Source: Psychromonas ossibalaenae ATCC BAA-1528 (GTDB lineage: Bacteria > Pseudomonadota > Gammaproteobacteria > Enterobacterales > Psychromonadaceae). Taken from it: DNA of 64,000 nt. The stretch lies in NCBI RefSeq assembly GCF_000381745.1, contig NZ_KB906981.1:17279-81278 (forward strand). The letters are read 5' to 3'. The translations under genes and the position numbers were made by a program. Below the pieces are notes generated by a model. The model did not search any database and was not told the DNA's origin. It saw only the letters and a list, made by a program, of their open reading frames with translations. Numbering within the stretch: position 1 is the first letter of the stretch; each line of letters starts with the position of its first letter. Below are positions 1-64,000 of this stretch, piece by piece.

Positions 1-1051
1 CCTGGCAGAACTTGAGAGCAGTGAGTCAGTTGAGTCTTTATCTGAGCAGCCTGAATTAGAAAGACCGCTGGAAGAAGACATTACAGAACTTGATTTATCT
101 ACTTTAGAAGCGATTGAAGCTGAAACAGACGAGCTGAATGACTTAGATACTGATCTTCAGGAGGAGCTGTCTGAGCTTGATTTATCTGCTATAGAAACGA
201 TTGAACCTGAAGCTGGTGAGCTGAATGATTTAAATCCGGATCTTCAGGAAGAGTTACCTGAGCTTGATTTATCTACTTTAGAAGCGATTCAAGCTGAAAC
301 AGATGAGCGGAATGATTTAGATACTGATCTTCAGGAAGAGCTGTCTGAGCTTGATTTATCTTCTTTAGAAACAATTGAACCAGAAACAGATGAGCTGAAT
401 GATTTAAATGCAGGTCTGCAGCAGGAGCTCGGTGAACTTGATTTATCTGTTTTAGAAACGGTTGAACCTGAGTTTGATTTATCGGCTTTAGATACTTTAG
501 AGTCGCTTGATGGAGAATCTTCGTTAGATGAACAGCAGTCTGATGATGAATTAACATTGGACCTTGATGATGAATTTGATCTTTCGGCACTGGATGGATT
601 AGCACAGGAAAGCGGCTTTAAACCAACTCCATTAGCTGAGTTTGAAGCTGAACAGGAAGCGCTAGAGCAGACTGAACATGATATGTTAGCAAAACAATTA
701 AGTGATGTTGCTTTTAAGTCTGATGCGCCGCTGCCGAAAATTGATGCTGAAAGCAGTGACTTTATTGATATTGAGACTTTATTGGAAAACAGCGAAGGTT
801 ACAATAAGGATGAACCTTACGCTGAGTTAGATCTAGATCTTGGTTTAGATGAATTCCCAGATGTAGTTAATTCTGGGGAAAGCGTAGATATTGATGATGA
901 TGAAAATGGAATAGGAGCTCAGTTAGATCTGGCCCGTGCTTATCTCGAGATAGACGATAAAGAAGGTGCCAAAGAAATTCTTCTGTCAGTACTGGAAGAC
1001 AGTAACGGTACACAGAGAAAAGAGATAGATAAATTATTAAGTCGATTATAA
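1..1051 (+). CDS. fimV: FimV-family peptidoglycan-binding protein, C-terminal part (5' end outside window)
   Basis: The open frame enters from the left edge (first full codon at position 2) and ends at TAA 1049-1051, so only the C-terminal 349 residues are visible. It is very acidic and low in complexity, rich in Glu, Asp, Leu and Ser, and contains a 29-residue tandem repeat. The last 45 residues form the compact FimV C-terminal helical domain (GAQLDLARAYLEIDDKEGA, then a helix ending KLLSRL), which is the diagnostic part. FimV/TspA proteins are inner-membrane, LysM-containing polar organisers of type IV pili and flagella; those N-terminal parts are not in view. In many relatives truA follows directly; here nagZ follows after a strong terminator. 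The family assignment rests on the C-terminal domain plus the acidic linker. Confidence 0.85.
   Translation, partial: LAELESSESVESLSEQPELERPLEEDITELDLSTLEAIEAETDELNDLDTDLQEELSELDLSAIETIEPEAGELNDLNPDLQEELPELDLSTLEAIQAETDERNDLDTDLQEELSELDLSSLETIEPETDELNDLNAGLQQELGELDLSVLETVEPEFDLSALDTLESLDGESSLDEQQSDDELTLDLDDEFDLSALDGLAQESGFKPTPLAEFEAEQEALEQTEHDMLAKQLSDVAFKSDAPLPKIDAESSDFIDIETLLENSEGYNKDEPYAELDLDLGLDEFPDVVNSGESVDIDDDENGIGAQLDLARAYLEIDDKEGAKEILLSVLEDSNGTQRKEIDKLLSRL
86..450 (+). repeat. 87-bp in-frame tandem repeat in fimV
   Basis: Four head-to-tail units start at 86, 173, 260 and 347, with a partial fifth from 434. Each unit encodes 29 residues beginning ELDLS and containing the pattern LN/DDL..DLQEEL. 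The spacing is exactly 87 bp and the copies differ by scattered substitutions, as expected for slippage or recombination inside an acidic linker. Confidence 0.9.
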
Positions 1052-1093
1052 ATATTTTCCAGTTAGACTAACTACTGAATTACATTTGAAATT

Positions 1094-1120
1094 AAAAAGC
1101 CGGCTTTTGCTGGTTTTTTT
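1094..1120 (+). terminator. Rho-independent terminator after fimV
   Basis: An 11-bp stem containing GCCGGC, closed by a TTTT loop and followed by a run of T (to 1120), begins 43 bases after the fimV stop codon. Confidence 0.85.
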
Positions 1121-1144
1121 ATAGACAGACATAAGAGAAAAACA

Positions 1145-2158
1145 ATGAGACCGTTAATTTTAGACGTACAGGGGTATCTGCTAGATTCTGAGGAAAAAGA
1201 GATGTTAGCTCACCCTCTGGTTGCAGGCATCATTTTATTCACACGCAATTTTGCAGATATTAATCAGTTAAAAGATCTGGTTAAAGAGATTCGCTATTAT
1301 GCAGGTAATGATATTTTAATAGCCGTAGATCATGAAGGAGGAAGAGTACAGCGTTTCAGAGATGATTTTACCCTATTACCCTCGGCAGGCTCCCTATTAG
1401 AATTGAATGATCTTAATACAGCAGAACAGTTAGCTTTCAGTAGTGCCTGGGTAATGGCCGCTGAATTAACTGCATGTGATATAGATTTAAGTTTTGCCCC
1501 TGTCCTGGACATTAATGGTATCTCTGATGTGATTCAAAATCGCGCATTTTCCAGCCGGCCTGATCAAGTTATTCAATTATCCCGGGCCTATATAACTGGA
1601 ATGAAAACTGCCGGTATGTGTTCAACAGGCAAACACTTTCCCGGACACGGTAGTGTTAAAGCAGATTCCCATATTGCATTACCATCAGATAACCGCAGCA
1701 AAGCCGAGATATTTAGTAGTGATATATTACCTTTTAGTGAACTGATTACTGAACGTTTATTAGATGCGGTTATGCCGTCACATGTTGTTTATCCGCACTG
1801 TGATGCTCAACCTGCAGGATTTTCAAGCTACTGGCTTCAGGATATACTGCGTAAGAAGCTTAATTTTAACGGCGTTATTATCAGCGATGATCTGTCAATG
1901 CACGGAGCAAGTTTTGCCGGCAATCATCTAAGCCGTGCCGAAGCTGCGCTTAATGCTGGTTGTGATCTTCTGCTGGCATGCAATGATAGAGATGCTGCAG
2001 TTATGCTGCTTGATAATTTAAAAGTACCTGCCGCAGGCGGTAACGAAGTGATCCGTAAGTTACAATATGTTAAAAACCGTATTAAGTTACCGTTGAAAAA
2101 CAATCCGATCTGGTTAGAAAATCAGCAAAAGCTGCTGCAGTTTGCTGAGCGGATCTAA
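1145..2158 (+). CDS. nagZ: Beta-N-acetylhexosaminidase NagZ (GH3)
   Basis: This is a cytoplasmic glycosidase of cell-wall recycling that removes GlcNAc from GlcNAc-1,6-anhydromuramyl peptides; in enterobacteria its products also influence AmpC induction. The 337 residues equal the usual NagZ length and form a single GH3 barrel. The motif KHFPGHGSV starts at residue 163 and SDDLSM supplies the catalytic Asp at about 248, the same number as in E. coli. The substrate-loop His follows KADSH. The ATG is preceded by an AGAGAA stretch. It lies upstream of ycfP and ndh on the same strand, as in E. coli, with about 100 bp to ycfP, so co-transcription is possible but not shown. Confidence 0.95.
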   Translation: MRPLILDVQGYLLDSEEKEMLAHPLVAGIILFTRNFADINQLKDLVKEIRYYAGNDILIAVDHEGGRVQRFRDDFTLLPSAGSLLELNDLNTAEQLAFSSAWVMAAELTACDIDLSFAPVLDINGISDVIQNRAFSSRPDQVIQLSRAYITGMKTAGMCSTGKHFPGHGSVKADSHIALPSDNRSKAEIFSSDILPFSELITERLLDAVMPSHVVYPHCDAQPAGFSSYWLQDILRKKLNFNGVIISDDLSMHGASFAGNHLSRAEAALNAGCDLLLACNDRDAAVMLLDNLKVPAAGGNEVIRKLQYVKNRIKLPLKNNPIWLENQQKLLQFAERI

Positions 2159-2259
2159 TTAGTCGCCTGCAGCGCTTGCACTATAGATGAAATCCCATAA
2201 ACTTAACTATATGAAATATCGCTAAATTTACGACTAGAAGAAAAAGGCGGGAACAACAA

Positions 2260-2802
2260 ATGATCATTTATCTGCATGGTTTCGACGCAACAAGCCCAGG
2301 TAACCACGAAAAAGTGATGCAATTAAAGTTTATAGATGATGATGTTCGTTTTGTTCATTACAGCACTATTCATCCTAAACTTGATATGAGTCATATATTA
2401 AAAGAAGTTCATAAACACATCCAAAGCAGTGAGGACAAAACACCGCTAATATGCGGAGTTGGTCTGGGCGGTTTCTGGAGTGAACGCATCGGTTTCTTAT
2501 GCGGTATTAAACAGGTCATCTTCAATCCGAACCTGCATCCGGAAGACAATATGGTCGGAAAAATTGAATGGCCGGAAGAGTATTTAGATATTGAGACTAA
2601 GTGTGTCAATGATTTTAGAAAGAAAAATACAAGTAAATGCCTGTGTATTCTTTCTACATCTGATGATGTTATTGATTCCGATGAAAGTGATCATGAATTA
2701 TCTGAATATTATCAAATCGTCTTTGATGACCAGCAGGGTCACAAGTTTCGCGATATCTCACACCACCTGCAGACAATCAAACAGTTTAAATCCGCACAAT
2801 AA
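2260..2802 (+). CDS. ycfP: YcfP family protein (UPF0227), alpha/beta-hydrolase-like
   Basis: A 180-residue protein of the YcfP/UPF0227 family. The N-terminus [18 protein letters not shown] resembles the oxyanion segment of an alpha/beta hydrolase, and [14 protein letters not shown] resembles a nucleophile elbow in which the usual Ser is replaced (GVGLGG). The fold is therefore hydrolase-like, but activity is unproven in the family. The start is supported by the upstream AAGGCGGGAA. The nagZ-ycfP-ndh order matches E. coli. A terminator follows the gene. Confidence 0.9.
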
Positions 2803-2812
2803 TTGATTTTTA

Positions 2813-2834
2813 ACGGCAGCTGAGACTGCCGTTT
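2813..2834 (+). terminator. Terminator after ycfP
   Basis: A stem ACGGCAG / CTGCCGT is followed by TTT and begins 10 bases past the ycfP stop codon. The T-run is short, so this is moderately strong. Confidence 0.6.
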
Positions 2835-2926
2835 TACCTCCTTGTAATTAAATAACCTAATATCTACAAATTCATTAACAAAAGTAGTGATAATTCCTTA
2901 TATTTGTAATAAAGTTACACCGCTGT

Positions 2927-2940
2927 TTGATCTATGTCAA
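2927..2940. promoter_or_regulatory. FNR-like box upstream of ndh
   Basis: TTGATCTATGTCAA matches the FNR consensus TTGAT-N4-ATCAA at all but one position. It lies 84 bp before the ndh start codon. In E. coli, FNR represses ndh under anaerobiosis through upstream boxes, so both the site and the target agree. Confidence 0.55.
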
Positions 2941-3024
2941 AATGTAGTTCCATTACACCAGTGCTTCACTTTAATTTAGAGCTTTATTGTAATCGAATTA
3001 GTCATACAAATATTGAGGTTTATT

Positions 3025-4311
3025 ATGTGTAAAATTGTCATTGTAGGTGGTGGTGCCGGTGGTCTGGAGCTTGCGACTAAGCTGGGGAACAAATTAGGGC
3101 GTTCTAAAAAAGCACACGTAACCTTGGTTGATAAGAATCGAACGCATCTTTGGAAACCGCTGCTGCATGAGGTTGCTGCCGGTTCGATGGACGATGGTAT
3201 TGATGCATTAAGTTACCGTGCCCATGCTAAAAATCATGGCTTTAACTTTAAACTTGGAGCACTAGCTAATATTGACCGTGACAATAAATTAATACAGCTT
3301 GCAGAGCTGGTTGATGAAGACGGGACGCAGATATTGCCGGAGAGCAAGCTTAGCTATGACATTCTAGTCATGGCACTCGGCAGTATCAGTAATGACTTTA
3401 ATACAAAAGGTGTCCGTGACCACTGTATATTTTTAGACAGTCCGCAGCAGGCCAAAAAATTTCATCACCGTATGTTAAATAAATATCTACAGCTTGGTGT
3501 GCAGGAAACCAAGCAGGTTAGTGTTGCTATTGTGGGGGCAGGGGCAACCGGAGTAGAGCTCTCTGCTGAGTTGTTTAATTCACTTAAACAAGTTTCAAGT
3601 TATGGTTTTGAACATATCAGCAGTGACGACTTAAAAGTAAGCCTGGTTGAAGCAGGTGAAAAAATATTACCTGCACTGCCGCTGCGCATCTCAAGCTCAG
3701 CTCATCAAGAGTTATCAAAGCTGGGGGTTGATGTGCGCACCAGAACAATGGTGACTGAAGCCACTGAGCAGGGGTTACTGACAAAAGACGGTGAATTAAT
3801 TAAGGCGGATTTAATTGTCTGGGCTGCTGGTATTAAAGCACCTGATTTTATGAAAGATATTGCCGGATTAGAAACAAACCGTTCTAACCAGTTAGTTGTG
3901 AAATCAACGCTGCAGACTTCATTAGATGACTGCATTTATGCCATCGGTGACTGTGCCAGCTGCGCATTACCGGAGGGGGGATTTGTGCCGCCCCGTGCTC
4001 AGTCAGCACATCAGATGGCATCACTGGTCGGAAAAAATATTATCGCTTCAATAAAGAATAAACCTTTAAGTGATTATAAATATACCGATTACGGTTCATT
4101 AGTTTCATTAAGTAACTACAGCACAGTCGGAAGTTTGATGGGTAATTTAATGAAAGGATCAATGATGATAGAAGGGCGTCTAGCACGTATTGTTTATATC
4201 TCATTGTACCGCATGCATCAGATTGCACTGCATGGGTATTTCCGTACCGCGTTAATCACTTTAGTAGAACGTATTAACCGTGTTTTACGTCCGCGTTTGA
4301 AGCTGCACTAG
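3025..4311 (+). CDS. ndh: NADH dehydrogenase type II (NDH-2)
   Basis: A single-subunit, non-proton-pumping flavoenzyme that passes electrons from NADH to quinone at the inner face of the inner membrane. The first Rossmann motif is [19 protein letters not shown] at the N-terminus (FAD). A second, [17 protein letters not shown], near residue 170 binds [12 protein letters not shown] around residue 305 is the FAD-binding GD motif. The C-terminal basic amphipathic segment fits membrane attachment. I chose the ATG at 3025, with GAGG six bases upstream, over a TTG at 3013, giving 428 residues. The gene has its own long upstream region with an FNR-like box and is followed by a hairpin, so it is probably monocistronic. 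Confidence 0.95.
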
Positions 4312-4320
4312 CCATAGTGC

Positions 4321-4362
4321 ATAAATGACTTGAACTGCAGTGTGCCTTTTCAAGTCATTTAT
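4321..4362. terminator. Hairpin terminator between convergent ndh and the DUF2919 gene
   Basis: A 14-bp perfect stem (ATAAATGACTTGAA with its complement at 4349-4362) encloses a 14-base loop. The plus strand continues with T-rich sequence. It begins 9 bases after the ndh stop codon. Confidence 0.65.
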
Positions 4363-4375
4363 TTTCTATAATCAG

Positions 4376-4837
4376 TTAAATAGTGCGGACAAAGCAGTCT
4401 TTTAAATGTTTGCTTCTACAGCAGTACAGCAGCAGCCAGAGTGCAAAAACTAACTGTATAGATGCCGCCAGTGAATATTGAAAATTGTTCAGCAGCAGGT
4501 AATAAAACTGCAAGCCTAAATCGGTTAATATGCTTAATAATAGAAACACATAACCCGTCTGCCATAATTTTGAAATAATTCTGTTTTTATCATGATCTCT
4601 GCCCGATAAAATAAACAGGGTCACCGCAACTGCTCCTGAAGCCAGCCCTGAATAAAAATGAATTTTATCAGGGTAGAACATGGCTAACAGTTTTTCACCC
4701 TCATTACGCGAAACCACGGAAATAATTAACAATCCCCAGGTTCTTGCCAAAAACAATAAAGCCAGATAAAAAAACGGCGGTGGTTTTAAATTACCTGACT
4801 GGGTATAGTGCTGAAGTGGATAAAGTCTGATACTCAT
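4376..4837 (-). CDS. DUF2919 family inner-membrane protein (YfeZ-like)
   Basis: A 153-residue integral membrane protein with about four hydrophobic segments (roughly residues 22-42, 61-78, 91-113 and 118-137). The N-terminal segment containing LKPPPFFYLALLFLARTW is typical of the DUF2919/YfeZ family, whose function is unknown. It is downstream of sppA on the same strand but separated by a clear terminator, so it may have its own promoter or depend on read-through. No enzymatic motif is visible. Confidence 0.7.
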   Translation of the reverse strand: MSIRLYPLQHYTQSGNLKPPPFFYLALLFLARTWGLLIISVVSRNEGEKLLAMFYPDKIHFYSGLASGAVAVTLFILSGRDHDKNRIISKLWQTGYVFLLLSILTDLGLQFYYLLLNNFQYSLAASIQLVFALWLLLYCCRSKHLKDCFVRTI

Positions 4838-4852
4838 TGTTCTACCGTATGT

Positions 4853-4874
4853 AAAAAGAGGGCCGCAGCCCTCT
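4853..4874 (-). terminator. Terminator after sppA
   Basis: On the minus strand, GAGGGC-TGCG-GCCCTC is followed by TTTTT. It lies just downstream of the sppA stop codon and upstream of the DUF2919 gene. Confidence 0.85.
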
Positions 4875-4898
4875 GATAATTATGTCGAGCATCACATA

Positions 4899-6749
4899 TT
4901 ACTTGATAATACACATAGGGCAATAAGCATAACGTCCCTGCGGATCATTAAACTTGGTAAATACTGCCGCCTGCGACTGTAAAGAGTCCAAGGTTTCTAA
5001 AATAGTCGGGTTAAGCTGTAGACTTTTTCCAAGCTGCTGTACATTGCTGCTGAACATTTCATTAATAAACTGCTGTTTGGCAGACACCGCCGGTGTAATT
5101 ACTTTTATGTCATACTGCTTCAGATCTGCAAGTACTGCCGCTTCATTTATTGCATCCTGCAGACCGCCTATCTTATCAACAAGTCCTAGATTTTGTGCAT
5201 CACTGCCTGTCCATACACGTCCCTGGGCAACTTTATTAACTTCAGCGACTGTCATGCCTCGACCTTCACTGACGACGGTTAAAAACTGCTGATAGCCATG
5301 CTCAATACCCAGCTGAATAATTTCTCCAAGCTCTGGATTTAATGCCCGGGTGGGATTTAATGTTGATAACTCGGTTGTGCCGACACCGTCATTATAGATA
5401 CCGAACTTATTAAGCGCTTTATCTGCACTTGCAAACATGCCGAAGATACCAATAGAGCCTGTTAAGGTTGTGGGTGATGCGACAATAGAATCTGCTGCTG
5501 ATGCGATCCAGTAACCGCCTGAGGCAGTAACACTGCCCATGGATACAACTACTTTTTTATCCGCCTGTTTCAGCGCTAAAACCTGCTGTCGTATTTTTTC
5601 AGATGCAAAAGCGCTGCCGCCCGGAGTATCAAGACGAATAACAACCGCTTTAATATTTTTATTTTGCAGTGCGTTATCTAGTAATTTACTGAAGCTGACA
5701 CCGCCAATAGCCCCTACATCCTGGCTTCCGGCTAAAATTTCGCCGCTTCCATGAATTAAAGCAATCTGATTACTATTGCCTTTAGGAGAATATAATTTGG
5801 GAAGTGTAGACTGATAATTTGAGTAATCGACTAAGTTTAATTTATGTCCTGACAGGTCGGCGTTATCCTGAAGTTTACTGATAATTTCATAACGGTTATT
5901 AAGATGATCAACTAGACCTGCCTGCTGCGCATAAAGGGCCGCATCACCATCTACTTTTTTAAGTGCCGCCTTCAGCTCTTGTAATGAAGGGGATACAGAT
6001 TGTACGCTGATTAGACTGCTGTGACTTCTTTGCGTCACTACAGTATCGATATAATCTTTCCACAGTTGATTTAACCAGTGTTTGTTCGCCAGTTTGCTGG
6101 CCTTTGACATCTGGTTGTCTGTAAATGGTTCAACAAAAGATTTATAGGTACCAACTTTAAATACATGCGGGGTGATCAGCAGATTGTCTAATGCTTCTTT
6201 GAAATATAGGCGGTAGACAGAATAACCCTGGAGCAAAACCATACCTTGCGGATTAAGGTATATTTGATCCGCATAACTGGCTAATAAGTACTGTGCCTGG
6301 GAGTAGTTATCAGAAATAGCTGTCACTTTCTTACCGCTTGACTTAAAGTCATTAAGCGCTTTACCGATATCGGTGAGATGATTAATACTGGCACCGCTCA
6401 GGCTGTTTAATTCAAGTAAAATATCATTAATTTTCGGATCGTTCTGCGCATGGCGGATAGCCTGAATGACTTCGTCCACCTGATATTCTTTTATCTGCTG
6501 CTGTTCACCTGAAAGCATCTGGCTGGATAATTCTGCTGCAAAGTTAACTGGATTTTTCTGTTCGACAATTATACCGTTTAAATTAAGGTGAAGTGTTGAG
6601 TTATCTGAAATATGAATGGTCTGATCATCGACATTAAGCGCAACGACAATAATGGCAATAAGTACGATAAAAACGGCATTAATAATAAACAGACGTGTCA
6701 GATTAATTAATTTTGCCAGTGATTTTAACCAGGAGAAAAGTAATTTCAT
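4899..6749 (-). CDS. sppA: Signal peptide peptidase SppA, 67-kDa type
   Basis: A membrane-anchored serine protease that degrades cleaved signal peptides in the inner membrane. The 616 residues match the long, duplicated SppA of E. coli. An N-terminal transmembrane anchor covers about residues 20-38. The catalytic dyad is visible: Lys203 in GTYKSFVEPF in the N-terminal half, and Ser410 in SVTASGGYW in the C-terminal half. This is the Ser/Lys arrangement of family S49, with near-identical numbering to E. coli. The protein ends in a short CPMC-containing tail. It is monocistronic by its flanking terminators. A second S49 member, sohB, lies at 21470. Confidence 0.95.
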   Translation of the reverse strand: MKLLFSWLKSLAKLINLTRLFIINAVFIVLIAIIVVALNVDDQTIHISDNSTLHLNLNGIIVEQKNPVNFAAELSSQMLSGEQQQIKEYQVDEVIQAIRHAQNDPKINDILLELNSLSGASINHLTDIGKALNDFKSSGKKVTAISDNYSQAQYLLASYADQIYLNPQGMVLLQGYSVYRLYFKEALDNLLITPHVFKVGTYKSFVEPFTDNQMSKASKLANKHWLNQLWKDYIDTVVTQRSHSSLISVQSVSPSLQELKAALKKVDGDAALYAQQAGLVDHLNNRYEIISKLQDNADLSGHKLNLVDYSNYQSTLPKLYSPKGNSNQIALIHGSGEILAGSQDVGAIGGVSFSKLLDNALQNKNIKAVVIRLDTPGGSAFASEKIRQQVLALKQADKKVVVSMGSVTASGGYWIASAADSIVASPTTLTGSIGIFGMFASADKALNKFGIYNDGVGTTELSTLNPTRALNPELGEIIQLGIEHGYQQFLTVVSEGRGMTVAEVNKVAQGRVWTGSDAQNLGLVDKIGGLQDAINEAAVLADLKQYDIKVITPAVSAKQQFINEMFSSNVQQLGKSLQLNPTILETLDSLQSQAAVFTKFNDPQGRYAYCPMCIIK

Positions 6750-6771
6750 TGTGGTTCCTTAAACGGTGAAC

Positions 6772-6808
6772 AAAAAAAAGCACTGATATTTTCATATACA
6801 GTGCTTTA
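6772..6808 (-). terminator. Terminator after fabA
   Basis: On the minus strand, a stem AAAGCACTG / CAGTGCTTT is followed by a run of eight T. It lies between fabA and sppA and separates their transcripts. Confidence 0.85.
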
Positions 6809-6831
6809 TAGTTTAGTTTATTAAAGAGGGA

Positions 6832-7371
6832 TTAAAAACTAGACGTATCAACAAATAGACCTACTTTAAGATCTTCTGCGGTATAAATTACTTTACCGTC
6901 TACTTCTACAACACCGTCAGCAATACCCATAACCAGTTTACGCATAATTAAACGTTTCATTGTAATACGGTAGGTTACTTTTTTAGACGTTGGTAATACC
7001 TGACCGGTAAATTTAACATTACCTACACCTAGTGCGCGTCCTTTACCTGGACCACCGCTCCAGCCAAGGAAGAAGCCGACTAACTGCCACATTGCATCAA
7101 GGCCTAAACAGCCCGGCATTACCGGGTCACCCGGGAAATGACATTCGAAGAACCATAATGCTTTATCAATATCTAATTCAGCAACTAGTTCGCCTTTACC
7201 GTGCTCACCGCCGTCTTCTGTGATGGTGATGATTCGATCTAACATCAGCATGTTATCAACAGGCAGCTGGCAGTTACCTTCGCCAAATAGTTTACCTTGA
7301 CCACATAATACTAATTCTTCTTTCGAGTAAGAGTTTTTACCCAACTCTTTTTGGGATACAGTTTTCGTCAT
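6832..7371 (-). CDS. fabA: 3-hydroxydecanoyl-[ACP] dehydratase/isomerase FabA
   Basis: A bifunctional hotdog-fold enzyme that dehydrates 3-hydroxydecanoyl-ACP and isomerises trans-2- to cis-3-decenoyl-ACP. It is the entry point to unsaturated fatty acids and hence membrane fluidity in the cold. [19 protein letters not shown] carries the active-site His (78) and Asp (92) with the same 14-residue spacing as E. coli His70/Asp84. The C-terminal [11 protein letters not shown] is also typical. I prefer the ATG at 7371; an in-frame GTG two codons upstream (7377) is closer to the weak AAGA ribosome site. An inverted repeat lies in the 5' region. fabA follows the LonH gene as in E. coli. Confidence 0.95.
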
Positions 7372-7406
7372 AGTCACTTATCTTGTAAATTTGAAACTTG
7401 CGAGGT

Positions 7407-7429
7407 ATTTCAGGTAAATAGCCTGAAAT
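7407..7429. promoter_or_regulatory. Inverted repeat in the fabA leader
   Basis: Perfect 8-bp arms ATTTCAGG and CCTGAAAT flank a 7-base spacer, between the LonH stop codon and fabA. No T-run follows on the minus strand, so an operator (for a FabR- or FadR-like regulator) or a leader hairpin fits better than a terminator. It does not match the FabR consensus I remember. Confidence 0.4.
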
Positions 7430-7495
7430 GCCGATAATAAATTAAGTGCGCATACTCTATATGACAGGGTACTAACAATCAACTTTATTAAATAT

Positions 7496-9181
7496 TTACC
7501 TGAACAAGTGTAACAATTTGTGCAATAAACCCGCTTCGTGCGTGTCGTTTTCTTCTTTATGCAGATCTTCAATACGTTTATTGATGATTTCTATCACTTT
7601 ATTAAAGGACTGATTCATTGCAAGCGGGAATGCTTCCCGGCAGTGATCAATGCCGTAAATATTTATTTTCTTATTACGTATTAACTCGATAGTGCTTATA
7701 TCTAAGGTGAGGTTAATCTGATTGGCTTTAGGCATCATAATAGTGACCGGTTCAGTCAATAAACCTAACTCAAATAAACGTGTTACTGACTGAATTTTCT
7801 GATTAATACCGCCGATTGCCAGAACATTACCGTGCTGATCTAATGCGCCGGTCACAAACAGGCTCTGCTTAATTGCAGTATGCGAGTAACAGGAAATAAC
7901 CGCTAACAGAATGGCCAGTGAAGCGCTGTCTCCGTCACTTTCCTGATAAGACTGTTCAAAGACTACATTACAGGATAAAGGGAAATTCGGGATATGAGTG
8001 AAAAAATGGTTCAGATAACCCTGTACAATTAACGTGCTCTTGGCATGAATGTTACCAGCAAGTTCCACTTTACGTTCAACGTCAACAACTTCGCCGTCAC
8101 CAACCATATCACTCGCTGAAACTCTGAATATTTCTCCGAATTCAGTGGGGTAACCCATTAGCTCAACAACAGATAAACCGTTTATCTGGCCTATTTCAAA
8201 ACCCTGCAGCTGAATTTTCAGCTGCTTTTCGAGTAGAGCTTGGTCGCTGAAGTTTTGTGCCAGAGACTGAGCTTGAACCTGTACATCGAGTACCTGCTGC
8301 AGATGTGATGCATTAAGCACGCTCTGCTGCGGATTAAACAGCTGCGCGTAACGTATTACACTTTCAATTATTTCCGGTGAAAAAAGAACTTTCTTCTGAT
8401 GCTCGCATTTTGCAGCTAGATGATGGAATAACAGCGTCATTGCTTCTGCAGATAACTCAGGTAAGGAGAATTGTTTAATAAGTTTATTACAGTAGCTGCG
8501 GAGAAGCTGAATATTGGTATCAGTGGTTTTAACATCACTGGAAAGCTCTGCAAACAGTGAGCCTACTTGACTGTATTCCGGATCAATTTGTGCCAGCTCA
8601 TCAAGCTGATATCTATTGGCGACTAAAATAATTTTAGTATCAACCTGAGACAACGGCTCCGCCGGGTATTTTCCTTTTAATTTGTCGCCATTTACAGCTG
8701 AAGTTGCCGGCAGTTTGCGGCTGATTAAAAAGGCCTTTAACAGAAACCATAAACTCGGCTGTGCAAGCAGCGGGCTTATATGCAGGATCAGGCAGCCGTT
8801 ATTATATTTATATATTTCACCTTGATGAAAGTCGATAACATGGTTTTCTTTCTCGTTTAAACGGCCGAATAGCGTCTGATGATCGTAGTTTAACAGTGCC
8901 TGCTGCGGGTAGTCTAAACCGTTTGATGCGCAGATCACTTCGGTAGCCGCCTGCCAGTAACGGGCATTAAATATCAGCAGCGGCTGAGGAAGCTGAATAA
9001 AGTGTTTAACGATTTGTGAAGCCAGCGGGTAAAGTGCTAACCAGTCCAGCTCCTGGTCCGGTTGTGATAACTGGGTAAGAAAATCCGGAGCGCACTGCTC
9101 TGCAGAGAGAGGAATAAGCGGTGCGGCAGCTGAGTCGTTAACAGGTAATTTACTGCTGGATACTGATTGATTTATTGACAA
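7496..9181 (-). CDS. lonH: LonH/YcbZ-type S16 protease with degenerate ATPase region
   Basis: A 561-residue relative of E. coli YcbZ (LonH), encoded directly upstream of fabA as in E. coli. The C-terminal third is a Lon (S16) proteolytic domain. The catalytic Ser419 sits in ESDGDSASLA and Lys462 in AIGGINQKI; the 43-residue spacing equals that of E. coli Lon (679/722). The N-terminal two thirds have the position of an AAA+ module, but I see no Walker A motif (no GxxxxGK[ST]), so ATP-driven unfolding is doubtful. The start appears to be a TTG; there is no in-frame ATG nearby. Its substrates are unknown. Confidence 0.85.
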   Translation of the reverse strand: MSINQSVSSSKLPVNDSAAAPLIPLSAEQCAPDFLTQLSQPDQELDWLALYPLASQIVKHFIQLPQPLLIFNARYWQAATEVICASNGLDYPQQALLNYDHQTLFGRLNEKENHVIDFHQGEIYKYNNGCLILHISPLLAQPSLWFLLKAFLISRKLPATSAVNGDKLKGKYPAEPLSQVDTKIILVANRYQLDELAQIDPEYSQVGSLFAELSSDVKTTDTNIQLLRSYCNKLIKQFSLPELSAEAMTLLFHHLAAKCEHQKKVLFSPEIIESVIRYAQLFNPQQSVLNASHLQQVLDVQVQAQSLAQNFSDQALLEKQLKIQLQGFEIGQINGLSVVELMGYPTEFGEIFRVSASDMVGDGEVVDVERKVELAGNIHAKSTLIVQGYLNHFFTHIPNFPLSCNVVFEQSYQESDGDSASLAILLAVISCYSHTAIKQSLFVTGALDQHGNVLAIGGINQKIQSVTRLFELGLLTEPVTIMMPKANQINLTLDISTIELIRNKKINIYGIDHCREAFPLAMNQSFNKVIEIINKRIEDLHKEENDTHEAGLLHKLLHLFR

Positions 9182-9291
9182 TGTGGCAACTCTAAGTTGA
9201 TAAAAATAAGAATGGTTTTTTGATTATAAGTAGGGTGGGTCGATGTTGCAATGGATATGATTAAATACCCACTGCAGATTCAACTATATCT

Positions 9292-9681
9292 CTATAATTT
9301 AAAACTATTATTGCTTTGTTTATCGTATTTCTCCTGACAGTGCAGGCATCGCTGCATTGTCGGATCAGTTTTAAGCCGTTCAATACGGATCTCTTTTTCA
9401 CAGTCTGAACATAAGCCGTACATGCCCATTTCTATATTATGCAGGGCAGCATCAATGCTCTTCATTTTTTCTATTTTATGAGAGATTGACGGTATATTGA
9501 TTTTAAGTGCTAATTCAAGCAGTTCATCCGAGGCTAATTTCTGCAGCTGTGCGGCCGCTAGATTATGGCTGGAATGACTGGATCTCATTAATATTTCAGT
9601 CATACCCAAGTGCAGTTTATCAAGACTCTCCGACAGCTGCGCTTGAAAACTCTTTAGTTGCGTTTCACTGATATGTTGCAT
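9292..9681 (-). CDS. TraR/DksA-family zinc-finger protein
   Basis: A small 129-residue protein: an N-terminal helical, coiled-coil-like region of about 75 residues followed by a C4 zinc finger, CSDC (residues 91-94) and CLHC (112-115), in the order expected for DksA/TraR proteins. DksA-like proteins bind the RNA polymerase secondary channel and modify initiation with or without ppGpp. The coiled-coil tip acidic pair of true DksA is not obvious, and the sequence around the finger (MGMYGLCSDC) resembles the generic YbiI/TraR subfamily, so I do not call it dksA. The ATG follows GAGATAAAA. It stands alone, about 110 bp from the LonH gene. Confidence 0.8.
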   Translation of the reverse strand: MQHISETQLKSFQAQLSESLDKLHLGMTEILMRSSHSSHNLAAAQLQKLASDELLELALKINIPSISHKIEKMKSIDAALHNIEMGMYGLCSDCEKEIRIERLKTDPTMQRCLHCQEKYDKQSNNSFKL

Positions 9682-9897
9682 TTTTATCTCGATTTTACAA
9701 ATTCATATCATGATAGTAGAACGTAAAACTTTTTATCCTTATGATTTAAATCAACTTATCGAAATTGTAACAAATGAATAACAGTTCGTTTGATATGGAT
9801 CAGATACGGGCTGTAATAATAGGTCGCTATGAGGGCTGGACTATTCACTGCCTGCAGCCATTTGACTTTCTGCAGACAGTTAAAAACTAAAAAGGGC

Positions 9898-10674
9898 CTA
9901 CCATTTCTTCTTGTCTTGGAATAATACGTCGAGATCGTCTTTTTTCTCTTTCTCTTTTTCCTGGAGCGCTTTAAGTTCTTTATCACTGGTTTTAACTAAA
10001 TACGTTTTTATCTCATTTTTGATTGAAGTCAGCTGCGCTTGTTTCTTCTCCAGATAGCTGTCTTTATCGGTTATACTAACTAAAATTTTCAGCAGTTTAT
10101 TGATCATCTGATTTGCACTGCCGAACTGTTTAGCAAGTTTCGCTTCAAATATTCGTTTAATACCATTTTCCAGATTGATTTTCAGCTGCATGATTTCTAA
10201 GCGGTGATCTTCTGCAACAAAAATCTCTGTATTTATTTTCCCTTTAGCATGCTCTGAGCGAAGTACCGCTCGTATTTTTTTGGTTACCTGTAGTAACTGC
10301 AGGGCCTCTTTATCATTTTCTGGCGCCCGAAAAATACTCTCATCAGGTGGTGTATAGTTATTCCTCACCTGTTGAATCTGCGCATCAGTATTTTTTAAAT
10401 GGTCACGAATAGGTACGCTGTTAGGAGAACTCTGAATCATCAGCAGTAATGCATTACGAATACGATGCTGTAGAATTAGTAGAAGTGATTTACTAAAGGG
10501 CATGCGTGTGGCATTGAGCAGTAGTTCGTCAACTTCAGTAATAACGGCACGCTGCTTGCTGATGGCAATTCTTTTTTCGGCTTCAATTTTTTGTTTATAT
10601 TGCTGAATAATATTGTAGCCAATAAGGACAAATAATAATAAACCGACCAAAGCGAATATTAGTGGAAATAACAT
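9898..10674 (-). CDS. Membrane-anchored coiled-coil protein of unknown function
   Basis: I do not recognise a family. The protein has 258 residues: one N-terminal transmembrane helix (about residues 3-22), then an almost wholly charged helical body predicted as coiled coil, ending in a Lys/Glu-rich tail (KEKEKKDDLD...DKKKW). There is no signal cleavage site, enzyme motif or Cys. It follows the orphan histidine kinase gene by 72 bp on the same strand, suggesting a functional pair. An inner-membrane protein projecting into the cytoplasm, or a partner domain for the kinase, are both possible; neither is shown. Confidence 0.6.
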   Translation of the reverse strand: MLFPLIFALVGLLLFVLIGYNIIQQYKQKIEAEKRIAISKQRAVITEVDELLLNATRMPFSKSLLLILQHRIRNALLLMIQSSPNSVPIRDHLKNTDAQIQQVRNNYTPPDESIFRAPENDKEALQLLQVTKKIRAVLRSEHAKGKINTEIFVAEDHRLEIMQLKINLENGIKRIFEAKLAKQFGSANQMINKLLKILVSITDKDSYLEKKQAQLTSIKNEIKTYLVKTSDKELKALQEKEKEKKDDLDVLFQDKKKW

Positions 10675-10746
10675 AAGTTCTCGTAATACTTAGTAATTAA
10701 AATTAATGCGGCTGAATAACAGTGCAAATAGAGTCTCTAGTTTGCA

Positions 10747-11433
10747 TTAAGGCAAACGTAAGGTAAATATACTTCCGCTGCTTTCAGTTTTATTTTCAAG
10801 TAAAATGTGACCCTGCAGCTGCTTTGTTTTATGTTCCGATGCAATTCTCTTTGCAAATAACAAGCCAAGTCCGCTCCGTCCTTTACCAGCGTTAAATAAT
10901 GCAGGTCTCTCCTGGTTGATTGCCAGCATATGTTCCGGGTAGCCTTCGCCGTCATCTTCCACCTGGATATTTAGATACTGCTGATCAATAAATGCGTGCA
11001 GGCTGACACTTGTGTGTGTGTGCCGCAGTGCGTTTACGAAAATATCGCCAATTAGATAAGTAATTAAATCCTGATCAAAATAAGCGGTCAGCTCCGGATC
11101 TACCTGTAAAGTTACGCTCACATCGTGACTGTTCAAATATAGGCGGTTTCTGTCGATCACTTCCTGAAGCATTTCAGCCACTGAATTTTCTTCAATATAG
11201 ATGGGCAGCTGATTTTGCTCATCCCGGTATAAGGCAAGTAACTGCATTAATGTACCGTTTATTCTGGATGTCTGATAATGCAGATCAGCAAAAGCCTGAT
11301 GCTGTTTGGCAGTCAAATTATCGGCCAGGTCTAAATTCTCAATTGACTGTAACAGCATAAACAGTGAGTTTTTCATATCGTGGGTACTGGTAGCCAGAAT
11401 AGTGCTGAAATTGAGCGAATTTTCCTGTTCCAT
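10747..11433 (-). CDS. Orphan histidine kinase (HisKA-like plus HATPase_c, no sensor domain)
   Basis: A 228-residue protein consisting only of a kinase core. The H-box THDMKNSLF (about residues 17-25) has the phospho-acceptor His. The N-box is GDIFVNALRHT, the G1 box EDDGEGYP, and the G2 box GRSGLGLLFAKRI; the last residues (GSIFTLRLP) finish the HATPase_c fold. There is no transmembrane segment, PAS or HAMP domain, and no receiver-domain gene nearby, so signal input must come from a partner. The co-directional membrane coiled-coil gene 72 bp downstream is a candidate. GGAG precedes the ATG. Confidence 0.8.
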   Translation of the reverse strand: MEQENSLNFSTILATSTHDMKNSLFMLLQSIENLDLADNLTAKQHQAFADLHYQTSRINGTLMQLLALYRDEQNQLPIYIEENSVAEMLQEVIDRNRLYLNSHDVSVTLQVDPELTAYFDQDLITYLIGDIFVNALRHTHTSVSLHAFIDQQYLNIQVEDDGEGYPEHMLAINQERPALFNAGKGRSGLGLLFAKRIASEHKTKQLQGHILLENKTESSGSIFTLRLP

Positions 11434-11498
11434 ATTAATCTCCGTTTATCTATGCGCTTAATTATGACTAGCTTAAGACTAAGTTGCTGAATGTCTGC

Positions 11499-11536
11499 CT
11501 ATTAGTATATAAATATATGCGTTAAATAACTAATAG
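11499..11536. promoter_or_regulatory. Inverted repeat upstream of cysB
   Basis: Arms CTATTAGT and ACTAATAG (8 bp, perfect) are separated by 22 AT-rich bases, about 90 bp upstream of the cysB ATG, in the region shared with the divergent kinase gene. It could be an operator, possibly for CysB autoregulation. The assignment is inference. Confidence 0.3.
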
Positions 11537-11578
11537 ATAAAGTAGCTCTTTGTATTTATTAGAACTCTGATAGACTAA

Positions 11579-12595
<1,017 letters not shown>

Positions 12596-12658
12596 CAGTA
12601 AGTTTGGTATTTGTTGATTTGATGGTACAAGCACAAGCCGGCCATCAAACCAGCATTG

Positions 12659-14071
12659 CTACTTATTTAACCTCTCTAAACAGGGTAGTATTTTACTGAT
12701 TTTATCAAAACACTCCTGATACTCTTCATCAACATTAGAGTCTGCAACTAGGCCTCCTCCTGCCCAGCAGTAGATACTGTTTCGAAAACAGACTAGGGTT
12801 CTTATCGCTATACTGCTGTCCATCTGTCCGTTTGCGTTTATATAACCAATACTACCGCAGTACAACTGACGGTGGTTTGGTTCAAGTTCGGCAATAATTT
12901 CCATGGCGCGGATTTTTGGCGCGCCGGTAATTGAACCTCCGGGAAAACCTGCTCTGAGTAGATCTTCTGCACTGTGGTTTGTCTGCAGCCTGCCTAATAC
13001 CGTGCTTACTAAATGATGAACGGCCGGAAAACTTTCAATTTCAAACAGCTTGGGCACCGTGACACTGCCGGGTTGACAGACACGTCCTATATCATTACGA
13101 AGCAGATCAACAATCATCAGGTTTTCGGCGCGGTCTTTTGGCGATGCGGCTAATGCCTGAGAACTTTGGTCATCCTGCGTTTTGTCGTCAAAGCGCGGAC
13201 GTGTGCCTTTAATCGGTTTGCTTTCTACTATATTGTTTTTTAATTTAAAGAAGCGTTCCGGAGACAGGGACAAAATAACTTGCGCAGGTAAACGCAGGAA
13301 AGCGGCAAAAGGCGGGCGGTTTTGTTCAAACAAGGCCAGATAAGCCTGATACTCATCACCACTATACGAAGCCTGGAACCGCTGCGCTAAATTTACCTGG
13401 TAACAGTCGCCGCTTAGGATGTAATTCTGCACTTTTTCAAACTTGTTTTGATAAGCTGTTTTGTCCATATTAGCAGACCAGTTTGAACTTAACTGAAATG
13501 CCGGGTTGGATTTATTTGTTTTACTTAGTTCTATCAGCCAGTTAAAACGTCGTGACCATAAATCTTCAGCTGTTTGAGCTTGACCTTTTATCTTATGGAT
13601 AACCAGATAAAACTGCTTCTCGTGATTATCATAAACTAAAGCCCAGTCATAAAACCCTACGGCAATCTGCGGTAGTGCAAGCCCCGCAGGTTTATCTGAA
13701 TTGTCTATTGTTTCAAACTGATAACCTAGTTCATAACTAAAACTGCCTAAAACACCTCCACTGAAGGGCAGTAGATTATGCTCTTCCTGATGAAATAGAC
13801 TTTTACGCAGAGATTCAATGAGCATCAGTGGATCAGCATCTCGCTGATAAGCGTGCTTTATGCCTCTTATCTCACTATTCCCGTTATTTGTCTGCATTTC
13901 TGCAAGCGGCTGAGCACTATAAATTGACCAGCGGCTGTCACAGCTGCCTGTGGCTGCGGATTCTAATAAGATCCCCCAGTCCACAGAGGCAATGTGTTGT
14001 TTTATATTTGAAAATTCGTCTGCGGTTAACGAAATTTTTTTAAATAGTATGTTTGTAGTGCAATTAGTCAT
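12659..14071 (-). CDS. pabB: Aminodeoxychorismate synthase component I
   Basis: With glutamine amidotransferase PabA it converts chorismate to 4-amino-4-deoxychorismate, the first step to p-aminobenzoate and folate. The 470 residues match PabB. An N-terminal Anth_synt_I_N-type region covers about residues 1-150 and a chorismate-binding domain the rest. The PIKGTRPR motif (about 290) carries the Lys characteristic of PabB; GAPKIRAMEIIAELEP and GSIGYINANGQMD are the conserved C-terminal motifs. The anthranilate-synthase inhibitor site is not obvious. folC, another folate gene, lies at 28356, not linked. A hairpin without a T-run lies between it and convergent cysB. Confidence 0.9.
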   Translation of the reverse strand: MTNCTTNILFKKISLTADEFSNIKQHIASVDWGILLESAATGSCDSRWSIYSAQPLAEMQTNNGNSEIRGIKHAYQRDADPLMLIESLRKSLFHQEEHNLLPFSGGVLGSFSYELGYQFETIDNSDKPAGLALPQIAVGFYDWALVYDNHEKQFYLVIHKIKGQAQTAEDLWSRRFNWLIELSKTNKSNPAFQLSSNWSANMDKTAYQNKFEKVQNYILSGDCYQVNLAQRFQASYSGDEYQAYLALFEQNRPPFAAFLRLPAQVILSLSPERFFKLKNNIVESKPIKGTRPRFDDKTQDDQSSQALAASPKDRAENLMIVDLLRNDIGRVCQPGSVTVPKLFEIESFPAVHHLVSTVLGRLQTNHSAEDLLRAGFPGGSITGAPKIRAMEIIAELEPNHRQLYCGSIGYINANGQMDSSIAIRTLVCFRNSIYCWAGGGLVADSNVDEEYQECFDKISKILPCLERLNK

Positions 14072-14161
14072 AATTTTTCGAATTCAGGCAACAGTTTTGT
14101 AACAAATAGGTTGGTGGTTGTTATGATGCAGATTAACATTCTATTTAATATATATCAGCAA

Positions 14162-14177
14162 TTTATACCCGTTATCA
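14162..14177 (+). repeat. Lone terminal-repeat sequence upstream of the fumarase gene
   Basis: TTTATACCCGTTATCA is identical over 16 bases to the left end of the repeat element at 56667-56682. No second end or internal element sequence is visible nearby, so it may be a relic or a shared binding site. Confidence 0.4.
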
Positions 14178-14198
14178 CTAATCTATTCGGAGTTTTAT

Positions 14199-15737
14199 AT
14201 GACGATTATCAAGCAGCAGGATTTTGTCAACAGTATCGCCGGCGCATTGCAGTTTATCTCTTATTATCACCCTCTTGATTTTATTGAGTCTATGGACAGA
14301 GCTTACCAGATTGAGCAGAATCCCGCCGCAAAAGATGCGATTGCACAAATTTTAATTAATTCCCGAATGTCGGCTGAGGGTAAACGTCCTATTTGTCAGG
14401 ATACGGGTATTGTGACTACTTTTGTAAAAATTGGCATGAATGTTTCCTTCGATACTGATTTAACGATTCAAGAGTTAGTCGATGCCGGTGTGAGAAAAGC
14501 GTACACGGATCCGAGTAACCCGCTGCGGGCATCAATTGTGGCCGATCCGGCAGGAACTCGAAAAAATACTCAAGATAATACACCCTCTGTTGTTCACGTA
14601 GAGATGGTACGTGGTAATAAAGTTGAGGTGATGGTGGCGGCTAAAGGCGGCGGCTCAGAAAATAAATCCAAAATGGTGATGCTAAATCCATCGGATTCCA
14701 TAGCCGACTGGGTTGAAAAAACGGTTCCTAGTATGGGGGCCGGCTGGTGTCCACCAGGTATGTTAGGTATAGGAATTGGAGGCACGGTGGAAAAAGCCGC
14801 TGTGATGGCTAAAGAGTCCTTAATGGAGCCGGTGGATATTGTTGAACTGCAGCAGAAGGCTGCATTGGACAATAACAGCTTAACGACTGATGAAAAACTT
14901 CGTCTGGAAATTATGGAACGGGTTAACAAGTTAGGTATCGGTGCACAGGGCTTAGGCGGCCTTACTACTGTGTTAGACATTAAAATAAAAAGCTGCCCGA
15001 CTCATGCCGCCTCGAAACCTGTGGTCATGATCCCTAACTGTGCCGCAACAAGACACACTCACTTCACCTTAGACGGGAGCGGTGAAGCTTTACTACAGAC
15101 ACCAAAATTGAGTGACTGGCCGGAGATTACCCGTGAAGCGGGAGAAAATGTACATCGTGTAAACGTTAATGATCTCAGTAAGGCTGATATGTCGGCATGG
15201 AAAAGCGGCGATACACTGCTGCTTTCAGGGAAAATTCTAACCGGCCGTGATGCCGCTCATAAACGTATTCAAGAACTTGTTAGTTCAGGGCAGGGGTTAC
15301 CGGAAGGATTGGACTTTAAAGATAGGTTCATCTATTACGTCGGTCCTGTTGATGCTGTCGGTGATGAGGTTGTAGGTCCTGCAGGTCCGACAACAGCAAC
15401 ACGTATGGATAAATTTACTGACTTTATGCTCGAAGAGATTGGTTTATTAGGCATGATAGGTAAGTCTGAACGCGGCCCGCAAACGGTTGCAGCGATTGCT
15501 AAAAACAAATCTGTTTATCTGATGGCTGTCGGTGGGGCCGCCTATCTGGTTGCTAAAGCGATTAAAAAAGCGCGTGTTGTTGCTTTTGCCGATCTGGGAA
15601 TGGAAGCGGTATACGAGTTTGATGTCGAGGATATGCCGGTTACCGTTGCCGTTGATAGTGCTGGTAATAACGTGCATGATCAAGGACCTGCAGTGTGGAA
15701 GGTGAAAATTGCAGAGCTAGATAATAAAATGGCGTAA
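14199..15737 (+). CDS. Fumarate hydratase, class I (iron-sulfur, FumA/FumB type)
   Basis: An oxygen-sensitive 4Fe-4S hydro-lyase interconverting fumarate and malate in the TCA cycle; cytoplasmic homodimer. The 512 residues contain both halves in one chain (alpha and beta regions), as in E. coli FumA. Likely cluster cysteines are in ICQDTGIVTTF, AGWCPPGMLG and IPNCAATRHTHF. The C-terminal domain has GRDAAHKR and GPTTATRMDKF. It could be aerobic or anaerobic; nothing in the sequence decides this. A 16-bp copy of the end of the intergenic repeat element found at 56.7 kb lies in its 5' region (14162-14177). Confidence 0.92.
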   Translation: MTIIKQQDFVNSIAGALQFISYYHPLDFIESMDRAYQIEQNPAAKDAIAQILINSRMSAEGKRPICQDTGIVTTFVKIGMNVSFDTDLTIQELVDAGVRKAYTDPSNPLRASIVADPAGTRKNTQDNTPSVVHVEMVRGNKVEVMVAAKGGGSENKSKMVMLNPSDSIADWVEKTVPSMGAGWCPPGMLGIGIGGTVEKAAVMAKESLMEPVDIVELQQKAALDNNSLTTDEKLRLEIMERVNKLGIGAQGLGGLTTVLDIKIKSCPTHAASKPVVMIPNCAATRHTHFTLDGSGEALLQTPKLSDWPEITREAGENVHRVNVNDLSKADMSAWKSGDTLLLSGKILTGRDAAHKRIQELVSSGQGLPEGLDFKDRFIYYVGPVDAVGDEVVGPAGPTTATRMDKFTDFMLEEIGLLGMIGKSERGPQTVAAIAKNKSVYLMAVGGAAYLVAKAIKKARVVAFADLGMEAVYEFDVEDMPVTVAVDSAGNNVHDQGPAVWKVKIAELDNKMA

Positions 15738-15822
15738 TAAGTGCAATTTTTATTGCTTGAAAAAGTAGTAATGGTATAACACTAAGTCTGAATATACCGT
15801 AGACCAGAATTAAGGAATAATT

Positions 15823-17013
15823 ATGTTTGAACAAGTAAGTATGGCACCTGCAGATCCAATTCTTGGACTGACAGACGCTTTTAAAAAAGATCCTCGAGCT
15901 GAGAAAATCAACCTCGGTGTCGGTATCTATAAAAATGAAAGTGGTTTAACGCCTATTTTAGCTACGGTTAAAGAAGCAGAAAAGCGTCTGCTTGCTGAAG
16001 AAACAACCAAGAGTTATCTAACTATTGAAGGTATTGCAGCTTACGGCGCGGCGGTACAGACACTTCTGTTCGGTAAAGATGCTGAAATTATTACTTCAAA
16101 CCGTGCACGTACAGCACAGGTACCCGGCGGTACCGGTGCTCTACGTACCGGTGCTGATTTTGCGGTAAAAAAACTAGGCATAAAAAAGATCTGGGTAAGT
16201 AATCCCACCTGGGCTAACCATGGTAATGTGTTTAAAACAGCCGGCCTTCAGGTTGCAAGTTATGATTATTATAACGCTGAAACTAAAGATCTGGATTTTG
16301 AAGCGATGATCAACTCTCTGCAGAGTGTCGAAGCGGGAGATCTGGTTTTATTCCACGGCTGCTGTCATAACCCTACCGGTATTGACCCGACAATTGAGCA
16401 GTGGGAAGAAATTGCCAAACTTATTGCTGAACTTGGTGCGGTACCGTTCTTTGATTTCGCATATCAAGGATTTGCAAAAGGCGTTGAAGAAGATGCACAG
16501 GGCCTGCGGATATTTGCAAAGTATAATAAAGAGCTCCTAGTTGCTAACTCATTCTCTAAAAACTTTGGTTTATACAATGAGCGTGTCGGTGGTATTACTT
16601 TAGTTGCAGAAGACAGTGACATTGCCGAGTCTGCGTTTAGTCAGATCAAATCAGGCATTCGTTCTAATTATTCAAACCCTCCTGCACACGGTGCTGCGAT
16701 TGTGACCACTATTCTTAATGATGTAGAGCTGCACACCCAGTGGGTTCAGGAAGTTGCAGATATGCGTGTGCGAATTCAGGAGATGCGCGATCTGTTTGTA
16801 GCAACGCTGAAGGAGAAGGGCGTAAGCGGCGATTATAGTTTTATCAGCCGTCAAAATGGTATGTTTTCTTTTTCAGGATTATCTGTTGAACAGGTAAATC
16901 GACTAAAAGAAGAGTTTGCTGTATATATTGTTGGTTCAGGACGAATTTCGGTTGCCGGAATGACTAAAGATAATATGCAGCCGTTGTGTGATGCATTAGC
17001 AGAAGTCATCTAA
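15823..17013 (+). CDS. aspC: Aspartate aminotransferase
   Basis: PLP enzyme interconverting aspartate plus 2-oxoglutarate with oxaloacetate plus glutamate; it also acts on aromatic keto acids in relatives. The 396 residues equal E. coli AspC, and similarity is high throughout: [18 protein letters not shown] at the start, [14 protein letters not shown], and [16 protein letters not shown] with the Schiff-base Lys near residue 246. The Arg that binds the alpha-carboxylate lies in the C-terminal SGRISVAGM. AspC rather than TyrB is chosen on overall resemblance. A terminator follows; the 85-bp gap from the fumarase gene may hold its promoter. Confidence 0.92.
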
Positions 17014-17032
17014 TAACTTCGTCAGGCGCAAA

Positions 17033-17062
17033 AAAACAAGGTTGTTGAGGCAGCCTTGTTTT
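17033..17062 (+). terminator. Terminator after aspC
   Basis: AAAACAAGG pairs with CCTTGTTTT (9 bp) around a 12-base loop, starting 20 bases after the aspC stop codon. Confidence 0.75.
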
Positions 17063-17142
17063 GTATCTGCAGATACTCAAATAACAGACGTTTTGTATAA
17101 TAATAATGAGTATATTTCTATTAATCTTTATGAAAGAGTTTT

Positions 17143-18495
17143 ATGAGCAGTCGAATTAATCAAAGTTTAGCATTTTTAAATAATCTGAAGAAAATCCCTC
17201 TTTCAGCGCAGTCTGTTGACTGTCTTTTCTCTACTGAGTCTTTTAAACCGGAGCTTTTAAAGCAGATAGCCGGTGCTCAAAAACGTATATATCTAACAGC
17301 TTTATATCTAGAAGCCGATCAGGCCGGCGAAGAAATTTTAATGGCGTTATATCAGGCGAAACAAAACAACCCTAGTTTAAAAATCGTTGTCTGTATCGAT
17401 TTTCATCGTGCTCAGCGTGGTTTGATTGGTGATAAAGAATCATCGGGCACCAACGCAAGCTGGTATCAGAAAATAGCTAAAGTCGAAGGCTTAGGCGTTG
17501 AAATTGTAGGCATTCCAGTCAAACGCAAAGAATTGTTCGGCGTACAGCACCTTAAGGGTTTTATTTTTGATGACCAGGTTTTATACAGTGGTGCGAGTTT
17601 AAATAATATCTATCTGCAGCAGAATGGACGCTACCGTTACGACCGTTACTGGTTGATTAATAACCATGAGCTGGCTGAATCAATGATTCGTTTTCTTCAG
17701 GATGAGATACTCAGCAGCGGGGCAACTGCTTCATTAAATGCTGAGTCAATCCCTGCGATGGCGGATTTTAAAAATGCACATAGGAAACTAACTAAAAATC
17801 TCAAGCTGGCATCGTTTAAATACTCAGGGCAGTCTTTATCAAACACATTATCAGTTGTTCCATTGTGCGGTTTAGGTGCAAGAAATAACAAACTTAATAA
17901 TTGTATTCGTAAACTCCTGCAGAGTGTACAAAATGAGATGGTTATTTTTACCCCTTACTTTAATTTACCGGCAGCACTGTCTCGTGATATCAGCTCGTTA
18001 CTAAAACGAGGGGTTAGTTTAACCATAGTTATCGGCGATAAAACGGCCAATGATTTTTATATCACTGAAGACAAACCGTTTCGTACTATCGGCGGTTTAC
18101 CTTATCTCTATGAAAGTAATTTAAGACAATTTGCTAAGCAGCATCAAAATGCGCTACTTAAAGGCTCGTTAAATATCCATCTCTGGAAAGACGGAGACAA
18201 TAGTTTCCACCTTAAAGGTATTTATTCAGATCAGCGTTTTATGCTTTTGACCGGTCACAATCTCAATCCTCGGGCATGGCGTCTGGATGTTGAAAATGCA
18301 CTGCTTATCGATGACCCGAAACAGGAAATTAAAGTACTTGTCGATAAAGAGCTTCATGAAATTCTCAAGAATACCAGAAAGATCATGTCTCCTGCCGATA
18401 TTGACGATCTTGAGCAATATCCGGAGCATGTCAGAAAGCTCCTAACCCGTATGCGCAGAATCAAAGCAGACAGAATAGTAAAAGGGATCATTTAA
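17143..18495 (+). CDS. pssA: CDP-diacylglycerol--serine O-phosphatidyltransferase
   Basis: Phospholipase D-superfamily phosphatidylserine synthase, ribosome- and membrane-associated, the committed step to phosphatidylethanolamine. The 450 residues are nearly the E. coli length (451). Two HKD-type motifs are visible: HLKGFIFDDQVLYSGASLNN from residue 136, and HLKGIYSDQRFML near residue 350 followed by TGHNLNPRAWRLD. The YLEADQAGEEIL segment near residue 55 is typical of the family. The TAATG overlap with the downstream TSUP transporter suggests translational coupling, an unexpected partner for a lipid enzyme. Confidence 0.95.
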   Translation: MSSRINQSLAFLNNLKKIPLSAQSVDCLFSTESFKPELLKQIAGAQKRIYLTALYLEADQAGEEILMALYQAKQNNPSLKIVVCIDFHRAQRGLIGDKESSGTNASWYQKIAKVEGLGVEIVGIPVKRKELFGVQHLKGFIFDDQVLYSGASLNNIYLQQNGRYRYDRYWLINNHELAESMIRFLQDEILSSGATASLNAESIPAMADFKNAHRKLTKNLKLASFKYSGQSLSNTLSVVPLCGLGARNNKLNNCIRKLLQSVQNEMVIFTPYFNLPAALSRDISSLLKRGVSLTIVIGDKTANDFYITEDKPFRTIGGLPYLYESNLRQFAKQHQNALLKGSLNIHLWKDGDNSFHLKGIYSDQRFMLLTGHNLNPRAWRLDVENALLIDDPKQEIKVLVDKELHEILKNTRKIMSPADIDDLEQYPEHVRKLLTRMRRIKADRIVKGII

Positions 18496-19280
18496 TGCTG
18501 CTGCTGGCTGGTTATATACTGCTTGGAGCAGCCGCCGGGCTCACTGCCGGTATTTTTGGTTTAGGCGGCGGTATTATTATTGTACCTGCGCTGATATTTA
18601 CCTTCAGTTACTTAAATTTTCCGCCTGATGTTCTGACCCACCTTGCTGTCGGTACTTCGCTGTCGACTATTTTATTTACCTCATTAAGTGCTATCTATGT
18701 GCATCACCAGAGGCTGGCTATCGACTGGCCCCTGGCTGCTAAGTTAAGTGCAGGTATGCTTTTCGGCGGGTTAATCGGGGCCTATTTTGCAGAGTTCATG
18801 TCAGGTGCACTATTACAGCGCATTTTTGCATTTTATGCCGTGAGTGTTGCACTGCAGATGTGGTTTTCCTGGTCACCGAAAGGGGTGCTCAAATTACCGC
18901 TGCAGTTGGGCTGTGCTGCTTTAGGCACTGTTATCGGTATTATTTCCGGTTTATTTGGTATTGCGGGCGGTTCATTAGTTGTTCCTGTGCTGACCTTATA
19001 TCGTGTGCAGATCACCCGTGCTATTGCAACCTCTGCAGTGACTGGTTTTCCGATTGCTTTGTCCGGGAGCATAGGTTACCTGTTGATGGGGTTAAACAAC
19101 CCGGACCTGCCGGAAAATAGTCTCGGATATATCTACTGGCCGGCGACGCTGGGCATTATTATAAGCAGTACCGTTTTTGCTAAATTCGGCGCCAAACTTG
19201 CTCACCGCCTGCCGCCTGATAAATTGAAAAAACTGTTTTCGCTTGTACTGCTTGCGGTTGCCGCTAAGTTGTTTTTATAG
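18495..19280 (+). CDS. TSUP/TauE-SafE family transporter
   Basis: A 261-residue membrane protein of the TauE/SafE (sulfite/organosulfur exporter-like) family with about eight hydrophobic segments. Two repeated glycine motifs mark the family: GIFGLGGGIIIVPALI at residues 20-35, and GLFGIAGGSLVVPVL in the second half. The substrate cannot be read from sequence; relatives move sulfite, sulfoacetate, taurine or other anions. The ATG overlaps the pssA stop codon by one base, so both are probably translated from one mRNA. The ffs gene and its own promoter follow. Confidence 0.85.
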   Translation: MLLLAGYILLGAAAGLTAGIFGLGGGIIIVPALIFTFSYLNFPPDVLTHLAVGTSLSTILFTSLSAIYVHHQRLAIDWPLAAKLSAGMLFGGLIGAYFAEFMSGALLQRIFAFYAVSVALQMWFSWSPKGVLKLPLQLGCAALGTVIGIISGLFGIAGGSLVVPVLTLYRVQITRAIATSAVTGFPIALSGSIGYLLMGLNNPDLPENSLGYIYWPATLGIIISSTVFAKFGAKLAHRLPPDKLKKLFSLVLLAVAAKLFL

Positions 19281-19368
19281 CGTTGGTCGCTTTGTGAGCA
19301 CGCCATGTCTGCTTTGCGCTCGCCTTGTTGTTTTATTGAGCACTTGAAGTTTAAACGCTAAATAGATG

Positions 19369-19396
19369 TTGTATTCTCTCATTTGATACGTATAAT
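19369..19396 (+). promoter_or_regulatory. Sigma-70 promoter for ffs
   Basis: TTGTAT, a 16-bp spacer and a consensus TATAAT. Transcription would begin near 19403, leaving a leader of about 40 nt before mature 4.5S RNA, consistent with RNase P processing of the E. coli precursor. Confidence 0.55.
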
Positions 19397-19442
19397 TCTT
19401 CGCATCAAGTCGCTGCACAGGCGAGTTGATAACAGTGACAAT

Positions 19443-19552
<110 letters not shown>

Positions 19553-19599
19553 CCCACGCTTCCCATCTGAACTCATTTTTGACTTGCTTAAGGTCTAAT

Positions 19600-20565
19600 A
19601 TGACGCAATACAATTCTCGTTTTGATACCTCTCTTAAAGTACAACATTTTCTGCCTAAATATTGGGGAACATGGTTTTTACTTGGACTTTTGTTTCTATT
19701 TAGCTACTGTCCGATAAAAATTCGTGATCGTTTTGCCGCATTCGTGGCACATAAATTATATAGTGCTAAATTTCTTAATAAACGTAAAAACATTGCATTT
19801 GCTAACCTCGCTTTATGTTTTCCTGAATACACACAGGATCAGAAAGAATCTCTAATGCGTGAAAATCTACGCTCAGTAGCGCAGATCGCTCTATCACTGG
19901 GTGAAGTTGCTTTTAGAAGCCAGTCATTCCTAGTTAACCGAATCAATATTGTCGGTGAGCAATATATTAAAGAAGCAGAACAGCAGAATAAAGCCATTAT
20001 CTTCTTAGCGCCGCATTGTTATGGCCTTGATTTTGCGGGGATAGCACTTTCTGCAAGAGGTTACCCTCTATCCAGTATGTTCAATGATTACCGCAACCCG
20101 ATCTTTGACTGGTTTGTCACCGGTTATCGTACTCGTTTTGCTAAATTTGTCGGAAAGGGTGCTTTATACCACCGTAGCGAAGGTTTAAAGCCCGCTATTA
20201 AGAGCTTAAGAGATAAAACTCATTTTTATTATTTACCCGATGAAGATCACGGTAGAGAAAATAGTGTGTTTGCTGATTTTTACGCGGCTAAAAAAGCGAC
20301 ACTGCCGATTATCGGGCGTCTGGCCAAATTAGGCCGTGCGGTGGTGATCCCTGTTTATACTTCCTATAATGTCGAAACATCAAAAGTAGACGTTATTTGT
20401 CATGCGCCACTGCCTGACTTTTCTAAATTAGATGAGCTGCAGCAGACAGAGCTGATGAATCGGGCTATTGAGAAGGTGGTGGATGAAAACCGTGCTCAGT
20501 ATATGTGGACTCTTAAACTGCTGAAAACACGCCCTGAAGAGGGACTGGATATCTATAAGCAATAA
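19600..20565 (+). CDS. lpxM: Lipid A biosynthesis myristoyltransferase LpxM
   Basis: Inner-membrane acyltransferase that adds the second secondary acyl chain to lipid A. The HX4D motif reads HCYGLD. The motifs YWGTW near the start, YLPDEDHG in the middle, and LKTRPEEG...YK at the end fit LpxM (MsbB) better than LpxL or LpxP. One N-terminal transmembrane helix (about 23-38) anchors it. I chose the ATG at 19600, with AAGG seven bases upstream, over a TTG at 19579 that would reach into the region after ffs; this gives 321 residues. It is followed by a terminator and converges with yciK. Confidence 0.9.
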   Translation: MTQYNSRFDTSLKVQHFLPKYWGTWFLLGLLFLFSYCPIKIRDRFAAFVAHKLYSAKFLNKRKNIAFANLALCFPEYTQDQKESLMRENLRSVAQIALSLGEVAFRSQSFLVNRINIVGEQYIKEAEQQNKAIIFLAPHCYGLDFAGIALSARGYPLSSMFNDYRNPIFDWFVTGYRTRFAKFVGKGALYHRSEGLKPAIKSLRDKTHFYYLPDEDHGRENSVFADFYAAKKATLPIIGRLAKLGRAVVIPVYTSYNVETSKVDVICHAPLPDFSKLDELQQTELMNRAIEKVVDENRAQYMWTLKLLKTRPEEGLDIYKQ

Positions 20566-20575
20566 ATAAGATTAA

Positions 20576-20602
20576 GGGGGATTTATTAATCCCCCGGTGT
20601 TT
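20576..20602 (+). terminator. Terminator after lpxM
   Basis: GGGGGATT-TATT-AATCCCCC followed by GGTGTTTT. Stem 8 bp, loop 4. It lies between convergent lpxM and yciK. Confidence 0.75.
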
Positions 20603-20603
20603 T

Positions 20604-21341
20604 CTATTGAGCGTTAATACGCTGTCCTGTTACATCTTTGCTGTCATCACTTAACAGATAAATATAAGTACTCATAATCTCCTCAGGTGTTTTTAATAAA
20701 CTGCTGTCTTCAGCTGGATAAGCACTCGCGCGCATTGCTGTACGTGTTGCTCCCGGGTTTACCGCATTAAAACGTAATGTGCTGTTTTCATATTCATCGG
20801 CAAGTACCTGCATCATACCTTCTGTTGCAAACTTGGAGACGCTGTAAGCTCCCCAGTAAGCTCGACCCGCGTTACCTACTCCAGAGGTAGTAAATATCGT
20901 TGAGGAGTTCTGAGCAAGGTTTAAAACCGGGATCAGCGACTTGGTTAATAAGAATTGTGCAGTGACATTGGTGTGCATCACTTCATCCCAGGTATTCTTT
21001 TCAATCTGGGTAAAAGGACCTAATACACCCAGCAGGCCGGCATTGTGAACTAACGCATCTAGTTTTCCATATTCACGTTTAATGGTATCGGCTAAATCGA
21101 TATAGTGCTGCTCAGTGGCACCATTTAGATCCAGGGGTAAGATTGAGGCCTCCTGTTTACCGACAGCTAGAATCTGATCATAAACAGCTTCTAATTTTTT
21201 TACTGTTTTACCTAATAATATAACGGACGCACCATATTGCGCACACTGCAGTGCTAATGTTTTACCAATGCCGGCACCGGCACCCGTAATTAAAATCGTT
21301 TTACCCGCTAAACAGTCTGGTTGTGCTTGATATTCCATCAT
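20604..21341 (-). CDS. yciK: YciK family SDR oxidoreductase
   Basis: Short-chain dehydrogenase/reductase. The NAD(P)-binding motif is TGAGAGIG near the N-terminus, then HNAG, the active-site Ser in TTSGVGN, and YSVSK with catalytic Tyr and Lys. It is the divergent neighbour of sohB, exactly as in E. coli (yciK/sohB/topA), which supports the symbol. I chose ATG at 21341 (GAGA just upstream; a second ATG follows immediately) over one at 21353 with no ribosome site. The substrate is unknown. Confidence 0.85.
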   Translation of the reverse strand: MMEYQAQPDCLAGKTILITGAGAGIGKTLALQCAQYGASVILLGKTVKKLEAVYDQILAVGKQEASILPLDLNGATEQHYIDLADTIKREYGKLDALVHNAGLLGVLGPFTQIEKNTWDEVMHTNVTAQFLLTKSLIPVLNLAQNSSTIFTTSGVGNAGRAYWGAYSVSKFATEGMMQVLADEYENSTLRFNAVNPGATRTAMRASAYPAEDSSLLKTPEEIMSTYIYLLSDDSKDVTGQRINAQ

Positions 21342-21469
21342 ATTTTTTCTCATTTTAATAAATAAGCAGGAATATTAACTTTATTTCAACAAAAGTCTCA
21401 ATCTCTTTTGTACCCAGCTTCGCTTTTTGTCATGATACGTTGAGAAAATACTATAAAGAGGAATAAATT

Positions 21470-22519
21470 TTGGAATTTTTATTTGAATATGGTCTGTTTT
21501 TAGCAAAAGCGGTGACTTTGGTACTAACGGTTATTGCCGTTTTACTCGCGGTTATCGCACTGACCAGCAAGCAGAAAAATAAAAAAGGTGAGTTGGATTT
21601 AATTGATTTGTCTGAGCAGTTAAAAGCAACCAAGAAGTCAATTGAAGAGCAGTTATTAACTTCTCATCAGTTAAAAGAGCTTCATAAAAAAGAAAAAAAG
21701 CAACAGAAAGAAAAAGATAAAGCAGCTAAAAAAGCAGCTAAGAGCGGCGAGTCTGAAGATGGGTTGCCTCAACTTTACGTTATTGATTTCAAAGGAAGTA
21801 TTGACGCCAAAGAAGTATCATCTCTACGTGAGGAGATTACTGCAGTTTTAAGTGTTGCCGGTGAAAAAGATGAAGTGTTTGTTCGTCTTGAAAGCGGCGG
21901 CGGTATGGTCCATGGTTATGGTTTAGCGTCTTCGCAGCTTCAGCGGATTCGAGATCATAATATTCCCTTAACTGTGTCGGTTGATAAAGTTGCCGCCAGC
22001 GGCGGTTATATGATGGCCTGTGTTGCTGATAAAATCATTGCAGCTCCTTTTGCTATTCTTGGATCGATTGGTGTTATTGCGCAGATTCCAAATTTCAACC
22101 GCCTGCTTAAAAAGCATGATGTAGAGTTTGAGCAGCTTACTGCCGGTGAATACAAGCGTACTCTCACTATGTTTGGTGAAAATGATGATGCTGGGCGTGA
22201 AAAATTTAAACAGGAGCTGCAGGAGACTCATGATCTGTTTAAACAGTTTGTAACGCAGCACCGCAGCCAGATCGATATTGATAAAGTAGCAACCGGCGAA
22301 CACTGGTACGGGCTGCAGGCCATTGAACGTAAGTTGGTTGATCAGATATTGACCAGTGATGACTACCTAGTGTCAAACCTGGAAGATCGTCATATCATTC
22401 AGGTTAAATACACTCAGCGTAAAAAACTGACTGATAAATTAGGTCACGGTGCGTCAATAGCAATGGAAAACAGTCTGTTAAAATTGATGCAGTTTAATGT
22501 CAGCCGCTTGTTTAAATAA
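21470..22519 (+). CDS. sohB: SohB, inner-membrane S49 peptidase
   Basis: Signal-peptide-peptidase-like serine protease of family S49. The start is a TTG with an excellent GAGG eight bases upstream; the resulting MEFLFEYGLFLAKAVT N-terminus aligns with E. coli MELLSEYGLFLAK, so the unusual start is convincing. A transmembrane helix covers about residues 12-31, followed by a strongly basic Lys/Gln-rich linker (residues 60-90). Catalytic Ser lies in KVAASGGYMMA, and the likely Lys in AGEYKRTLT. The length, 349 residues, equals the family. It is divergent from yciK and ends in a strong terminator before topA. Confidence 0.93.
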   Translation: MEFLFEYGLFLAKAVTLVLTVIAVLLAVIALTSKQKNKKGELDLIDLSEQLKATKKSIEEQLLTSHQLKELHKKEKKQQKEKDKAAKKAAKSGESEDGLPQLYVIDFKGSIDAKEVSSLREEITAVLSVAGEKDEVFVRLESGGGMVHGYGLASSQLQRIRDHNIPLTVSVDKVAASGGYMMACVADKIIAAPFAILGSIGVIAQIPNFNRLLKKHDVEFEQLTAGEYKRTLTMFGENDDAGREKFKQELQETHDLFKQFVTQHRSQIDIDKVATGEHWYGLQAIERKLVDQILTSDDYLVSNLEDRHIIQVKYTQRKKLTDKLGHGASIAMENSLLKLMQFNVSRLFK

Positions 22520-22544
22520 TCGTTTGTTTTTTAAACTACTTAGT

Positions 22545-22574
22545 AAGCCAACTTAACTTAAGTTGGCTTTTTTC
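22545..22574 (+). terminator. Terminator after sohB
   Basis: AAGCCAACTT-AACTT-AAGTTGGCTT followed by TTTT; a perfect 10-bp stem separating sohB from topA. Confidence 0.9.
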
Positions 22575-22709
22575 ATAGATTAACCTTCATTATTGAAAAT
22601 AAAAGTTGCTATTCCCTTTGACTTTGGCTTATATAAAAGGAAATTCAGCGGATGAATTACAAATTAGTTTCACCTTCTCAATTATGACTATTTTAGGTAC
22701 AGAATAATT

Positions 22710-25361
22710 ATGAGCAAATCACTTGTTATTGTGGAATCTCCTGCAAAAGCAAAAACAATCAATAAATATCTAGGCAAAGATTTCATTGTAAAATCTAGTG
22801 TCGGCCATATTCGCGACCTTCCTACCAGCGGCAGCGCCAAGAAAACCATTGATGCAAAGCCAAAAAAATCTCTGGCTGGTATGACTCCTGCGAAAAAAGA
22901 AAAAGAAAAAGCCAAGCGGACACAAGAAGCGCTGGTTACTCGAATGGGCATAGATCCGAACAATAATTGGAAAGCGCATTACGAAATTCTGCCGGGTAAA
23001 GAAAAAGTAGTCAGTGAATTACAAAAACTTGCCAAAGATGCTCCGACTATCTATCTCGCAACCGATTTGGATAGAGAAGGGGAAGCCATTGCCTGGCACC
23101 TTCGTGAAATCCTAGGCGGTGATGACAGTAAATATCAGCGCGTTGTATTTAACGAAATTACCGAAAGTGCAATTCAGGAAGCTTTTAAACATCCGACCGA
23201 GCTGAATATTGACGGCGTAAATGCACAGCAGACACGTCGTTTTTTAGACCGCGTTGTTGGATTTATGGTTTCTCCTCTGCTTTGGAAAAAAGTAGCGCGA
23301 GGATTATCAGCCGGCCGCGTACAGTCTGTTGCGGTACGTCTATTAGTTGAGCGTGAACGTTTAATTAAAGCGTTTAACCCGGAAGAATACTGGGATCTGC
23401 ACGCAGATGTACAGAGTGCAGATAAAACCGATTTACGCTTAGAAGTATACAAAGAGTCGGGAAAATCATTTAAACCGGTTACCGAAAATCAGACTTTAAA
23501 TGCTGTTGAGCTTTTAAAGTCTGCGCAGTTTAAACTGCTGTCACGCGAAGATAAACCGACTAAAAGCAAAGCCAGTGCGCCGTTTATTACTTCCACTCTG
23601 CAGCAGGCTGCCAGTACACGTTTAGGTTTTGGTGTTAAGAAGACCATGATGCTTGCGCAGCGTCTTTATGAGGCCGGTTATATCACTTATATGCGTACTG
23701 ACTCTACCAATTTAAGTAAAGAGGCTGTTGCATCTGCTCGTGATTATATTAGTGATGAGTTTGGTAAAAATTATCTGCCTGAAAATCCGGTTGTCTACAG
23801 CAGCAAATCTGGTGCACAAGAAGCCCATGAAGCGATACGTCCTTCTGATGTCAATCAGTTAGCTGCACTGTTAGCCGGTGTAGACCGAGATGCACAGCGT
23901 TTATATGAATTAATCTGGCGTCAGTTTTTAGCCTGTCAGATGCTGCCGGCATTATATGATGCGTCAACACTGATTGTGGAAGCGGGAGATTATCAGCTTC
24001 GTGCTAAAGGCCGTACTATGCGCTTTGCCGGGTGGACAAAAGCGCAGCCGGTTGCAAAAAGCAAAGTTGATGAATTACAGCTTCCGGATCTTGCTATTGG
24101 TGAAGTACTGAATCTTATTGAACTGGATCCTAAACAGCATTTTACTAAACCGCCGGCACGATTTACTGAAGCCGCGTTAGTTAAAGAGCTTGAGAAGCAG
24201 GGCATCGGCCGTCCTTCTACTTATGCAAGTATTATTTCTACGATTCAGGATCGTGGTTATGTCAAAGTAGATAAACGCCGCTTTTATGCCGTTAAAATGG
24301 GGGAGATTGTTAGTGACCGCCTCAGTGAAAACTTTGTAGATCTGATGAGTTATGATTTCACTGCGCAGATGGAACGTAATCTCGATGATATTGCAGAAGG
24401 TAAAGTTAACTGGATCAGTGAGTTAGATCGTTTCTATAATGATTTAACCAAATTACTGGATAAAGCTGAACTGCCGGTTGAAGAAGGCGGCATGCGTCTC
24501 AACGATCCGGTTGTAATCGATGACGTACGCTGTCCGACATGTGAACGTGCAATGGGTATCCGTACGGCATCAACAGGTGTTTTCCTAGGCTGTTCCGGTT
24601 ATGCACTGCCGCCGAAAGAGCGCTGTAAAACTACTATCAACCTGGTTGATGGTGAAGAAGTGATCGACATACTCAGCGATGAAGATGCCGAAACGGCCGC
24701 TTTAATGGCTAAACAGCGCTGTCCTAAGTGTGATATGGCAATGGACAGCTACCTGATTGATGAAACTAGAAAACTGCATGTTTGTGGTAATAACCCGCTT
24801 TGTGACGGCCATATTGTTGAGCAGGGTGAGTTCAAGATCAAAGGTTACGACGGTCCGCTTGTCGAGTGTGATAAATGCGGCAGTGATATGCAGCTGAAAG
24901 ACGGACGTTTTGGTAAGTACATGGGCTGTACTAACGAGGAGTGTAAAAATACCCGTAAGATCCTGCGTAATGGTGAAGTTGCACCGCCGAAGGAAGATCC
25001 GGTACATCTGCAGGAATTAGAGTGTGAGCAGAGTGATGCATATTTCATTTTAAGAGACGGTGCATCGGGTATTTTCCTGGCTGCCAGCACTTTCCCGCGC
25101 TCTCGTGAAACACGTGCGCCAAAAGTTGCGGAACTTAACAAGTTTAGAGATCGCATTTCACCTAAGTTTTACTATCTGGCAGACGCACCTCAGCAGGATC
25201 CTGAAGGCAACCTGGCAGTGGTACGCTACAGCCGTAAAAATAAAGAACAGTATGTAATGACTGAGATCGATAAAAAAGCGACAGGCTGGACTGCTAAATT
25301 TGTTGGTGAAAAATGGGTAGAAGAACAGACCAAGAAAAGAGCGCCTAAGAAAAAAGCGTAA
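22710..25361 (+). CDS. topA: DNA topoisomerase I (type IA)
   Basis: Relaxes negative supercoils; type IA enzyme acting through a 5'-phosphotyrosine. The 883 residues comprise an N-terminal TOPRIM domain ([31 protein letters not shown]), the cleavage domain with active Tyr327 in YITYMRTDS, and C-terminal zinc modules: CPTC...C, CPKC...CGNNPLC and CDKCG...CTNEEC. A basic tail ends KKRAPKKKA. About 30 Lys-rich residues inserted between 40 and 72 replace a shorter E. coli segment. It has its own promoter region (190 bp) and a very strong terminator. Confidence 0.97.
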
Positions 25362-25376
25362 CTTTCAGTTTTTAAT

Positions 25377-25402
25377 AAAAGCAGCTTCGGCTGCTTTTTT
25401 TT
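25377..25402 (+). terminator. Terminator after topA
   Basis: AAAAGCAGC-TTCG-GCTGCTTTT with extra T. A UUCG tetraloop on a 9-bp stem: a textbook intrinsic terminator. Confidence 0.95.
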
Positions 25403-25581
25403 ATTCAGTAATATTTAATGCATCCTCTGTTAGCTTGGGTATAAACCATGTGAGCCATGCCTAAAAAAACGCTTCTGCCTTGTTGTTTTTTTGACATCAT
25501 TCAAAGTTATCCCACCCGTGCTGCTAAATATCTGTCAGATGACCTAGTTTTAAATCAACTAGATGCAACCGAGAGATACGA

Positions 25582-26076
25582 ATGCCATTGTATTCCCTGC
25601 TTAGTGAATTAGACCGGAAGGTAATTTTATTTACCTACGAAAAACGTGATGACAGCAAATCACCGATGCCTTTCGGAGTGCTCAATGACGAGTATCGATC
25701 TTTTATTATGACCGAAGGTGAATATATTCTCTGGGAATTAGAAAAAAGAAAGTTGACCGTTGCAGAAGTTGTCGCACATTCCTGGTTAGTGACTTCCAAA
25801 GATAATATCTCCTTAGTTTTTCAGTTTCAGGAAAACAATCACCTTAAAATCAGCAGCTTGTTTGACGATGAAGATTACGACGGACATTGGCAGCTGGAGC
25901 ATGGAATTTTAAAAGTTCGTTTTATTTATAAAAACCATGCTTATGATATAAATATTATTGCTAATAATAATCGGTCCATCCATTCCGCCCTGCAGATTAT
26001 TGATGATGCCAGAGTGGAAATTCTTAAAGTCGTGCCCTTAAGCCATGCAAAATACGGCAAAGCATTAATTGATTAA
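25582..26076 (+). CDS. Hypothetical protein, soluble
   Basis: I do not recognise this 164-residue protein. It has no signal peptide or transmembrane segment and a mixed alpha/beta composition, with a Trp/Tyr-containing central part (GEYILWELEKRKL, YDGHWQLEHG). The codon use looks like its neighbours and there is an AGAGA ribosome site before the ATG, so it is probably a real gene. It lies about 80 bp upstream of glgC on the same strand; co-transcription is possible. The 179 bp upstream of it hold no gene I can support. Confidence 0.65.
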   Translation: MPLYSLLSELDRKVILFTYEKRDDSKSPMPFGVLNDEYRSFIMTEGEYILWELEKRKLTVAEVVAHSWLVTSKDNISLVFQFQENNHLKISSLFDDEDYDGHWQLEHGILKVRFIYKNHAYDINIIANNNRSIHSALQIIDDARVEILKVVPLSHAKYGKALID

Positions 26077-26157
26077 TAACTCGAGCGCGTCGATTTTCGC
26101 AAAGTTTTAATTTGATAATCAACGCCTAGATAATTTTCTATACAGGAAGAAAAATTC

Positions 26158-27402
26158 ATGTCCCAGCATATCGGTTTGTTGACCCGTGATACGGTTGCAT
26201 TGATTTTAGCCGGCGGTAAAGGCAGTCGTTTAAAGCAGTTAACGGAAGAGCGTGCAAAGCCCGGACTGCCGTTCGGCGGCAAATATAAAATTATCGATTT
26301 TACCTTATCTAACTGTATGAATTCCGGTATTCGCCGAATTGATGTATTAACTCAGTATAAATCCTCGGAACTACTCGGGCATATTCAGAAAGCCTGGAGC
26401 CGCATGCCCTGGGAGCTTGGCGAGTATGTCAATATCGTACCTGCTCAGCAGCAGATTGGTGATTTATGGTACCGAGGTACTGCTGATGCGGTATATCAGA
26501 ATTTAAAACAGTTACGCCAGCAGCGCTGTCAATATATTCTTATTTTAGGCGGCGATCATATTTATAAAATGGATTACAGCCGTATGCTTCGCCAGCATGC
26601 CAAACATAACTCAGACATCTCTATTGCAACCATTCCGGTAGATACAAGCTGTGCCAGCGCATTTGGTGTGCTGAACACAGATGTTGACATGACAATTACT
26701 GAATTTCAGGAGAAACCTAAAGTACCTGCTGAACTGCCCGATAAACCAGGTACCTCATTAGTCTCAATGGGGGTGTATATTTTCAAATTTGATATTTTGG
26801 AAAAGTTACTGCTTGAAGATGCTTCTACCGAAGGTTCGCAGCATGACTTTGGTTATAATATAATTCCAAAAGCCATTCATGATCATCATGTGACGGCTTA
26901 TATTTTTGATAATGAAGGCTGCGCAGATGTGCAGGCCTATTGGAAAGATGTCGGGACGATTGATCAGTATTTCCAGGCAAATTTGGATTTAGTGCAGATC
27001 AGTCCTGAGCTGAATTTATATGACCGGCATTGGCCGATTTACTCTTTCCAGGAACAGCTGCCCGGTGCAAAATTTATATTTAATGATGATAATTGCCGCG
27101 GTCAGGCAATCGATAGTGTTGTCTGTGCAGGCTGTATTATATCGGGCGCAATGATTGTACGTTCTTTACTTTCCTGCGGTGTCACCGTTGAAAAGCATAG
27201 TCATCTAGAGCGCTGTGTTATCCTTCCTAATGTAGATATAGGCAAAAACTGTCATCTTAAAAATGTACTTATAGTTGAAGACTGTGTTATCCCAAATGGT
27301 TTTACTATTGGTTATGATCTGCAGTTTGATAAAAAACATTTTGAAATTTCTGAACAAGGGGTGGTATTAGTTACACAGGAAATGATAGATAATTGTAAAT
27401 AA
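26158..27402 (+). CDS. glgC: Glucose-1-phosphate adenylyltransferase
   Basis: ADP-glucose pyrophosphorylase, the committed step of glycogen synthesis. The N-terminal nucleotidyltransferase signature is LILAGGKGSRLKQLTEERAKP, followed by FTLSNCMNSGIRRI. GGDHIYKMDYSRML holds the metal-binding Asp, and FEKP-like EFQEKPK and SMGVYIFKFD are the glucose-1-phosphate site. A left-handed beta-helix domain makes up the last 120 residues. The length (414) is close to the 420-430 of the family. AGGAAG precedes the ATG. No other glg gene (glgA, glgB, glgX, glgP) is within the window, so it is a solitary copy. Confidence 0.95.
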   Translation: MSQHIGLLTRDTVALILAGGKGSRLKQLTEERAKPGLPFGGKYKIIDFTLSNCMNSGIRRIDVLTQYKSSELLGHIQKAWSRMPWELGEYVNIVPAQQQIGDLWYRGTADAVYQNLKQLRQQRCQYILILGGDHIYKMDYSRMLRQHAKHNSDISIATIPVDTSCASAFGVLNTDVDMTITEFQEKPKVPAELPDKPGTSLVSMGVYIFKFDILEKLLLEDASTEGSQHDFGYNIIPKAIHDHHVTAYIFDNEGCADVQAYWKDVGTIDQYFQANLDLVQISPELNLYDRHWPIYSFQEQLPGAKFIFNDDNCRGQAIDSVVCAGCIISGAMIVRSLLSCGVTVEKHSHLERCVILPNVDIGKNCHLKNVLIVEDCVIPNGFTIGYDLQFDKKHFEISEQGVVLVTQEMIDNCK

Positions 27403-27469
27403 AGTTATTAATTTCTGATTGTTGATTTTTGCATCTTGAAGCAGCCTGGTTATAGATTTGTTTTTCATT

Positions 27470-27498
27470 TTCAAAAACCTAAATAGATGAGGTATACT
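27470..27498 (+). promoter_or_regulatory. Putative sigma-70 promoter for truA
   Basis: TTCAAA, a 17-bp spacer, and TATACT, 30 bp upstream of the truA ATG and downstream of the glgC stop. It would drive truA-folC-dedD. Confidence 0.5.
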
Positions 27499-27528
27499 AC
27501 GCGCTTTGTATTTTTAGGATAAATATCA

Positions 27529-28314
27529 ATGCGTATTGCTCTGGGTATTGAATACGATGGTGCCGCTTATTACGGCTGGCAGCGTCAAAAAGAGGTTATT
27601 TCGGTACAGGAAGAGCTCGAAAAAGCCCTCTCTATTGTGGCCAATCATCCCGTCACCGTGAATTGTGCCGGCCGAACTGATGCCGGTGTTCACGGTACTG
27701 GTCAAGTTGTACATTTCGAAACACAGTCAATCCGTAAAGATGTTGCATGGACATTAGGCGTTAATGCTAATCTGCCTGATGATATTGCCGTGCGTTGGGT
27801 TAAACAGGTCGACGAAACATTTCATGCACGTTTTAGTGCTACTGCACGCCGTTACCGTTACATCATTTATAACAGTGAATTTCGACCGGGTATTCTGCGT
27901 ACCGGTTTAAGTCATTATCACTATGCGCTTGATGCACAGCTGATGCAGCAGGCCGGGCAGTATATTGTTGGTGAGCATGATTTTACCTCGTTCAGGGCGC
28001 TGCACTGCCAGGCAAACAGCCCGGTCCGCTGTATTGAGTATCTTAATATCACCCGTAGAAGCGACTTTATAATTATTGATATCAAAGCTAATGCTTTTCT
28101 GCATCATATGGTTCGCAACATTGCCGGCAGCTTGATTGAAGTTGGTCGTGGTAACCAGCCGGTAAACTGGTTAGAAACACTGATCACTTACAAAGACCGT
28201 GCTAAAGCTGCTGCGACAGCAAAACCCGGTGGTTTATATTTAGTGGAGGTCGATTATCCGCAGGAGTTTGATCTTCCAAGACCGCCATGCGGACCGTTAT
28301 TTCTGGATATCTAA
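27529..28314 (+). CDS. truA: tRNA pseudouridine(38-40) synthase TruA
   Basis: Modifies uridines 38-40 in the anticodon stem-loop. The catalytic Asp is in [17 protein letters not shown]; other motifs are GYNA-like [15 protein letters not shown] at the start and [13 protein letters not shown] near residue 200. The 261 residues fit the family. In many gammaproteobacteria truA sits between fimV and dedA-accD-folC; here fimV is 26 kb upstream and folC follows directly after 41 bp. Confidence 0.95.
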
Positions 28315-28355
28315 GCGCGGGATGTCAGATTCAGGCAAGTTTTTTTGAGAGTTAT

Positions 28356-29630
28356 ATGCACATAAATAAAGAAAAAAGTTTAAATGAATGGTTAAGTCAT
28401 ATTGAAAAACTTCACCCGAGTGAGATTGAATTAGGGTTAAGACGCATTTCAAAGGTAGCACAAGACCTGAATCTTATTCACTTCGATGCAAAGGTTATTA
28501 CCGTTGCCGGTACAAACGGCAAAGGCACAACCTGTGCTTTTTTAGAAGAAATACTTATTCAGGCAGGTTATAAAGTTGGAGTATACAGCTCACCACATAT
28601 CCAGCGTTATACCGAGCGTCTGCGTATTAATCGACAGGAGCAGCCTGAAAAAGATCACTGCCTTGCATTTGAGCAGATTGAAAAAACACGTAAAGAGACT
28701 TCACTTAGTTATTTTGAATATGTCACCTTAGGATGTTTGTATCTTTTGCGGCAGGCGCAGTGTGATTTTATTCTGTTAGAAGTTGGTTTAGGCGGCCGCT
28801 TAGATGCAACCAATATGGTTGAATCCGATATCAGCGTGATCACCACCATAGGTATTGATCATGTCGACTGGTTAGGTGACGACAGAGAAAAAATAGGTTA
28901 TGAAAAAGCCGGGGTATTCCGCGCGGGTAAACCGGCCGTCTGCGGCGAATTTGATCCACCGCAGTCATTAAAAGATTATGCGGCAGAGCTGTCGACTAAT
29001 ATCCGTTATGCAGGCAGTGACTTTAGTTTTGAAATGTTTCAAGATCAATGGCTGTGGACAGGCGATAAAAAGATTAGTGGTTTATCTCCGACGCTAATGC
29101 CGATGCAGAATGCATCAACAGCATTAGCGGTGATAGAAGCCCTAAACCTGAATGTCGATCCACAGACTATCAAAAATGCGCTGCGTGAGGCAAAACTTGC
29201 CGGTCGTCTGCAGAACGTTGATATGTCTTGCGAGGCGGATGTTTATTTAGATGTTGCACATAACCCACAGTCTGCGCAGTATTTAGCAGGCCAGTTGAAA
29301 CTGCTCAAAGAGCAGAAAGGACCGCAGTGTCGAGTATTTGCCATTGCAGGTATGCTTGAGGATAAAGATATTACCGGTACCTTTGATCAGGTTAATCAGC
29401 AGCTGGATCACTGCTGCCTCATTAGTTTGAACTGCTTTAGAGGTGCTGATAATAAGGTACTGCTTAAACATTATCAGGCTAGCTGTAATAAACTCGACAG
29501 GGTTAATTGTTTCGAAGATATTGAGTCTGCTTATAAAAGTATCATTAATAACGTAAACTCCTCTGATATAATTATTGTCTTTGGTTCGTTTTATACCGTT
29601 TCCGATTTCCTAACTCTCTCACAAGGATGA
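28356..29630 (+). CDS. folC: Bifunctional dihydrofolate/folylpolyglutamate synthase
   Basis: Adds glutamate to dihydropteroate and to folates. A Mur-ligase-type fold: the P-loop VAGTNGKGTTCAFLE lies near residue 50, followed by YSSPHIQRYTERLRI, the LEVGLGGRLDATN motif, and GIDHVDWLGDDREKIGYEKAG. DVAHNPQSA is in the C-terminal domain. I chose ATG 28356 (GAGAG upstream), giving 424 residues, rather than an earlier start inside the end of truA. dedD starts three bases after its stop codon, so folC-dedD are co-translated. Confidence 0.93.
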   Translation: MHINKEKSLNEWLSHIEKLHPSEIELGLRRISKVAQDLNLIHFDAKVITVAGTNGKGTTCAFLEEILIQAGYKVGVYSSPHIQRYTERLRINRQEQPEKDHCLAFEQIEKTRKETSLSYFEYVTLGCLYLLRQAQCDFILLEVGLGGRLDATNMVESDISVITTIGIDHVDWLGDDREKIGYEKAGVFRAGKPAVCGEFDPPQSLKDYAAELSTNIRYAGSDFSFEMFQDQWLWTGDKKISGLSPTLMPMQNASTALAVIEALNLNVDPQTIKNALREAKLAGRLQNVDMSCEADVYLDVAHNPQSAQYLAGQLKLLKEQKGPQCRVFAIAGMLEDKDITGTFDQVNQQLDHCCLISLNCFRGADNKVLLKHYQASCNKLDRVNCFEDIESAYKSIINNVNSSDIIIVFGSFYTVSDFLTLSQG

Positions 29631-29633
29631 TTC

Positions 29634-30275
29634 GTGGCTTCTCAGTTTAAAAATCGATTAGTTGGCGTAACAATTTTAGCTACTTTAGTTGTTATCTTTT
29701 TACCCACCATTATTGACGGTAAAAAAGCCGTATATCATGATGATTTTGTTTCAACACCGATTCAGCCGGTTGTTAAAGAGCATACCTTTGCTGTTGCTGA
29801 GCCTGAGCTGCAAACTGAAGAGCAGGTCGGTCTGCCGGAAACCACCGAGATTGTTGTTGATGATCTTGTGCCGCAGGAAACTGCACCTGCGGTTGAAGAA
29901 AATGACAAGTGGGAAATTGAGCAGGTTGAAAAACCAGTTGAAATAAAAACACAAGTGGTTAAAACGCAGAAGCCGGTTAAAGAGATTACTGTTAAGCCCT
30001 CTGAGCCTGTTAAAGCTAAGATGCCGAAAAATGCCTGGACTATCCAGCTTGGCGCTTTTCAAAATGCCGCTAATATCAATGCGCTTTTGAAAAAATTAAA
30101 CAAAGCCGGTTTTCAGGTTCATACTATCCCAACGGACGTTATTGACGGTGTGTTAACACGTGTTTTTGTCGGCCCGGATGTATCTAAAAAGAAACTTGAA
30201 AAACAGCTTCCTCGGCTTAAACGCCTCACTAAACTACAGGGCAAACTGGTTGTTTTTGATGCTGTAAACCCATAA
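29634..30275 (+). CDS. dedD: Cell-division protein DedD (SPOR domain)
   Basis: A 213-residue bitopic inner-membrane protein. The N-terminus MASQFKNRLVGVTILATLVV aligns with E. coli DedD and includes the transmembrane helix (about residues 8-25). A long Pro/Glu/Val-rich periplasmic linker follows, then a C-terminal SPOR domain (from about 135, WTIQLGAFQNAANINALLKK) that binds denuded septal peptidoglycan. The start is a GTG at 29634 with AAGGA overlapping the folC stop. It belongs to the truA-folC-dedD-cvpA-purF cluster. Confidence 0.92.
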   Translation: MASQFKNRLVGVTILATLVVIFLPTIIDGKKAVYHDDFVSTPIQPVVKEHTFAVAEPELQTEEQVGLPETTEIVVDDLVPQETAPAVEENDKWEIEQVEKPVEIKTQVVKTQKPVKEITVKPSEPVKAKMPKNAWTIQLGAFQNAANINALLKKLNKAGFQVHTIPTDVIDGVLTRVFVGPDVSKKKLEKQLPRLKRLTKLQGKLVVFDAVNP

Positions 30276-30282
30276 TTATAGT

Positions 30283-30330
30283 CTTAACCTGAAGATAGCA
30301 AATTGTCTATTTTCAGGTTGTTAAGATATT
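30283..30330 (+). terminator. Hairpin after dedD
   Basis: CTTAACCTGAA pairs with TTCAGGTTGTTAAG (one bulge) with further pairing GATAG/CTAT inside, followed by ATATTTTT. A probable terminator or attenuator between dedD and cvpA. Confidence 0.55.
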
Positions 30331-30402
30331 TTTACAACATCTTTTGTTTATCTCTGTTAGAATGCGCGCGTTTAAAACTATTAGTTATTATTAAGGATAA
30401 CA

Positions 30403-30897
30403 ATGAATTGGTTTGACTTTACGATCATCGGTATTATTGCATTTTCAGCACTGATTAGTTTAATTCGCGGATTCACCAAAGAAGCCGTTTCCCTCACTAC
30501 CTGGTTTACCGCCTTTTTTATTGCCAGTAATTTTTATCCCGAAGTAGCAGTTTATCTCACCCAGCTTAATGATGAATTAGTTAGAAATTCAGCAGCCATT
30601 GCGATTTTGTTTGTATCTGTTTTATTACTGGGTGCATTAATCAACTATATTATTAACCGCTTAGTTGCCGTAACTGGATTATCTGGTACAGATCGCCTTT
30701 TAGGGGTGTTGTTCGGCGCTATTCGTGGGGTATTAGTTGTCAGCGCATTGTTATTTTTTATTGACTCGTTTACCAGCTTTAATGAAGCGCCATGGTGGAC
30801 TGAATCGACCTTGATTCCGGAATTTGGTATTATTATCGAGTGGTTCTTTAAGCATATTGAAAACTCATCGAGTTTTTTAAATCACTTTTCAAAATAA
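30403..30897 (+). CDS. cvpA: CvpA family inner-membrane protein
   Basis: A 164-residue membrane protein with four hydrophobic segments. The N-terminus [20 protein letters not shown] and following [12 protein letters not shown] are characteristic of CvpA (colicin V production protein). Its molecular role is unknown; in enterobacteria it is needed for colicin V export and bile or envelope tolerance. It lies directly upstream of purF as in E. coli, but the 163-bp gap to purF is longer than in a tight operon. I did not find a clear PurR box upstream. Confidence 0.92.
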
Positions 30898-31060
30898 ATT
30901 TATTTGTAAAAATTAGTGGAAATTATGAGTTTGTCAGCAGCATCCTGCCGCTCAAACTCCTGTATATAAGCAGTATCAACCGGTCTTGCACAGCTATCTG
31001 TCAGATTGAAAAATATATTTAAAATTAATCATTAACTACCTAAAATAAAGGCGTAAATTT

Positions 31061-32575
31061 ATGTGTGGAATCGTGGGCATCGTTGGATCAACCCCTGTTA
31101 ATCAGAGCATTTATGATGCATTAACAGTCTTACAACATCGTGGACAAGATGCAGCTGGTATTGTCACCATTGCAAATGATAATTTTAAACAGCGCAAAGC
31201 GAATGGTCTAGTCAAAGATGTTTTTGCATCTAAGCACATGCAGCGTTTAAAAGGCACTATCGGCATCGGTCATGTGCGTTATCCAACAGCAGGTAGTTCA
31301 AGTGCAGCTGAAGCGCAGCCGTTTTATGTAAACTCTCCCTGGGGACTTGCATTAGCACATAACGGCAACCTGACAAATGCTGCCGGTCTTCGCGAATCCT
31401 TAATCAAATCCCGCCGTCATATCAATACGACTTCTGATTCGGAAGTATTATTAAATATCTTTGCCGCTGAGCTTGATAAAGTCGAAGGCAAAAAATTAAC
31501 GCCAGATGATATTTTTAATGCGGTAAGTGACGTTCATAAGCAGGTAAGCGGTGCTTACGGCGTAGTTTCATTAATGATTGACCACGGATTAGTGGCATTT
31601 CGTGATCCCGATGGTATTCGTCCTTTAGTATTAGGATCTCGTAAAACAGAAGAGGGTGATACGGAATATATTGTTGCTTCTGAAAGTGTCGGCCTGGACA
31701 CTATCGGTTTTGAAGTGATGCGCGATGTTGAACCCGGTGAAGCGGTTTATATTACTGAAGATCGTCAGCTGTTTACTAAACAGTGTGCACAAAAAAGCAG
31801 CCTGCACCCGTGTATATTTGAATACGTATATTTAGCGCGTCCGGATTCTACATTGAGCGGCATTTCAGTCTATGAAGCACGTTTAGAAATGGGCCGTACT
31901 TTAGGCGCTAAAATAAAACGTGAGTGGGCTGATGTTGAAATTGATGCCATTATTCCTATTCCGGAAACCTCCAATGAGATTGCTTTAGTGATGTCAGAAG
32001 TTTTAGAGCTGCCTTATCGCCAGGGATTTGTTAAAAACCGCTATATCGGCCGTACCTTTATTATGCCGGGGCAGACCCAGCGCCGTAAGTCAGTACGCCG
32101 TAAATTAAATCCCATCACAGCTGAATTTAAAGGTAAAAATGTTCTGCTGGTTGATGATTCAATTGTACGCGGTACCACTTCGGAGCAGATTGTGGAAATG
32201 GTACGCGATGCCGGTGCTAAAAAAGTCTACCTAGCTTCTGCCGCACCGCCGGTTTGTCATCCTAACGTTTATGGTATTGATATGCCGACAGCCAGTGAGT
32301 TAATCGCTCATGGGCGCAGTGTTGAACAGATCAGTGACAGTATAGGCACCGATGCGTTGATTTATCAGGATCTTGAGGACCTAAAAGCAGCTGTAGGTAA
32401 ACAAAACCCGGATGTTGACGGTTTTGAATGTTCAGTGTTTGACGGTATTTATGTAACTGGAGATGTAACTCAAGAGTATTTTGATTATTTAGCCAGTCTG
32501 CGCAGTGAAGATGCCAAGAAAATTCAAGAGCAGAAAGAAGAGATTGCCAGCCTGGAATTACATAACGAGTCGTAG
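31061..32575 (+). CDS. purF: Amidophosphoribosyltransferase
   Basis: First committed step of purine synthesis: PRPP plus glutamine gives 5-phosphoribosylamine. It is an Ntn-hydrolase; after Met removal the catalytic Cys is the first residue (MCGIVGIVG). The glutaminase domain covers about residues 2-230, with RGQDAAGI and AHNGNL. The phosphoribosyltransferase domain has the PRPP loop [13 protein letters not shown] near 365. The 504 residues are the E. coli length. A strong terminator follows. Confidence 0.96.
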
Positions 32576-32598
32576 TTCTTTCCATCTCCCTGCTTAAT

Positions 32599-32637
32599 TA
32601 ATGCCCGACAGTTACTCACTGCCGGGCATTTTTTTAT
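32599..32637 (+). terminator. Terminator after purF
   Basis: AATGCCCG(A)CAG pairs with CTG(C)CGGGCATT and is followed by seven T. It lies between purF and the convergent RND pump gene. Confidence 0.9.
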
Positions 32638-32679
32638 TAGACATTTTATGTTTATGAATTAACTCAGCTTGGCCTTATA

Positions 32680-35600
32680 TCAAGCATGTTCATGTTTGTG
32701 AATTAAACCAAAGTCCGCCAGGATGGCATAGGCGCTTGGGATAATAAACAGTACCAGCAGGGTAGAAGTGAAAATGCCAAACACTATTGATATCACCAGA
32801 GGCTGAACCACCTGTGCCTGCAGGCTGGTTTCCAGTAACAGCGGCAGCAGACCGGCGGCAGTTGTTAAGGATGTTAGAAATACCGCTCTGAACCTTTCTC
32901 TGCTGGCCAGTACTACCGACTTGTGCACACTGTCTCCTTCGTCAACATGATGACGTATATACTGCACCAGTAATATTGAATCGTTGACAACGATACCAGC
33001 TAAAGAGATAAAGCCCATGATAGAAGGCATTGATAAGCTGTGTCCGAGCATGAAGTGTCCCCAGATCACGCCGATTAAAGCAAGCGGAATTGCCAGCATG
33101 ACCACAAAAGGTTCTAGGTAGCTGCGGAACTGGAAACTAAGGATAGTAAACAGACCAAACAAACCAATCATAAAACCTTTTGACAATGATGAACCGGTTT
33201 TAGCCGTTTCTTTGCTGGCTCCTTCAAAGTCGACTCTTAAACTTGGGTATTGTTTTCTAATCTCGGGAATAAATTCATCACGAACTTTCTGCAGAATTTC
33301 GCTGCTGTTGGCCTTTTTTTTATTCACCTCTGCCATCACAGTTACAGTTCTTAAACTGTTAACCCGTGAGATACGTACAAATGAGCGCTGGTAATCAAGA
33401 TCCGCTATGGCATTAAGCGGCAGTTGACTGCCGTCGGGCATAATGATCGGGAAGTTTTCTAAGACGCGCAGGGAGCCTGCCTGCTGCTTATTAAATCTAA
33501 CCTCTATCTCGATATTTTCAGGGCCAACTTGAATATTATCAGCTGTCTGACCGAAATAGGCAGCACGAAGCTGCAGTGCCACCGTTTTACCGTCCACTCC
33601 ATAGACTTCTGCACCGGGTTTTAAACTGATGCTTATCTCTTCTTTACCGGGACGCATATCATCTAAAATACCGTGGACGCCGGAAAACTCGGCCAGATAA
33701 GCCTGCAGCTGCAGTGATACCTCTTTAAGCTTGTAAAGGTCGTTATGCTGTAGACGGACTTCAATATCTCGTCCTGCAGGCCCCATCACAGGTTGTTTAA
33801 ACACCACTGAAATAGGTGTCGCCAACTCTCCTGCGGCTAAACGCCAGTCTTCAATAAAGTCATCAATATAAGTATTACGGATCTCGGCCGAGAGCATGTT
33901 TACACGTACAGTAGCCAGGTGTGCGCCTTGTTCACCGGCATCACTGTTAAAATTAAACTGTGTTGTAATATCCTGAATAAGCGGGCTGGGTTCATCATTT
34001 TTCTGATTATAGGTCTCAGCAACTGTTTTAGCACTCTGTGTTATTTTGTCGACAATCTGCTCAGTTTGACTCAGTGAAGATCCTGGCGGTAAGATAATAC
34101 GCGCTTCAGCTATATCACCGTCTAATTCCGGAAATGCGACAAATTTCACGGCGCCGCCGACAACCAAAGAGATGGAAATAAGCAGGAATCCTAATACGCT
34201 TCCCACCGAGACATAACGCCATTTGACAACAAAGGTAACCGCAGTAACTAGTTTAGTATTTCTAAAATGTTCAAACTTATCTAAAAAGCTGCGCTTCCAC
34301 TGCCACATCGGTCTTTCTGTTGATTTGTTAGTGAGAGAGTGATTGAGGTGATTCGGCAGAATACAAAAAGCTTCTATCAGGCTGATACTCAATACCAGAA
34401 TCAATACCATAGGTACTACAGACAATACTGCACCCATCTGTCCGTCTAACCACAGCAGACTGCCGAAAATAAAAATAGTGGTTAAAAAGGAGGAAACAAC
34501 GCCGGGAGCTACTTTTTTTACGCCTTTACTGACCGCTTCCTGCGGTGAAAAGCCGCGGTCAATGTGCGAGGCAATGGATTCTGCAATTACAATCGCATCG
34601 TCCATCATAATACCGATTGCCATCAGTAAACCCACTAGGCTCATTATATTTATTGAAAGCCCCAATATACTCATCAGGAATAAACCGCCCATAAAAGCCA
34701 CGGGTAAGCCGGCTGAAACCCAGAAAGAATAACGCAGAGAGAAAAACAGCCACATACTGCAGAAAACTAAAATAATACCCTGCCAGCCGTTTTTTATCAT
34801 CATGGCTAATCTGTCTTTAAGCAGTGATGATAAATCATTAGTTAAAGTTAAAGTCACTCCCTCCGGGGCGCGTAAATTTTCCTGGTCAACAAACTCCTGT
34901 ACTTTTGCTTTTATACGCAGTGCATCATCAGCTTTATTTTTTTTGATATTTAAAACAGCAGAAGGGTGACCGTCAAAGAGAATTTTCTCTTCATCAACTG
35001 AAAATTTATCTGTGATAGTGGCGATATCTGCCAGGCGCACAATGCCGCCGTCTGCATTAGATGAAATAACCGTGGAGCCTAACTCAAACGGGGTTACTTT
35101 CTGCTGATCAAAACGTATCAGCAGCGTTTTTTCAAACAGTTCAATATTACCGCTGGGCATTTTAACATTCTGCCTGTTTATCTTATCGGCAATATCATTA
35201 ACGGTTAAAGACAGACGTCTGACCGCCTCCTGGTTAAGTTCAACACTTAACTGATGATCTGAAAATCCAGAAATGCTCACTAAGCTGACACCGGCATCCA
35301 CCTTCAGCCTCAACTTAACATCCTCGGCATAGGCTTTTAACTGCGGCCGGGTGGTATCGGCGGAAATTGCAATATCAACAACCGGCTCTGCCCAGTCCAG
35401 TTCTTTAACAATCGGTGCTTCAATTTCACTTGGAAAATCATTAATGGCGCCGATTTCTGTCTGCACGTCTACTAAAGAACGTCCAAGATCAACTTTTTCA
35501 TCCAGTTTGATAATCAGTGTAGCCATACCTTCAACAGCCTGACACTTGGTTTCTTCAATACTGGATAAACCGTCAATGGCATCTTCCATACGCAGACACA

Positions 35601-35781
35601 GGCTTTCTTCAACTTCAATAGGTGATGCGCCCGGATAAACAACAGATGCAGAGATATACGGCGGTGCAAATTCAGGAAAAGTTTCCCGCTTTATATTACC
35701 TAAACTGGACAATCCGAGCACTAGAAAACCGAGCATCAGTAAGTTAGCCAGCGTCGGGTGACGTGTTAAATAATTTATCAC
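32680..35781 (-). CDS. RND efflux pump, inner-membrane subunit
   Basis: A 1033-residue AcrB-type resistance-nodulation-division transporter. It has twelve predicted membrane helices with two large periplasmic loops. TM4 carries the proton-relay Asp pair in GIMMDDAIVIAES; the C-terminal half has AGIVVNDSILLVQYI. Substrates cannot be inferred; it resembles hydrophobic/amphiphilic drug pumps rather than CusA metal pumps, as the metal-relay Met and Glu pattern is not visible. The start is a GTG whose bases overlap the TGA of the adaptor gene, with AAGGAG eight bases upstream. No outer-membrane channel gene is in the cluster; a TolC encoded elsewhere is expected. Confidence 0.92.
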   Translation of the reverse strand: MINYLTRHPTLANLLMLGFLVLGLSSLGNIKRETFPEFAPPYISASVVYPGASPIEVEESLCLRMEDAIDGLSSIEETKCQAVEGMATLIIKLDEKVDLGRSLVDVQTEIGAINDFPSEIEAPIVKELDWAEPVVDIAISADTTRPQLKAYAEDVKLRLKVDAGVSLVSISGFSDHQLSVELNQEAVRRLSLTVNDIADKINRQNVKMPSGNIELFEKTLLIRFDQQKVTPFELGSTVISSNADGGIVRLADIATITDKFSVDEEKILFDGHPSAVLNIKKNKADDALRIKAKVQEFVDQENLRAPEGVTLTLTNDLSSLLKDRLAMMIKNGWQGIILVFCSMWLFFSLRYSFWVSAGLPVAFMGGLFLMSILGLSINIMSLVGLLMAIGIMMDDAIVIAESIASHIDRGFSPQEAVSKGVKKVAPGVVSSFLTTIFIFGSLLWLDGQMGAVLSVVPMVLILVLSISLIEAFCILPNHLNHSLTNKSTERPMWQWKRSFLDKFEHFRNTKLVTAVTFVVKWRYVSVGSVLGFLLISISLVVGGAVKFVAFPELDGDIAEARIILPPGSSLSQTEQIVDKITQSAKTVAETYNQKNDEPSPLIQDITTQFNFNSDAGEQGAHLATVRVNMLSAEIRNTYIDDFIEDWRLAAGELATPISVVFKQPVMGPAGRDIEVRLQHNDLYKLKEVSLQLQAYLAEFSGVHGILDDMRPGKEEISISLKPGAEVYGVDGKTVALQLRAAYFGQTADNIQVGPENIEIEVRFNKQQAGSLRVLENFPIIMPDGSQLPLNAIADLDYQRSFVRISRVNSLRTVTVMAEVNKKKANSSEILQKVRDEFIPEIRKQYPSLRVDFEGASKETAKTGSSLSKGFMIGLFGLFTILSFQFRSYLEPFVVMLAIPLALIGVIWGHFMLGHSLSMPSIMGFISLAGIVVNDSILLVQYIRHHVDEGDSVHKSVVLASRERFRAVFLTSLTTAAGLLPLLLETSLQAQVVQPLVISIVFGIFTSTLLVLFIIPSAYAILADFGLIHKHEHA

Positions 35782-37082
35782 TGCAGCTGCTCCTTGATTT
35801 CAGATGTTTTAAGGGACATACCGGCAATTGCAGGGATAAGGTCGTTAACCACCAGTTTCTGTCCTTCCTGTATATCACCGCTGATCACTGCTCCCTGCTT
35901 AGTACGATAAAGTACTTTTACCGGTTTTATCTGCAGCTTGTTTTCATTGTCCATTAGATAGATGTTATTCTCATGCAGGGCTTTTTCTGGAATCACGAAT
36001 TGTGCGGCGCTTGCTCCCTTAATGGCGGCTGCTAAAAACATGCCTTTGGTTAACGGCGGTTTCGAGGGAAGGTTGAGTTTCCTGAAGTCCTGTTCAACCT
36101 CTAAATACACACCTATAGTAGCCTGATCCGGATTAACTGTTTCTGCAACCCGGGTTACTTTAGCCGGCCATTGATATTCATTAGATGCCATCTGCAGTGA
36201 AACACTTGCAGCCAGATGCAGTGTTTCGATTGAAGGTAATGCGCCGTTTTGAGGGAGGTGCTTAATACTGCTCATTAAAATGTTCATATCTGAAAGAGAC
36301 AGTTCAGCCTTTATCTCAACAGTACCTAACTGATAAGCACTGAGCATCACGGAGCCTAAAGAAACAACCTGATCCTGTTCTATATTTACTTCGGCAATGC
36401 GTGCATCATAGGGCAGAATAAGTTTTGTTTTGCTCAGTTTGCGTTGACTGTCCGCCAATTTAGATTGATCGATACGTACCTGGGCAATGGTTACTTTACG
36501 ATCGTCCGGCAGGAGCTGTAAGGAACTCTGTAGATCCTGTACACGATTCTGCTGTTCTAACAGCACCTGTTTCTGATTTTCGACGCTGGAACTGGAGATA
36601 AGTCCTTTCTTTTTCAGCGTAAGTTGTCTTTGATATTCCTGCTTAACTAACTGCAGTTTCTGTTTTTCTAATTTCAGGCTGTCAGTAAAATTTTCCTCCT
36701 GCTGATCAATTCGCAGCAGCTGTGCTTCACTGGCATGTAAATTGGATTCAGCCTGGGCTAAATTGAGCTGATATTCGAGCGGATCAATTTCCAGCAGCAC
36801 TGTGCCTTTGGGAAGCAGGCGGCCTGTTTCTAATAATGGATTACGGTATATCAGTTTGCCGCTGACTTCGGCAATTCCCTGCCAGCTATGCTTAGGCGTT
36901 ACCCGGCCAAAACCTATGACCTGCGGCGCCGTCTGCTGGGTTTTTAACGTTATTATTTCAACCAGTCTGGCGCGGTCAAAACTGGCCTGCAGCTCAGGAC
37001 TGGGTTTGAGCTTGACAGCCAGTACCAGCACAATAACTCCGGCAATAAGTCCGAGTAAAAAAAAGCGTTTTTTATTTTCCAT
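35778..37082 (-). CDS. RND efflux periplasmic adaptor (HlyD/membrane-fusion family)
   Basis: A 434-residue adaptor linking the pump to an outer-membrane channel. An N-terminal signal anchor (residues 7-24) is followed by a biotinyl-lipoyl-like region near residue 65-105, then a long alpha-helical hairpin of roughly 100 residues rich in Gln/Glu/Leu (about 105-205), a beta-barrel domain, and a membrane-proximal domain. No lipobox Cys is seen. Its start overlaps the end of the TetR gene by 11 bases, and its stop overlaps the pump start, making a compact three-gene operon. Confidence 0.9.
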   Translation of the reverse strand: MENKKRFFLLGLIAGVIVLVLAVKLKPSPELQASFDRARLVEIITLKTQQTAPQVIGFGRVTPKHSWQGIAEVSGKLIYRNPLLETGRLLPKGTVLLEIDPLEYQLNLAQAESNLHASEAQLLRIDQQEENFTDSLKLEKQKLQLVKQEYQRQLTLKKKGLISSSSVENQKQVLLEQQNRVQDLQSSLQLLPDDRKVTIAQVRIDQSKLADSQRKLSKTKLILPYDARIAEVNIEQDQVVSLGSVMLSAYQLGTVEIKAELSLSDMNILMSSIKHLPQNGALPSIETLHLAASVSLQMASNEYQWPAKVTRVAETVNPDQATIGVYLEVEQDFRKLNLPSKPPLTKGMFLAAAIKGASAAQFVIPEKALHENNIYLMDNENKLQIKPVKVLYRTKQGAVISGDIQEGQKLVVNDLIPAIAGMSLKTSEIKEQLQ

Positions 37083-37734
37083 GATTATTTTCGTCCTGTG
37101 GTTTAAGTAAACCTAAGCTGAGTAATTGGATATTTTGTTCGGCAAGGCGTGCCAGAAATTCATCTGTAAATTTTATGTTATGTATTTTTTTAAAGTTATC
37201 CGGCATTAAAAAAGGAAAGACCATTAAGCTGATAAAGCTCATTCGTGCGCAGACAGGATCAATATTGTCCCTCAGCAGACCGGCTTTTTTAAGTTGTTCA
37301 AAGAGATCCATTTCCTGCGGACGCATAATGTCCAGCAGCAGCTGCCAGAGATCTTTGTTTTTATCTTCATTAGTATCAACACTGGCGAGCCGGAAAATTA
37401 ATTTCGGAAAGTCGGGGTTTTCGGCCATCACCTGATAGTAGGTACGCAGTATTTGTGCAGGGCCGTCGGGTAGGCTCTGTGACTGCATCTCCTGCATACG
37501 GGCAAAAACCGGTGCAGTGGTTTCACGAACCATAGCTGCAAACAGCTGCATTTTAGAGCCGAAATAATAACGAATCAGAGCGGGGTCAACACCTGCTTTC
37601 AACGCTATTTTACGCGTAGAAACCTTGTCATAATCATCTTCGGTAAACAGTGCTCTGGCGGCATTAATCAGTCTGCTCTGCTTTTGTGTATCTTTGGCCG
37701 GCCTGCCCGGACCGGTTGATTTTTCTGTCGGCAT
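37072..37734 (-). CDS. TetR/AcrR family regulator of the RND operon
   Basis: About 220 residues. The N-terminal helix-turn-helix comprises INAARALFTEDDYDKVSTR, then KIALKAGVDPALIRYYFGSK, the standard TetR recognition-helix region. The C-terminal domain would bind a ligand and dimerise. I prefer ATG 37734 with GGAG nine bases upstream; a GTG at 37749 is an alternative. It is the first gene of the tetR-adaptor-pump operon, so it probably represses its own promoter. A perfect 11-bp inverted repeat lies 60 bp upstream and is the likely operator. Confidence 0.9.
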   Translation of the reverse strand: MPTEKSTGPGRPAKDTQKQSRLINAARALFTEDDYDKVSTRKIALKAGVDPALIRYYFGSKMQLFAAMVRETTAPVFARMQEMQSQSLPDGPAQILRTYYQVMAENPDFPKLIFRLASVDTNEDKNKDLWQLLLDIMRPQEMDLFEQLKKAGLLRDNIDPVCARMSFISLMVFPFLMPDNFKKIHNIKFTDEFLARLAEQNIQLLSLGLLKPQDENNHGK

Positions 37735-37794
37735 AATATAATTCTCCACTTGATGAATATATTAGGCGATGACAGCTGGATGTGACAGCATAAT

Positions 37795-37824
37795 AATTCT
37801 TCAAAATTCATTATTTGAAGAATT
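37795..37824. promoter_or_regulatory. Palindromic operator candidate for the TetR-type regulator
   Basis: Arms AATTCTTCAAA and TTTGAAGAATT (11 bp, perfect) with an 8-bp spacer, 60 bp upstream of the regulator start. The length and symmetry suit a TetR dimer or pair of dimers. Confidence 0.6.
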
Positions 37825-37866
37825 TATTGATTATTGCGGGAGATAACACAAGTTTTAGGGTGATAC

Positions 37867-37893
37867 AAAAAAGCCAACAAGAAGTTGGCTTTT
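37867..37893 (-). terminator. Terminator after asnS
   Basis: On the minus strand, AAAAGCCAAC-TTCTT-GTTGGCTTTT with two more T. It separates asnS from the RND operon downstream. Confidence 0.88.
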
Positions 37894-37918
37894 ATATTCA
37901 GTGAATAATTTCTATGAC

Positions 37919-39319
37919 TTAGAAGTCAGCACTGCCTGGTGCACGAGGGAAGGCAATTACGTCACGGATGTTCTGCACACCGGTTACGTAAGAAACTAAA
38001 CGCTCAAAACCAAGACCGAAACCGGCATGAGGTACTGTACCGTATTTACGTAAATCACGGTACCAGCTGTAATCTTCTTTATCTAAGCCCATCTCTTCAA
38101 GACGCTTATCAAGTGCTTCTAAGTTTTCTTCACGCTGACTACCGCCGATGATTTCGCCGATACCCGGTGCTAATACATCCATAGCAGCAACGGTTTTACC
38201 GTCTGCATTTAATTTCATGTAGAACGCTTTAATATCTTTCGGGTAGTTCTGCAGAATAATCGGTGCACCTACATGCTCTTCAGCGAGGTAACGTTCATGC
38301 TCAGACTGTAGATCTACGCCCCATTCAACCGGGTATTCAAACTGTTTGTCACAGTTCTGCAGAATTTCAATCGCCTCTGTGTAGTCCATACGTACGAACT
38401 CAGAGCTGACCATTTTTTCTAAACGGGTGATAGCTTCTTTATCGACACGCTGTGCAAAGAAAGCCATATCATCAGCACGTTCAGTTAATACTGCGTTAAA
38501 TACATATTTAAGCATATCTTCTGCAAGCTGTGCCGCATCAGCTAAATCAGCAAATGCAATCTCAGGTTCAACCATCCAGAACTCAGCAAGGTGACGAGTT
38601 GTATTTGAGTTTTCAGCACGGAAAGTCGGGCCGAAAGTATAAACATTGCTCAGTGCACAGGCGTATGTTTCAGCGTTTAACTGACCCGATACAGTAAGAA
38701 AGGTTTCTTTACCGAAGAAATCTTTCTTGTAGTCAATTGCACCCGCATCAGTGCGCGGCAGATTTTCTAAATCAAGGGTGCTCACCTGGAACATTTCACC
38801 GGCACCTTCACAGTCACTGCCGGTAATAATCGGCGTGCTGATCCAGTTAAAGCCTTTTTCATAAAAGAAGTTATGAATGGCATGCGATAAACAGTTACGA
38901 ACACGCGTAACTGCGCCGAACATGTTGGTGCGCGGACGAAGATGTGCATGTTCACGCATATATTCAATGCTGTGACGTTTTGCAGACATAGGGTAAGTAT
39001 CAGGATCCTGAACAAAACCGACAACATTTACTGTCTCTGCCTGAATTTCAAAGCTTTGGCCTTTACCCGGGCTTTCTACTAATTCGCCTGTTACTTCAAC
39101 ACTGCAGCCTGCGGTTAAATTTTGAACATCAGAAGCATAATTTTCTAGGTCTGCAGGTACAACGGCCTGAATCGGGTCAAAACAAGAACCGTCATAAATT
39201 GCTAAAAATGAGATCCCGGCTTTTGAATCACGACGAGTGCGGATCCAGCCTTGAACCGTTACTTTTGTACCCACTGGGAATTTGCTGTTGAATATTTCAA
39301 CAATCGCTGTCTTTGACAT
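37919..39319 (-). CDS. asnS: Asparagine--tRNA ligase
   Basis: Class IIb aminoacyl-tRNA synthetase charging tRNA-Asn. An N-terminal OB-fold anticodon-binding domain covers residues 15-105 ([16 protein letters not shown]). The class II catalytic core has motif 2 ([25 protein letters not shown], shown here only by its position near 235) and motif 3 ([13 protein letters not shown]) close to the C-terminus, which ends [10 protein letters not shown]. The 466 residues equal the E. coli enzyme. It is flanked by its own promoter region and terminator. Confidence 0.96.
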
Positions 39320-39453
39320 TAGAATTAGTGCTCCATAATCACAGTTTTCACTGTTTTTTTCTAAAAATATTTAATAGACACACATCTTACCTTGGCTAGG
39401 TTGAGATACAAGTCTATGATTTGATAATCATCAAGTTTTTTTCGGGGTAGGTC

Positions 39454-39873
39454 ATGGAACAGCAATACGAGAGAAAACGGTTTCATAATGCGCATGAGTG
39501 GCGTCGTTTTTTTATGCTGTGGTTAACGGTTATTTTGTGGGCGGTTTTTTTAGCATATATGATGCTTTTTCATTACCAGCGGGAATTTTTTGAACCTCTG
39601 GTTATGTCGCACTTTGGTGTTGAATCTCCTCAGTATTATGAATTTGCGGAGATAAAATTATTTATGTACCTGATCTGGTCCTGCAGCATAGTATCTGTGC
39701 TGGCAATCGTTAATACCTGGGATAAGAAACGCCGCGATGGTGATAATACGCCGGATAAGTTTTTAATTGTAATTATGTCGGTCACGGTTATTTTTGCTTT
39801 TTATTATGCAAAAACAGATCTTAATTATTTGAACGGGCAACTGTCTATATTAGCTAATCTTTTTGGAGATTGA
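39454..39873 (+). CDS. Small inner-membrane protein, unknown function
   Basis: A 139-residue protein with three predicted transmembrane helices (about residues 19-42, 68-88 and 100-118) and a basic N-terminus containing a His-Asn-Ala-His-Glu-Trp-Arg-Arg stretch. No family is recognised. It has a good local start and its own terminator 35 bases downstream, so it is probably a real single-gene unit between divergent asnS and convergent bioA. Confidence 0.65.
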   Translation: MEQQYERKRFHNAHEWRRFFMLWLTVILWAVFLAYMMLFHYQREFFEPLVMSHFGVESPQYYEFAEIKLFMYLIWSCSIVSVLAIVNTWDKKRRDGDNTPDKFLIVIMSVTVIFAFYYAKTDLNYLNGQLSILANLFGD

Positions 39874-39907
39874 ACTCCAAGCCCAAGTCGCCGGAGTTAG
39901 GAAATAT

Positions 39908-39934
39908 AAAGGAGACATAAAGTCTCCTTTTTTC
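39908..39934 (+). terminator. Terminator after the small membrane protein gene
   Basis: AAAGGAGAC-ATAAA-GTCTCCTTT followed by TTT; 9-bp stem. Confidence 0.88.
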
Positions 39935-39956
39935 ATTCCGGTAAATAAAACTAAGA

Positions 39957-41228
39957 TTAAGACTCGCCGGCTACCGTATATATCGCATCACATAATTTTT
40001 TCAACTGCGGCTTCTCTATTACATAAGGAGGCATAATATAAACTAATTTTCCAAAAGGGCGGATCCACACGCCAAGCTCTACAAAACGCTTCTGCACAAT
40101 TGCCACATCAAGCGGATCGATCATCTCAACAACACCGATTGCTCCCAATACTCGGACATCCTGTACTTGTGTTAATGTCTTACAGGGAGACAAAAAGTCG
40201 TTAAGCATCTTTTCAATATTGACAACTTTATCAGACCAGTTGATTGCTAAGAGTTTATCAATGCTGGCACAGGCGACGGCACATGCTAAAGGATTACCCA
40301 TAAAGGTCGGCCCGTGCATAAATACGCCGGCTTTACCGCGGCTGATAGTTTGAGCAACTTTGTTTGTCGTCAATGTTGCAGCCAGGCTCATATAACCGCC
40401 GGTGATTGCTTTACCAACACAGATAATGTCCGGGCTGATGCCTGCATGTTCACAGGCAAACAGTTTACCGGTGCGTCCAAAGCCAGTGGCAATTTCATCG
40501 GCAATTAACAGCAGCTCATATTTATCGCAGAGTCTGCGTACGCCTTTAAGATATTCCGGGTGATAAAAATACATGCCTCCAGCGCCTTGTACAATCGGCT
40601 CTAAAATAACGGCTGCAATATTATGGTGATTTTGCTCAACAGCGGCGCTGATTTCGTCTAACTCACTTTCACACCAGTCCTGTTCAAAAGAGATAGTCGG
40701 CTGCGACACAAACAGCTGTTGAGGCAGGAAGTTATGATACAACTCGTGCATAGATCCTTCCGGATCGGTAACAGACATAGCGCCGAAGGTATCACCATGA
40801 TATCCGTTACGAATGGTCAGAAACTGACTTTTAGGTTTATCCCGTGAATGCCAGTACTGCAGCGCCATTTTTAATGCAACTTCAACACTGACGCTCCCGG
40901 AATCTGCTAAAAACACTTTATCTAAACCTTCGGGGCTTATTTCTACTAATTTCTTAGCTAAATCAACTGCGGGCTGATGAGTCAGACCGCCGAACATAAC
41001 GTGGGCCATTTTATCCAGCTGATTTTTAGCCGCCTGATTAAGCTCAGGCACGTTATAACCAAATAAACAGGCCCACCAGGAGGACATGCCGTCAATTAAC
41101 TGCTGATTATTTTCAAGGGTTAACATACATTTATCAGCACTCAGCACGCCGTAACAGGGTAAAGGTGCTGTCATCGAGGTATACGGGTGCCATAGGTGGT
41201 TGGTATCAAACTGCAGGTCAATGCTCAT
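39957..41228 (-). CDS. bioA: Adenosylmethionine--8-amino-7-oxononanoate aminotransferase
   Basis: PLP enzyme converting KAPA to DAPA with SAM as amino donor, the antepenultimate step of biotin synthesis. Motifs: NHLWHPYTSM and DGMSSWWACLFGYN near the start, NGYHGDTFGAMSV, ADEIATGFGRTGKLFACEH, and VGKAITGGYMSL with the PLP Lys near residue 270. I prefer the ATG at 41228 (423 residues), which aligns with E. coli; a GTG lies three codons upstream. It is divergent from bioBFCD with a shared control region of about 107 bp. Confidence 0.95.
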   Translation of the reverse strand: MSIDLQFDTNHLWHPYTSMTAPLPCYGVLSADKCMLTLENNQQLIDGMSSWWACLFGYNVPELNQAAKNQLDKMAHVMFGGLTHQPAVDLAKKLVEISPEGLDKVFLADSGSVSVEVALKMALQYWHSRDKPKSQFLTIRNGYHGDTFGAMSVTDPEGSMHELYHNFLPQQLFVSQPTISFEQDWCESELDEISAAVEQNHHNIAAVILEPIVQGAGGMYFYHPEYLKGVRRLCDKYELLLIADEIATGFGRTGKLFACEHAGISPDIICVGKAITGGYMSLAATLTTNKVAQTISRGKAGVFMHGPTFMGNPLACAVACASIDKLLAINWSDKVVNIEKMLNDFLSPCKTLTQVQDVRVLGAIGVVEMIDPLDVAIVQKRFVELGVWIRPFGKLVYIMPPYVIEKPQLKKLCDAIYTVAGES

Positions 41229-41291
41229 AACGGTCACTTTTTAGTCAGATGTAAAGATATAATCGCGAAAAAGTTGACAGTGTAGCTTTGA

Positions 41292-41320
41292 ACCTTAAAC
41301 TAGCCAAACTATTTTAAGGT
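41292..41320. promoter_or_regulatory. Inverted repeat in the bioA-bioB control region
   Basis: ACCTTAAA and TTTAAGGT (8-bp perfect arms, 13-bp spacer) end 15 bases before the bioB ATG. The place fits an operator, but the arms do not match the BirA consensus TTGTAAACC...GGTTTACAA, so the regulator is uncertain. Confidence 0.4.
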
Positions 41321-41335
41321 GAGTGAGAGCTAATT

Positions 41336-42391
41336 ATGACCAGCAAAACAACAATACGCCAAAACTGGACGGTTTCAGAAGTAGAGGCGATGTTTGCAAT
41401 GCCGTTTATGGATCTGTTATTTGAAGCACAAACTATACACCGTGCAAATTTTCCAAAAAATGAAGTTCAAGTCAGTACTTTATTATCAATCAAAACAGGG
41501 GCCTGCCCGGAAGACTGTAAATACTGCCCGCAAAGTGCACGTTATGATACCGGTCTTGAAAAAGAGCGGCTGATGGAAGTTGATAAAGTTATCAAAGCGG
41601 CTAAAGACGCCAAAGCGACCGGCTCAACACGGTTCTGTATGGGGGCTGCATGGAAAAACCCCAAGCAGCGAGATATGCCTTATCTTGTTGATATGATTAA
41701 AGAAGTAAAATCTTTAGGTTTAGAGTCTTGTATGACTTTAGGTATGCTCGATGGTAAGCAGGCTGAGCAGCTTTCCGATGCCGGCCTTGATTATTACAAT
41801 CATAACCTTGATACCTCACCGGAATATTACGATAAAATTATTACCACTCGCAGTTATCAGGATCGTTTAGATACCTTAGAAAATGTACGTAATGCCGGTA
41901 TGAAAGTATGCAGCGGCGGCATCGTCGGCTTAGGAGAAGAGGGCAAAGACAGATCCGGTTTATTAGTACAGCTAGCTAATATGCCCAGACAGCCTGAAAG
42001 TGTGCCGATTAATAAGCTGGTTAAAGTTCAAGGTACGCCGCTTGACAGTGTTGACGATTTAGATGAATTCACCTTTATCAAAACTATCGCGATTGCGCGT
42101 ATTATGATGCCTGAATCTCATGTTCGTTTATCAGCGGGCCGCGAAGATATGTCTGAGCAGACACAAGCTTTATGTTTTATGGCGGGTGCAAACTCTATTT
42201 TCTACGGATGTAAGCTGCTGACTACGGCAAACCCTGATGAAAATTCAGATATGAAACTGTTTAAAAAATTAGGCATTAATAAAGAAGCAGTTAATTTTTC
42301 TCCCTTTGAAAAAGAAAGGCCGGTTGATGCCGCCATTGTCCGTCACAGCGAAAAAGATGAACTGTTTTACGATGCAACAAGCACATTGTAA
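41336..42391 (+). CDS. bioB: Biotin synthase
   Basis: Radical SAM enzyme inserting sulfur into dethiobiotin. The CxxxCxxC cluster motif is CPEDCKYC (Cys57, 61, 64), offset by four from E. coli. [13 protein letters not shown] and the later Cys residues bind the second (2Fe-2S) cluster; SAGREDM carries the Arg ligand. 351 residues. It is the first gene of bioBFCD; its TAA overlaps the bioF ATG by one base. Confidence 0.97.
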
Positions 42392-43560
42392 TGGCATTTG
42401 ATTTTATACAAGAGCAGTTAACTGTCCGTTCTCAAGACGGACTTTACCGCAAAAGTACAACCGTAGACGGCCAGCAGGGACGTTACCTTACCGTTGCCGG
42501 TAAAACTTACCTTAATTTCTCTAGTAATGATTATTTAGGCCTTGCCTCCGCTCCTGCTTTAATAGAAGCATGGCAGAAGGGCGCCGAATTGTTTGGTGTC
42601 GGCAGCGGCGGTTCTTATCTTGTTACTGGGTATAACCAGGCCCATGCAGAGCTTACTGCGCAGTTAAAAGAATGGCTGGGTGTAGAAGCATTGGTTTTGT
42701 TCAATTCTGGTTATTCAGCTAATCAGGCGGTTATCAAACTGCTGCTTAATAAACATGATCTGCTTATTCAAGACAAACTTAATCATGCATCATTGATGGA
42801 AGCCGGCGCGCTTGCCGAGTGTAAAATGCTGCGCTTCAGACATAACGATACAAGTCATCTTGCTTCTTTATTGAATAAGCATAAAGAGACTGAAGGTAAT
42901 AAACTGATTATTAGTGAAGGTGTATTCAGTATGGACGGTGACACTGCACCTGTTCAGTCGCTGTATCGACAAGCAAAGGATAATAATGCCTGGTTAATGA
43001 TTGATGATGCTCATGGTTTAGGCGTGTCTGGCCAAAACGGAATGGGAAGTGTTGTAGAAGCGGGGTTAAAAAATTCTGACCTGCAGATATATATGGCAAC
43101 CTTCGGTAAAGCACTAGGTGTGGGCGGCGCTTTTGTTGCAGGTTCACAAGATTTAATTGAATATCTAACTAATTTCTCCAAACCTTATATTTATACTACC
43201 GGCCTGCCTCCAGCTATGGCTTATACCATTGCTCAGGCAGCAAAAATGGCAGAATCTGAACAATGGCGTCGTGACAAGCTGCATAGCTTAATTAAAACAT
43301 TCAGGCAGTCGGCCATTGAGAAAGGCATTCAGCTTGGTGAATCAGCTACTGCTATTCAGCCGATTATAACTGGTGACAGCCAGCAGACACTAAATCTTGC
43401 GCAGAAACTTAAAACGGCCGGTTTCTGGACAACAGCTATTCGTCCTCCCACTGTACCGGTTAACAGTGCGCGTTTGCGTATCACCTTAACAACTAATCAT
43501 GAAATAGAAGATGTAACAATGCTGATTGAAGCTATTAGTCGGGTTATTCATGAACAGTAA
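42391..43560 (+). CDS. bioF: 8-amino-7-oxononanoate synthase
   Basis: PLP-dependent condensation of pimeloyl-ACP/CoA with alanine to give KAPA. Motifs: NYLGLA in FSSNDYLGLA, GSGGSYLVTGYN, DKLNHASLMEA, MIDDAHGLGVSG, and TFGKALGVGGAF with the PLP Lys near residue 236. 389 residues. It is translationally coupled to bioB (TAATG) and overlapped by bioC at the end. Confidence 0.95.
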   Translation: MAFDFIQEQLTVRSQDGLYRKSTTVDGQQGRYLTVAGKTYLNFSSNDYLGLASAPALIEAWQKGAELFGVGSGGSYLVTGYNQAHAELTAQLKEWLGVEALVLFNSGYSANQAVIKLLLNKHDLLIQDKLNHASLMEAGALAECKMLRFRHNDTSHLASLLNKHKETEGNKLIISEGVFSMDGDTAPVQSLYRQAKDNNAWLMIDDAHGLGVSGQNGMGSVVEAGLKNSDLQIYMATFGKALGVGGAFVAGSQDLIEYLTNFSKPYIYTTGLPPAMAYTIAQAAKMAESEQWRRDKLHSLIKTFRQSAIEKGIQLGESATAIQPIITGDSQQTLNLAQKLKTAGFWTTAIRPPTVPVNSARLRITLTTNHEIEDVTMLIEAISRVIHEQ

Positions 43561-44356
43561 AATAATAACCAACAAACCCTTGGATATAAACAAGCAGGCC
43601 GTCGAAGCATCCTTTTCTAAAGCCGCTGCACATTACGATCAGTTTGCTCAGTTGCAACGAGATATTGGTCAGAAGCTATTAGAGGGCTTGTCAGCAGTTA
43701 AACCGACTAATGTTTTAGATCTCGGCTGCGGTACTGGTTACTTTAGTGAAAAGTTAGCTGACTATTATCCGCACAGCGAATTAACTTGTTTTGATCTTTC
43801 TAGCGCTATGCTGGATCAGGTTAAAAAGAAACAGCTGGTACAAGTAAGCTGTTTACAGGGAGATATCGATAAGCTGCCTTTCCAGAAAAACTTTTTTGAT
43901 CTGATTTTCTCTAATCTGGTTGTGCAGTGGAGTGCAGATCTTGGCCGTTGTTTAAAGCAGTTAAAAGAGTCCCTAACCACAGGAGGGCAGTTACATATTA
44001 CCACGCTGCTTGACGGCTCTCTTAATGAACTTACCCAGGCCTGGCAGAGTGTTGATAGACACCCGCATACCAATTCATTTTTAAGCTTAGCGTTTATCAA
44101 AGAGTTAGTAACACCGCTTGGATTTCAATCGTTGAAAATTACCACCGAAACCCGCACTTTAGAGTATAAAAATGTAATCGAAGTAATGCGCGCTTTAAAA
44201 GGCATAGGAGCAAACCATGTTCATGGTCATCAAAGGCTAAAATTGCACGGCAGAGAACTGTTGAAACAATTAGAACAGGGTTATTTACCCTTTGTTAATA
44301 CGCGTGGTTTATTAAATTTAACTTATCAAGTGTGTTACATAGAGGCTGTTAAATAA
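43550..44356 (+). CDS. bioC: Malonyl-[ACP] O-methyltransferase
   Basis: SAM methyltransferase that methylates malonyl-ACP so that fatty-acid enzymes can build pimelate. Motif I is VLDLGCGTGYFSEKLA near residue 60; post-I acidic CFDLSSAM; motif LIFSNLVVQWSADL as in E. coli BioC. The ATG at 43550 lies inside the last codons of bioF (11-base overlap), giving 268 residues; an earlier TTG is less likely. The bioBFCD context makes the call firm. Confidence 0.92.
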   Translation: MNSKIITNKPLDINKQAVEASFSKAAAHYDQFAQLQRDIGQKLLEGLSAVKPTNVLDLGCGTGYFSEKLADYYPHSELTCFDLSSAMLDQVKKKQLVQVSCLQGDIDKLPFQKNFFDLIFSNLVVQWSADLGRCLKQLKESLTTGGQLHITTLLDGSLNELTQAWQSVDRHPHTNSFLSLAFIKELVTPLGFQSLKITTETRTLEYKNVIEVMRALKGIGANHVHGHQRLKLHGRELLKQLEQGYLPFVNTRGLLNLTYQVCYIEAVK

Positions 44357-44357
44357 T

Positions 44358-45041
44358 ATGTTTAAAGATAAAACTGTGTTTATTACCGGTACAGATACCG
44401 ATGTCGGTAAAACTGTCTGTGCCAAAGCGCTGCTTCAGGCCGCCGCAAAGCAGAATTTAAGTACACTGGCCTATAAACCTATTGCGGCAGGCTGTTCAGT
44501 TACCGATAAGGGGCTACGCAACGAAGACGCGTTGATTCTACAAAGCAGCAGCACGGTTGCTGTACCCTATCAGGCTGTCAATCCAATCGCCTTCGAAGCG
44601 CCTATTGCACCGCATATTGCAGCCGAACTGGAAAATACTCCCATACAGATGGATGTCATTACTCAGGGACTGAAAGTTCTGCAGAATGAAAATGCGGACC
44701 TGTTAATTGTCGAAGGGGCCGGCGGCTGGCGCTTACCATTAAATCAGGAGCAGGTGCTGTCGGACTGGGTAAAAGAGCAGAAGCTGCCGGTTATATTAGT
44801 CGTTGGTATGAAGCTCGGTTGTCTCAATCATGCACTGTTAACCTATGAAACAATTATCGCTGACGGCTTGAATGTGATCGGCTGGATTGCCAATCAGCTG
44901 CAGCTTGACATGCCCTGTTATGGGCATAATTTACATACGCTTACCCTGAAACTAGGTGCGCCGCTCATTGCTGAAATTCCATATCTCAGCAATATTAATA
45001 ACAGTGATTTAGCACAATATGTGAATTACGATTTCAACTGA
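44358..45041 (+). CDS. bioD: Dethiobiotin synthetase
   Basis: ATP-dependent closure of the ureido ring from DAPA and CO2. A P-loop GTDTDVGKTVCAKALL starts at residue 11, with YKPIAAGC and VEGAGGWRLPL as in E. coli. 227 residues. It starts one base after the bioC stop codon and is the last gene of the bio operon; no classic terminator follows, but a long hairpin begins 85 bases downstream. Confidence 0.95.
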   Translation: MFKDKTVFITGTDTDVGKTVCAKALLQAAAKQNLSTLAYKPIAAGCSVTDKGLRNEDALILQSSSTVAVPYQAVNPIAFEAPIAPHIAAELENTPIQMDVITQGLKVLQNENADLLIVEGAGGWRLPLNQEQVLSDWVKEQKLPVILVVGMKLGCLNHALLTYETIIADGLNVIGWIANQLQLDMPCYGHNLHTLTLKLGAPLIAEIPYLSNINNSDLAQYVNYDFN

Positions 45042-45125
45042 ATTTAAACTTGGGCGTAAAAATCATTCCCGCCTGTATTTACATAATTCCATATTACAGA
45101 TATTACCATATACTTAGCAGTGCGA

Positions 45126-45159
45126 GCTATGCAGCAAACAGGAGTGTTTACTGCATAGC
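45126..45159 (+). other. Hairpin A downstream of bioD
   Basis: Arms GCTATGCAGCAAAC and GTTTACTGCATAGC (14 bp, one mismatch) close a 6-base loop AGGAGT. No T-run follows, so termination is doubtful. It directly abuts a second hairpin. Confidence 0.6.
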
Positions 45160-45197
45160 GCTTTACCTCAAGATACAAAGGGATCTAGAGGTAAAGC
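45160..45197 (+). other. Hairpin B in the leader of the Cache-GGDEF gene
   Basis: Perfect 10-bp arms GCTTTACCTC and GAGGTAAAGC around an 18-base loop, starting at the very next base after hairpin A and ending 26 bases before the ATG, just upstream of the ribosome site. Confidence 0.6.
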
Positions 45198-45223
45198 GGG
45201 TATATAAACCGAAAGGACTGCTT

Positions 45224-46375
45224 ATGGTAAATTCATTAAAATTATCCTCACGAAGTAAGTTTATTATCCTGCATACGTTCACCAGTACAGGGGTTATTCT
45301 TTTTCTACTGTTTTTTTATTACTCTTTTTCCAGCAGCCTTAAACAAGAAAAATATCTCCAGGCGAAGCACCTTACTGAAGCAGGAATCGGTGTGATTCAG
45401 TCTTTTCAGGAGCAGGTTGAACAGGGGGAATTAACCTTAGTGCAGGCGCATATACTTGCTAAAGCAGCTCTAAAGTCAGCGGTATACGGTAAAAATGGTT
45501 ATTTCTGGATCAGTAATACACAAGGGCGACTGTTAATGCACCCTTATCACATTCAAAAAGTTGGCGATAATATGCTCAACTGGACCGATATAAACGGAAA
45601 ATTATTTTTCCGCGACTTGATTGGTGAAGCGATGGCTGGCGGTGGATGGGTTTCATACTACTGGCCAAAACCGAATACAGACGCGGAATACCCGAAAATA
45701 TCTTATGTCGAATACTTTGATGCGTGGGACTGGGTTCTAGGCACCGGCATTTATCTTGATGATATGCAGGAAGAGATCTATTGGGCAATGGTTAAGACCT
45801 CGGGTATTGTTATCGGCAGTTTCTTAGTATTTACTATTGTTATCATTTTAATTGTAAATTATTTTGTCCGCGAGCTCGAAGAGTTGGCAATAAAAGACGG
45901 CTTGACAAACCTATACACCAAAAGATTTTTAAAAGAAATTCTGCCGTCTATTATCAATAAGAATCAACGTGATCAGGAGTGTTTAATGGCGGCAATTTTT
46001 ATGGATATTGATCACTTCAAAAAAGTAAACGATAATTTCGGTCATAGCACTGGTGATAAAGTCTTAAGGAAAATTGCACAAGTTATGGAAAGTAATTCTC
46101 GCTCTGAAGATTTCTGTATCCGATTCGGCGGTGAAGAATTTCTGATTGTTGGTGTGTTTGCCGATGCACAGACAACCATTGATATTGCAGAAAGGATCCG
46201 GACTGATGTTTCACAGCTTCTATTTTCTGCTGAAAAGAAAACATTTCAGGTAACATTAAGTGCCGGAATTGCACTGTATGACAATAAAAGCGAAACCTTT
46301 GACGATACTATAAAACGTGCAGATAAAAAATTGTATGAGTCGAAACAGGCCGGGCGCAATCGTGTTTCAATATAA
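45224..46375 (+). CDS. Cache-domain diguanylate cyclase
   Basis: A predicted membrane-bound sensor making c-di-GMP. TM1 is about residues 14-34. The periplasmic single Cache (sCache_2-like) domain contains GKNGYFWISNTQGRLLMHP and DWVLGTGIYLDDM. TM2 is about 190-212. The C-terminal GGDEF domain has DGLTNLYTKRFL, FMDIDHFKKVND and the active motif GGEEF, with an inhibitory I-site RSED exactly five residues before it, so an active and feedback-inhibited cyclase is likely. I chose ATG 45224 (AAAGGA upstream; 383 residues); upstream codons cover the hairpins and look non-coding. The ligand is unknown; such Cache domains often bind small carboxylates. Confidence 0.88.
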   Translation: MVNSLKLSSRSKFIILHTFTSTGVILFLLFFYYSFSSSLKQEKYLQAKHLTEAGIGVIQSFQEQVEQGELTLVQAHILAKAALKSAVYGKNGYFWISNTQGRLLMHPYHIQKVGDNMLNWTDINGKLFFRDLIGEAMAGGGWVSYYWPKPNTDAEYPKISYVEYFDAWDWVLGTGIYLDDMQEEIYWAMVKTSGIVIGSFLVFTIVIILIVNYFVRELEELAIKDGLTNLYTKRFLKEILPSIINKNQRDQECLMAAIFMDIDHFKKVNDNFGHSTGDKVLRKIAQVMESNSRSEDFCIRFGGEEFLIVGVFADAQTTIDIAERIRTDVSQLLFSAEKKTFQVTLSAGIALYDNKSETFDDTIKRADKKLYESKQAGRNRVSI

Positions 46376-46430
46376 TGCGGTTTTATTATCATTAATTGAG
46401 CACTAGAGTTGATGATATGACAGGGAATCA

Positions 46431-46587
46431 AGCGATTAACGTCGTAAATATTCTATCAGCAGGTGTAAATGCAAGTATTTAACATCTTGAATGGTTATTC
46501 CCTTGTAGATTGTTGTAACGCAGGGGAGGGGTCGCGTTAGCCCCCATTGGTCAAGGTAACTTTGCTTCTTGAAGTAACATGGGTATA
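46431..46587 (-). repeat. Degenerate relative of the 56.7-kb intergenic repeat
   Basis: In the opposite orientation to the element at 56669-57064, several blocks match: AGCGATTAAC with flanking bases (46431-46458), TAAATGCAAGTATTTAACA (46465-46483; 18 of 20 positions with its neighbour), TGTTGTAACGCAG (46511-46523; 12/13), and an end-like TAACATGGGTATA at 46575-46587. Shortened and diverged. The remaining parts of the 252-bp gap hold no gene. Confidence 0.5.
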
Positions 46588-46627
46588 CAATATAAAACTT
46601 CAGCGCAGATAACTATTTGAAGAAAAC

Positions 46628-47008
46628 ATGTATCCGAAATTTATATTATTAATAACCAGCTCCGCATTTATTTATTCTGCACTCACTGCCGTTATCCCAA
46701 ACTCTCTGGTTTACTATTACACTTTAATTAATACTCTTACCTTCATCTGTTACGCGGCTGATAAATATGCGGCTTGTCATAACCGCTGGCGTATTAAAGA
46801 ATCAAGACTACATCTATTGTCTCTTCTCGGGGGATGGTTTGGTGCGCTGGTGGCACAGATAATTGTAAATCATAAATTACGCAAAACCTCTTTTCAAACA
46901 GTCTACTGGTTAACCGCAGTGCTTCATAATATTGTTCTAGTGTATTTTTTATCTGAACAAGGTAATGAATATATACTGATGCTGTTTAACTACATAGCCG
47001 CTCCGTAA
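46628..47008 (+). CDS. DUF1294 family membrane protein
   Basis: A 126-residue membrane protein with about four helices. The stretch CYAADKYAACHNRWRIKE, followed by LHLLSLLGGWFGALVAQ and NHKLRKTSF, is the DUF1294 signature. The family's function is unknown; some members are fused to cold-shock domains, which is not the case here. It lies between the GGDEF gene and the acetyltransferase, all on the plus strand but with long gaps. Confidence 0.85.
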   Translation: MYPKFILLITSSAFIYSALTAVIPNSLVYYYTLINTLTFICYAADKYAACHNRWRIKESRLHLLSLLGGWFGALVAQIIVNHKLRKTSFQTVYWLTAVLHNIVLVYFLSEQGNEYILMLFNYIAAP

Positions 47009-47300
47009 TAATTACAGAAAAATTTAAAACTCCTGCTGCATTTGCGGTTTGCTTTCCTGACTGATAACTGCCTCTCATTTTTGTAATAAGTACTTAAAAC
47101 TGTGTATGACTTTTTGAAAATGATGAAAATAGATCCTATCTTCAATTCAATATTTACTTATTGCTGTTGATCCTTCCTGTTTTTATTCTGTTGATTAAGC
47201 GTACAGATTCAAGCTCCAGGCAGTTAATAAAAATTTAATTTTAACCCGTGAGGCTGATCTGGCATTTATCGGATTGGTATTACTTAAGACCGGTTTATTT

Positions 47301-47771
47301 ATGCTTAGAATCAGACATTATTTACCTGGAGAAGAGCCTTTTTTAAGAGAGCTCTTTTTTAATAGTGTTAGGAATATTAACTGTCGTGATTATTCTCAAA
47401 CCCAGATCCAGGCCTGGGCCGCAGAACAATACGATCCGTTAGAATGGCAGGCTCTGATCAAATCCATTAACCCTTTTGTGGTTACACTTAAAGATGAAAT
47501 TGTAGCTTACGGGAGCTTACAGTCGGACGGCTATATTGATCACTTCTTCTGCCATTATTTACACCAGAAAAACGGGTTTGCTAAAGCGTTAATGCGCCTG
47601 TTATTACGAACGGGTAAAGATATCGGCATAAAAAGGTTTTATGCCGATGTCAGTATCACTGCAAAACCATTTTTCGAATACTTCGGCTTTATGGTTGTTA
47701 AAGAGCAGCTGGTGGAAAAAAATGGCGTACTTTTGAAAAACTATCTGATGGAAAAAACTTTCGCTTTATAA
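47301..47771 (+). CDS. GNAT-family N-acetyltransferase
   Basis: About 156 residues. The acetyl-CoA binding motif A region reads HYLHQKNGFAKALMRLLL near residue 95, followed by RFYADVSITAKPFFEYFGF, a typical GNAT C-terminal strand pair. The start at ATG 47301 gives a good N-terminus (MLRIRHYLPGEEP); a TTG nine codons upstream is possible. The substrate is unknown. The 292 bp before it hold no gene that I can support. Confidence 0.75.
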   Translation: MLRIRHYLPGEEPFLRELFFNSVRNINCRDYSQTQIQAWAAEQYDPLEWQALIKSINPFVVTLKDEIVAYGSLQSDGYIDHFFCHYLHQKNGFAKALMRLLLRTGKDIGIKRFYADVSITAKPFFEYFGFMVVKEQLVEKNGVLLKNYLMEKTFAL

Positions 47772-47873
47772 GTGCCGGTTCCTTAAGTGTTATCTCATAT
47801 AAACCGTCCCTGTTTATTTGACGCTTATTTATCAGGCACTAAACTTATCCTTGTATCTCTTTATTAAGGATTA

Positions 47874-48818
47874 ATGATGAACAGACTATTGTTAATCATT
47901 CTGCTTACTGTTTTACCTTTACATTCATCTGCTTCACAAATTCTGCGTGTCGGTTCCACTTTATGGCCTGGATATGAACCTCTGCATTATGCTAATGAGT
48001 TTGGTTTATACCAAAAGAACAGCATCCGCACGATTGATTATCCCTCTGCCAGTGAGGTTTTACGTGCATTCAAAAACCGATCTCTGGAAGCCGCCGCCTT
48101 AACGCTTGATGAAGTTGTTTCATTAAGACGTTTGGGTATTAAAATGAAGATTATTCTTGTCTGTGATGTTTCTGATGGTGCTGATGTGATCCTGTCAGGC
48201 CCGGAAATTAATTCTGTGAAGCAGTTAAAGGCTAAAAGAGTCGCTGTTGAGCCGACAGCGGCTGGGGCCTATCTTTTAAGTCGTGCCCTGCAGATTCATA
48301 ATCTAAAATTAAACGAGATCGAACTCGTAAAAATGGATGTCAGTACAGGTGTTGATGCATTTAATAATGACAAAGCCGATGCCTTTGTAACCTATGAACC
48401 TATGCGTACAAAATTAATGAATCTAGGCCTGACGGAGTTATTTTCCAGTAAAAATATTCCTAATGAAATAGTTGATGTGCTGGTGGTTCATGAAAGCTTA
48501 TACCATAACAACAAACAACAGCTGAATGTATTAATCCAGGGCTGGTTTATGGCGATGCAGGTTTTTCACAACAATCCAGCGAAAGCTTATGATTATGTTT
48601 CATCACGTATGCAGATTACCCCGGCTCAGGTCAAGGCAAGTTACTTCGGCCTGAAATTAGTAAGCCTTACTGAAAACCATAAATTTCTATCTGGTGATGA
48701 TGCAGAGCTGTTTACTACCTGGCAAAAATTAATGGAACATATGAAAAGTACGCGGTTAATCAGTGAGTTCATTGCTGCAGACAGCATCATCACAGGTGAA
48801 TTTCTGCCGGAGAAGTAA
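47874..48818 (+). CDS. NMT1/SsuA-type periplasmic substrate-binding protein (pair 1)
   Basis: A 314-residue exported binding protein. The Sec signal peptide ends about residue 20 (LPLHSSASQ). The mature part begins LRVGSTLWPGYEPLHYANEFGLY, the start of the NMT1/THI5-like or nitrate/sulfonate ABC binding fold; conserved LTLDEVVSLRRLGIKMKII follows. No permease or ATPase gene accompanies it. Its TAA overlaps the ATG of a GGDEF-EAL gene (TAATG), so the two products are made together. A receptor role, presenting a ligand to the membrane enzyme, is inferred by analogy with NspS-MbaA. ATG 47877, immediately after, is equally good by ribosome-site spacing (AAGGA). Confidence 0.85.
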   Translation: MMNRLLLIILLTVLPLHSSASQILRVGSTLWPGYEPLHYANEFGLYQKNSIRTIDYPSASEVLRAFKNRSLEAAALTLDEVVSLRRLGIKMKIILVCDVSDGADVILSGPEINSVKQLKAKRVAVEPTAAGAYLLSRALQIHNLKLNEIELVKMDVSTGVDAFNNDKADAFVTYEPMRTKLMNLGLTELFSSKNIPNEIVDVLVVHESLYHNNKQQLNVLIQGWFMAMQVFHNNPAKAYDYVSSRMQITPAQVKASYFGLKLVSLTENHKFLSGDDAELFTTWQKLMEHMKSTRLISEFIAADSIITGEFLPEK

Positions 48819-51757
48819 TGAGAATTTCAATCCGTAACTTGTTTTCTATTATATTATTCGGCTTAGTCTTTGTGATTACGGTTTTCAGTTATATTATCAG
48901 CCAGGCGAATGTCACTAATGTAATACGTGAAAACATAAATAATGATTTATTAAACGAACTTAACCTGCTTCAGAGTAACTACGAACGCTACATACTGTAT
49001 AACCATCCCGTCGGCATCAATCAGTCCGTTGCTGCAAAAGCGGCTGATGTTAATGTGTTAAAGCTGCTGGTTACCAATCCTAGCGGTATTGTACGAGCAT
49101 CAACAACCCCGCGGGATTTAGAAAAAAACTGGCGGCAGTTAAATTATCAGTTTTCTGAACGTCAGATAACAACAGCGCTGAGCAGTCAGCTTCCCTCAAC
49201 TCAATTTGATCCTGAGCATCGCTGGATTGACGGAGTTGTACCCGTTTGTCAGACCGCGATAGAACTTGGTCTGCGCGGCACGCAATGCGGTTTTGCAGTT
49301 TTACGCCTGGATTATCATTTAAGATTGTCCAGTGCTAATAAGATTTTGATTGAACAGTCTGTCTATCTGTCACTTGGCAGCCTGCTCAGTGCTCTGTTTT
49401 TATTACTAATATCACAGCAATTAATCACCAGGCGAGTGCAGACTATTCTGCACACTTTCAAAAATTGGATTTCCGGCGACCGGCAGTCGAGAATAATTAT
49501 CAAAGGTAACGATGAGCTTTCTGATATTGCCGGCCTGGCAAATAAACTTATTTATAAGTTCGCCCAGGATGAAAATACCCTGCGTAAAAGTACACTTCTT
49601 AATGATGCAATTATCAGCGGCACGAAATATGCCATTATTTCAACTTCGCCGCAGGGCATTATTCAGCTTTTTAACAGTAGTGCTGAACAATTATGGGGCT
49701 GCTCCGCAGAACTGCTGGTTGATCAGCAGAGTTTTCAAAATCTTTTTGACAAAAAACAGCTTAAAATACGTTCTAAAATACTGGCCGAACAACTGCACCG
49801 ACCGGTTAAGGCTGATTTTGAACTATTTTCAGCTAAGCTTGATAACTGCTGCCATTATGAAGCGGAGTGGACAATTGAGAATCCGCAGGCAGGGCTGATA
49901 CCAATACAATTATCTGTCTCACCATTGTTTAATGGGGCAGGTGAAATAGAAGGGTATTTAGCTATTGCTTTTGACGTATCTGAGCAGAAAGAGTCCCGCC
50001 GGCAGTTATACCTAGCTGAGAAAGTATTTAATAATACTAGTGAAGCAATAATGGTTACCGATAAAGAGCTAAATATTATAGATGTCAACCAGGCCTATAC
50101 CGACATAACGGGTTATAGTGCAGAAGATATTAAATCTAAACGGGCAAACTTAAGCAGTTCAGGTCAACATGACGATGAGTTTTTCCGGGATATGTGGGAG
50201 CAGATAAAAGTAACTGGTACATGGAGCGGCGAGATCTGGGACAAGCGAAAAAACGGAGAGTTATTAGCAACATGGTTAACGGTTAACCGGGTATTAGACG
50301 AAGGCGGCAGTATCGTTAATTATGTCGGCTTATTTAAGGATATCACCAAACAGATAACCGACGCGAAAGAACTGCATCAGCTGGCCTATTATGATCAGTT
50401 AACACAATTACCTAATAGAGTGTTGTTCAATGAACGTTTAGGTCGATCCATTCTCGATGCCAAACGAACCAGCTGTAACTGTGCATTATTATTTTTAGAC
50501 TTAGATCGTTTCAAATATGTTAATGATACCTATGGGCATAAAACAGGCGATCAAGTATTAATTGAAGTTGCCAAACGGCTTAAAAGTGTGGTCCGTTCGT
50601 CAGATACCATTGCCCGTCTAGGGGGAGATGAGTTTGTGGTTATTGTTAATGATTTAGAGAAACAGGACGTCCCGCATAAAGTGAATGGTGTTGCCCAGAA
50701 AATTTCTGATGCTGTCAGTCGGGTTTACAATTTCGCAAATCTTAAATGTTATATTGATATTAGTATCGGTGTTGCTGTCTACCCTGATGACGGACAGACA
50801 GTTTCCTGTTTGAGTAAAAATGCAGATACAGCTATGTATAAAGCTAAAAACAGTGCTGATACCGATGTGGTTTTTTTCACCGACCATATGAATAGTGAAA
50901 ATGAACGCCGTATGGAACTCGAAGGTGAATTACGCTGTGCATTAGAAAATAACGAATTGTATCTGCATTATCAGCCGCTGGTAAATATAAAAAACAGAGA
51001 GCTTATTGGATTCGAGGCGCTGCTTCGCTGGCGTAACCCGCTGCTCGGGGATGTTTCACCATTAGACTTTATTACTATTGCTGAGGATATCGGTTTGATT
51101 ATACCGATAGGTAACTGGGTGATGGAAAATGCCTGCAGACAGCTTAGGCATTGGTTAGACGTATATCAGATGCCTCTATCAATGTCGATAAATGTCTCTG
51201 CAAAACAGATTCGATCGAAAAAATTTTTCAGCGAAGTGAAATCACTAATTGATCGCTATCAACTGCCTCATCGCTTTATAAATCTGGAAATAACTGAAAG
51301 TGTATTAATGGAGCAGGATCAGCAGTTAATTGATGAATTAATGCCTTTGTATGAACAGGGTATAAAAATTTCAATTGATGACTTTGGTACAGGTTACTCA
51401 TGTTTAAGTTATCTTAAAAACATCCCCGTCACCACAGTAAAAATTGACCGCTGCTTCATTGCTAATTCATTGAATGATTCTGTTGATTTAGCGATTGTTA
51501 AAGCGATACTATCCATTGCAGACAGTATGTCTTTACAAGTGGTTGCAGAGGGTATTGAGTGTGAAGAACAACATGAGCTTTTACAGGGGCTGCACTGTTT
51601 GTTCGGACAAGGATATTTATATGCAAAACCTCTATCGGTGCAACTAGCTGAAGTGTTTATTTCAAAAAATTCACCTATTATTAATCAACCAGCACTTGTC
51701 CCCCCTGAGCAGGTCGGTAGTGATAGTAATCAATACAACAAGGAGGAAAAATGGTGA
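48818..51757 (+). CDS. Membrane PAS-GGDEF-EAL protein (pair 1)
   Basis: A 979-residue c-di-GMP enzyme. TM1 is about residues 8-28, with a periplasmic domain 30-180 that could dock the binding protein, and TM2 about 181-203. A HAMP-like linker follows, then two PAS domains (about 262-390 and 400-515; the second has VFNNTSEAIMVTDKEL). The GGDEF domain has the active motif GGDEF at 602-606 and an I-site RSSD at 593-596. The EAL domain has EALLRW at 733 and IDDFGTGYSC near 860. Both catalytic domains look intact, so either activity is possible. It overlaps both the upstream binding protein and the downstream DUF6404 gene. Confidence 0.9.
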   Translation: MRISIRNLFSIILFGLVFVITVFSYIISQANVTNVIRENINNDLLNELNLLQSNYERYILYNHPVGINQSVAAKAADVNVLKLLVTNPSGIVRASTTPRDLEKNWRQLNYQFSERQITTALSSQLPSTQFDPEHRWIDGVVPVCQTAIELGLRGTQCGFAVLRLDYHLRLSSANKILIEQSVYLSLGSLLSALFLLLISQQLITRRVQTILHTFKNWISGDRQSRIIIKGNDELSDIAGLANKLIYKFAQDENTLRKSTLLNDAIISGTKYAIISTSPQGIIQLFNSSAEQLWGCSAELLVDQQSFQNLFDKKQLKIRSKILAEQLHRPVKADFELFSAKLDNCCHYEAEWTIENPQAGLIPIQLSVSPLFNGAGEIEGYLAIAFDVSEQKESRRQLYLAEKVFNNTSEAIMVTDKELNIIDVNQAYTDITGYSAEDIKSKRANLSSSGQHDDEFFRDMWEQIKVTGTWSGEIWDKRKNGELLATWLTVNRVLDEGGSIVNYVGLFKDITKQITDAKELHQLAYYDQLTQLPNRVLFNERLGRSILDAKRTSCNCALLFLDLDRFKYVNDTYGHKTGDQVLIEVAKRLKSVVRSSDTIARLGGDEFVVIVNDLEKQDVPHKVNGVAQKISDAVSRVYNFANLKCYIDISIGVAVYPDDGQTVSCLSKNADTAMYKAKNSADTDVVFFTDHMNSENERRMELEGELRCALENNELYLHYQPLVNIKNRELIGFEALLRWRNPLLGDVSPLDFITIAEDIGLIIPIGNWVMENACRQLRHWLDVYQMPLSMSINVSAKQIRSKKFFSEVKSLIDRYQLPHRFINLEITESVLMEQDQQLIDELMPLYEQGIKISIDDFGTGYSCLSYLKNIPVTTVKIDRCFIANSLNDSVDLAIVKAILSIADSMSLQVVAEGIECEEQHELLQGLHCLFGQGYLYAKPLSVQLAEVFISKNSPIINQPALVPPEQVGSDSNQYNKEEKW

Positions 51758-52104
51758 CATTCGAAAGTAAGTTGAATCAGGCACACCAGGAATTGATGCA
51801 GTCTGGGATTTGGAAAACAAATTACAAACCGGTACCTTTAACTTTAATAAGGCGGCTTGGATTTGAAATAAAACCGCCTCATTATCGGCAATTTTTAGTT
51901 AACTTTTTCAGCTATTCTGTAATTTTGAGCTGCCTATGGGGAATAATAATGTGGTTCTTAGTTGGGAGTGAGACTTCTTTAGACCTGTATACTGCTTCTT
52001 TGATAATTATTTGTGCGGGGTTGCTATGTGGTTTTACTATGGCGATATATTACAAATTAAGTGCACGATACCACCATTTATCAAACTGGAAGGACTTTAA
52101 CTAA
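51751..52104 (+). CDS. DUF6404 family small membrane protein
   Basis: A 117-residue protein with a soluble N-terminus (NQAHQELMQSGIWKTNYKP, then RRLGFEIKPPHY) and two hydrophobic helices (about 48-70 and 78-99), a layout I recognise as DUF6404. Its function is unknown. The ATG lies 7 bases inside the end of the GGDEF-EAL gene, with a near-perfect AAGGAGG just upstream, so it is the third gene of this operon. That position suggests, but does not show, a role with the c-di-GMP pair. Confidence 0.7.
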   Translation: MVTFESKLNQAHQELMQSGIWKTNYKPVPLTLIRRLGFEIKPPHYRQFLVNFFSYSVILSCLWGIIMWFLVGSETSLDLYTASLIIICAGLLCGFTMAIYYKLSARYHHLSNWKDFN

Positions 52105-52135
52105 CAGCTTTCCTGGCTGCTGCAGGCTGCTGGCG

Positions 52136-52801
52136 TTACCAGGGTAACTCCTCGCCGCTGCTGTGCCAGAAACTGCCGGAACTAGTCATATTTAACGATT
52201 CGATTAAGGTAAACATGCCTTGGGCCGATTCCTCTGCAGAGATCAGTCCGTTAAATCCAACCATACGGGTTTTAACCCAGCCGGGATGAATGACTGCCGC
52301 CGCAATACCTTGTTCTTTTAAATCCACAGCGAGTGATTTTGTAAAAGCATTTAATGCTGCTTTAGAAGCTCTATATCCATAGCGCCCACCTGAATCATTA
52401 TCAGCTATGGAGCCCATACGGCTGGTGATATTTATGATCTTGCCGCCTTTTGAGAGGCAGGGTAACAGCTTTTCACTGACCATTAACGGTGCATAAGCAT
52501 TAATTTCCATCTGCCGGCGCAGGCTGTCTATCTCAATTGAACCTAAAACATCATCTTGTAATAACCCGGCGTTATTAATTAATACATCTACTTTAACTTT
52601 TTGTAACTGCTGATAGACACGATCCAGATCTGCCTGACAGGTAAAATCAATACCGCAGATAAGGCGGTCTGCTGTTTCTTTTATCTCTTCACTTTCACTA
52701 CGGCACAGTGCAATAACCTGATAACCGTTTTTCTTGAATAGTGCCGCTAGTGCTAAACCGATACCACGGTTAGCACCGGTGATTAATAATGTTTTTGACA
52801 T
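52136..52801 (-). CDS. Short-chain dehydrogenase/reductase
   Basis: A 221-residue SDR. NAD(P) motif TGANRGIGLALA at the N-terminus, NNAGLL near residue 90, the active-site Ser in ITSRMGS, and YGYRASKAALNAF with catalytic Tyr and Lys. C-terminal HPGWVKTRM is typical of C-factor/YciK-like SDRs. The substrate is unknown. It is convergent with the DUF6404 gene and divergent from the ABC transporter. Confidence 0.85.
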   Translation of the reverse strand: MSKTLLITGANRGIGLALAALFKKNGYQVIALCRSESEEIKETADRLICGIDFTCQADLDRVYQQLQKVKVDVLINNAGLLQDDVLGSIEIDSLRRQMEINAYAPLMVSEKLLPCLSKGGKIINITSRMGSIADNDSGGRYGYRASKAALNAFTKSLAVDLKEQGIAAAVIHPGWVKTRMVGFNGLISAEESAQGMFTLIESLNMTSSGSFWHSSGEELPW

Positions 52802-52998
52802 AAATTCCTCGCTAATAAAAACACATAATAGGTATAAGATATAACTTTTTGTTATGCCTTACATAGAATAGCTTCATATATACTACGCTAAAATAAGTAC
52901 CGGAAATATAGTCATCAGCTTCTAAATTACCCGCCTTGTGCAACAGATATTTTACAGCCGTTTCGCTATACCATTATCAATAATAAACAGGATTTCTC

Positions 52999-53757
52999 AT
53001 GAACAAACAGTTTCAATTAATACTTGCAGTCGTGGTTGCAGTTACAACTCTTTTCACAGTCCCTGCATTTGCATCACAGACAGTTAAAGTCGGCATGTCA
53101 GGGCGATACTTCCCATTCACCTTTTCACAGCGCGATGTTCTGCAGGGGTTTGAAGTCGATGTCTGGAATGAAATCGCGGAACGGGCAGATTATAAAGTTG
53201 AATTTGTAACATCTAGCTTTTCAGGTTTATTCGGCATGCTTGAAGCCGGTCATATTGATACTATCTCCAATCAGGTAACTATTACCCCGGCACGCCTGGA
53301 AAAATATGTATTCTCTGTACCTTATGTTGTTGACGGCGCGCAGATCGTGGTTAAAAAAGGCCGTACAGATATACAGTCTGTAGATGATTTAAAAGGCAAA
53401 AAAGTAGGTGTTAATCTCGGCAGTAATTTTGAACAGATTCTGCGTGCATTGGATACAGAAAATGAAATTAATATCGTTACTTATGATTCGGGTTTTGAAC
53501 AGGACGTAGTATTAGGGCGTACCGATGCGTTTGTGATGGATCGTGTATCAACAGGCCAGTTAATTAAGAAATCAGGTCTGCCGCTGCAGCAGGCAGGTGC
53601 ACCTTTCCAAAAGATTGAAAATGCTATGCCGTTTTTAAATACTGCCCCGCAGACTGCCATCCGCGATAAAGTAAATGAAACGCTTCTGAGTATGCGTAAT
53701 GACGGTAAATTAGCTGAAATATCTGTTAAATGGTTCAACACTGATATCACTAAATAA
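52999..53757 (+). CDS. Polar amino-acid ABC transporter, substrate-binding protein
   Basis: A 252-residue periplasmic binding protein (SBP_bac_3 family). The signal peptide ends TVPAFA-S at about residue 25. The mature sequence has FPFTFSQRDVLQGFEVDVW and SGLFGMLEAGHIDTISNQVT, the general amino-acid/cystine binding fold. The specific ligand cannot be read. It is first in a three-gene operon with its permease (33-bp gap) and ATPase. Unlike the NMT1-type proteins on either side, this one has its own transporter genes. Confidence 0.9.
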   Translation: MNKQFQLILAVVVAVTTLFTVPAFASQTVKVGMSGRYFPFTFSQRDVLQGFEVDVWNEIAERADYKVEFVTSSFSGLFGMLEAGHIDTISNQVTITPARLEKYVFSVPYVVDGAQIVVKKGRTDIQSVDDLKGKKVGVNLGSNFEQILRALDTENEINIVTYDSGFEQDVVLGRTDAFVMDRVSTGQLIKKSGLPLQQAGAPFQKIENAMPFLNTAPQTAIRDKVNETLLSMRNDGKLAEISVKWFNTDITK

Positions 53758-53790
53758 TACCTTACAAAATTCCAGAGCGAGTCATTTTCA

Positions 53791-54462
53791 ATGCAGATCT
53801 CTTTAGATGTTCAATATATTGCAGAGTTACTGCCAATATTATTCAAATACCTGGGTGTAACGATGGAAATGGCCCTCTGGGGCTTTTTCTTCGCATTAAT
53901 TCTTGCCGTAGTTTTAGCTGTAGTAAAGGTATTCAAAGTACCCTTAGTACATCATGCTGCAAGTTTATTTATTTCGTTTTTCCGGGGCACACCGCTCCTG
54001 GTACAGCTGTTTTTATTATATTACGGCTTACCGCATTACATTCCTGCATTAGCCGGGATGGATGCCTTTACTGCTGCCGTTATTGGCTTATCACTGCATT
54101 TTGCCGCTTATATGGCAGAAAGTATTCGTGCCGCTATTCTAGGCATAGATAAAAGCCAGATGGAGGCTTGTTTAAGTATCGGCATGACCAGACTGCAGGC
54201 AATGTATCGTATCATACTGCCGCAGGCATCCCGCGTTGCAACTCCTTCTCTGATGAATTACTTTATCGATATGATTAAAAGTACTTCTTTAGCTTTTACA
54301 TTAGGGGTGGCTGAAATTATGGCTAAAGCGCAGATGGAAGCGGCTTCCAGCTTCAAGTTTTTCGAGAGCTTTCTAGCTGTTGCGCTTATTTACTGGGCTG
54401 TTGTTGTATTCTTTACCCGCATCCAGCATATTATTGAAACCCGTCTTAATAAGGCTTATTAA
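53791..54462 (+). CDS. Polar amino-acid ABC transporter, permease
   Basis: A 223-residue inner-membrane subunit of the HisM/GlnP family with about five helices. The family signature [18 protein letters not shown] is near residue 65, and the EAA loop reads [20 protein letters not shown], contacting the ATPase. It may act as a homodimer, as only one permease gene is present. The TAATG overlap joins it to the ATPase gene. Confidence 0.92.
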
Positions 54463-55229
54463 TGATTACAGTACAAAACCTGAGTAAAAACTTCGCTCAG
54501 AATCAGGTATTAAAAGATATCAGTTTTGAAGTGGAGGTTGGTCAGATAGTGGTTATTATCGGTCCGTCTGGTACTGGTAAGTCTACTTTATTACGTTGCT
54601 TAAATTATCTGGAATCACCTACATCCGGCTCCATTGAGATAGGCACCGCTAAAGTTGATGCCGGGACAGCAACCAATAAGCAGATCAGCAGTCTGCGTAA
54701 GCAAAGTAGTTTTGTATTTCAAAATTATTCATTATTTGCTAATAAAAATGCGCTTCAGAATGTGGCAGAAAGCCTGATTACGGTATGGAAAGAACCGAAA
54801 AACAGCGCTCTGGCTCATGCTCAGACTATTCTGAAGCAGGTTGGTCTGGCCGACAAAGCTGACCAGTATCCGTCTCAGCTGTCCGGCGGTCAGCAGCAGC
54901 GTGTCGGCATTGCTCGTGCAATGGCATCAAAAGGTGAGGTAATTTTGTTTGATGAGCCGACATCTGCACTGGATCCTGAATGGGTTGAAGAGGTATTAGT
55001 GGTGATGAAAGAACTTGCCCGTCAGAAACAGACTATGATTGTAGTCACCCATGAAATGCAGTTTGCAAAAGAGGCTGCTGATAAGGTTATCTTTATGGAA
55101 GGTGGTCATATAGTTGAGATGGGGACACCAAAGCAGATATTTGATAACCCTCAGCATCATCGCACAAAAGCGTTTGTGGCACGTGCAGCTAAAAATGCAG
55201 TTACATCATTTGATTCAAGTATGCTGTAG
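54462..55229 (+). CDS. Polar amino-acid ABC transporter, ATP-binding protein
   Basis: A 255-residue ATPase of the GlnQ/HisP type. Walker [10 protein letters not shown] near residue 35, Q-loop in FVFQNYSLF, signature [15 protein letters not shown], Walker [17 protein letters not shown], and the switch His in VVTHEMQFA. It completes the operon and is followed by a bidirectional hairpin terminator. Confidence 0.93.
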
Positions 55230-55299
55230 AACTATTTTATTCGTCTCAGATGCATACTCTACGAATATTGCTCATGCAGTATTACGATATGCGTATAAA

Positions 55300-55333
55300 A
55301 AAAGGCTTTTTAACAATGTTAAAAGGCCTTTTC
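55300..55333. terminator. Bidirectional terminator between the ABC operon and ppiC
   Basis: AAAAGGCTTTTTAAC pairs with GTTAAAAGGCCTTTT (15 bp, one G-U) with a 3-base loop. A-runs and T-runs on both sides suit the convergent genes. Confidence 0.75.
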
Positions 55334-55347
55334 AGCAAAAACAATTA

Positions 55348-55629
55348 TTAATCGTTACGGCTTGTAACTTCTAATAAGTGATAGCCGAACTGTGTTTTAA
55401 CTGGACCCTGAACAATACCAACGGGTGCACTAAAAACAACTTTATCAAATTCAGGAACCATCATACCAGGTCCGAACTCTCCTAGATCGCCGCCGCTTTC
55501 ACGTGAAGGGCAGCTGGAGTTTTTGCCTGCAACTGCAGAGAAATCAGCACCAGCTTCAATTTCTTTCTTAAGTTCAAGACAAAGTTCTTCTGATTTTACT
55601 AAAATATGACGGGCACTTGCTAAAGCCAT
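55348..55629 (-). CDS. ppiC: Peptidyl-prolyl cis-trans isomerase C (parvulin)
   Basis: A 93-residue single parvulin domain without signal peptide, hence cytoplasmic, as E. coli PpiC (also 93). Motifs: ARHILVKSEELCLEL, GGDLGEFGPGMMVPEFDKVVF and TQFGYHLLEV, containing the catalytic His and Phe/Met pocket residues. AAAGGA precedes the ATG. Divergent from htpX. Confidence 0.93.
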   Translation of the reverse strand: MALASARHILVKSEELCLELKKEIEAGADFSAVAGKNSSCPSRESGGDLGEFGPGMMVPEFDKVVFSAPVGIVQGPVKTQFGYHLLEVTSRND

Positions 55630-55730
55630 TTTATTTTCCTTTAATTTGTGTTTAATAGGTCACGATAAATTAATTTCAATAATGAATCAATCCGTAAATG
55701 AACTGTAATATAATTTATTTTCATATATTA

Positions 55731-55756
55731 CTTGAAATATTATCCAAAGGCCATAT
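55731..55756 (+). promoter_or_regulatory. Sigma-32 (heat-shock)-like promoter of htpX
   Basis: CTTGAAA is a perfect sigma-32 -35 element, followed after 13 bases by CCATAT, resembling the CCCCAT-type -10. It lies 37 bp before the htpX ATG. htpX belongs to the heat-shock regulon in E. coli. Confidence 0.55.
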
Positions 55757-55792
55757 TATGTCTATTAACAATCTATTTACTTTGAGGTAACA

Positions 55793-56665
55793 ATGAAACG
55801 CATCGCGCTATTTTTAATCACCAACTTAGCTGTCATTTTAGTACTAGGGATTGTACTGAATCTTGTTTTTGCTTTTACTGGCGTAGACTCGCGCAGTACA
55901 GGCGGTTTATTAATTTTAGCGGTAGTATTCGGTTTCGGCGGTTCATTTATCTCGCTGGCAATGTCTAAATGGATTGCCAAACGCAGTACAGGTGCTGTTG
56001 TTATTGAACAGCCAAGTAGTGAAACAGAGCACTGGCTGGTTAATACTGTTAAGGCTCAAGCGGCTAAAGCAGGTATTGAATGCCCGGAAGTCGCAATTTA
56101 TGATGCACCGGATATGAACGCATTTGCTACCGGCATGAATAAAAACAAAGCACTGGTTGCAGTGAGCAGCGGACTGCTGCACAGCATGACCCGCGATGAA
56201 GCTGAGGCTGTTTTAGCCCATGAAGTGAGTCATGTTGCCAGCGGTGATATGGTGACTCTGGCGTTGATTCAAGGTGTAGTTAATACCTTTGTTATCTTTA
56301 TTGCCCGTGTACTGGGCGGTATTATCGACAGTGCAATGAGCAGTAACGATGAAGAAGAGTCATCAGGTCATGGTTTCTCTTACTTTATTATTGTTTTTAT
56401 TCTGGAAATGATCTTCGGTGTGCTGGCAAGTACCATTGTGATGTACTACTCACGTCAGCGAGAGTTTGGTGCAGATTCAGGTGCAGCTAAATTAGTCGGT
56501 AAAGAGAAAATGATTGCCGCACTGCAGCGTTTGCAAAAGGGTGCAGAGCCAAATTTAGAAGGCAGCATGATGGCGTTTGGTATTTCAGGTAAACGAAGCG
56601 GTGGATTATTTATGTCTCATCCGCCAATCGAAAAACGTATCGAAGCGCTACAAGCTATCAGTTAG
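55793..56665 (+). CDS. htpX: Protease HtpX (M48)
   Basis: Inner-membrane zinc metalloprotease that helps FtsH in membrane-protein quality control. Two N-terminal helices (about 5-27 and 37-58) are followed by the cytoplasmic catalytic domain with HEVSH at 143-147 (E. coli 139-143) and the third ligand Glu in [10 protein letters not shown]. Two further hydrophobic helices lie at about 156-176 and 195-215. The 290 residues fit. A repeat element begins just after the stop codon. Confidence 0.95.
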
Positions 56666-56668
56666 TTT

Positions 56669-57064
56669 TATACCCGTTATCATTCAAGATGCAAAAATCA
56701 GCAAGTCGTAAGGTGAGCAGATTCTAGGCGTGAAGGTGAAGATCTAACGGGTTAAATCGAGATTTAACAACGAATTGTTAAATGCTTGCATTTAATCAAT
56801 GTCGATAGAGGAATCACGAAGTGAATCGCTCGAAAGACAACGAAGATGTTTGCCTCACGGCTTGTCCCATTGGTCGCTAGCTCGAAAACCAATACTGCGT
56901 TGCAACATTCGATAAGCACTAACCATTTAAGGATTAAAGTCTTTATTTTAATCCTACCGACAGAGGATTAACGAAGTTAATCGCTCGAAAGGTCATCATG
57001 TCGCGCCTTGTCTTGGTGTCCGAGCTAACGACTGATAAATGCATTTTGATTGGTAACGGGTATA
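56669..57064. mobile_element. MITE-like non-coding element with terminal inverted repeats
   Basis: A 396-bp segment without any credible ORF. The ends (TATACCCGTTATCATTCAAG... at 56669-56693 and the complement at 57040-57064) match at 22 of 25 positions. The outermost TA on each side could be a target duplication, giving a core 56671-57062. Inside, a 29-bp block at 56808-56836 recurs at 56963-56991 (26/29) with small hairpins TCAC-GAA-GTGA and TAAC-GAA-GTTA that show compensating changes. It contains no transposase. It fills most of the 535-bp gap between htpX and the next gene. Confidence 0.7.
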
Positions 57065-57083
57065 TTTAACTCGCAAAATCATT

Positions 57084-57120
57084 AAAAAACAGTTATTTTC
57101 CCGAAAATAGCTGTTTTTTT
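57084..57120 (+). terminator. Terminator downstream of the repeat element (probably of htpX)
   Basis: AAAAACAG..ATTTTC-CC-GAAAAT..CTGTTTTTTT: a long, nearly perfect stem with a T-run. As the repeat element lies between it and the htpX stop, it was probably the htpX terminator before insertion. Confidence 0.75.
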
Positions 57121-57200
57121 ATCAAAAACTTTCTGTCATGATCCTAAACTCTATGTTTATGAAATCAATTATTGATTTTTATTCTCTATTTGGATCTTCT

Positions 57201-58178
57201 ATGAAACTGCTTGTCTCCTTGGCTAAACGTTCAGTTTGTCTTGTTTTATTAACCTCATTTTTATTCAGTTGTCAGCCCTATAAGCAGCCTTTAACTGTTG
57301 CCGCCGCTCCCTGGCCGAATTATGAATTCCTGTTTTTAGCAAAGCAGCTGAATTATCTCAATCCTGAGCATTTTTCCTTATTTGAATTACCGTCTTCAAC
57401 CAGCGTGACTCAAGCATTTCAGACCGGTAAACTTGATGTGGCTTTTTTATCACTTGATGAAGTCTTAACGCTGGTTGCACTGGGTATTGACCTTAAAATA
57501 ATCTCTGTCATTGATCAGTCCGTCGGAGCTGATTCATTATTAGCTAAACCAGAAATTAAAAAACTTAGCGACTTAAAATGGCGTTCCATTGGATATGAAA
57601 ATAAGGCCGCCGGTGCATTATTATTAGATGAAATGATGTCACTTTCTGGACTGAATAATCAAACAATTCAATTGTATGAAGTGAAACAAAATGAAGTAAA
57701 AGATGCCTATATGCAGGGTAATATTGACGCACTTATTGTCAGAGAACCGCAGAAACAGCAGCTGCTTGAGCTTGGCGCAGTTGAATTACTTAACTCAAGT
57801 ATTTTAGAACAGCGTATCACCCATTTAATTGTTGCCAGAGAAGATAGTTTTTACGCAAAAGAAGAACAGATAACGGAGCTGCTGAAACGTTTTTATCGGG
57901 CCCAGGAGTATTACCTGGAAAATCCTAAAGATGCACTGACAACTATGTCTGTCAGACTGCAGGTTTACCCCTATTTATTAGAAAAATCCTTTGCCGGCAC
58001 CCTGTTTATTGAACCTCGAGACGCTTTAATGCGTTTATCCGGCTCTCCTTCGAACATCGAACTACAAGCTAATCAGTTAAGTAAATTTATGACAGCTAAG
58101 AACATGCTCGGGAAAATTCCATCTGATTTTAATAGTCTTATTTCAACGAGAATACTGGAGCGAGTTATTTATGAATAA
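57201..58178 (+). CDS. NMT1/SsuA-type binding lipoprotein (pair 2)
   Basis: About 325 residues. Start at ATG 57201 (GGA six bases upstream) gives a lipoprotein signal: basic MKLLVSLAKRS, hydrophobic VCLVLLTSFLF and lipobox LFSC (Cys about 25). The mature part APWPNYEFLFLAKQLNYL and LSLDEVLTLVALGIDLKII parallels the pair 1 binding protein (WPGYEPL...; LTLDEVVSLRRLGIKMKII), so they are distant paralogues. There is no transporter gene. The stop codon overlaps the start of a GGDEF-EAL gene by 8 bases. An earlier ATG at 57138 is possible but would put an odd extension before the signal peptide. Confidence 0.85.
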   Translation: MKLLVSLAKRSVCLVLLTSFLFSCQPYKQPLTVAAAPWPNYEFLFLAKQLNYLNPEHFSLFELPSSTSVTQAFQTGKLDVAFLSLDEVLTLVALGIDLKIISVIDQSVGADSLLAKPEIKKLSDLKWRSIGYENKAAGALLLDEMMSLSGLNNQTIQLYEVKQNEVKDAYMQGNIDALIVREPQKQQLLELGAVELLNSSILEQRITHLIVAREDSFYAKEEQITELLKRFYRAQEYYLENPKDALTTMSVRLQVYPYLLEKSFAGTLFIEPRDALMRLSGSPSNIELQANQLSKFMTAKNMLGKIPSDFNSLISTRILERVIYE

Positions 58179-60681
58179 TGTTAATAAGCTGTCGCTGCGC
58201 GTTATCATCCCGGCAATTCTCTTTGCAATTTTTGTTCTGTTGCAGGGGTTTGTATTTTACCTCGAATATCAGCAGGCACAAAAACGTCTTTATATTGAAA
58301 AAGAGCACTATATTAAAGGTATTGCCGGTAATCTGCAGACCACCTTATCCAATACATTAATGCGTTTAGAAAAAGCTCAGGCACAGCATATAGTATCCGA
58401 AACTGCGTTGGATCAGAACTTTAAAACCATCGCCATTGTTGACCATAATCAGCAGATTATTTTAAGTAACGATTTACGTAAAAAATATATGTTTTCTAAA
58501 CTGCAGCTTGAACAATATGACGGTAGTCTTCTGCCGCAGGTTATTGAGAAAAATGAGTTCATTTTTCAGTATAATAGTAGTACTCAAGATTTAATTGTTT
58601 ATGCACCGCTGCAGATGCTGTCAAAAGGCAACAGTTTAAACCGTAAATATAACGGTCTTATCTTCATTCGCTATTCGCTAACCAGTGCAATAAAGTCGCT
58701 CCAGTATAATGCCCTTATTTCTTTGATTAAAATATCAACTACCTTGCTGGTAACGCTGTTTCTGCTTATTTATTTCTTAAATCGAATTATTATCAAACCG
58801 CTGAATCAACTGGCACTTTCTACTAATATTTCTGATTTAAGTAATAAGATAGAGGTTGATCAGAGTGGTATTGGTGAAGTGGGTCTTTTACAAAACTCCT
58901 TTGCGAAACTGGCAAACGAAGTAAAAAACAATATAAACCGTTTATCTGCAAGTGAGCAGCGCTGGTTATATGCGCTGAGCGGTGCACGCGATGGTGTATG
59001 GGACTGGAATATATCCGATGATAACGTCTATTATTCAACCCGCTGGAAGGAGATGCTCGGATATGACAAAACTGATATCGGTACTGATATTGATGAATGG
59101 GAGTCACGTATTCACCCGGAGGATCTGTTTACCGTACTGCAGGATCTGCGCTTTCACTTTACCGGACGTAACTCTTTCTTTGAAAATACGCACAGGGTAC
59201 GTTGTTTAAATGGCGAATACCGCTGGATATTAAGCCGCGGCCAGACTGTATCCTGGGATGCTGACGGGCAGCCGTTACGGGTAATTGGTACTAATACCGA
59301 TGTCAGTGTTTATAAAGAGTCACAGGAAAAAATTAAACAACAGGTGCAGTTTGATGAAATCACCCAGCTGCCGAACCGGAGTCAGTTATTAGTACATCTT
59401 GCTCAGGAAGCCGCCCGTGCCCAGCATAATGAGCTGCATGGTGCCGTTATATTTATTGAGTGCAACCAGTACAAAACAATCAATGATCTACAGGGACACT
59501 TTAAAGGTGACGAGCTTCTGTATTTAATCGCCCGACGTTTAGAAGAATTAAAGTCCGGGCCTGATTTTATCGCTCATCTGCAGGGCAGTGAGTTTGTTGC
59601 TGTACTGCCGGATCTGCATAAAGACAGTGAACATGCTGCGGAAATGGCATTAGAGTTTGCACAGCATCTGGACAAAAAGTTAAAAGAGGCCTTCAGCATT
59701 GACTCTGAAGATGTTGTACTGTCCTGTGTATTTGGTATTGAATTGTTTCCTGCTGTAGACTCTGATGCAAATGACCTGCTCCGTCAGTCCGCTATGGCAA
59801 TGAAAAATGCTAAAAACAATGTGTTAAGTAATATTAGTTTCTTCGCCAAAGAAATTGAACATAAAATACTAGCCCGCCATAACCTCCAAAAACAGATTCA
59901 TTTAGGTTTGGAAAACCAGGAATTTACATTGTACTTTCAGCCGCGTATTGATGCACATGGTCAGTTAATCGGTGCAGAGGCGTTAACCCGCTGGTTACAT
60001 GGTGCACAGGGCTGGGTGAACGCAGCTGATTTTATTCCCGTAGCCGAAGACTGCGGTTTAATACTGCCTTTGGGAGACTGGGTAATTAAAAGTGCATTTG
60101 AGCAGTTTGCTCAATGGCAGAAACTTGGTTTACCGGAATCATTTACAACATTATCGCTTAATGTCAGCCCTAAACAGCTGCTGCAGACTACCTTTGTACG
60201 CTCAATTGAACGTTACCTGGAAGAGACGCAAATAGACCCTAGATTTATCGAAATTGAAATAACGGAAAATATTCTGGTCGGACATATGGATTTAGTGATA
60301 GATAAACTTAATAAACTGCGTGATTTAGGTTTACGTTTTGCGATTGACGATTTTGGAACAGGTTACTCTTCGTTCTCATATTTAAGTGTACTTCCTGTTT
60401 CTACTTTAAAAATCGATCAGTCTTTCATTGTAAATTTAATGCAGGACGAGAACCAAAAAGTGATTGTAAATGCGATCATCAGTATGGCGCATGCACTGAA
60501 GCTTGATGTTGTTGCTGAAGGTATTGAGTCACAGGAACAGTTAACATTTTTAACAACATGCGGCTGTACTCAGTTTCAAGGGTATTATATCGGCACGCCG
60601 TTAGCTAAAAAAGACTTTCAAACCCTGTTATTCAAAGGCCATAAAACAGCACTCAACAGCAGTAAAAAAGAGTTGAAATAA
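58171..60681 (+). CDS. Membrane PAS-GGDEF(degenerate)-EAL protein (pair 2)
   Basis: An 836-residue protein. TM1 is about residues 9-30, a periplasmic domain covers 32-177, and TM2 about 180-205, followed by a HAMP-like segment. One PAS_3-type domain (about 265-385; GARDGVWDWNISDDNVYYS) follows. The GGDEF domain is degenerate: the active motif reads QGSEF (471-475), and the metal-binding region is IECNQYKTIND instead of DxDxFKxxND. The EAL domain looks intact: EALTRW at 603, then AIDDFGTGYSS. It is likely a c-di-GMP phosphodiesterase, perhaps with GTP binding in the ruined GGDEF as regulation. It overlaps the binding lipoprotein gene and is followed by tamA after 7 bases. Confidence 0.9.
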   Translation: MNNVNKLSLRVIIPAILFAIFVLLQGFVFYLEYQQAQKRLYIEKEHYIKGIAGNLQTTLSNTLMRLEKAQAQHIVSETALDQNFKTIAIVDHNQQIILSNDLRKKYMFSKLQLEQYDGSLLPQVIEKNEFIFQYNSSTQDLIVYAPLQMLSKGNSLNRKYNGLIFIRYSLTSAIKSLQYNALISLIKISTTLLVTLFLLIYFLNRIIIKPLNQLALSTNISDLSNKIEVDQSGIGEVGLLQNSFAKLANEVKNNINRLSASEQRWLYALSGARDGVWDWNISDDNVYYSTRWKEMLGYDKTDIGTDIDEWESRIHPEDLFTVLQDLRFHFTGRNSFFENTHRVRCLNGEYRWILSRGQTVSWDADGQPLRVIGTNTDVSVYKESQEKIKQQVQFDEITQLPNRSQLLVHLAQEAARAQHNELHGAVIFIECNQYKTINDLQGHFKGDELLYLIARRLEELKSGPDFIAHLQGSEFVAVLPDLHKDSEHAAEMALEFAQHLDKKLKEAFSIDSEDVVLSCVFGIELFPAVDSDANDLLRQSAMAMKNAKNNVLSNISFFAKEIEHKILARHNLQKQIHLGLENQEFTLYFQPRIDAHGQLIGAEALTRWLHGAQGWVNAADFIPVAEDCGLILPLGDWVIKSAFEQFAQWQKLGLPESFTTLSLNVSPKQLLQTTFVRSIERYLEETQIDPRFIEIEITENILVGHMDLVIDKLNKLRDLGLRFAIDDFGTGYSSFSYLSVLPVSTLKIDQSFIVNLMQDENQKVIVNAIISMAHALKLDVVAEGIESQEQLTFLTTCGCTQFQGYYIGTPLAKKDFQTLLFKGHKTALNSSKKELK

Positions 60682-60688
60682 TAACTTA

Positions 60689-62401
60689 ATGAAAATAATA
60701 AAATTCTGTTTTTTAATAATAGTTACTTTTTTTCATGGGGCTTTAGCGGCTGAGGTGGCTTTTAAAGTCAACGGGACCAATGATAAAGCCCGTGAAAATA
60801 TTGAAATCCATCTGAAAGGGCTAAGTCAGCCTAAAAATGCCGACAGTGCCGGTTATTTACAGCAGGTTGAAGACTCTACTCGAGAAGCCCTGAATGCATT
60901 AGGTTATTACCAGATAAGCATGCAGATTAAGGTGACCGCTAAGGATCAAGAGCAGCTGGTCACGCTGAATATTGAACCCGGTGTATCTAGTGAAATTACC
61001 AACCTGAGCGTTAAAATAACCGGGCAAGGAAAAAACGATTTTGAGTTTAAAAAAGTATTAGATGATTTTGCAGTTAAACTGCATGATAAACTGCATCATG
61101 GTAATTATGAAACAGCCAAAGACAGCCTGAGAAGTATCGCCCAGCGACGTGGTTATTTTGACGCTAAATTTGACAAAGCTGCTGTTGAAGTTACTTCAAA
61201 AAACAACACTGCAGCCGTTTATCTGTGGTTCAATACCGGACCGCGCTATCAGTTTGGAGAGCTAGTTTTTACAGATGAAATCGCAGCTGAACAATATATT
61301 CGCACTTTGGTAAACTTTAAAGTCGGTGATCCCTTTGACTCGAGAATTTTAAGCCAGTTTAATGTTGATCTCAATGAAACAAATTATTTTAAAACAATTA
61401 CAATCCTGCCGGCTGTTAAAGATAAACAGGGGCTGCTCATTCCATTACATGTTATGGCCAAAATGCAGCCGCAGGACTCTTTTAATGTAGGGGCTGGTTT
61501 TAGTACCGATGAAGGTGTGAGAGGGAAGTTTCGCTGGGTGAGACCCTGGCTAAACGAAGACGGGCATTCCATCGAAGGCAATGTGGTTGCCTCTGCTCCC
61601 AAGCAGGAAACCTCTCTTACATACTCAATCCCGCTGGAAGACCCTCTGTATAATTACTTTTCCATACAAAGTGGTTATAAACATGTAGATCAGAATGATA
61701 CTGTCACGCATCAATATCTAGTTGGTTTAAATCGTCACTGGCGGTTATCTAACAACTGGCGGCAGACTGCGTTTATAAGATATGATCATGAAAACGGTAT
61801 ACAGGGGCAGGAAAGTTATTCAACAGATCTGATCCTGCCAGGGGTTAGTTTCAGTAACAGCCGCAGTAGAGGCGGTATAAATGTTGACTGGGGAAGTAAA
61901 CATATGTTTTCATTTGAAGTATCAAATGAATGGTGGTTATCGAGCTCAGACTTAGTGAAAGTTTACGGAAATTCAAAATTTATCCGCACTTATAATGAAC
62001 ACCAGTTTGTTGCTTCTGCTGAACTTGGCGCGATATATGCTGACTCTATTAATGACGTACCGTCTTCAATGCGTTTCTTTACCGGCGGGGATCAGAGTAT
62101 ACGTGGTTATGATTACGAAAAAGTTGCCCCGAGAAATGACAGCGGCTTGTTGATCGGCGGGCGTTACCTGACCGTCGGCAGTCTTGAATACCGTATGCCG
62201 GTAGTCCAAGACTGGAAGGCTGCGCTGTTTGTTGATGCAGGTACTGCAACTAATGATTATTCTGAAGAGATATCAGTAGGAACGGGAGTCGGTGCAGTGT
62301 GGGCTTCACCGGTTGGTCCGATTCGTCTGTATATTGCTAAGCCGCTTACAGATACTGAAAATTCTTTTACATTCCACTTTATGATCGGCCCTGAATTATG
62401 A
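60689..62401 (+). CDS. tamA: Translocation and assembly module TamA (Omp85 family)
   Basis: Outer-membrane barrel protein that works with TamB in autotransporter/outer-membrane protein assembly and phospholipid transport. The signal peptide ends HGALA-A at about residue 20. POTRA domains occupy about 22-270 (NALGYYQ, QRRGYFDAKFD). The C-terminal 16-strand barrel has the lid motif TGGDQSIRGYDYEKVAPR and ends in the OMP-like FHFMIGPEL. 570 residues, similar to E. coli (577). The TGA overlaps tamB by four bases (ATGA). It starts 7 bases after the GGDEF-EAL gene. Confidence 0.93.
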   Translation: MKIIKFCFLIIVTFFHGALAAEVAFKVNGTNDKARENIEIHLKGLSQPKNADSAGYLQQVEDSTREALNALGYYQISMQIKVTAKDQEQLVTLNIEPGVSSEITNLSVKITGQGKNDFEFKKVLDDFAVKLHDKLHHGNYETAKDSLRSIAQRRGYFDAKFDKAAVEVTSKNNTAAVYLWFNTGPRYQFGELVFTDEIAAEQYIRTLVNFKVGDPFDSRILSQFNVDLNETNYFKTITILPAVKDKQGLLIPLHVMAKMQPQDSFNVGAGFSTDEGVRGKFRWVRPWLNEDGHSIEGNVVASAPKQETSLTYSIPLEDPLYNYFSIQSGYKHVDQNDTVTHQYLVGLNRHWRLSNNWRQTAFIRYDHENGIQGQESYSTDLILPGVSFSNSRSRGGINVDWGSKHMFSFEVSNEWWLSSSDLVKVYGNSKFIRTYNEHQFVASAELGAIYADSINDVPSSMRFFTGGDQSIRGYDYEKVAPRNDSGLLIGGRYLTVGSLEYRMPVVQDWKAALFVDAGTATNDYSEEISVGTGVGAVWASPVGPIRLYIAKPLTDTENSFTFHFMIGPEL

Positions 62402-64000
62402 GTTTTAAATCCACACTAACGGCAGTCTGCAAGTTCACTATCATTACCTCAATTTCCCTTTTAACAGTACTGCTTCTGACTATTAGTCTGCTGCTGTTTA
62501 GTCATTCAGGCAATAACCTGGTTTTTAACGCAGCTGAAAAATTTGAACCGCGCTTTTCAATTGAACTACAAAGCGGCAGTATATTTAATTCACCGGTATT
62601 TGCAGATATTATCTGGAATGATGGTGAAACCAGTATTGCCATAGAGTCGGCCAGTTATGTTTTTGACTGGTCATGCCTTTTTAACAAACTCTGCCTAGAG
62701 CAGCTTGATATCTCCGGCGCCGATATTAATATCGCGGCGGCAAATAGTACTTCTGAGCCGTCAGAAACACAGACAAACAGTGAAATTCAGCTGCCTGTTG
62801 AAGTTGAACTGAAGGCAATTAACCTCTCTGATATTAATTTTGCACTAGGCGGCTTAAGCCTAGAGCTGCAGAACTTGTCTTTACAAGCACACGGCTTAAA
62901 CAAAGATATTTCAATAAATAGTGCTGTGAAGGGGCTGACTGTATATTTGCCTGAAGCAGGCAAAGAGCCGCAGGCAGGACCCTCATCGGACAAACTACAC
63001 AGCATTCCGGCAATATTAAAAGCGGGGTCACTGCCTGAAATAGTTATGCCGCTTAACCTGTATATAAATCCTATTACAGTCAGCCGCTTTAAACTGATCC
63101 AGGGTGAGCAGACATTATTTGAACTTAACTCGTTAGATACACAGTTTAACTTTATCAACTCTAAACTCAGTATTGATTCATTAGCACTGGATATTCCGGA
63201 GACAGACCTCAACCTGGCCGGAGATATTGATTTCACGGATAGATATCCGTTAAATATTGAACTGAACGGCAAGCTTAAATCAATTGCACAGCTGCAGCCT
63301 GCTTCACTCTTATCAGGCCAACTCTATCACCTTAAAAGCTCGGGAGATCTAGCACAACTTAGTACAGCCTTGAGCTTATCTAATAAAGTATCAATGCAGC
63401 TGCAGACACAGGTCAATCTGTTTGCAGAGAACTTACCACATAAACTGGATTTGCACTGGCAGAATTTAACCTGGCCGTTAACTAAAAATGAGCTGTACTC
63501 ATCTAAACAGGGAAGACTGCAGAGCACCGGCAGTGCGGATAATTATCAACTTAAGCTTGATAGTGATTACCAGATTGATAATGTGCCGCCTGGTGATTTG
63601 TCATTGTCTGCGCAGGGCAGTTTACAGGAGCTTAATCTGCAGCAGTTAATTGTTCACACACTTGACGGTTCAGTCAATCTATCAGGTCTGCTTAACTGGC
63701 AGGATAGTCTTAAATGGCGTGGACAGCTGTCGCTAGACGCTGTTGATTTGAAACAGCTTAAAACAGAATATACAGGCAATTTTTCAGGCCTGATTAAACA
63801 AGATGTCACCCTGGAATTAAAGGATGATTCGGCTCCTTTATGGGCTTTTTCCGTTCCGGAAATGGATGTTAACGGCACTTTCTTAGAACAGCCTTTTTCG
63901 CTGAGCGGCCAGTTGTCCGGCGATCACAAAAGCGGTGTATTATTCAATGATTTTGTGGTGCATAACGCCGATAATAAATTCAATATCAACGGTCGCTATG
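62398..64000 (+). CDS. tamB: Translocation and assembly module TamB (partial, 3' end outside window)
   Basis: The frame opens at ATG 62398 (overlapping the tamA stop) and runs without a stop to the end of the window: 534 codons. An N-terminal signal anchor (about residues 12-35) is followed by long beta-repeat-like sequence rich in alternating Leu, Asp and Asn, typical of the TamB/AsmA-like periplasmic bridge that spans between inner membrane and TamA. WNDGETSIAIESASYVFDW and CLFNKLCLEQLDISG near residue 100 fit TamB N-terminal repeats. The C-terminal DUF490 region is not in view. Confidence 0.88.
   Translation, partial: MSFKSTLTAVCKFTIITSISLLTVLLLTISLLLFSHSGNNLVFNAAEKFEPRFSIELQSGSIFNSPVFADIIWNDGETSIAIESASYVFDWSCLFNKLCLEQLDISGADINIAAANSTSEPSETQTNSEIQLPVEVELKAINLSDINFALGGLSLELQNLSLQAHGLNKDISINSAVKGLTVYLPEAGKEPQAGPSSDKLHSIPAILKAGSLPEIVMPLNLYINPITVSRFKLIQGEQTLFELNSLDTQFNFINSKLSIDSLALDIPETDLNLAGDIDFTDRYPLNIELNGKLKSIAQLQPASLLSGQLYHLKSSGDLAQLSTALSLSNKVSMQLQTQVNLFAENLPHKLDLHWQNLTWPLTKNELYSSKQGRLQSTGSADNYQLKLDSDYQIDNVPPGDLSLSAQGSLQELNLQQLIVHTLDGSVNLSGLLNWQDSLKWRGQLSLDAVDLKQLKTEYTGNFSGLIKQDVTLELKDDSAPLWAFSVPEMDVNGTFLEQPFSLSGQLSGDHKSGVLFNDFVVHNADNKFNINGRY

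Follow-up and report, generated by a model that had tools for sequence, protein, structure and literature searches.

Two modules of like plan were confirmed in the window (the whole stretch of DNA that was analysed, 64,000 nucleotides from Psychromonas ossibalaenae), each consisting of a gene for an NMT1-type solute-binding protein (SBP) that overlaps a gene for a transmembrane PAS-GGDEF-EAL protein. Each module is probably a two-protein transmembrane receptor in which the SBP switches a c-di-GMP enzyme, with the binding protein and the Cache-like sensor of the enzyme as the evolving unit and the outputs (GGDEF-EAL, GGDEF, or histidine kinase) exchanged. In the proposed mechanism, the NMT1-fold SBP, lipid-anchored in module B, would capture a small ligand in the periplasm and dock on the Cache-like domain of about 150 residues in the co-encoded membrane enzyme. 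The resulting change would be relayed via TM2, HAMP, and PAS to GGDEF-EAL, shifting c-di-GMP. In module A, this would move the balance between making and breaking c-di-GMP, and in module B only the EAL phosphodiesterase would be gated.

Genes and motifs of the two modules

The two modules comprise the following features.

47874..48818, + strand: SBP A, NMT1_2-type periplasmic solute-binding protein of 314 aa without a lipobox Cys
48818..51757, + strand: enzyme A, TM - Cache-like sensor - TM - PAS - PAS - GGDEF - EAL, 979 aa
48899..49357, + strand: periplasmic sensor of enzyme A, about residues 28-180
57201..58178 (ORF from 57138), + strand: SBP B, NMT1-type, predicted lipoprotein
58171..60681, + strand: enzyme B, TM - Cache-like sensor - TM - PAS - degenerate GGDEF (QGSEF) - EAL, 836 aa
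58258..58713, + strand: periplasmic Cache-like sensor of enzyme B, about residues 30-181

SBP A matched the Pfam model NMT1_2 (E 1.7e-16) and SBP B matched NMT1 (E 1.2e-15). The two proteins share 29% identity (BLASTP score 138 bits, far beyond chance), and both motifs that the first-pass annotation had described as common to them were found in each: WPGYEPL in SBP A and WPNYEFL in SBP B, and likewise LDEVVSLRRLGIKMKII and LDEVLTLVALGIDLKII. That annotation had also called each SBP "fused by overlap" to its enzyme; the overlaps are there, at 1 nt in module A (TAATG at 48816-48820) and 8 nt in module B (58171-58178), but the genes are not fused. GGAG is present within the 3' end of both SBP genes. 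The start of SBP B is probably the ATG at 57201 rather than 57138, giving a lipoprotein-like signal that ends in LFSC. The lipobox Cys, present in SBP B, was found in 42 of the 43 aligned SBP relatives, with SBP A as the sole exception.

EAL phosphodiesterases have the signature residues EAL, N, ExTE, DDFGTG, K, EG, and QG, all of which are present in both window enzymes. Enzyme A additionally carries RLGGDEF, the signature of an active diguanylate cyclase, and an RSSD I-site (RxxD), whereas enzyme B has HLQGSEF in place of the GGDEF signature. By motif, enzyme A may therefore be bifunctional, able to make and break c-di-GMP, and enzyme B would only be able to break it, as had been supposed at first pass.

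The modules are accompanied by the following neighbors.

45050..46375, + strand: sCache_2-GGDEF gene, an ORF with a TTG start (the ATG at 45224 is the likely start)
52136-52801, - strand: SDR gene between module A and the ABC transporter
52999..55229, + strand: amino acid ABC transporter (SBP_bac_3, cystine-like) with its own SBP
55793..56665, + strand: htpX, conserved neighbor upstream of module B
60689..62401, + strand: tamA, conserved neighbor downstream of module B

The sCache_2-GGDEF ORF corresponds to the Cache-GGDEF gene placed at 45.2 kb by the first-pass annotation and was regarded as a bystander that has a sensor of its own. The amino acid transporter was likewise regarded as a bystander; it was rejected as a part of the system, as it has its own SBP and was seen at this location in no genome other than this one and G023. 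Among the loci seen, this genome and P. aquimarina are the only two in which the interval between bioD and htpX holds module A, the transporter, and the Cache-GGDEF gene. In a check for RNA control, a search of positions 42000-64000 against Rfam gave no match. Promoter-like sites were not above shuffles (38 versus 35.1, sd 6.5). Terminator-like sites were above shuffles (20 versus 10.6, sd 2.7), most of them inside genes.

The receptor family, its sensor, and its phylogeny

The window modules belong to a receptor family with the same sensing front end and differing signalling back ends; outputs across the family comprise GGDEF-EAL, GGDEF, and histidine kinase. Membership was set at an SBP score above 150 bits to the family profile, to which SBP A scored 432 bits and SBP B 512 bits, both being rows of that profile. 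From the analysis of 85 fetched SBPs of at least 150 bits, window A included and window B not, it was found that 77 lie directly before a gene encoding a GGDEF, EAL, or kinase domain, and in none of the 85 is an ABC permease gene directly after the SBP. Of the other eight, five precede a shortened, split, or contig-cut receptor and three have no partner; no ORF at these three loci (L197, L211, and L213) matched the sensor. This tally covers fetched loci only (40 of the 57 non-own places in one listing, with further loci chosen by score). It was curated by hand, as the partners at L130, L131, L137, L185, and L218 were masked by spurious or over-long ORFs; four kinase partners were named from Pfam, and ORFs and starts are mechanical. 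Among nine SBPs at 110-150 bits, the next gene encodes an ABC permease in four, a kinase in three, GGDEF-EAL in one, and another product in one, and below 110 bits an ABC permease is next in 15 of 25. The first-pass description of NMT1-type, transporter-free SBPs coupled to c-di-GMP enzymes is backed by sequence.

The predicted periplasmic stretch between the TM segments is 152-153 residues in both window enzymes. One iterated profile, built with TM and HAMP included, matched 68 of 82 partner N-termini (14 lacked the sensor by this measure), identifying a Cache-like periplasmic domain for which there is no Pfam model. Enzymes A and B, both members of the profile, matched it at E 4e-58 and 1e-79, respectively. 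Of 22 control N-termini, the iterated profile picked up five: two are true partners (L185 and L218), and the other three (E 2e-12, 5e-6, and 3e-5) are not. An un-iterated profile of the B loop alone matched none of the 22 controls and 26 of the 44 other loops, 20 of these outside the B clade (E 2e-15 to 2e-5) and spanning kinase, GGDEF, and GGDEF-EAL outputs; the 18 non-seed loops that it did not find include that of window A. Using hhalign, sensor A matched a mixed partner group (98.6%) and the kinase group (91.9%), and direct comparison with the B loops gave no match (probability 0.16, with only two close A sequences available). Evidence for a sensor common to A and B thus comes from the wider profile, which has both among its members. 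A single-sequence AlphaFold model of the enzyme B sensor (pLDDT 68) predicts a long helix and, after it, a sheet of five strands. All three Foldseek matches to this model of modest confidence under E 0.001 were WalK, with low TM-scores (0.34-0.55). The best fold match, the WalK extracellular Cache domain, shares about 15% identity, and WalK differs in organism group and output. The structure model of SBP B (pLDDT 50) was too poor for use.

Distances among SBPs co-varied with those among sensors (rho 0.45, 0/2000 permutations, n = 33, these being the 43 rows minus 10; rho 0.42, 0/2000, on all 43 rows), which agrees with the pair co-evolution raised at first pass. In 13 GGDEF-EAL pairs, a small sample for comparing sensor with EAL, the SBP co-varied with the sensor (rho 0.41, 4/2000) and not with the EAL domain (rho 0.05, 719/2000). 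As neighboring genes are inherited together, such correlated distances are no proof of contact between SBP and sensor. The locus closest to A beyond its own genus, whether judged by SBP or by sensor, is L186, which has only GGDEF as its output.

A recent tandem duplication, with A placed within the Psychromonas B group, was rejected in a tree of 42 chosen rows (AU p 0.00015). A sister relationship between A and the entire B family was not rejected in the same 42-row analysis (p 0.168) nor in another test (p 0.635, the joined tree being 8.2 lnL better). One tree left out nine near-duplicate B rows (L046-L048, L052, L053, L058, L120, L151, and L152), five ABC rows (L073-L077), and any row scoring less than 75 bits. 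Modules A and B are ancient, separately evolved paralogues. This speaks against the paired system around a transporter that the first-pass annotation had put forward, as do the occurrence of the transporter together with module A only here and in P. aquimarina, the presence of at least four SBP/c-di-GMP modules of this type in the host, and the family's position before histidine kinase genes as well.

Alternative readings and degenerate receptors

The locus of module B might suggest that this module monitors the envelope, with the lipoprotein SBP reporting lipoprotein or outer-membrane traffic and ligand binding being secondary. The locus is old, with the order bioFCD-htpX-SBP-enzyme seen in related families (htpX is within the B locus in 10/10 of family f10 and 3/4 of family f12), and of the 18 Psychromonas genomes that carry SBP B, that of the window included, 16 retain the order htpX-SBP-enzyme-tamA; in the exceptions, G017 has no htpX alongside and the contig of G001 ends before tamA. 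Retention of the SBP Cys in all but one relative fits the same idea. However, none of 40 class-wide loci (L182-L221) has htpX, tamA, or bioFCD, yet the Cys and the partner are kept there, and the cleft residues S128, G130, and D132 (counted in SBP B from 57138) are invariant in all 43 SBPs, making a primary role in envelope monitoring improbable. We regard as more improbable still that the SBPs serve ABC importers encoded elsewhere, with the gene overlap only coupling expression. All 43 aligned SBPs do match the importer models SsuA_fam and ABC_peri_uca, but the window proteins fall below the curated cut-offs (93.7 and 95.6 bits against 163.5 for SsuA_fam; 84.4 and 39.7 bits against 333.9 for ABC_peri_uca), and neither A nor B has the adjoining permease and ATPase genes of an NMT1 importer. 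Four of the eight NMT1 matches in the host genome are TAXI-TRAP-like SBPs by our own reading; the other four lie directly before c-di-GMP genes, none with an SsuC-type permease alongside. That the SBP co-varies with the sensor and not with EAL, and that none of the 85 tallied SBPs is coupled to an ABC permease, likewise argue against importers and for the receptor reading.

Degenerate receptors of the LapD kind offer an analogy for signalling without catalysis of one's own. By this analogy, the Psychromonas B receptor could be mainly noncatalytic, with its PAS or dead GGDEF domain contacting other c-di-GMP enzymes, a reading that is compatible with the two-protein receptor favored here and that we hold to be rather unlikely. 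The GGDEF motif is altered in all 17 Psychromonas B enzymes that show this domain, the window enzyme included, and in G015 and G018 the B enzyme has neither an EAL domain nor any GGDEF signature. Comparison of G015 with G018, for which dS is near saturation and several estimates failed, gave dN/dS values of 0.043 (SBP), 0.047 (sensor), and 0.038 (PAS), with dN about three times higher in the GGDEF remnant, indicating purifying selection on SBP, sensor, and PAS despite the lost catalytic signatures. No relocated EAL was found for either genome (best match 41%, against 76% in G008), and L195 of the kinase branch likewise ends after HAMP-PAS. Three Psychromonas have lost both catalytic signatures of B; a role simply as an enzyme would not account for this, and it counts against the two-protein receptor reading favored here. 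Against a mainly noncatalytic receptor, the window enzyme B keeps a complete EAL signature, with a dN/dS of about 0.06-0.08 versus G023, and the shortened receptor of G010 evolves faster and may be decaying.

Ligand lead and known systems

Sulfonates, which had been listed at first pass as candidate ligands, look unlikely and were rejected, as the pocket residues Gln30 and Glu106 of TauA (numbered on the PDB chain by our own offset) differ in the SBPs: Glu106 aligns with an invariant Asp, and Gln30, whose position had to be extrapolated slightly beyond the aligned region, falls at a near-invariant Trp. The position that aligns with Asp205 of TauA is Asp in SBP A and His in SBP B, on which basis the two would be expected to differ in their ligands. 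The motifs D-x-S-x-G-x-D and I-x-D are common to guanidine importer SBPs, SBP A, and most of the family, and these importer SBPs, which are ABC-coupled, are mostly under guanidine-I riboswitches, making guanidine a ligand lead only. No guanidine riboswitch was found at the 11 receptor loci scanned. Neither guanidine-I nor guanidine-II riboswitches were found in the host genome, which makes the lead weaker here. Nor is the pocket motif specific for guanidine, since L135, L136 (these two being the best-scoring ABC-coupled SBPs), and L139 carry D-x-S-x-x-x-D next to ABC genes that lack such a riboswitch. As a wider proposal of rather low probability, modular gammaproteobacterial envelope receptors might detect a small cation through an NMT1-fold lipoprotein and Cache-like sensor and pass the signal on to c-di-GMP enzymes or histidine kinases; the ligand would be guanidine or one of its guanidino/amine relatives, with a change in the B branch, and some Psychromonas receptors that lack catalysis would still signal via partner proteins.

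The family gives a recognizable input module, a defined protein pair for binding tests, and a ligand shortlist based on the pocket, and its swapped, degenerate, and catalytically empty outputs form a natural series for asking what a receptor does without enzyme activity. In the ScrB-ScrC system of Vibrio parahaemolyticus, an SBP controls a GGDEF-EAL enzyme within a ScrA-dependent signal circuit, whereas no ScrA-like gene was recognized beside A or B. LuxP-LuxQ and TorT-TorS are SBP-gated histidine kinases, a plan that the family's kinase-output relatives fit, although the SBP families differ. Guanidine importer SBPs (NCBIfam TIGR03427, ABC_peri_uca) share the NMT1 fold but, unlike the modules, adjoin ABC permease genes. 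Passages of one paper cite the ScrB-ScrC work as an SBP example and describe BctC-BctE, in which a binding protein, the TctC-type BctC, docks on a kinase sensor (PMC9602780). A 2022 review, in the section concerned, counts 1 of 27 families of the periplasmic-binding-protein clan as studied in c-di-GMP networks (PMC8846402).

The term "undescribed system" used at first pass was too strong, as NspS-MbaA of Vibrio cholerae and Sinorhizobium meliloti works on the same principle: according to passages of two reports, SBP occupancy decides between c-di-GMP synthesis and breakdown, and the SBP gene overlaps a downstream TM - periplasmic domain - TM - GGDEF-EAL gene (PMC8967002, PMC9993111). The window modules share this arrangement, an overlapping SBP gene upstream of that for a GGDEF-EAL membrane protein without transporter genes of its own. 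However, NspS is a PotD-like polyamine SBP, whereas the window SBPs match only the NMT1 and NMT1_2 Pfam models. The periplasmic part of S. meliloti MbaA spans residues 24-256, about 230 in all, and HAMP, cyclase, and PDE domains are those named for its cytoplasmic part in the passages concerned (PMC9993111), against the shorter periplasmic stretch and the PAS domains of the window enzymes. Also unlike NspS-MbaA, module B has no GGDEF signature, and relatives have kinase outputs. Control of a c-di-GMP enzyme by an SBP is thus already known from NspS-MbaA; the type of SBP, the shared sensor, and the swapping of outputs are new.

The two modules and their genomic setting

Modules A and B follow one plan on one strand, with ~5.4 kb from the end of enzyme A to the start of SBP B, a stretch that holds genes for an SDR protein and for an amino-acid ABC transporter, which has a binding protein of its own, along with htpX. 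In both, as the first-pass annotation had observed, the stop codon of an NMT1-type binding protein (SBP) gene overlaps the start of a gene for a membrane-bound PAS-GGDEF-EAL enzyme. The EAL signature is complete in both enzymes. The GGDEF-site motif is RLGGDEF in enzyme A, which also has the inhibitory site RSSD, and QGSEF in enzyme B. SBP A (window positions 47874-48818) is the sole member without a lipoprotein cysteine among 43 aligned family SBPs.

Of 24 genomes of the genus, 18 have SBP B (E < 1e-50), namely the host and 17 of the 23 others, and the order htpX-SBP-enzyme-tamA was found in 16 of these 18, the exceptions being G017, where htpX does not adjoin, and G001, where the contig stops before tamA. 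As bioF, bioC, bioD, and htpX are present in all 10 B loci of the related family f10 and in three of the four of f12, bio genes-htpX-SBP-enzyme looks like the ancestral arrangement. A true ortholog of SBP A (86%) was identified only in Psychromonas aquimarina among 40 relatives. There, as in the host, module A is placed between bioD and htpX together with the Cache-GGDEF gene and the amino-acid transporter, and we infer that this block was inserted next to a more ancient B locus. SBP A falls outside the B group in the SBP tree; its placement inside the Psychromonas B group was rejected by a tree test (p 0.00015), and a position as sister of all B was not rejected.

NMT1 matches were found at eight places in the host genome. 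From their ORF layout, four look like TAXI-type SBPs adjoining large TRAP-like genes. L089:8836-11253, just beyond the window end, has a TAXI-like SBP gene, together with a near-copy that is shorter, beside a large TRAP-like gene. The other four SBPs each lie directly 5' of a c-di-GMP gene, namely, those of A, B, and two further modules:

L069:6713-11145, third host module, NMT1 SBP and 1,132-residue GGDEF-EAL partner
L088:6214-8563, fourth host module, NMT1 SBP and 437-residue GGDEF partner 31 nt downstream

Because the SBP of the third module groups with ABC-coupled SBPs (modest support of 85, on a long branch), the coupling of an SBP to a c-di-GMP gene may have arisen more than once. The host genome has 27 EAL matches, 26 of them above the cutoff.

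Partners, outputs, and the shared sensor

Profile searches gave matches in 60 genomes among 295 from the order (E 1e-20) and in 49 among 369 sampled from the class (E 1e-38). Among the fetched loci, to which the neighbor tally is confined, 77 of the 85 SBPs scoring at least 150 bits directly precede a c-di-GMP-enzyme or kinase gene, five lead into a receptor gene, which is shortened in L049 and L195, split in L124, and cut off in L063 and L189, three have no receptor partner, and none is directly followed by an ABC permease. The 77 partners comprise 47 with full GGDEF-EAL, 19 with a histidine kinase, and 7 with GGDEF as the output, in addition to two with degenerate GGDEF only, one contig-cut GGDEF-EAL, and one EAL with degenerate GGDEF. 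Overlap with the partner gene was found in 64 of the 77, by 20 nt or less in 56 of those 64 (ORF starts were assigned mechanically). Of the nine SBPs at 110 to 150 bits, four precede an ABC permease, three a kinase, one a GGDEF-EAL gene, and one another gene, and below 110 bits an ABC permease is next in 15 of 25; as the profile was built from signaling SBPs, the sample leans towards these. All 12 ABC-coupled rows of the tree fall outside an 81-row clade (SH-aLRT, 86) of the signaling SBPs other than that of the third host module. Output labels require 17 changes on this tree, with at least six kinase-label changes forced by starred branches alone. The B enzyme at L124:3857-6367 (genome G095, family f10) is divided between two ORFs, one for the sensor and one for GGDEF-EAL, and the kinase partners at L183:6911-10051 and L125:2725-6618 end in a hemerythrin domain that follows the receiver domain.

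Whatever the output, most partners have two predicted transmembrane helices ~150 residues apart; the remainder have a longer loop or none that was found. One iterated profile is common to 68 of 82 partner N termini and also matched 5 of 22 control N termini, of which two are true partners and three are not (E values of 2e-12, 5e-6, and 3e-5). A profile of B loops alone, with transmembrane helices and HAMP removed, matched 26 of 44 other loops (E of 2e-5 or better; six within the B clade), not including the window A loop, and none of the 22 controls, thus missing the two true partners among them. Using hhalign, the A sensor was joined to a mixed partner group (98.6%) and a kinase group (91.9%) and the B sensor to the kinase group (99.3%), with no direct join of A to B (0.16%). 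Pfam gave no significant domain in the sensor stretch of either window enzyme, the best E value across 43 loops being 0.0008. The enzyme B sensor model resembles WalK (E of 1.4e-5 with the full WalK model and 9e-4 with the crystal domain; TM-scores, 0.34 to 0.55), and the sensor sequence profile ranks the same family as WalK at an insignificant E of 0.5 to 0.8. At L128:3727-6414, a GGDEF partner has its own N-terminal phosphonate-binding SBP domain besides a separate NMT1 SBP, a layout similar to that at L129 and L130.

Distances between SBPs correlate with those between sensors across 33 nonredundant pairs (rho 0.45; 0/2,000 permutations), in keeping with the coevolution raised by the first-pass annotation. 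The same held for the 13 GGDEF-EAL pairs (rho 0.41; 4/2,000), in which EAL distances were uncorrelated with those of the SBP (rho 0.05; 719/2,000) or the sensor (rho 0.14; 371/2,000). The nearest neighbor is identical by SBP and by sensor in 17 of the 33 pairs, some with differing outputs. Since SBP distances track the sensor and not the EAL domain, the binding protein appears to form a single unit with the sensor, the output of which has been exchanged, 13 pairs being a small sample. The earlier reading is supported in part. The covariation favors its coupling of each SBP to its enzyme, but a matched pair around the transporter was not supported, given the position of A outside the Psychromonas B group and the four modules in the host.

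Binding pocket and candidate ligand

SBPs were aligned with TauA, whose residue numbers were mapped to the chain with an offset chosen to match the residue types. According to PMC6906117, no taurine binding was measured for TauA without Glu106, and Gln30 holds the sulfonate. The Glu106 position is Asp in all 43 family SBPs, and that of Gln30, located by extrapolation, is Trp in 41 of 43. At the Asp205 position, 30 of the 32 rows outside the B clade have Asp, among them A, and each of the 11 B-clade rows has His, Asn, Arg, or Tyr. These residues speak for an amine-like cation as the ligand and for ligands that differ between A and B.

Guanidine was considered as such a ligand. An RNA-family scan of 17 of the 19 ABC-coupled SBP loci identified a guanidine-I riboswitch in 12 (L067, L071 to L075, L077, and L143 to L147), most of which also have a guanidine-II riboswitch, and none in L135, L136, L139, L141, and L149. 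L071 and L075 carry urea carboxylase and urea amidolyase-associated genes, confirmed by family search; carboxylases of this type are now interpreted as acting on guanidine (PMC12186494). The motifs D-x-S-x-G-x-D and I-x-D are common to the riboswitch-associated ABC-coupled SBPs and the receptor SBPs. Counting against guanidine, the ABC-coupled SBPs nearest by score are L135 and L136, both without the guanidine-I riboswitch, and no guanidine riboswitch was found in the 11 receptor loci scanned or in the host genome. On balance, guanidine is rather unlikely to be the ligand.

Receptors without catalysis and comparison with known systems

All 17 Psychromonas B enzymes with an observed GGDEF domain have an altered motif there; G032 has GGDEF and G034 has PGDEF at this site. 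The B enzyme ends after the degenerate GGDEF in G015 and G018 and after PAS in G010. Three Psychromonas B receptors are without catalytic signatures:

L057:9868-11583, B receptor, EAL lost
L056:6885-8591, B receptor, EAL lost
L049:9861-11054, B receptor, EAL and GGDEF lost

The SBP and sensor are under strong purifying selection between L057 and L056. For G015 versus G018, dN/dS was 0.043 for the SBP (NG86), 0.047 for the sensor (YN00), and 0.038 for PAS (NG86), the other estimator having failed or saturated in each case, and dN was 0.232 in the GGDEF remnant compared with ~0.07 elsewhere. A search for a relocated B-type EAL in G010, G015, and G018 gave none that was close (41 to 44%, compared with 76% in G008). 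L195:4386-5888, a relative of the kinase branch, encodes a 500-residue partner that likewise ends early, after HAMP-PAS, without a kinase domain, and is followed by a gene on the opposite strand. The catalysis-free receptors either work through partners or have been retained for some reason that is not apparent.

The first-pass annotation had proposed an undescribed system. No description of this NMT1-type receptor family was found in the literature searched, most subscription papers lying outside its coverage, but the gating of a GGDEF-EAL enzyme by an SBP is a published principle (PMC8967002, PMC9993111, and PMC9602780). We therefore regard the NMT1-type receptor family as a variant of the published SBP-gated GGDEF-EAL principle.
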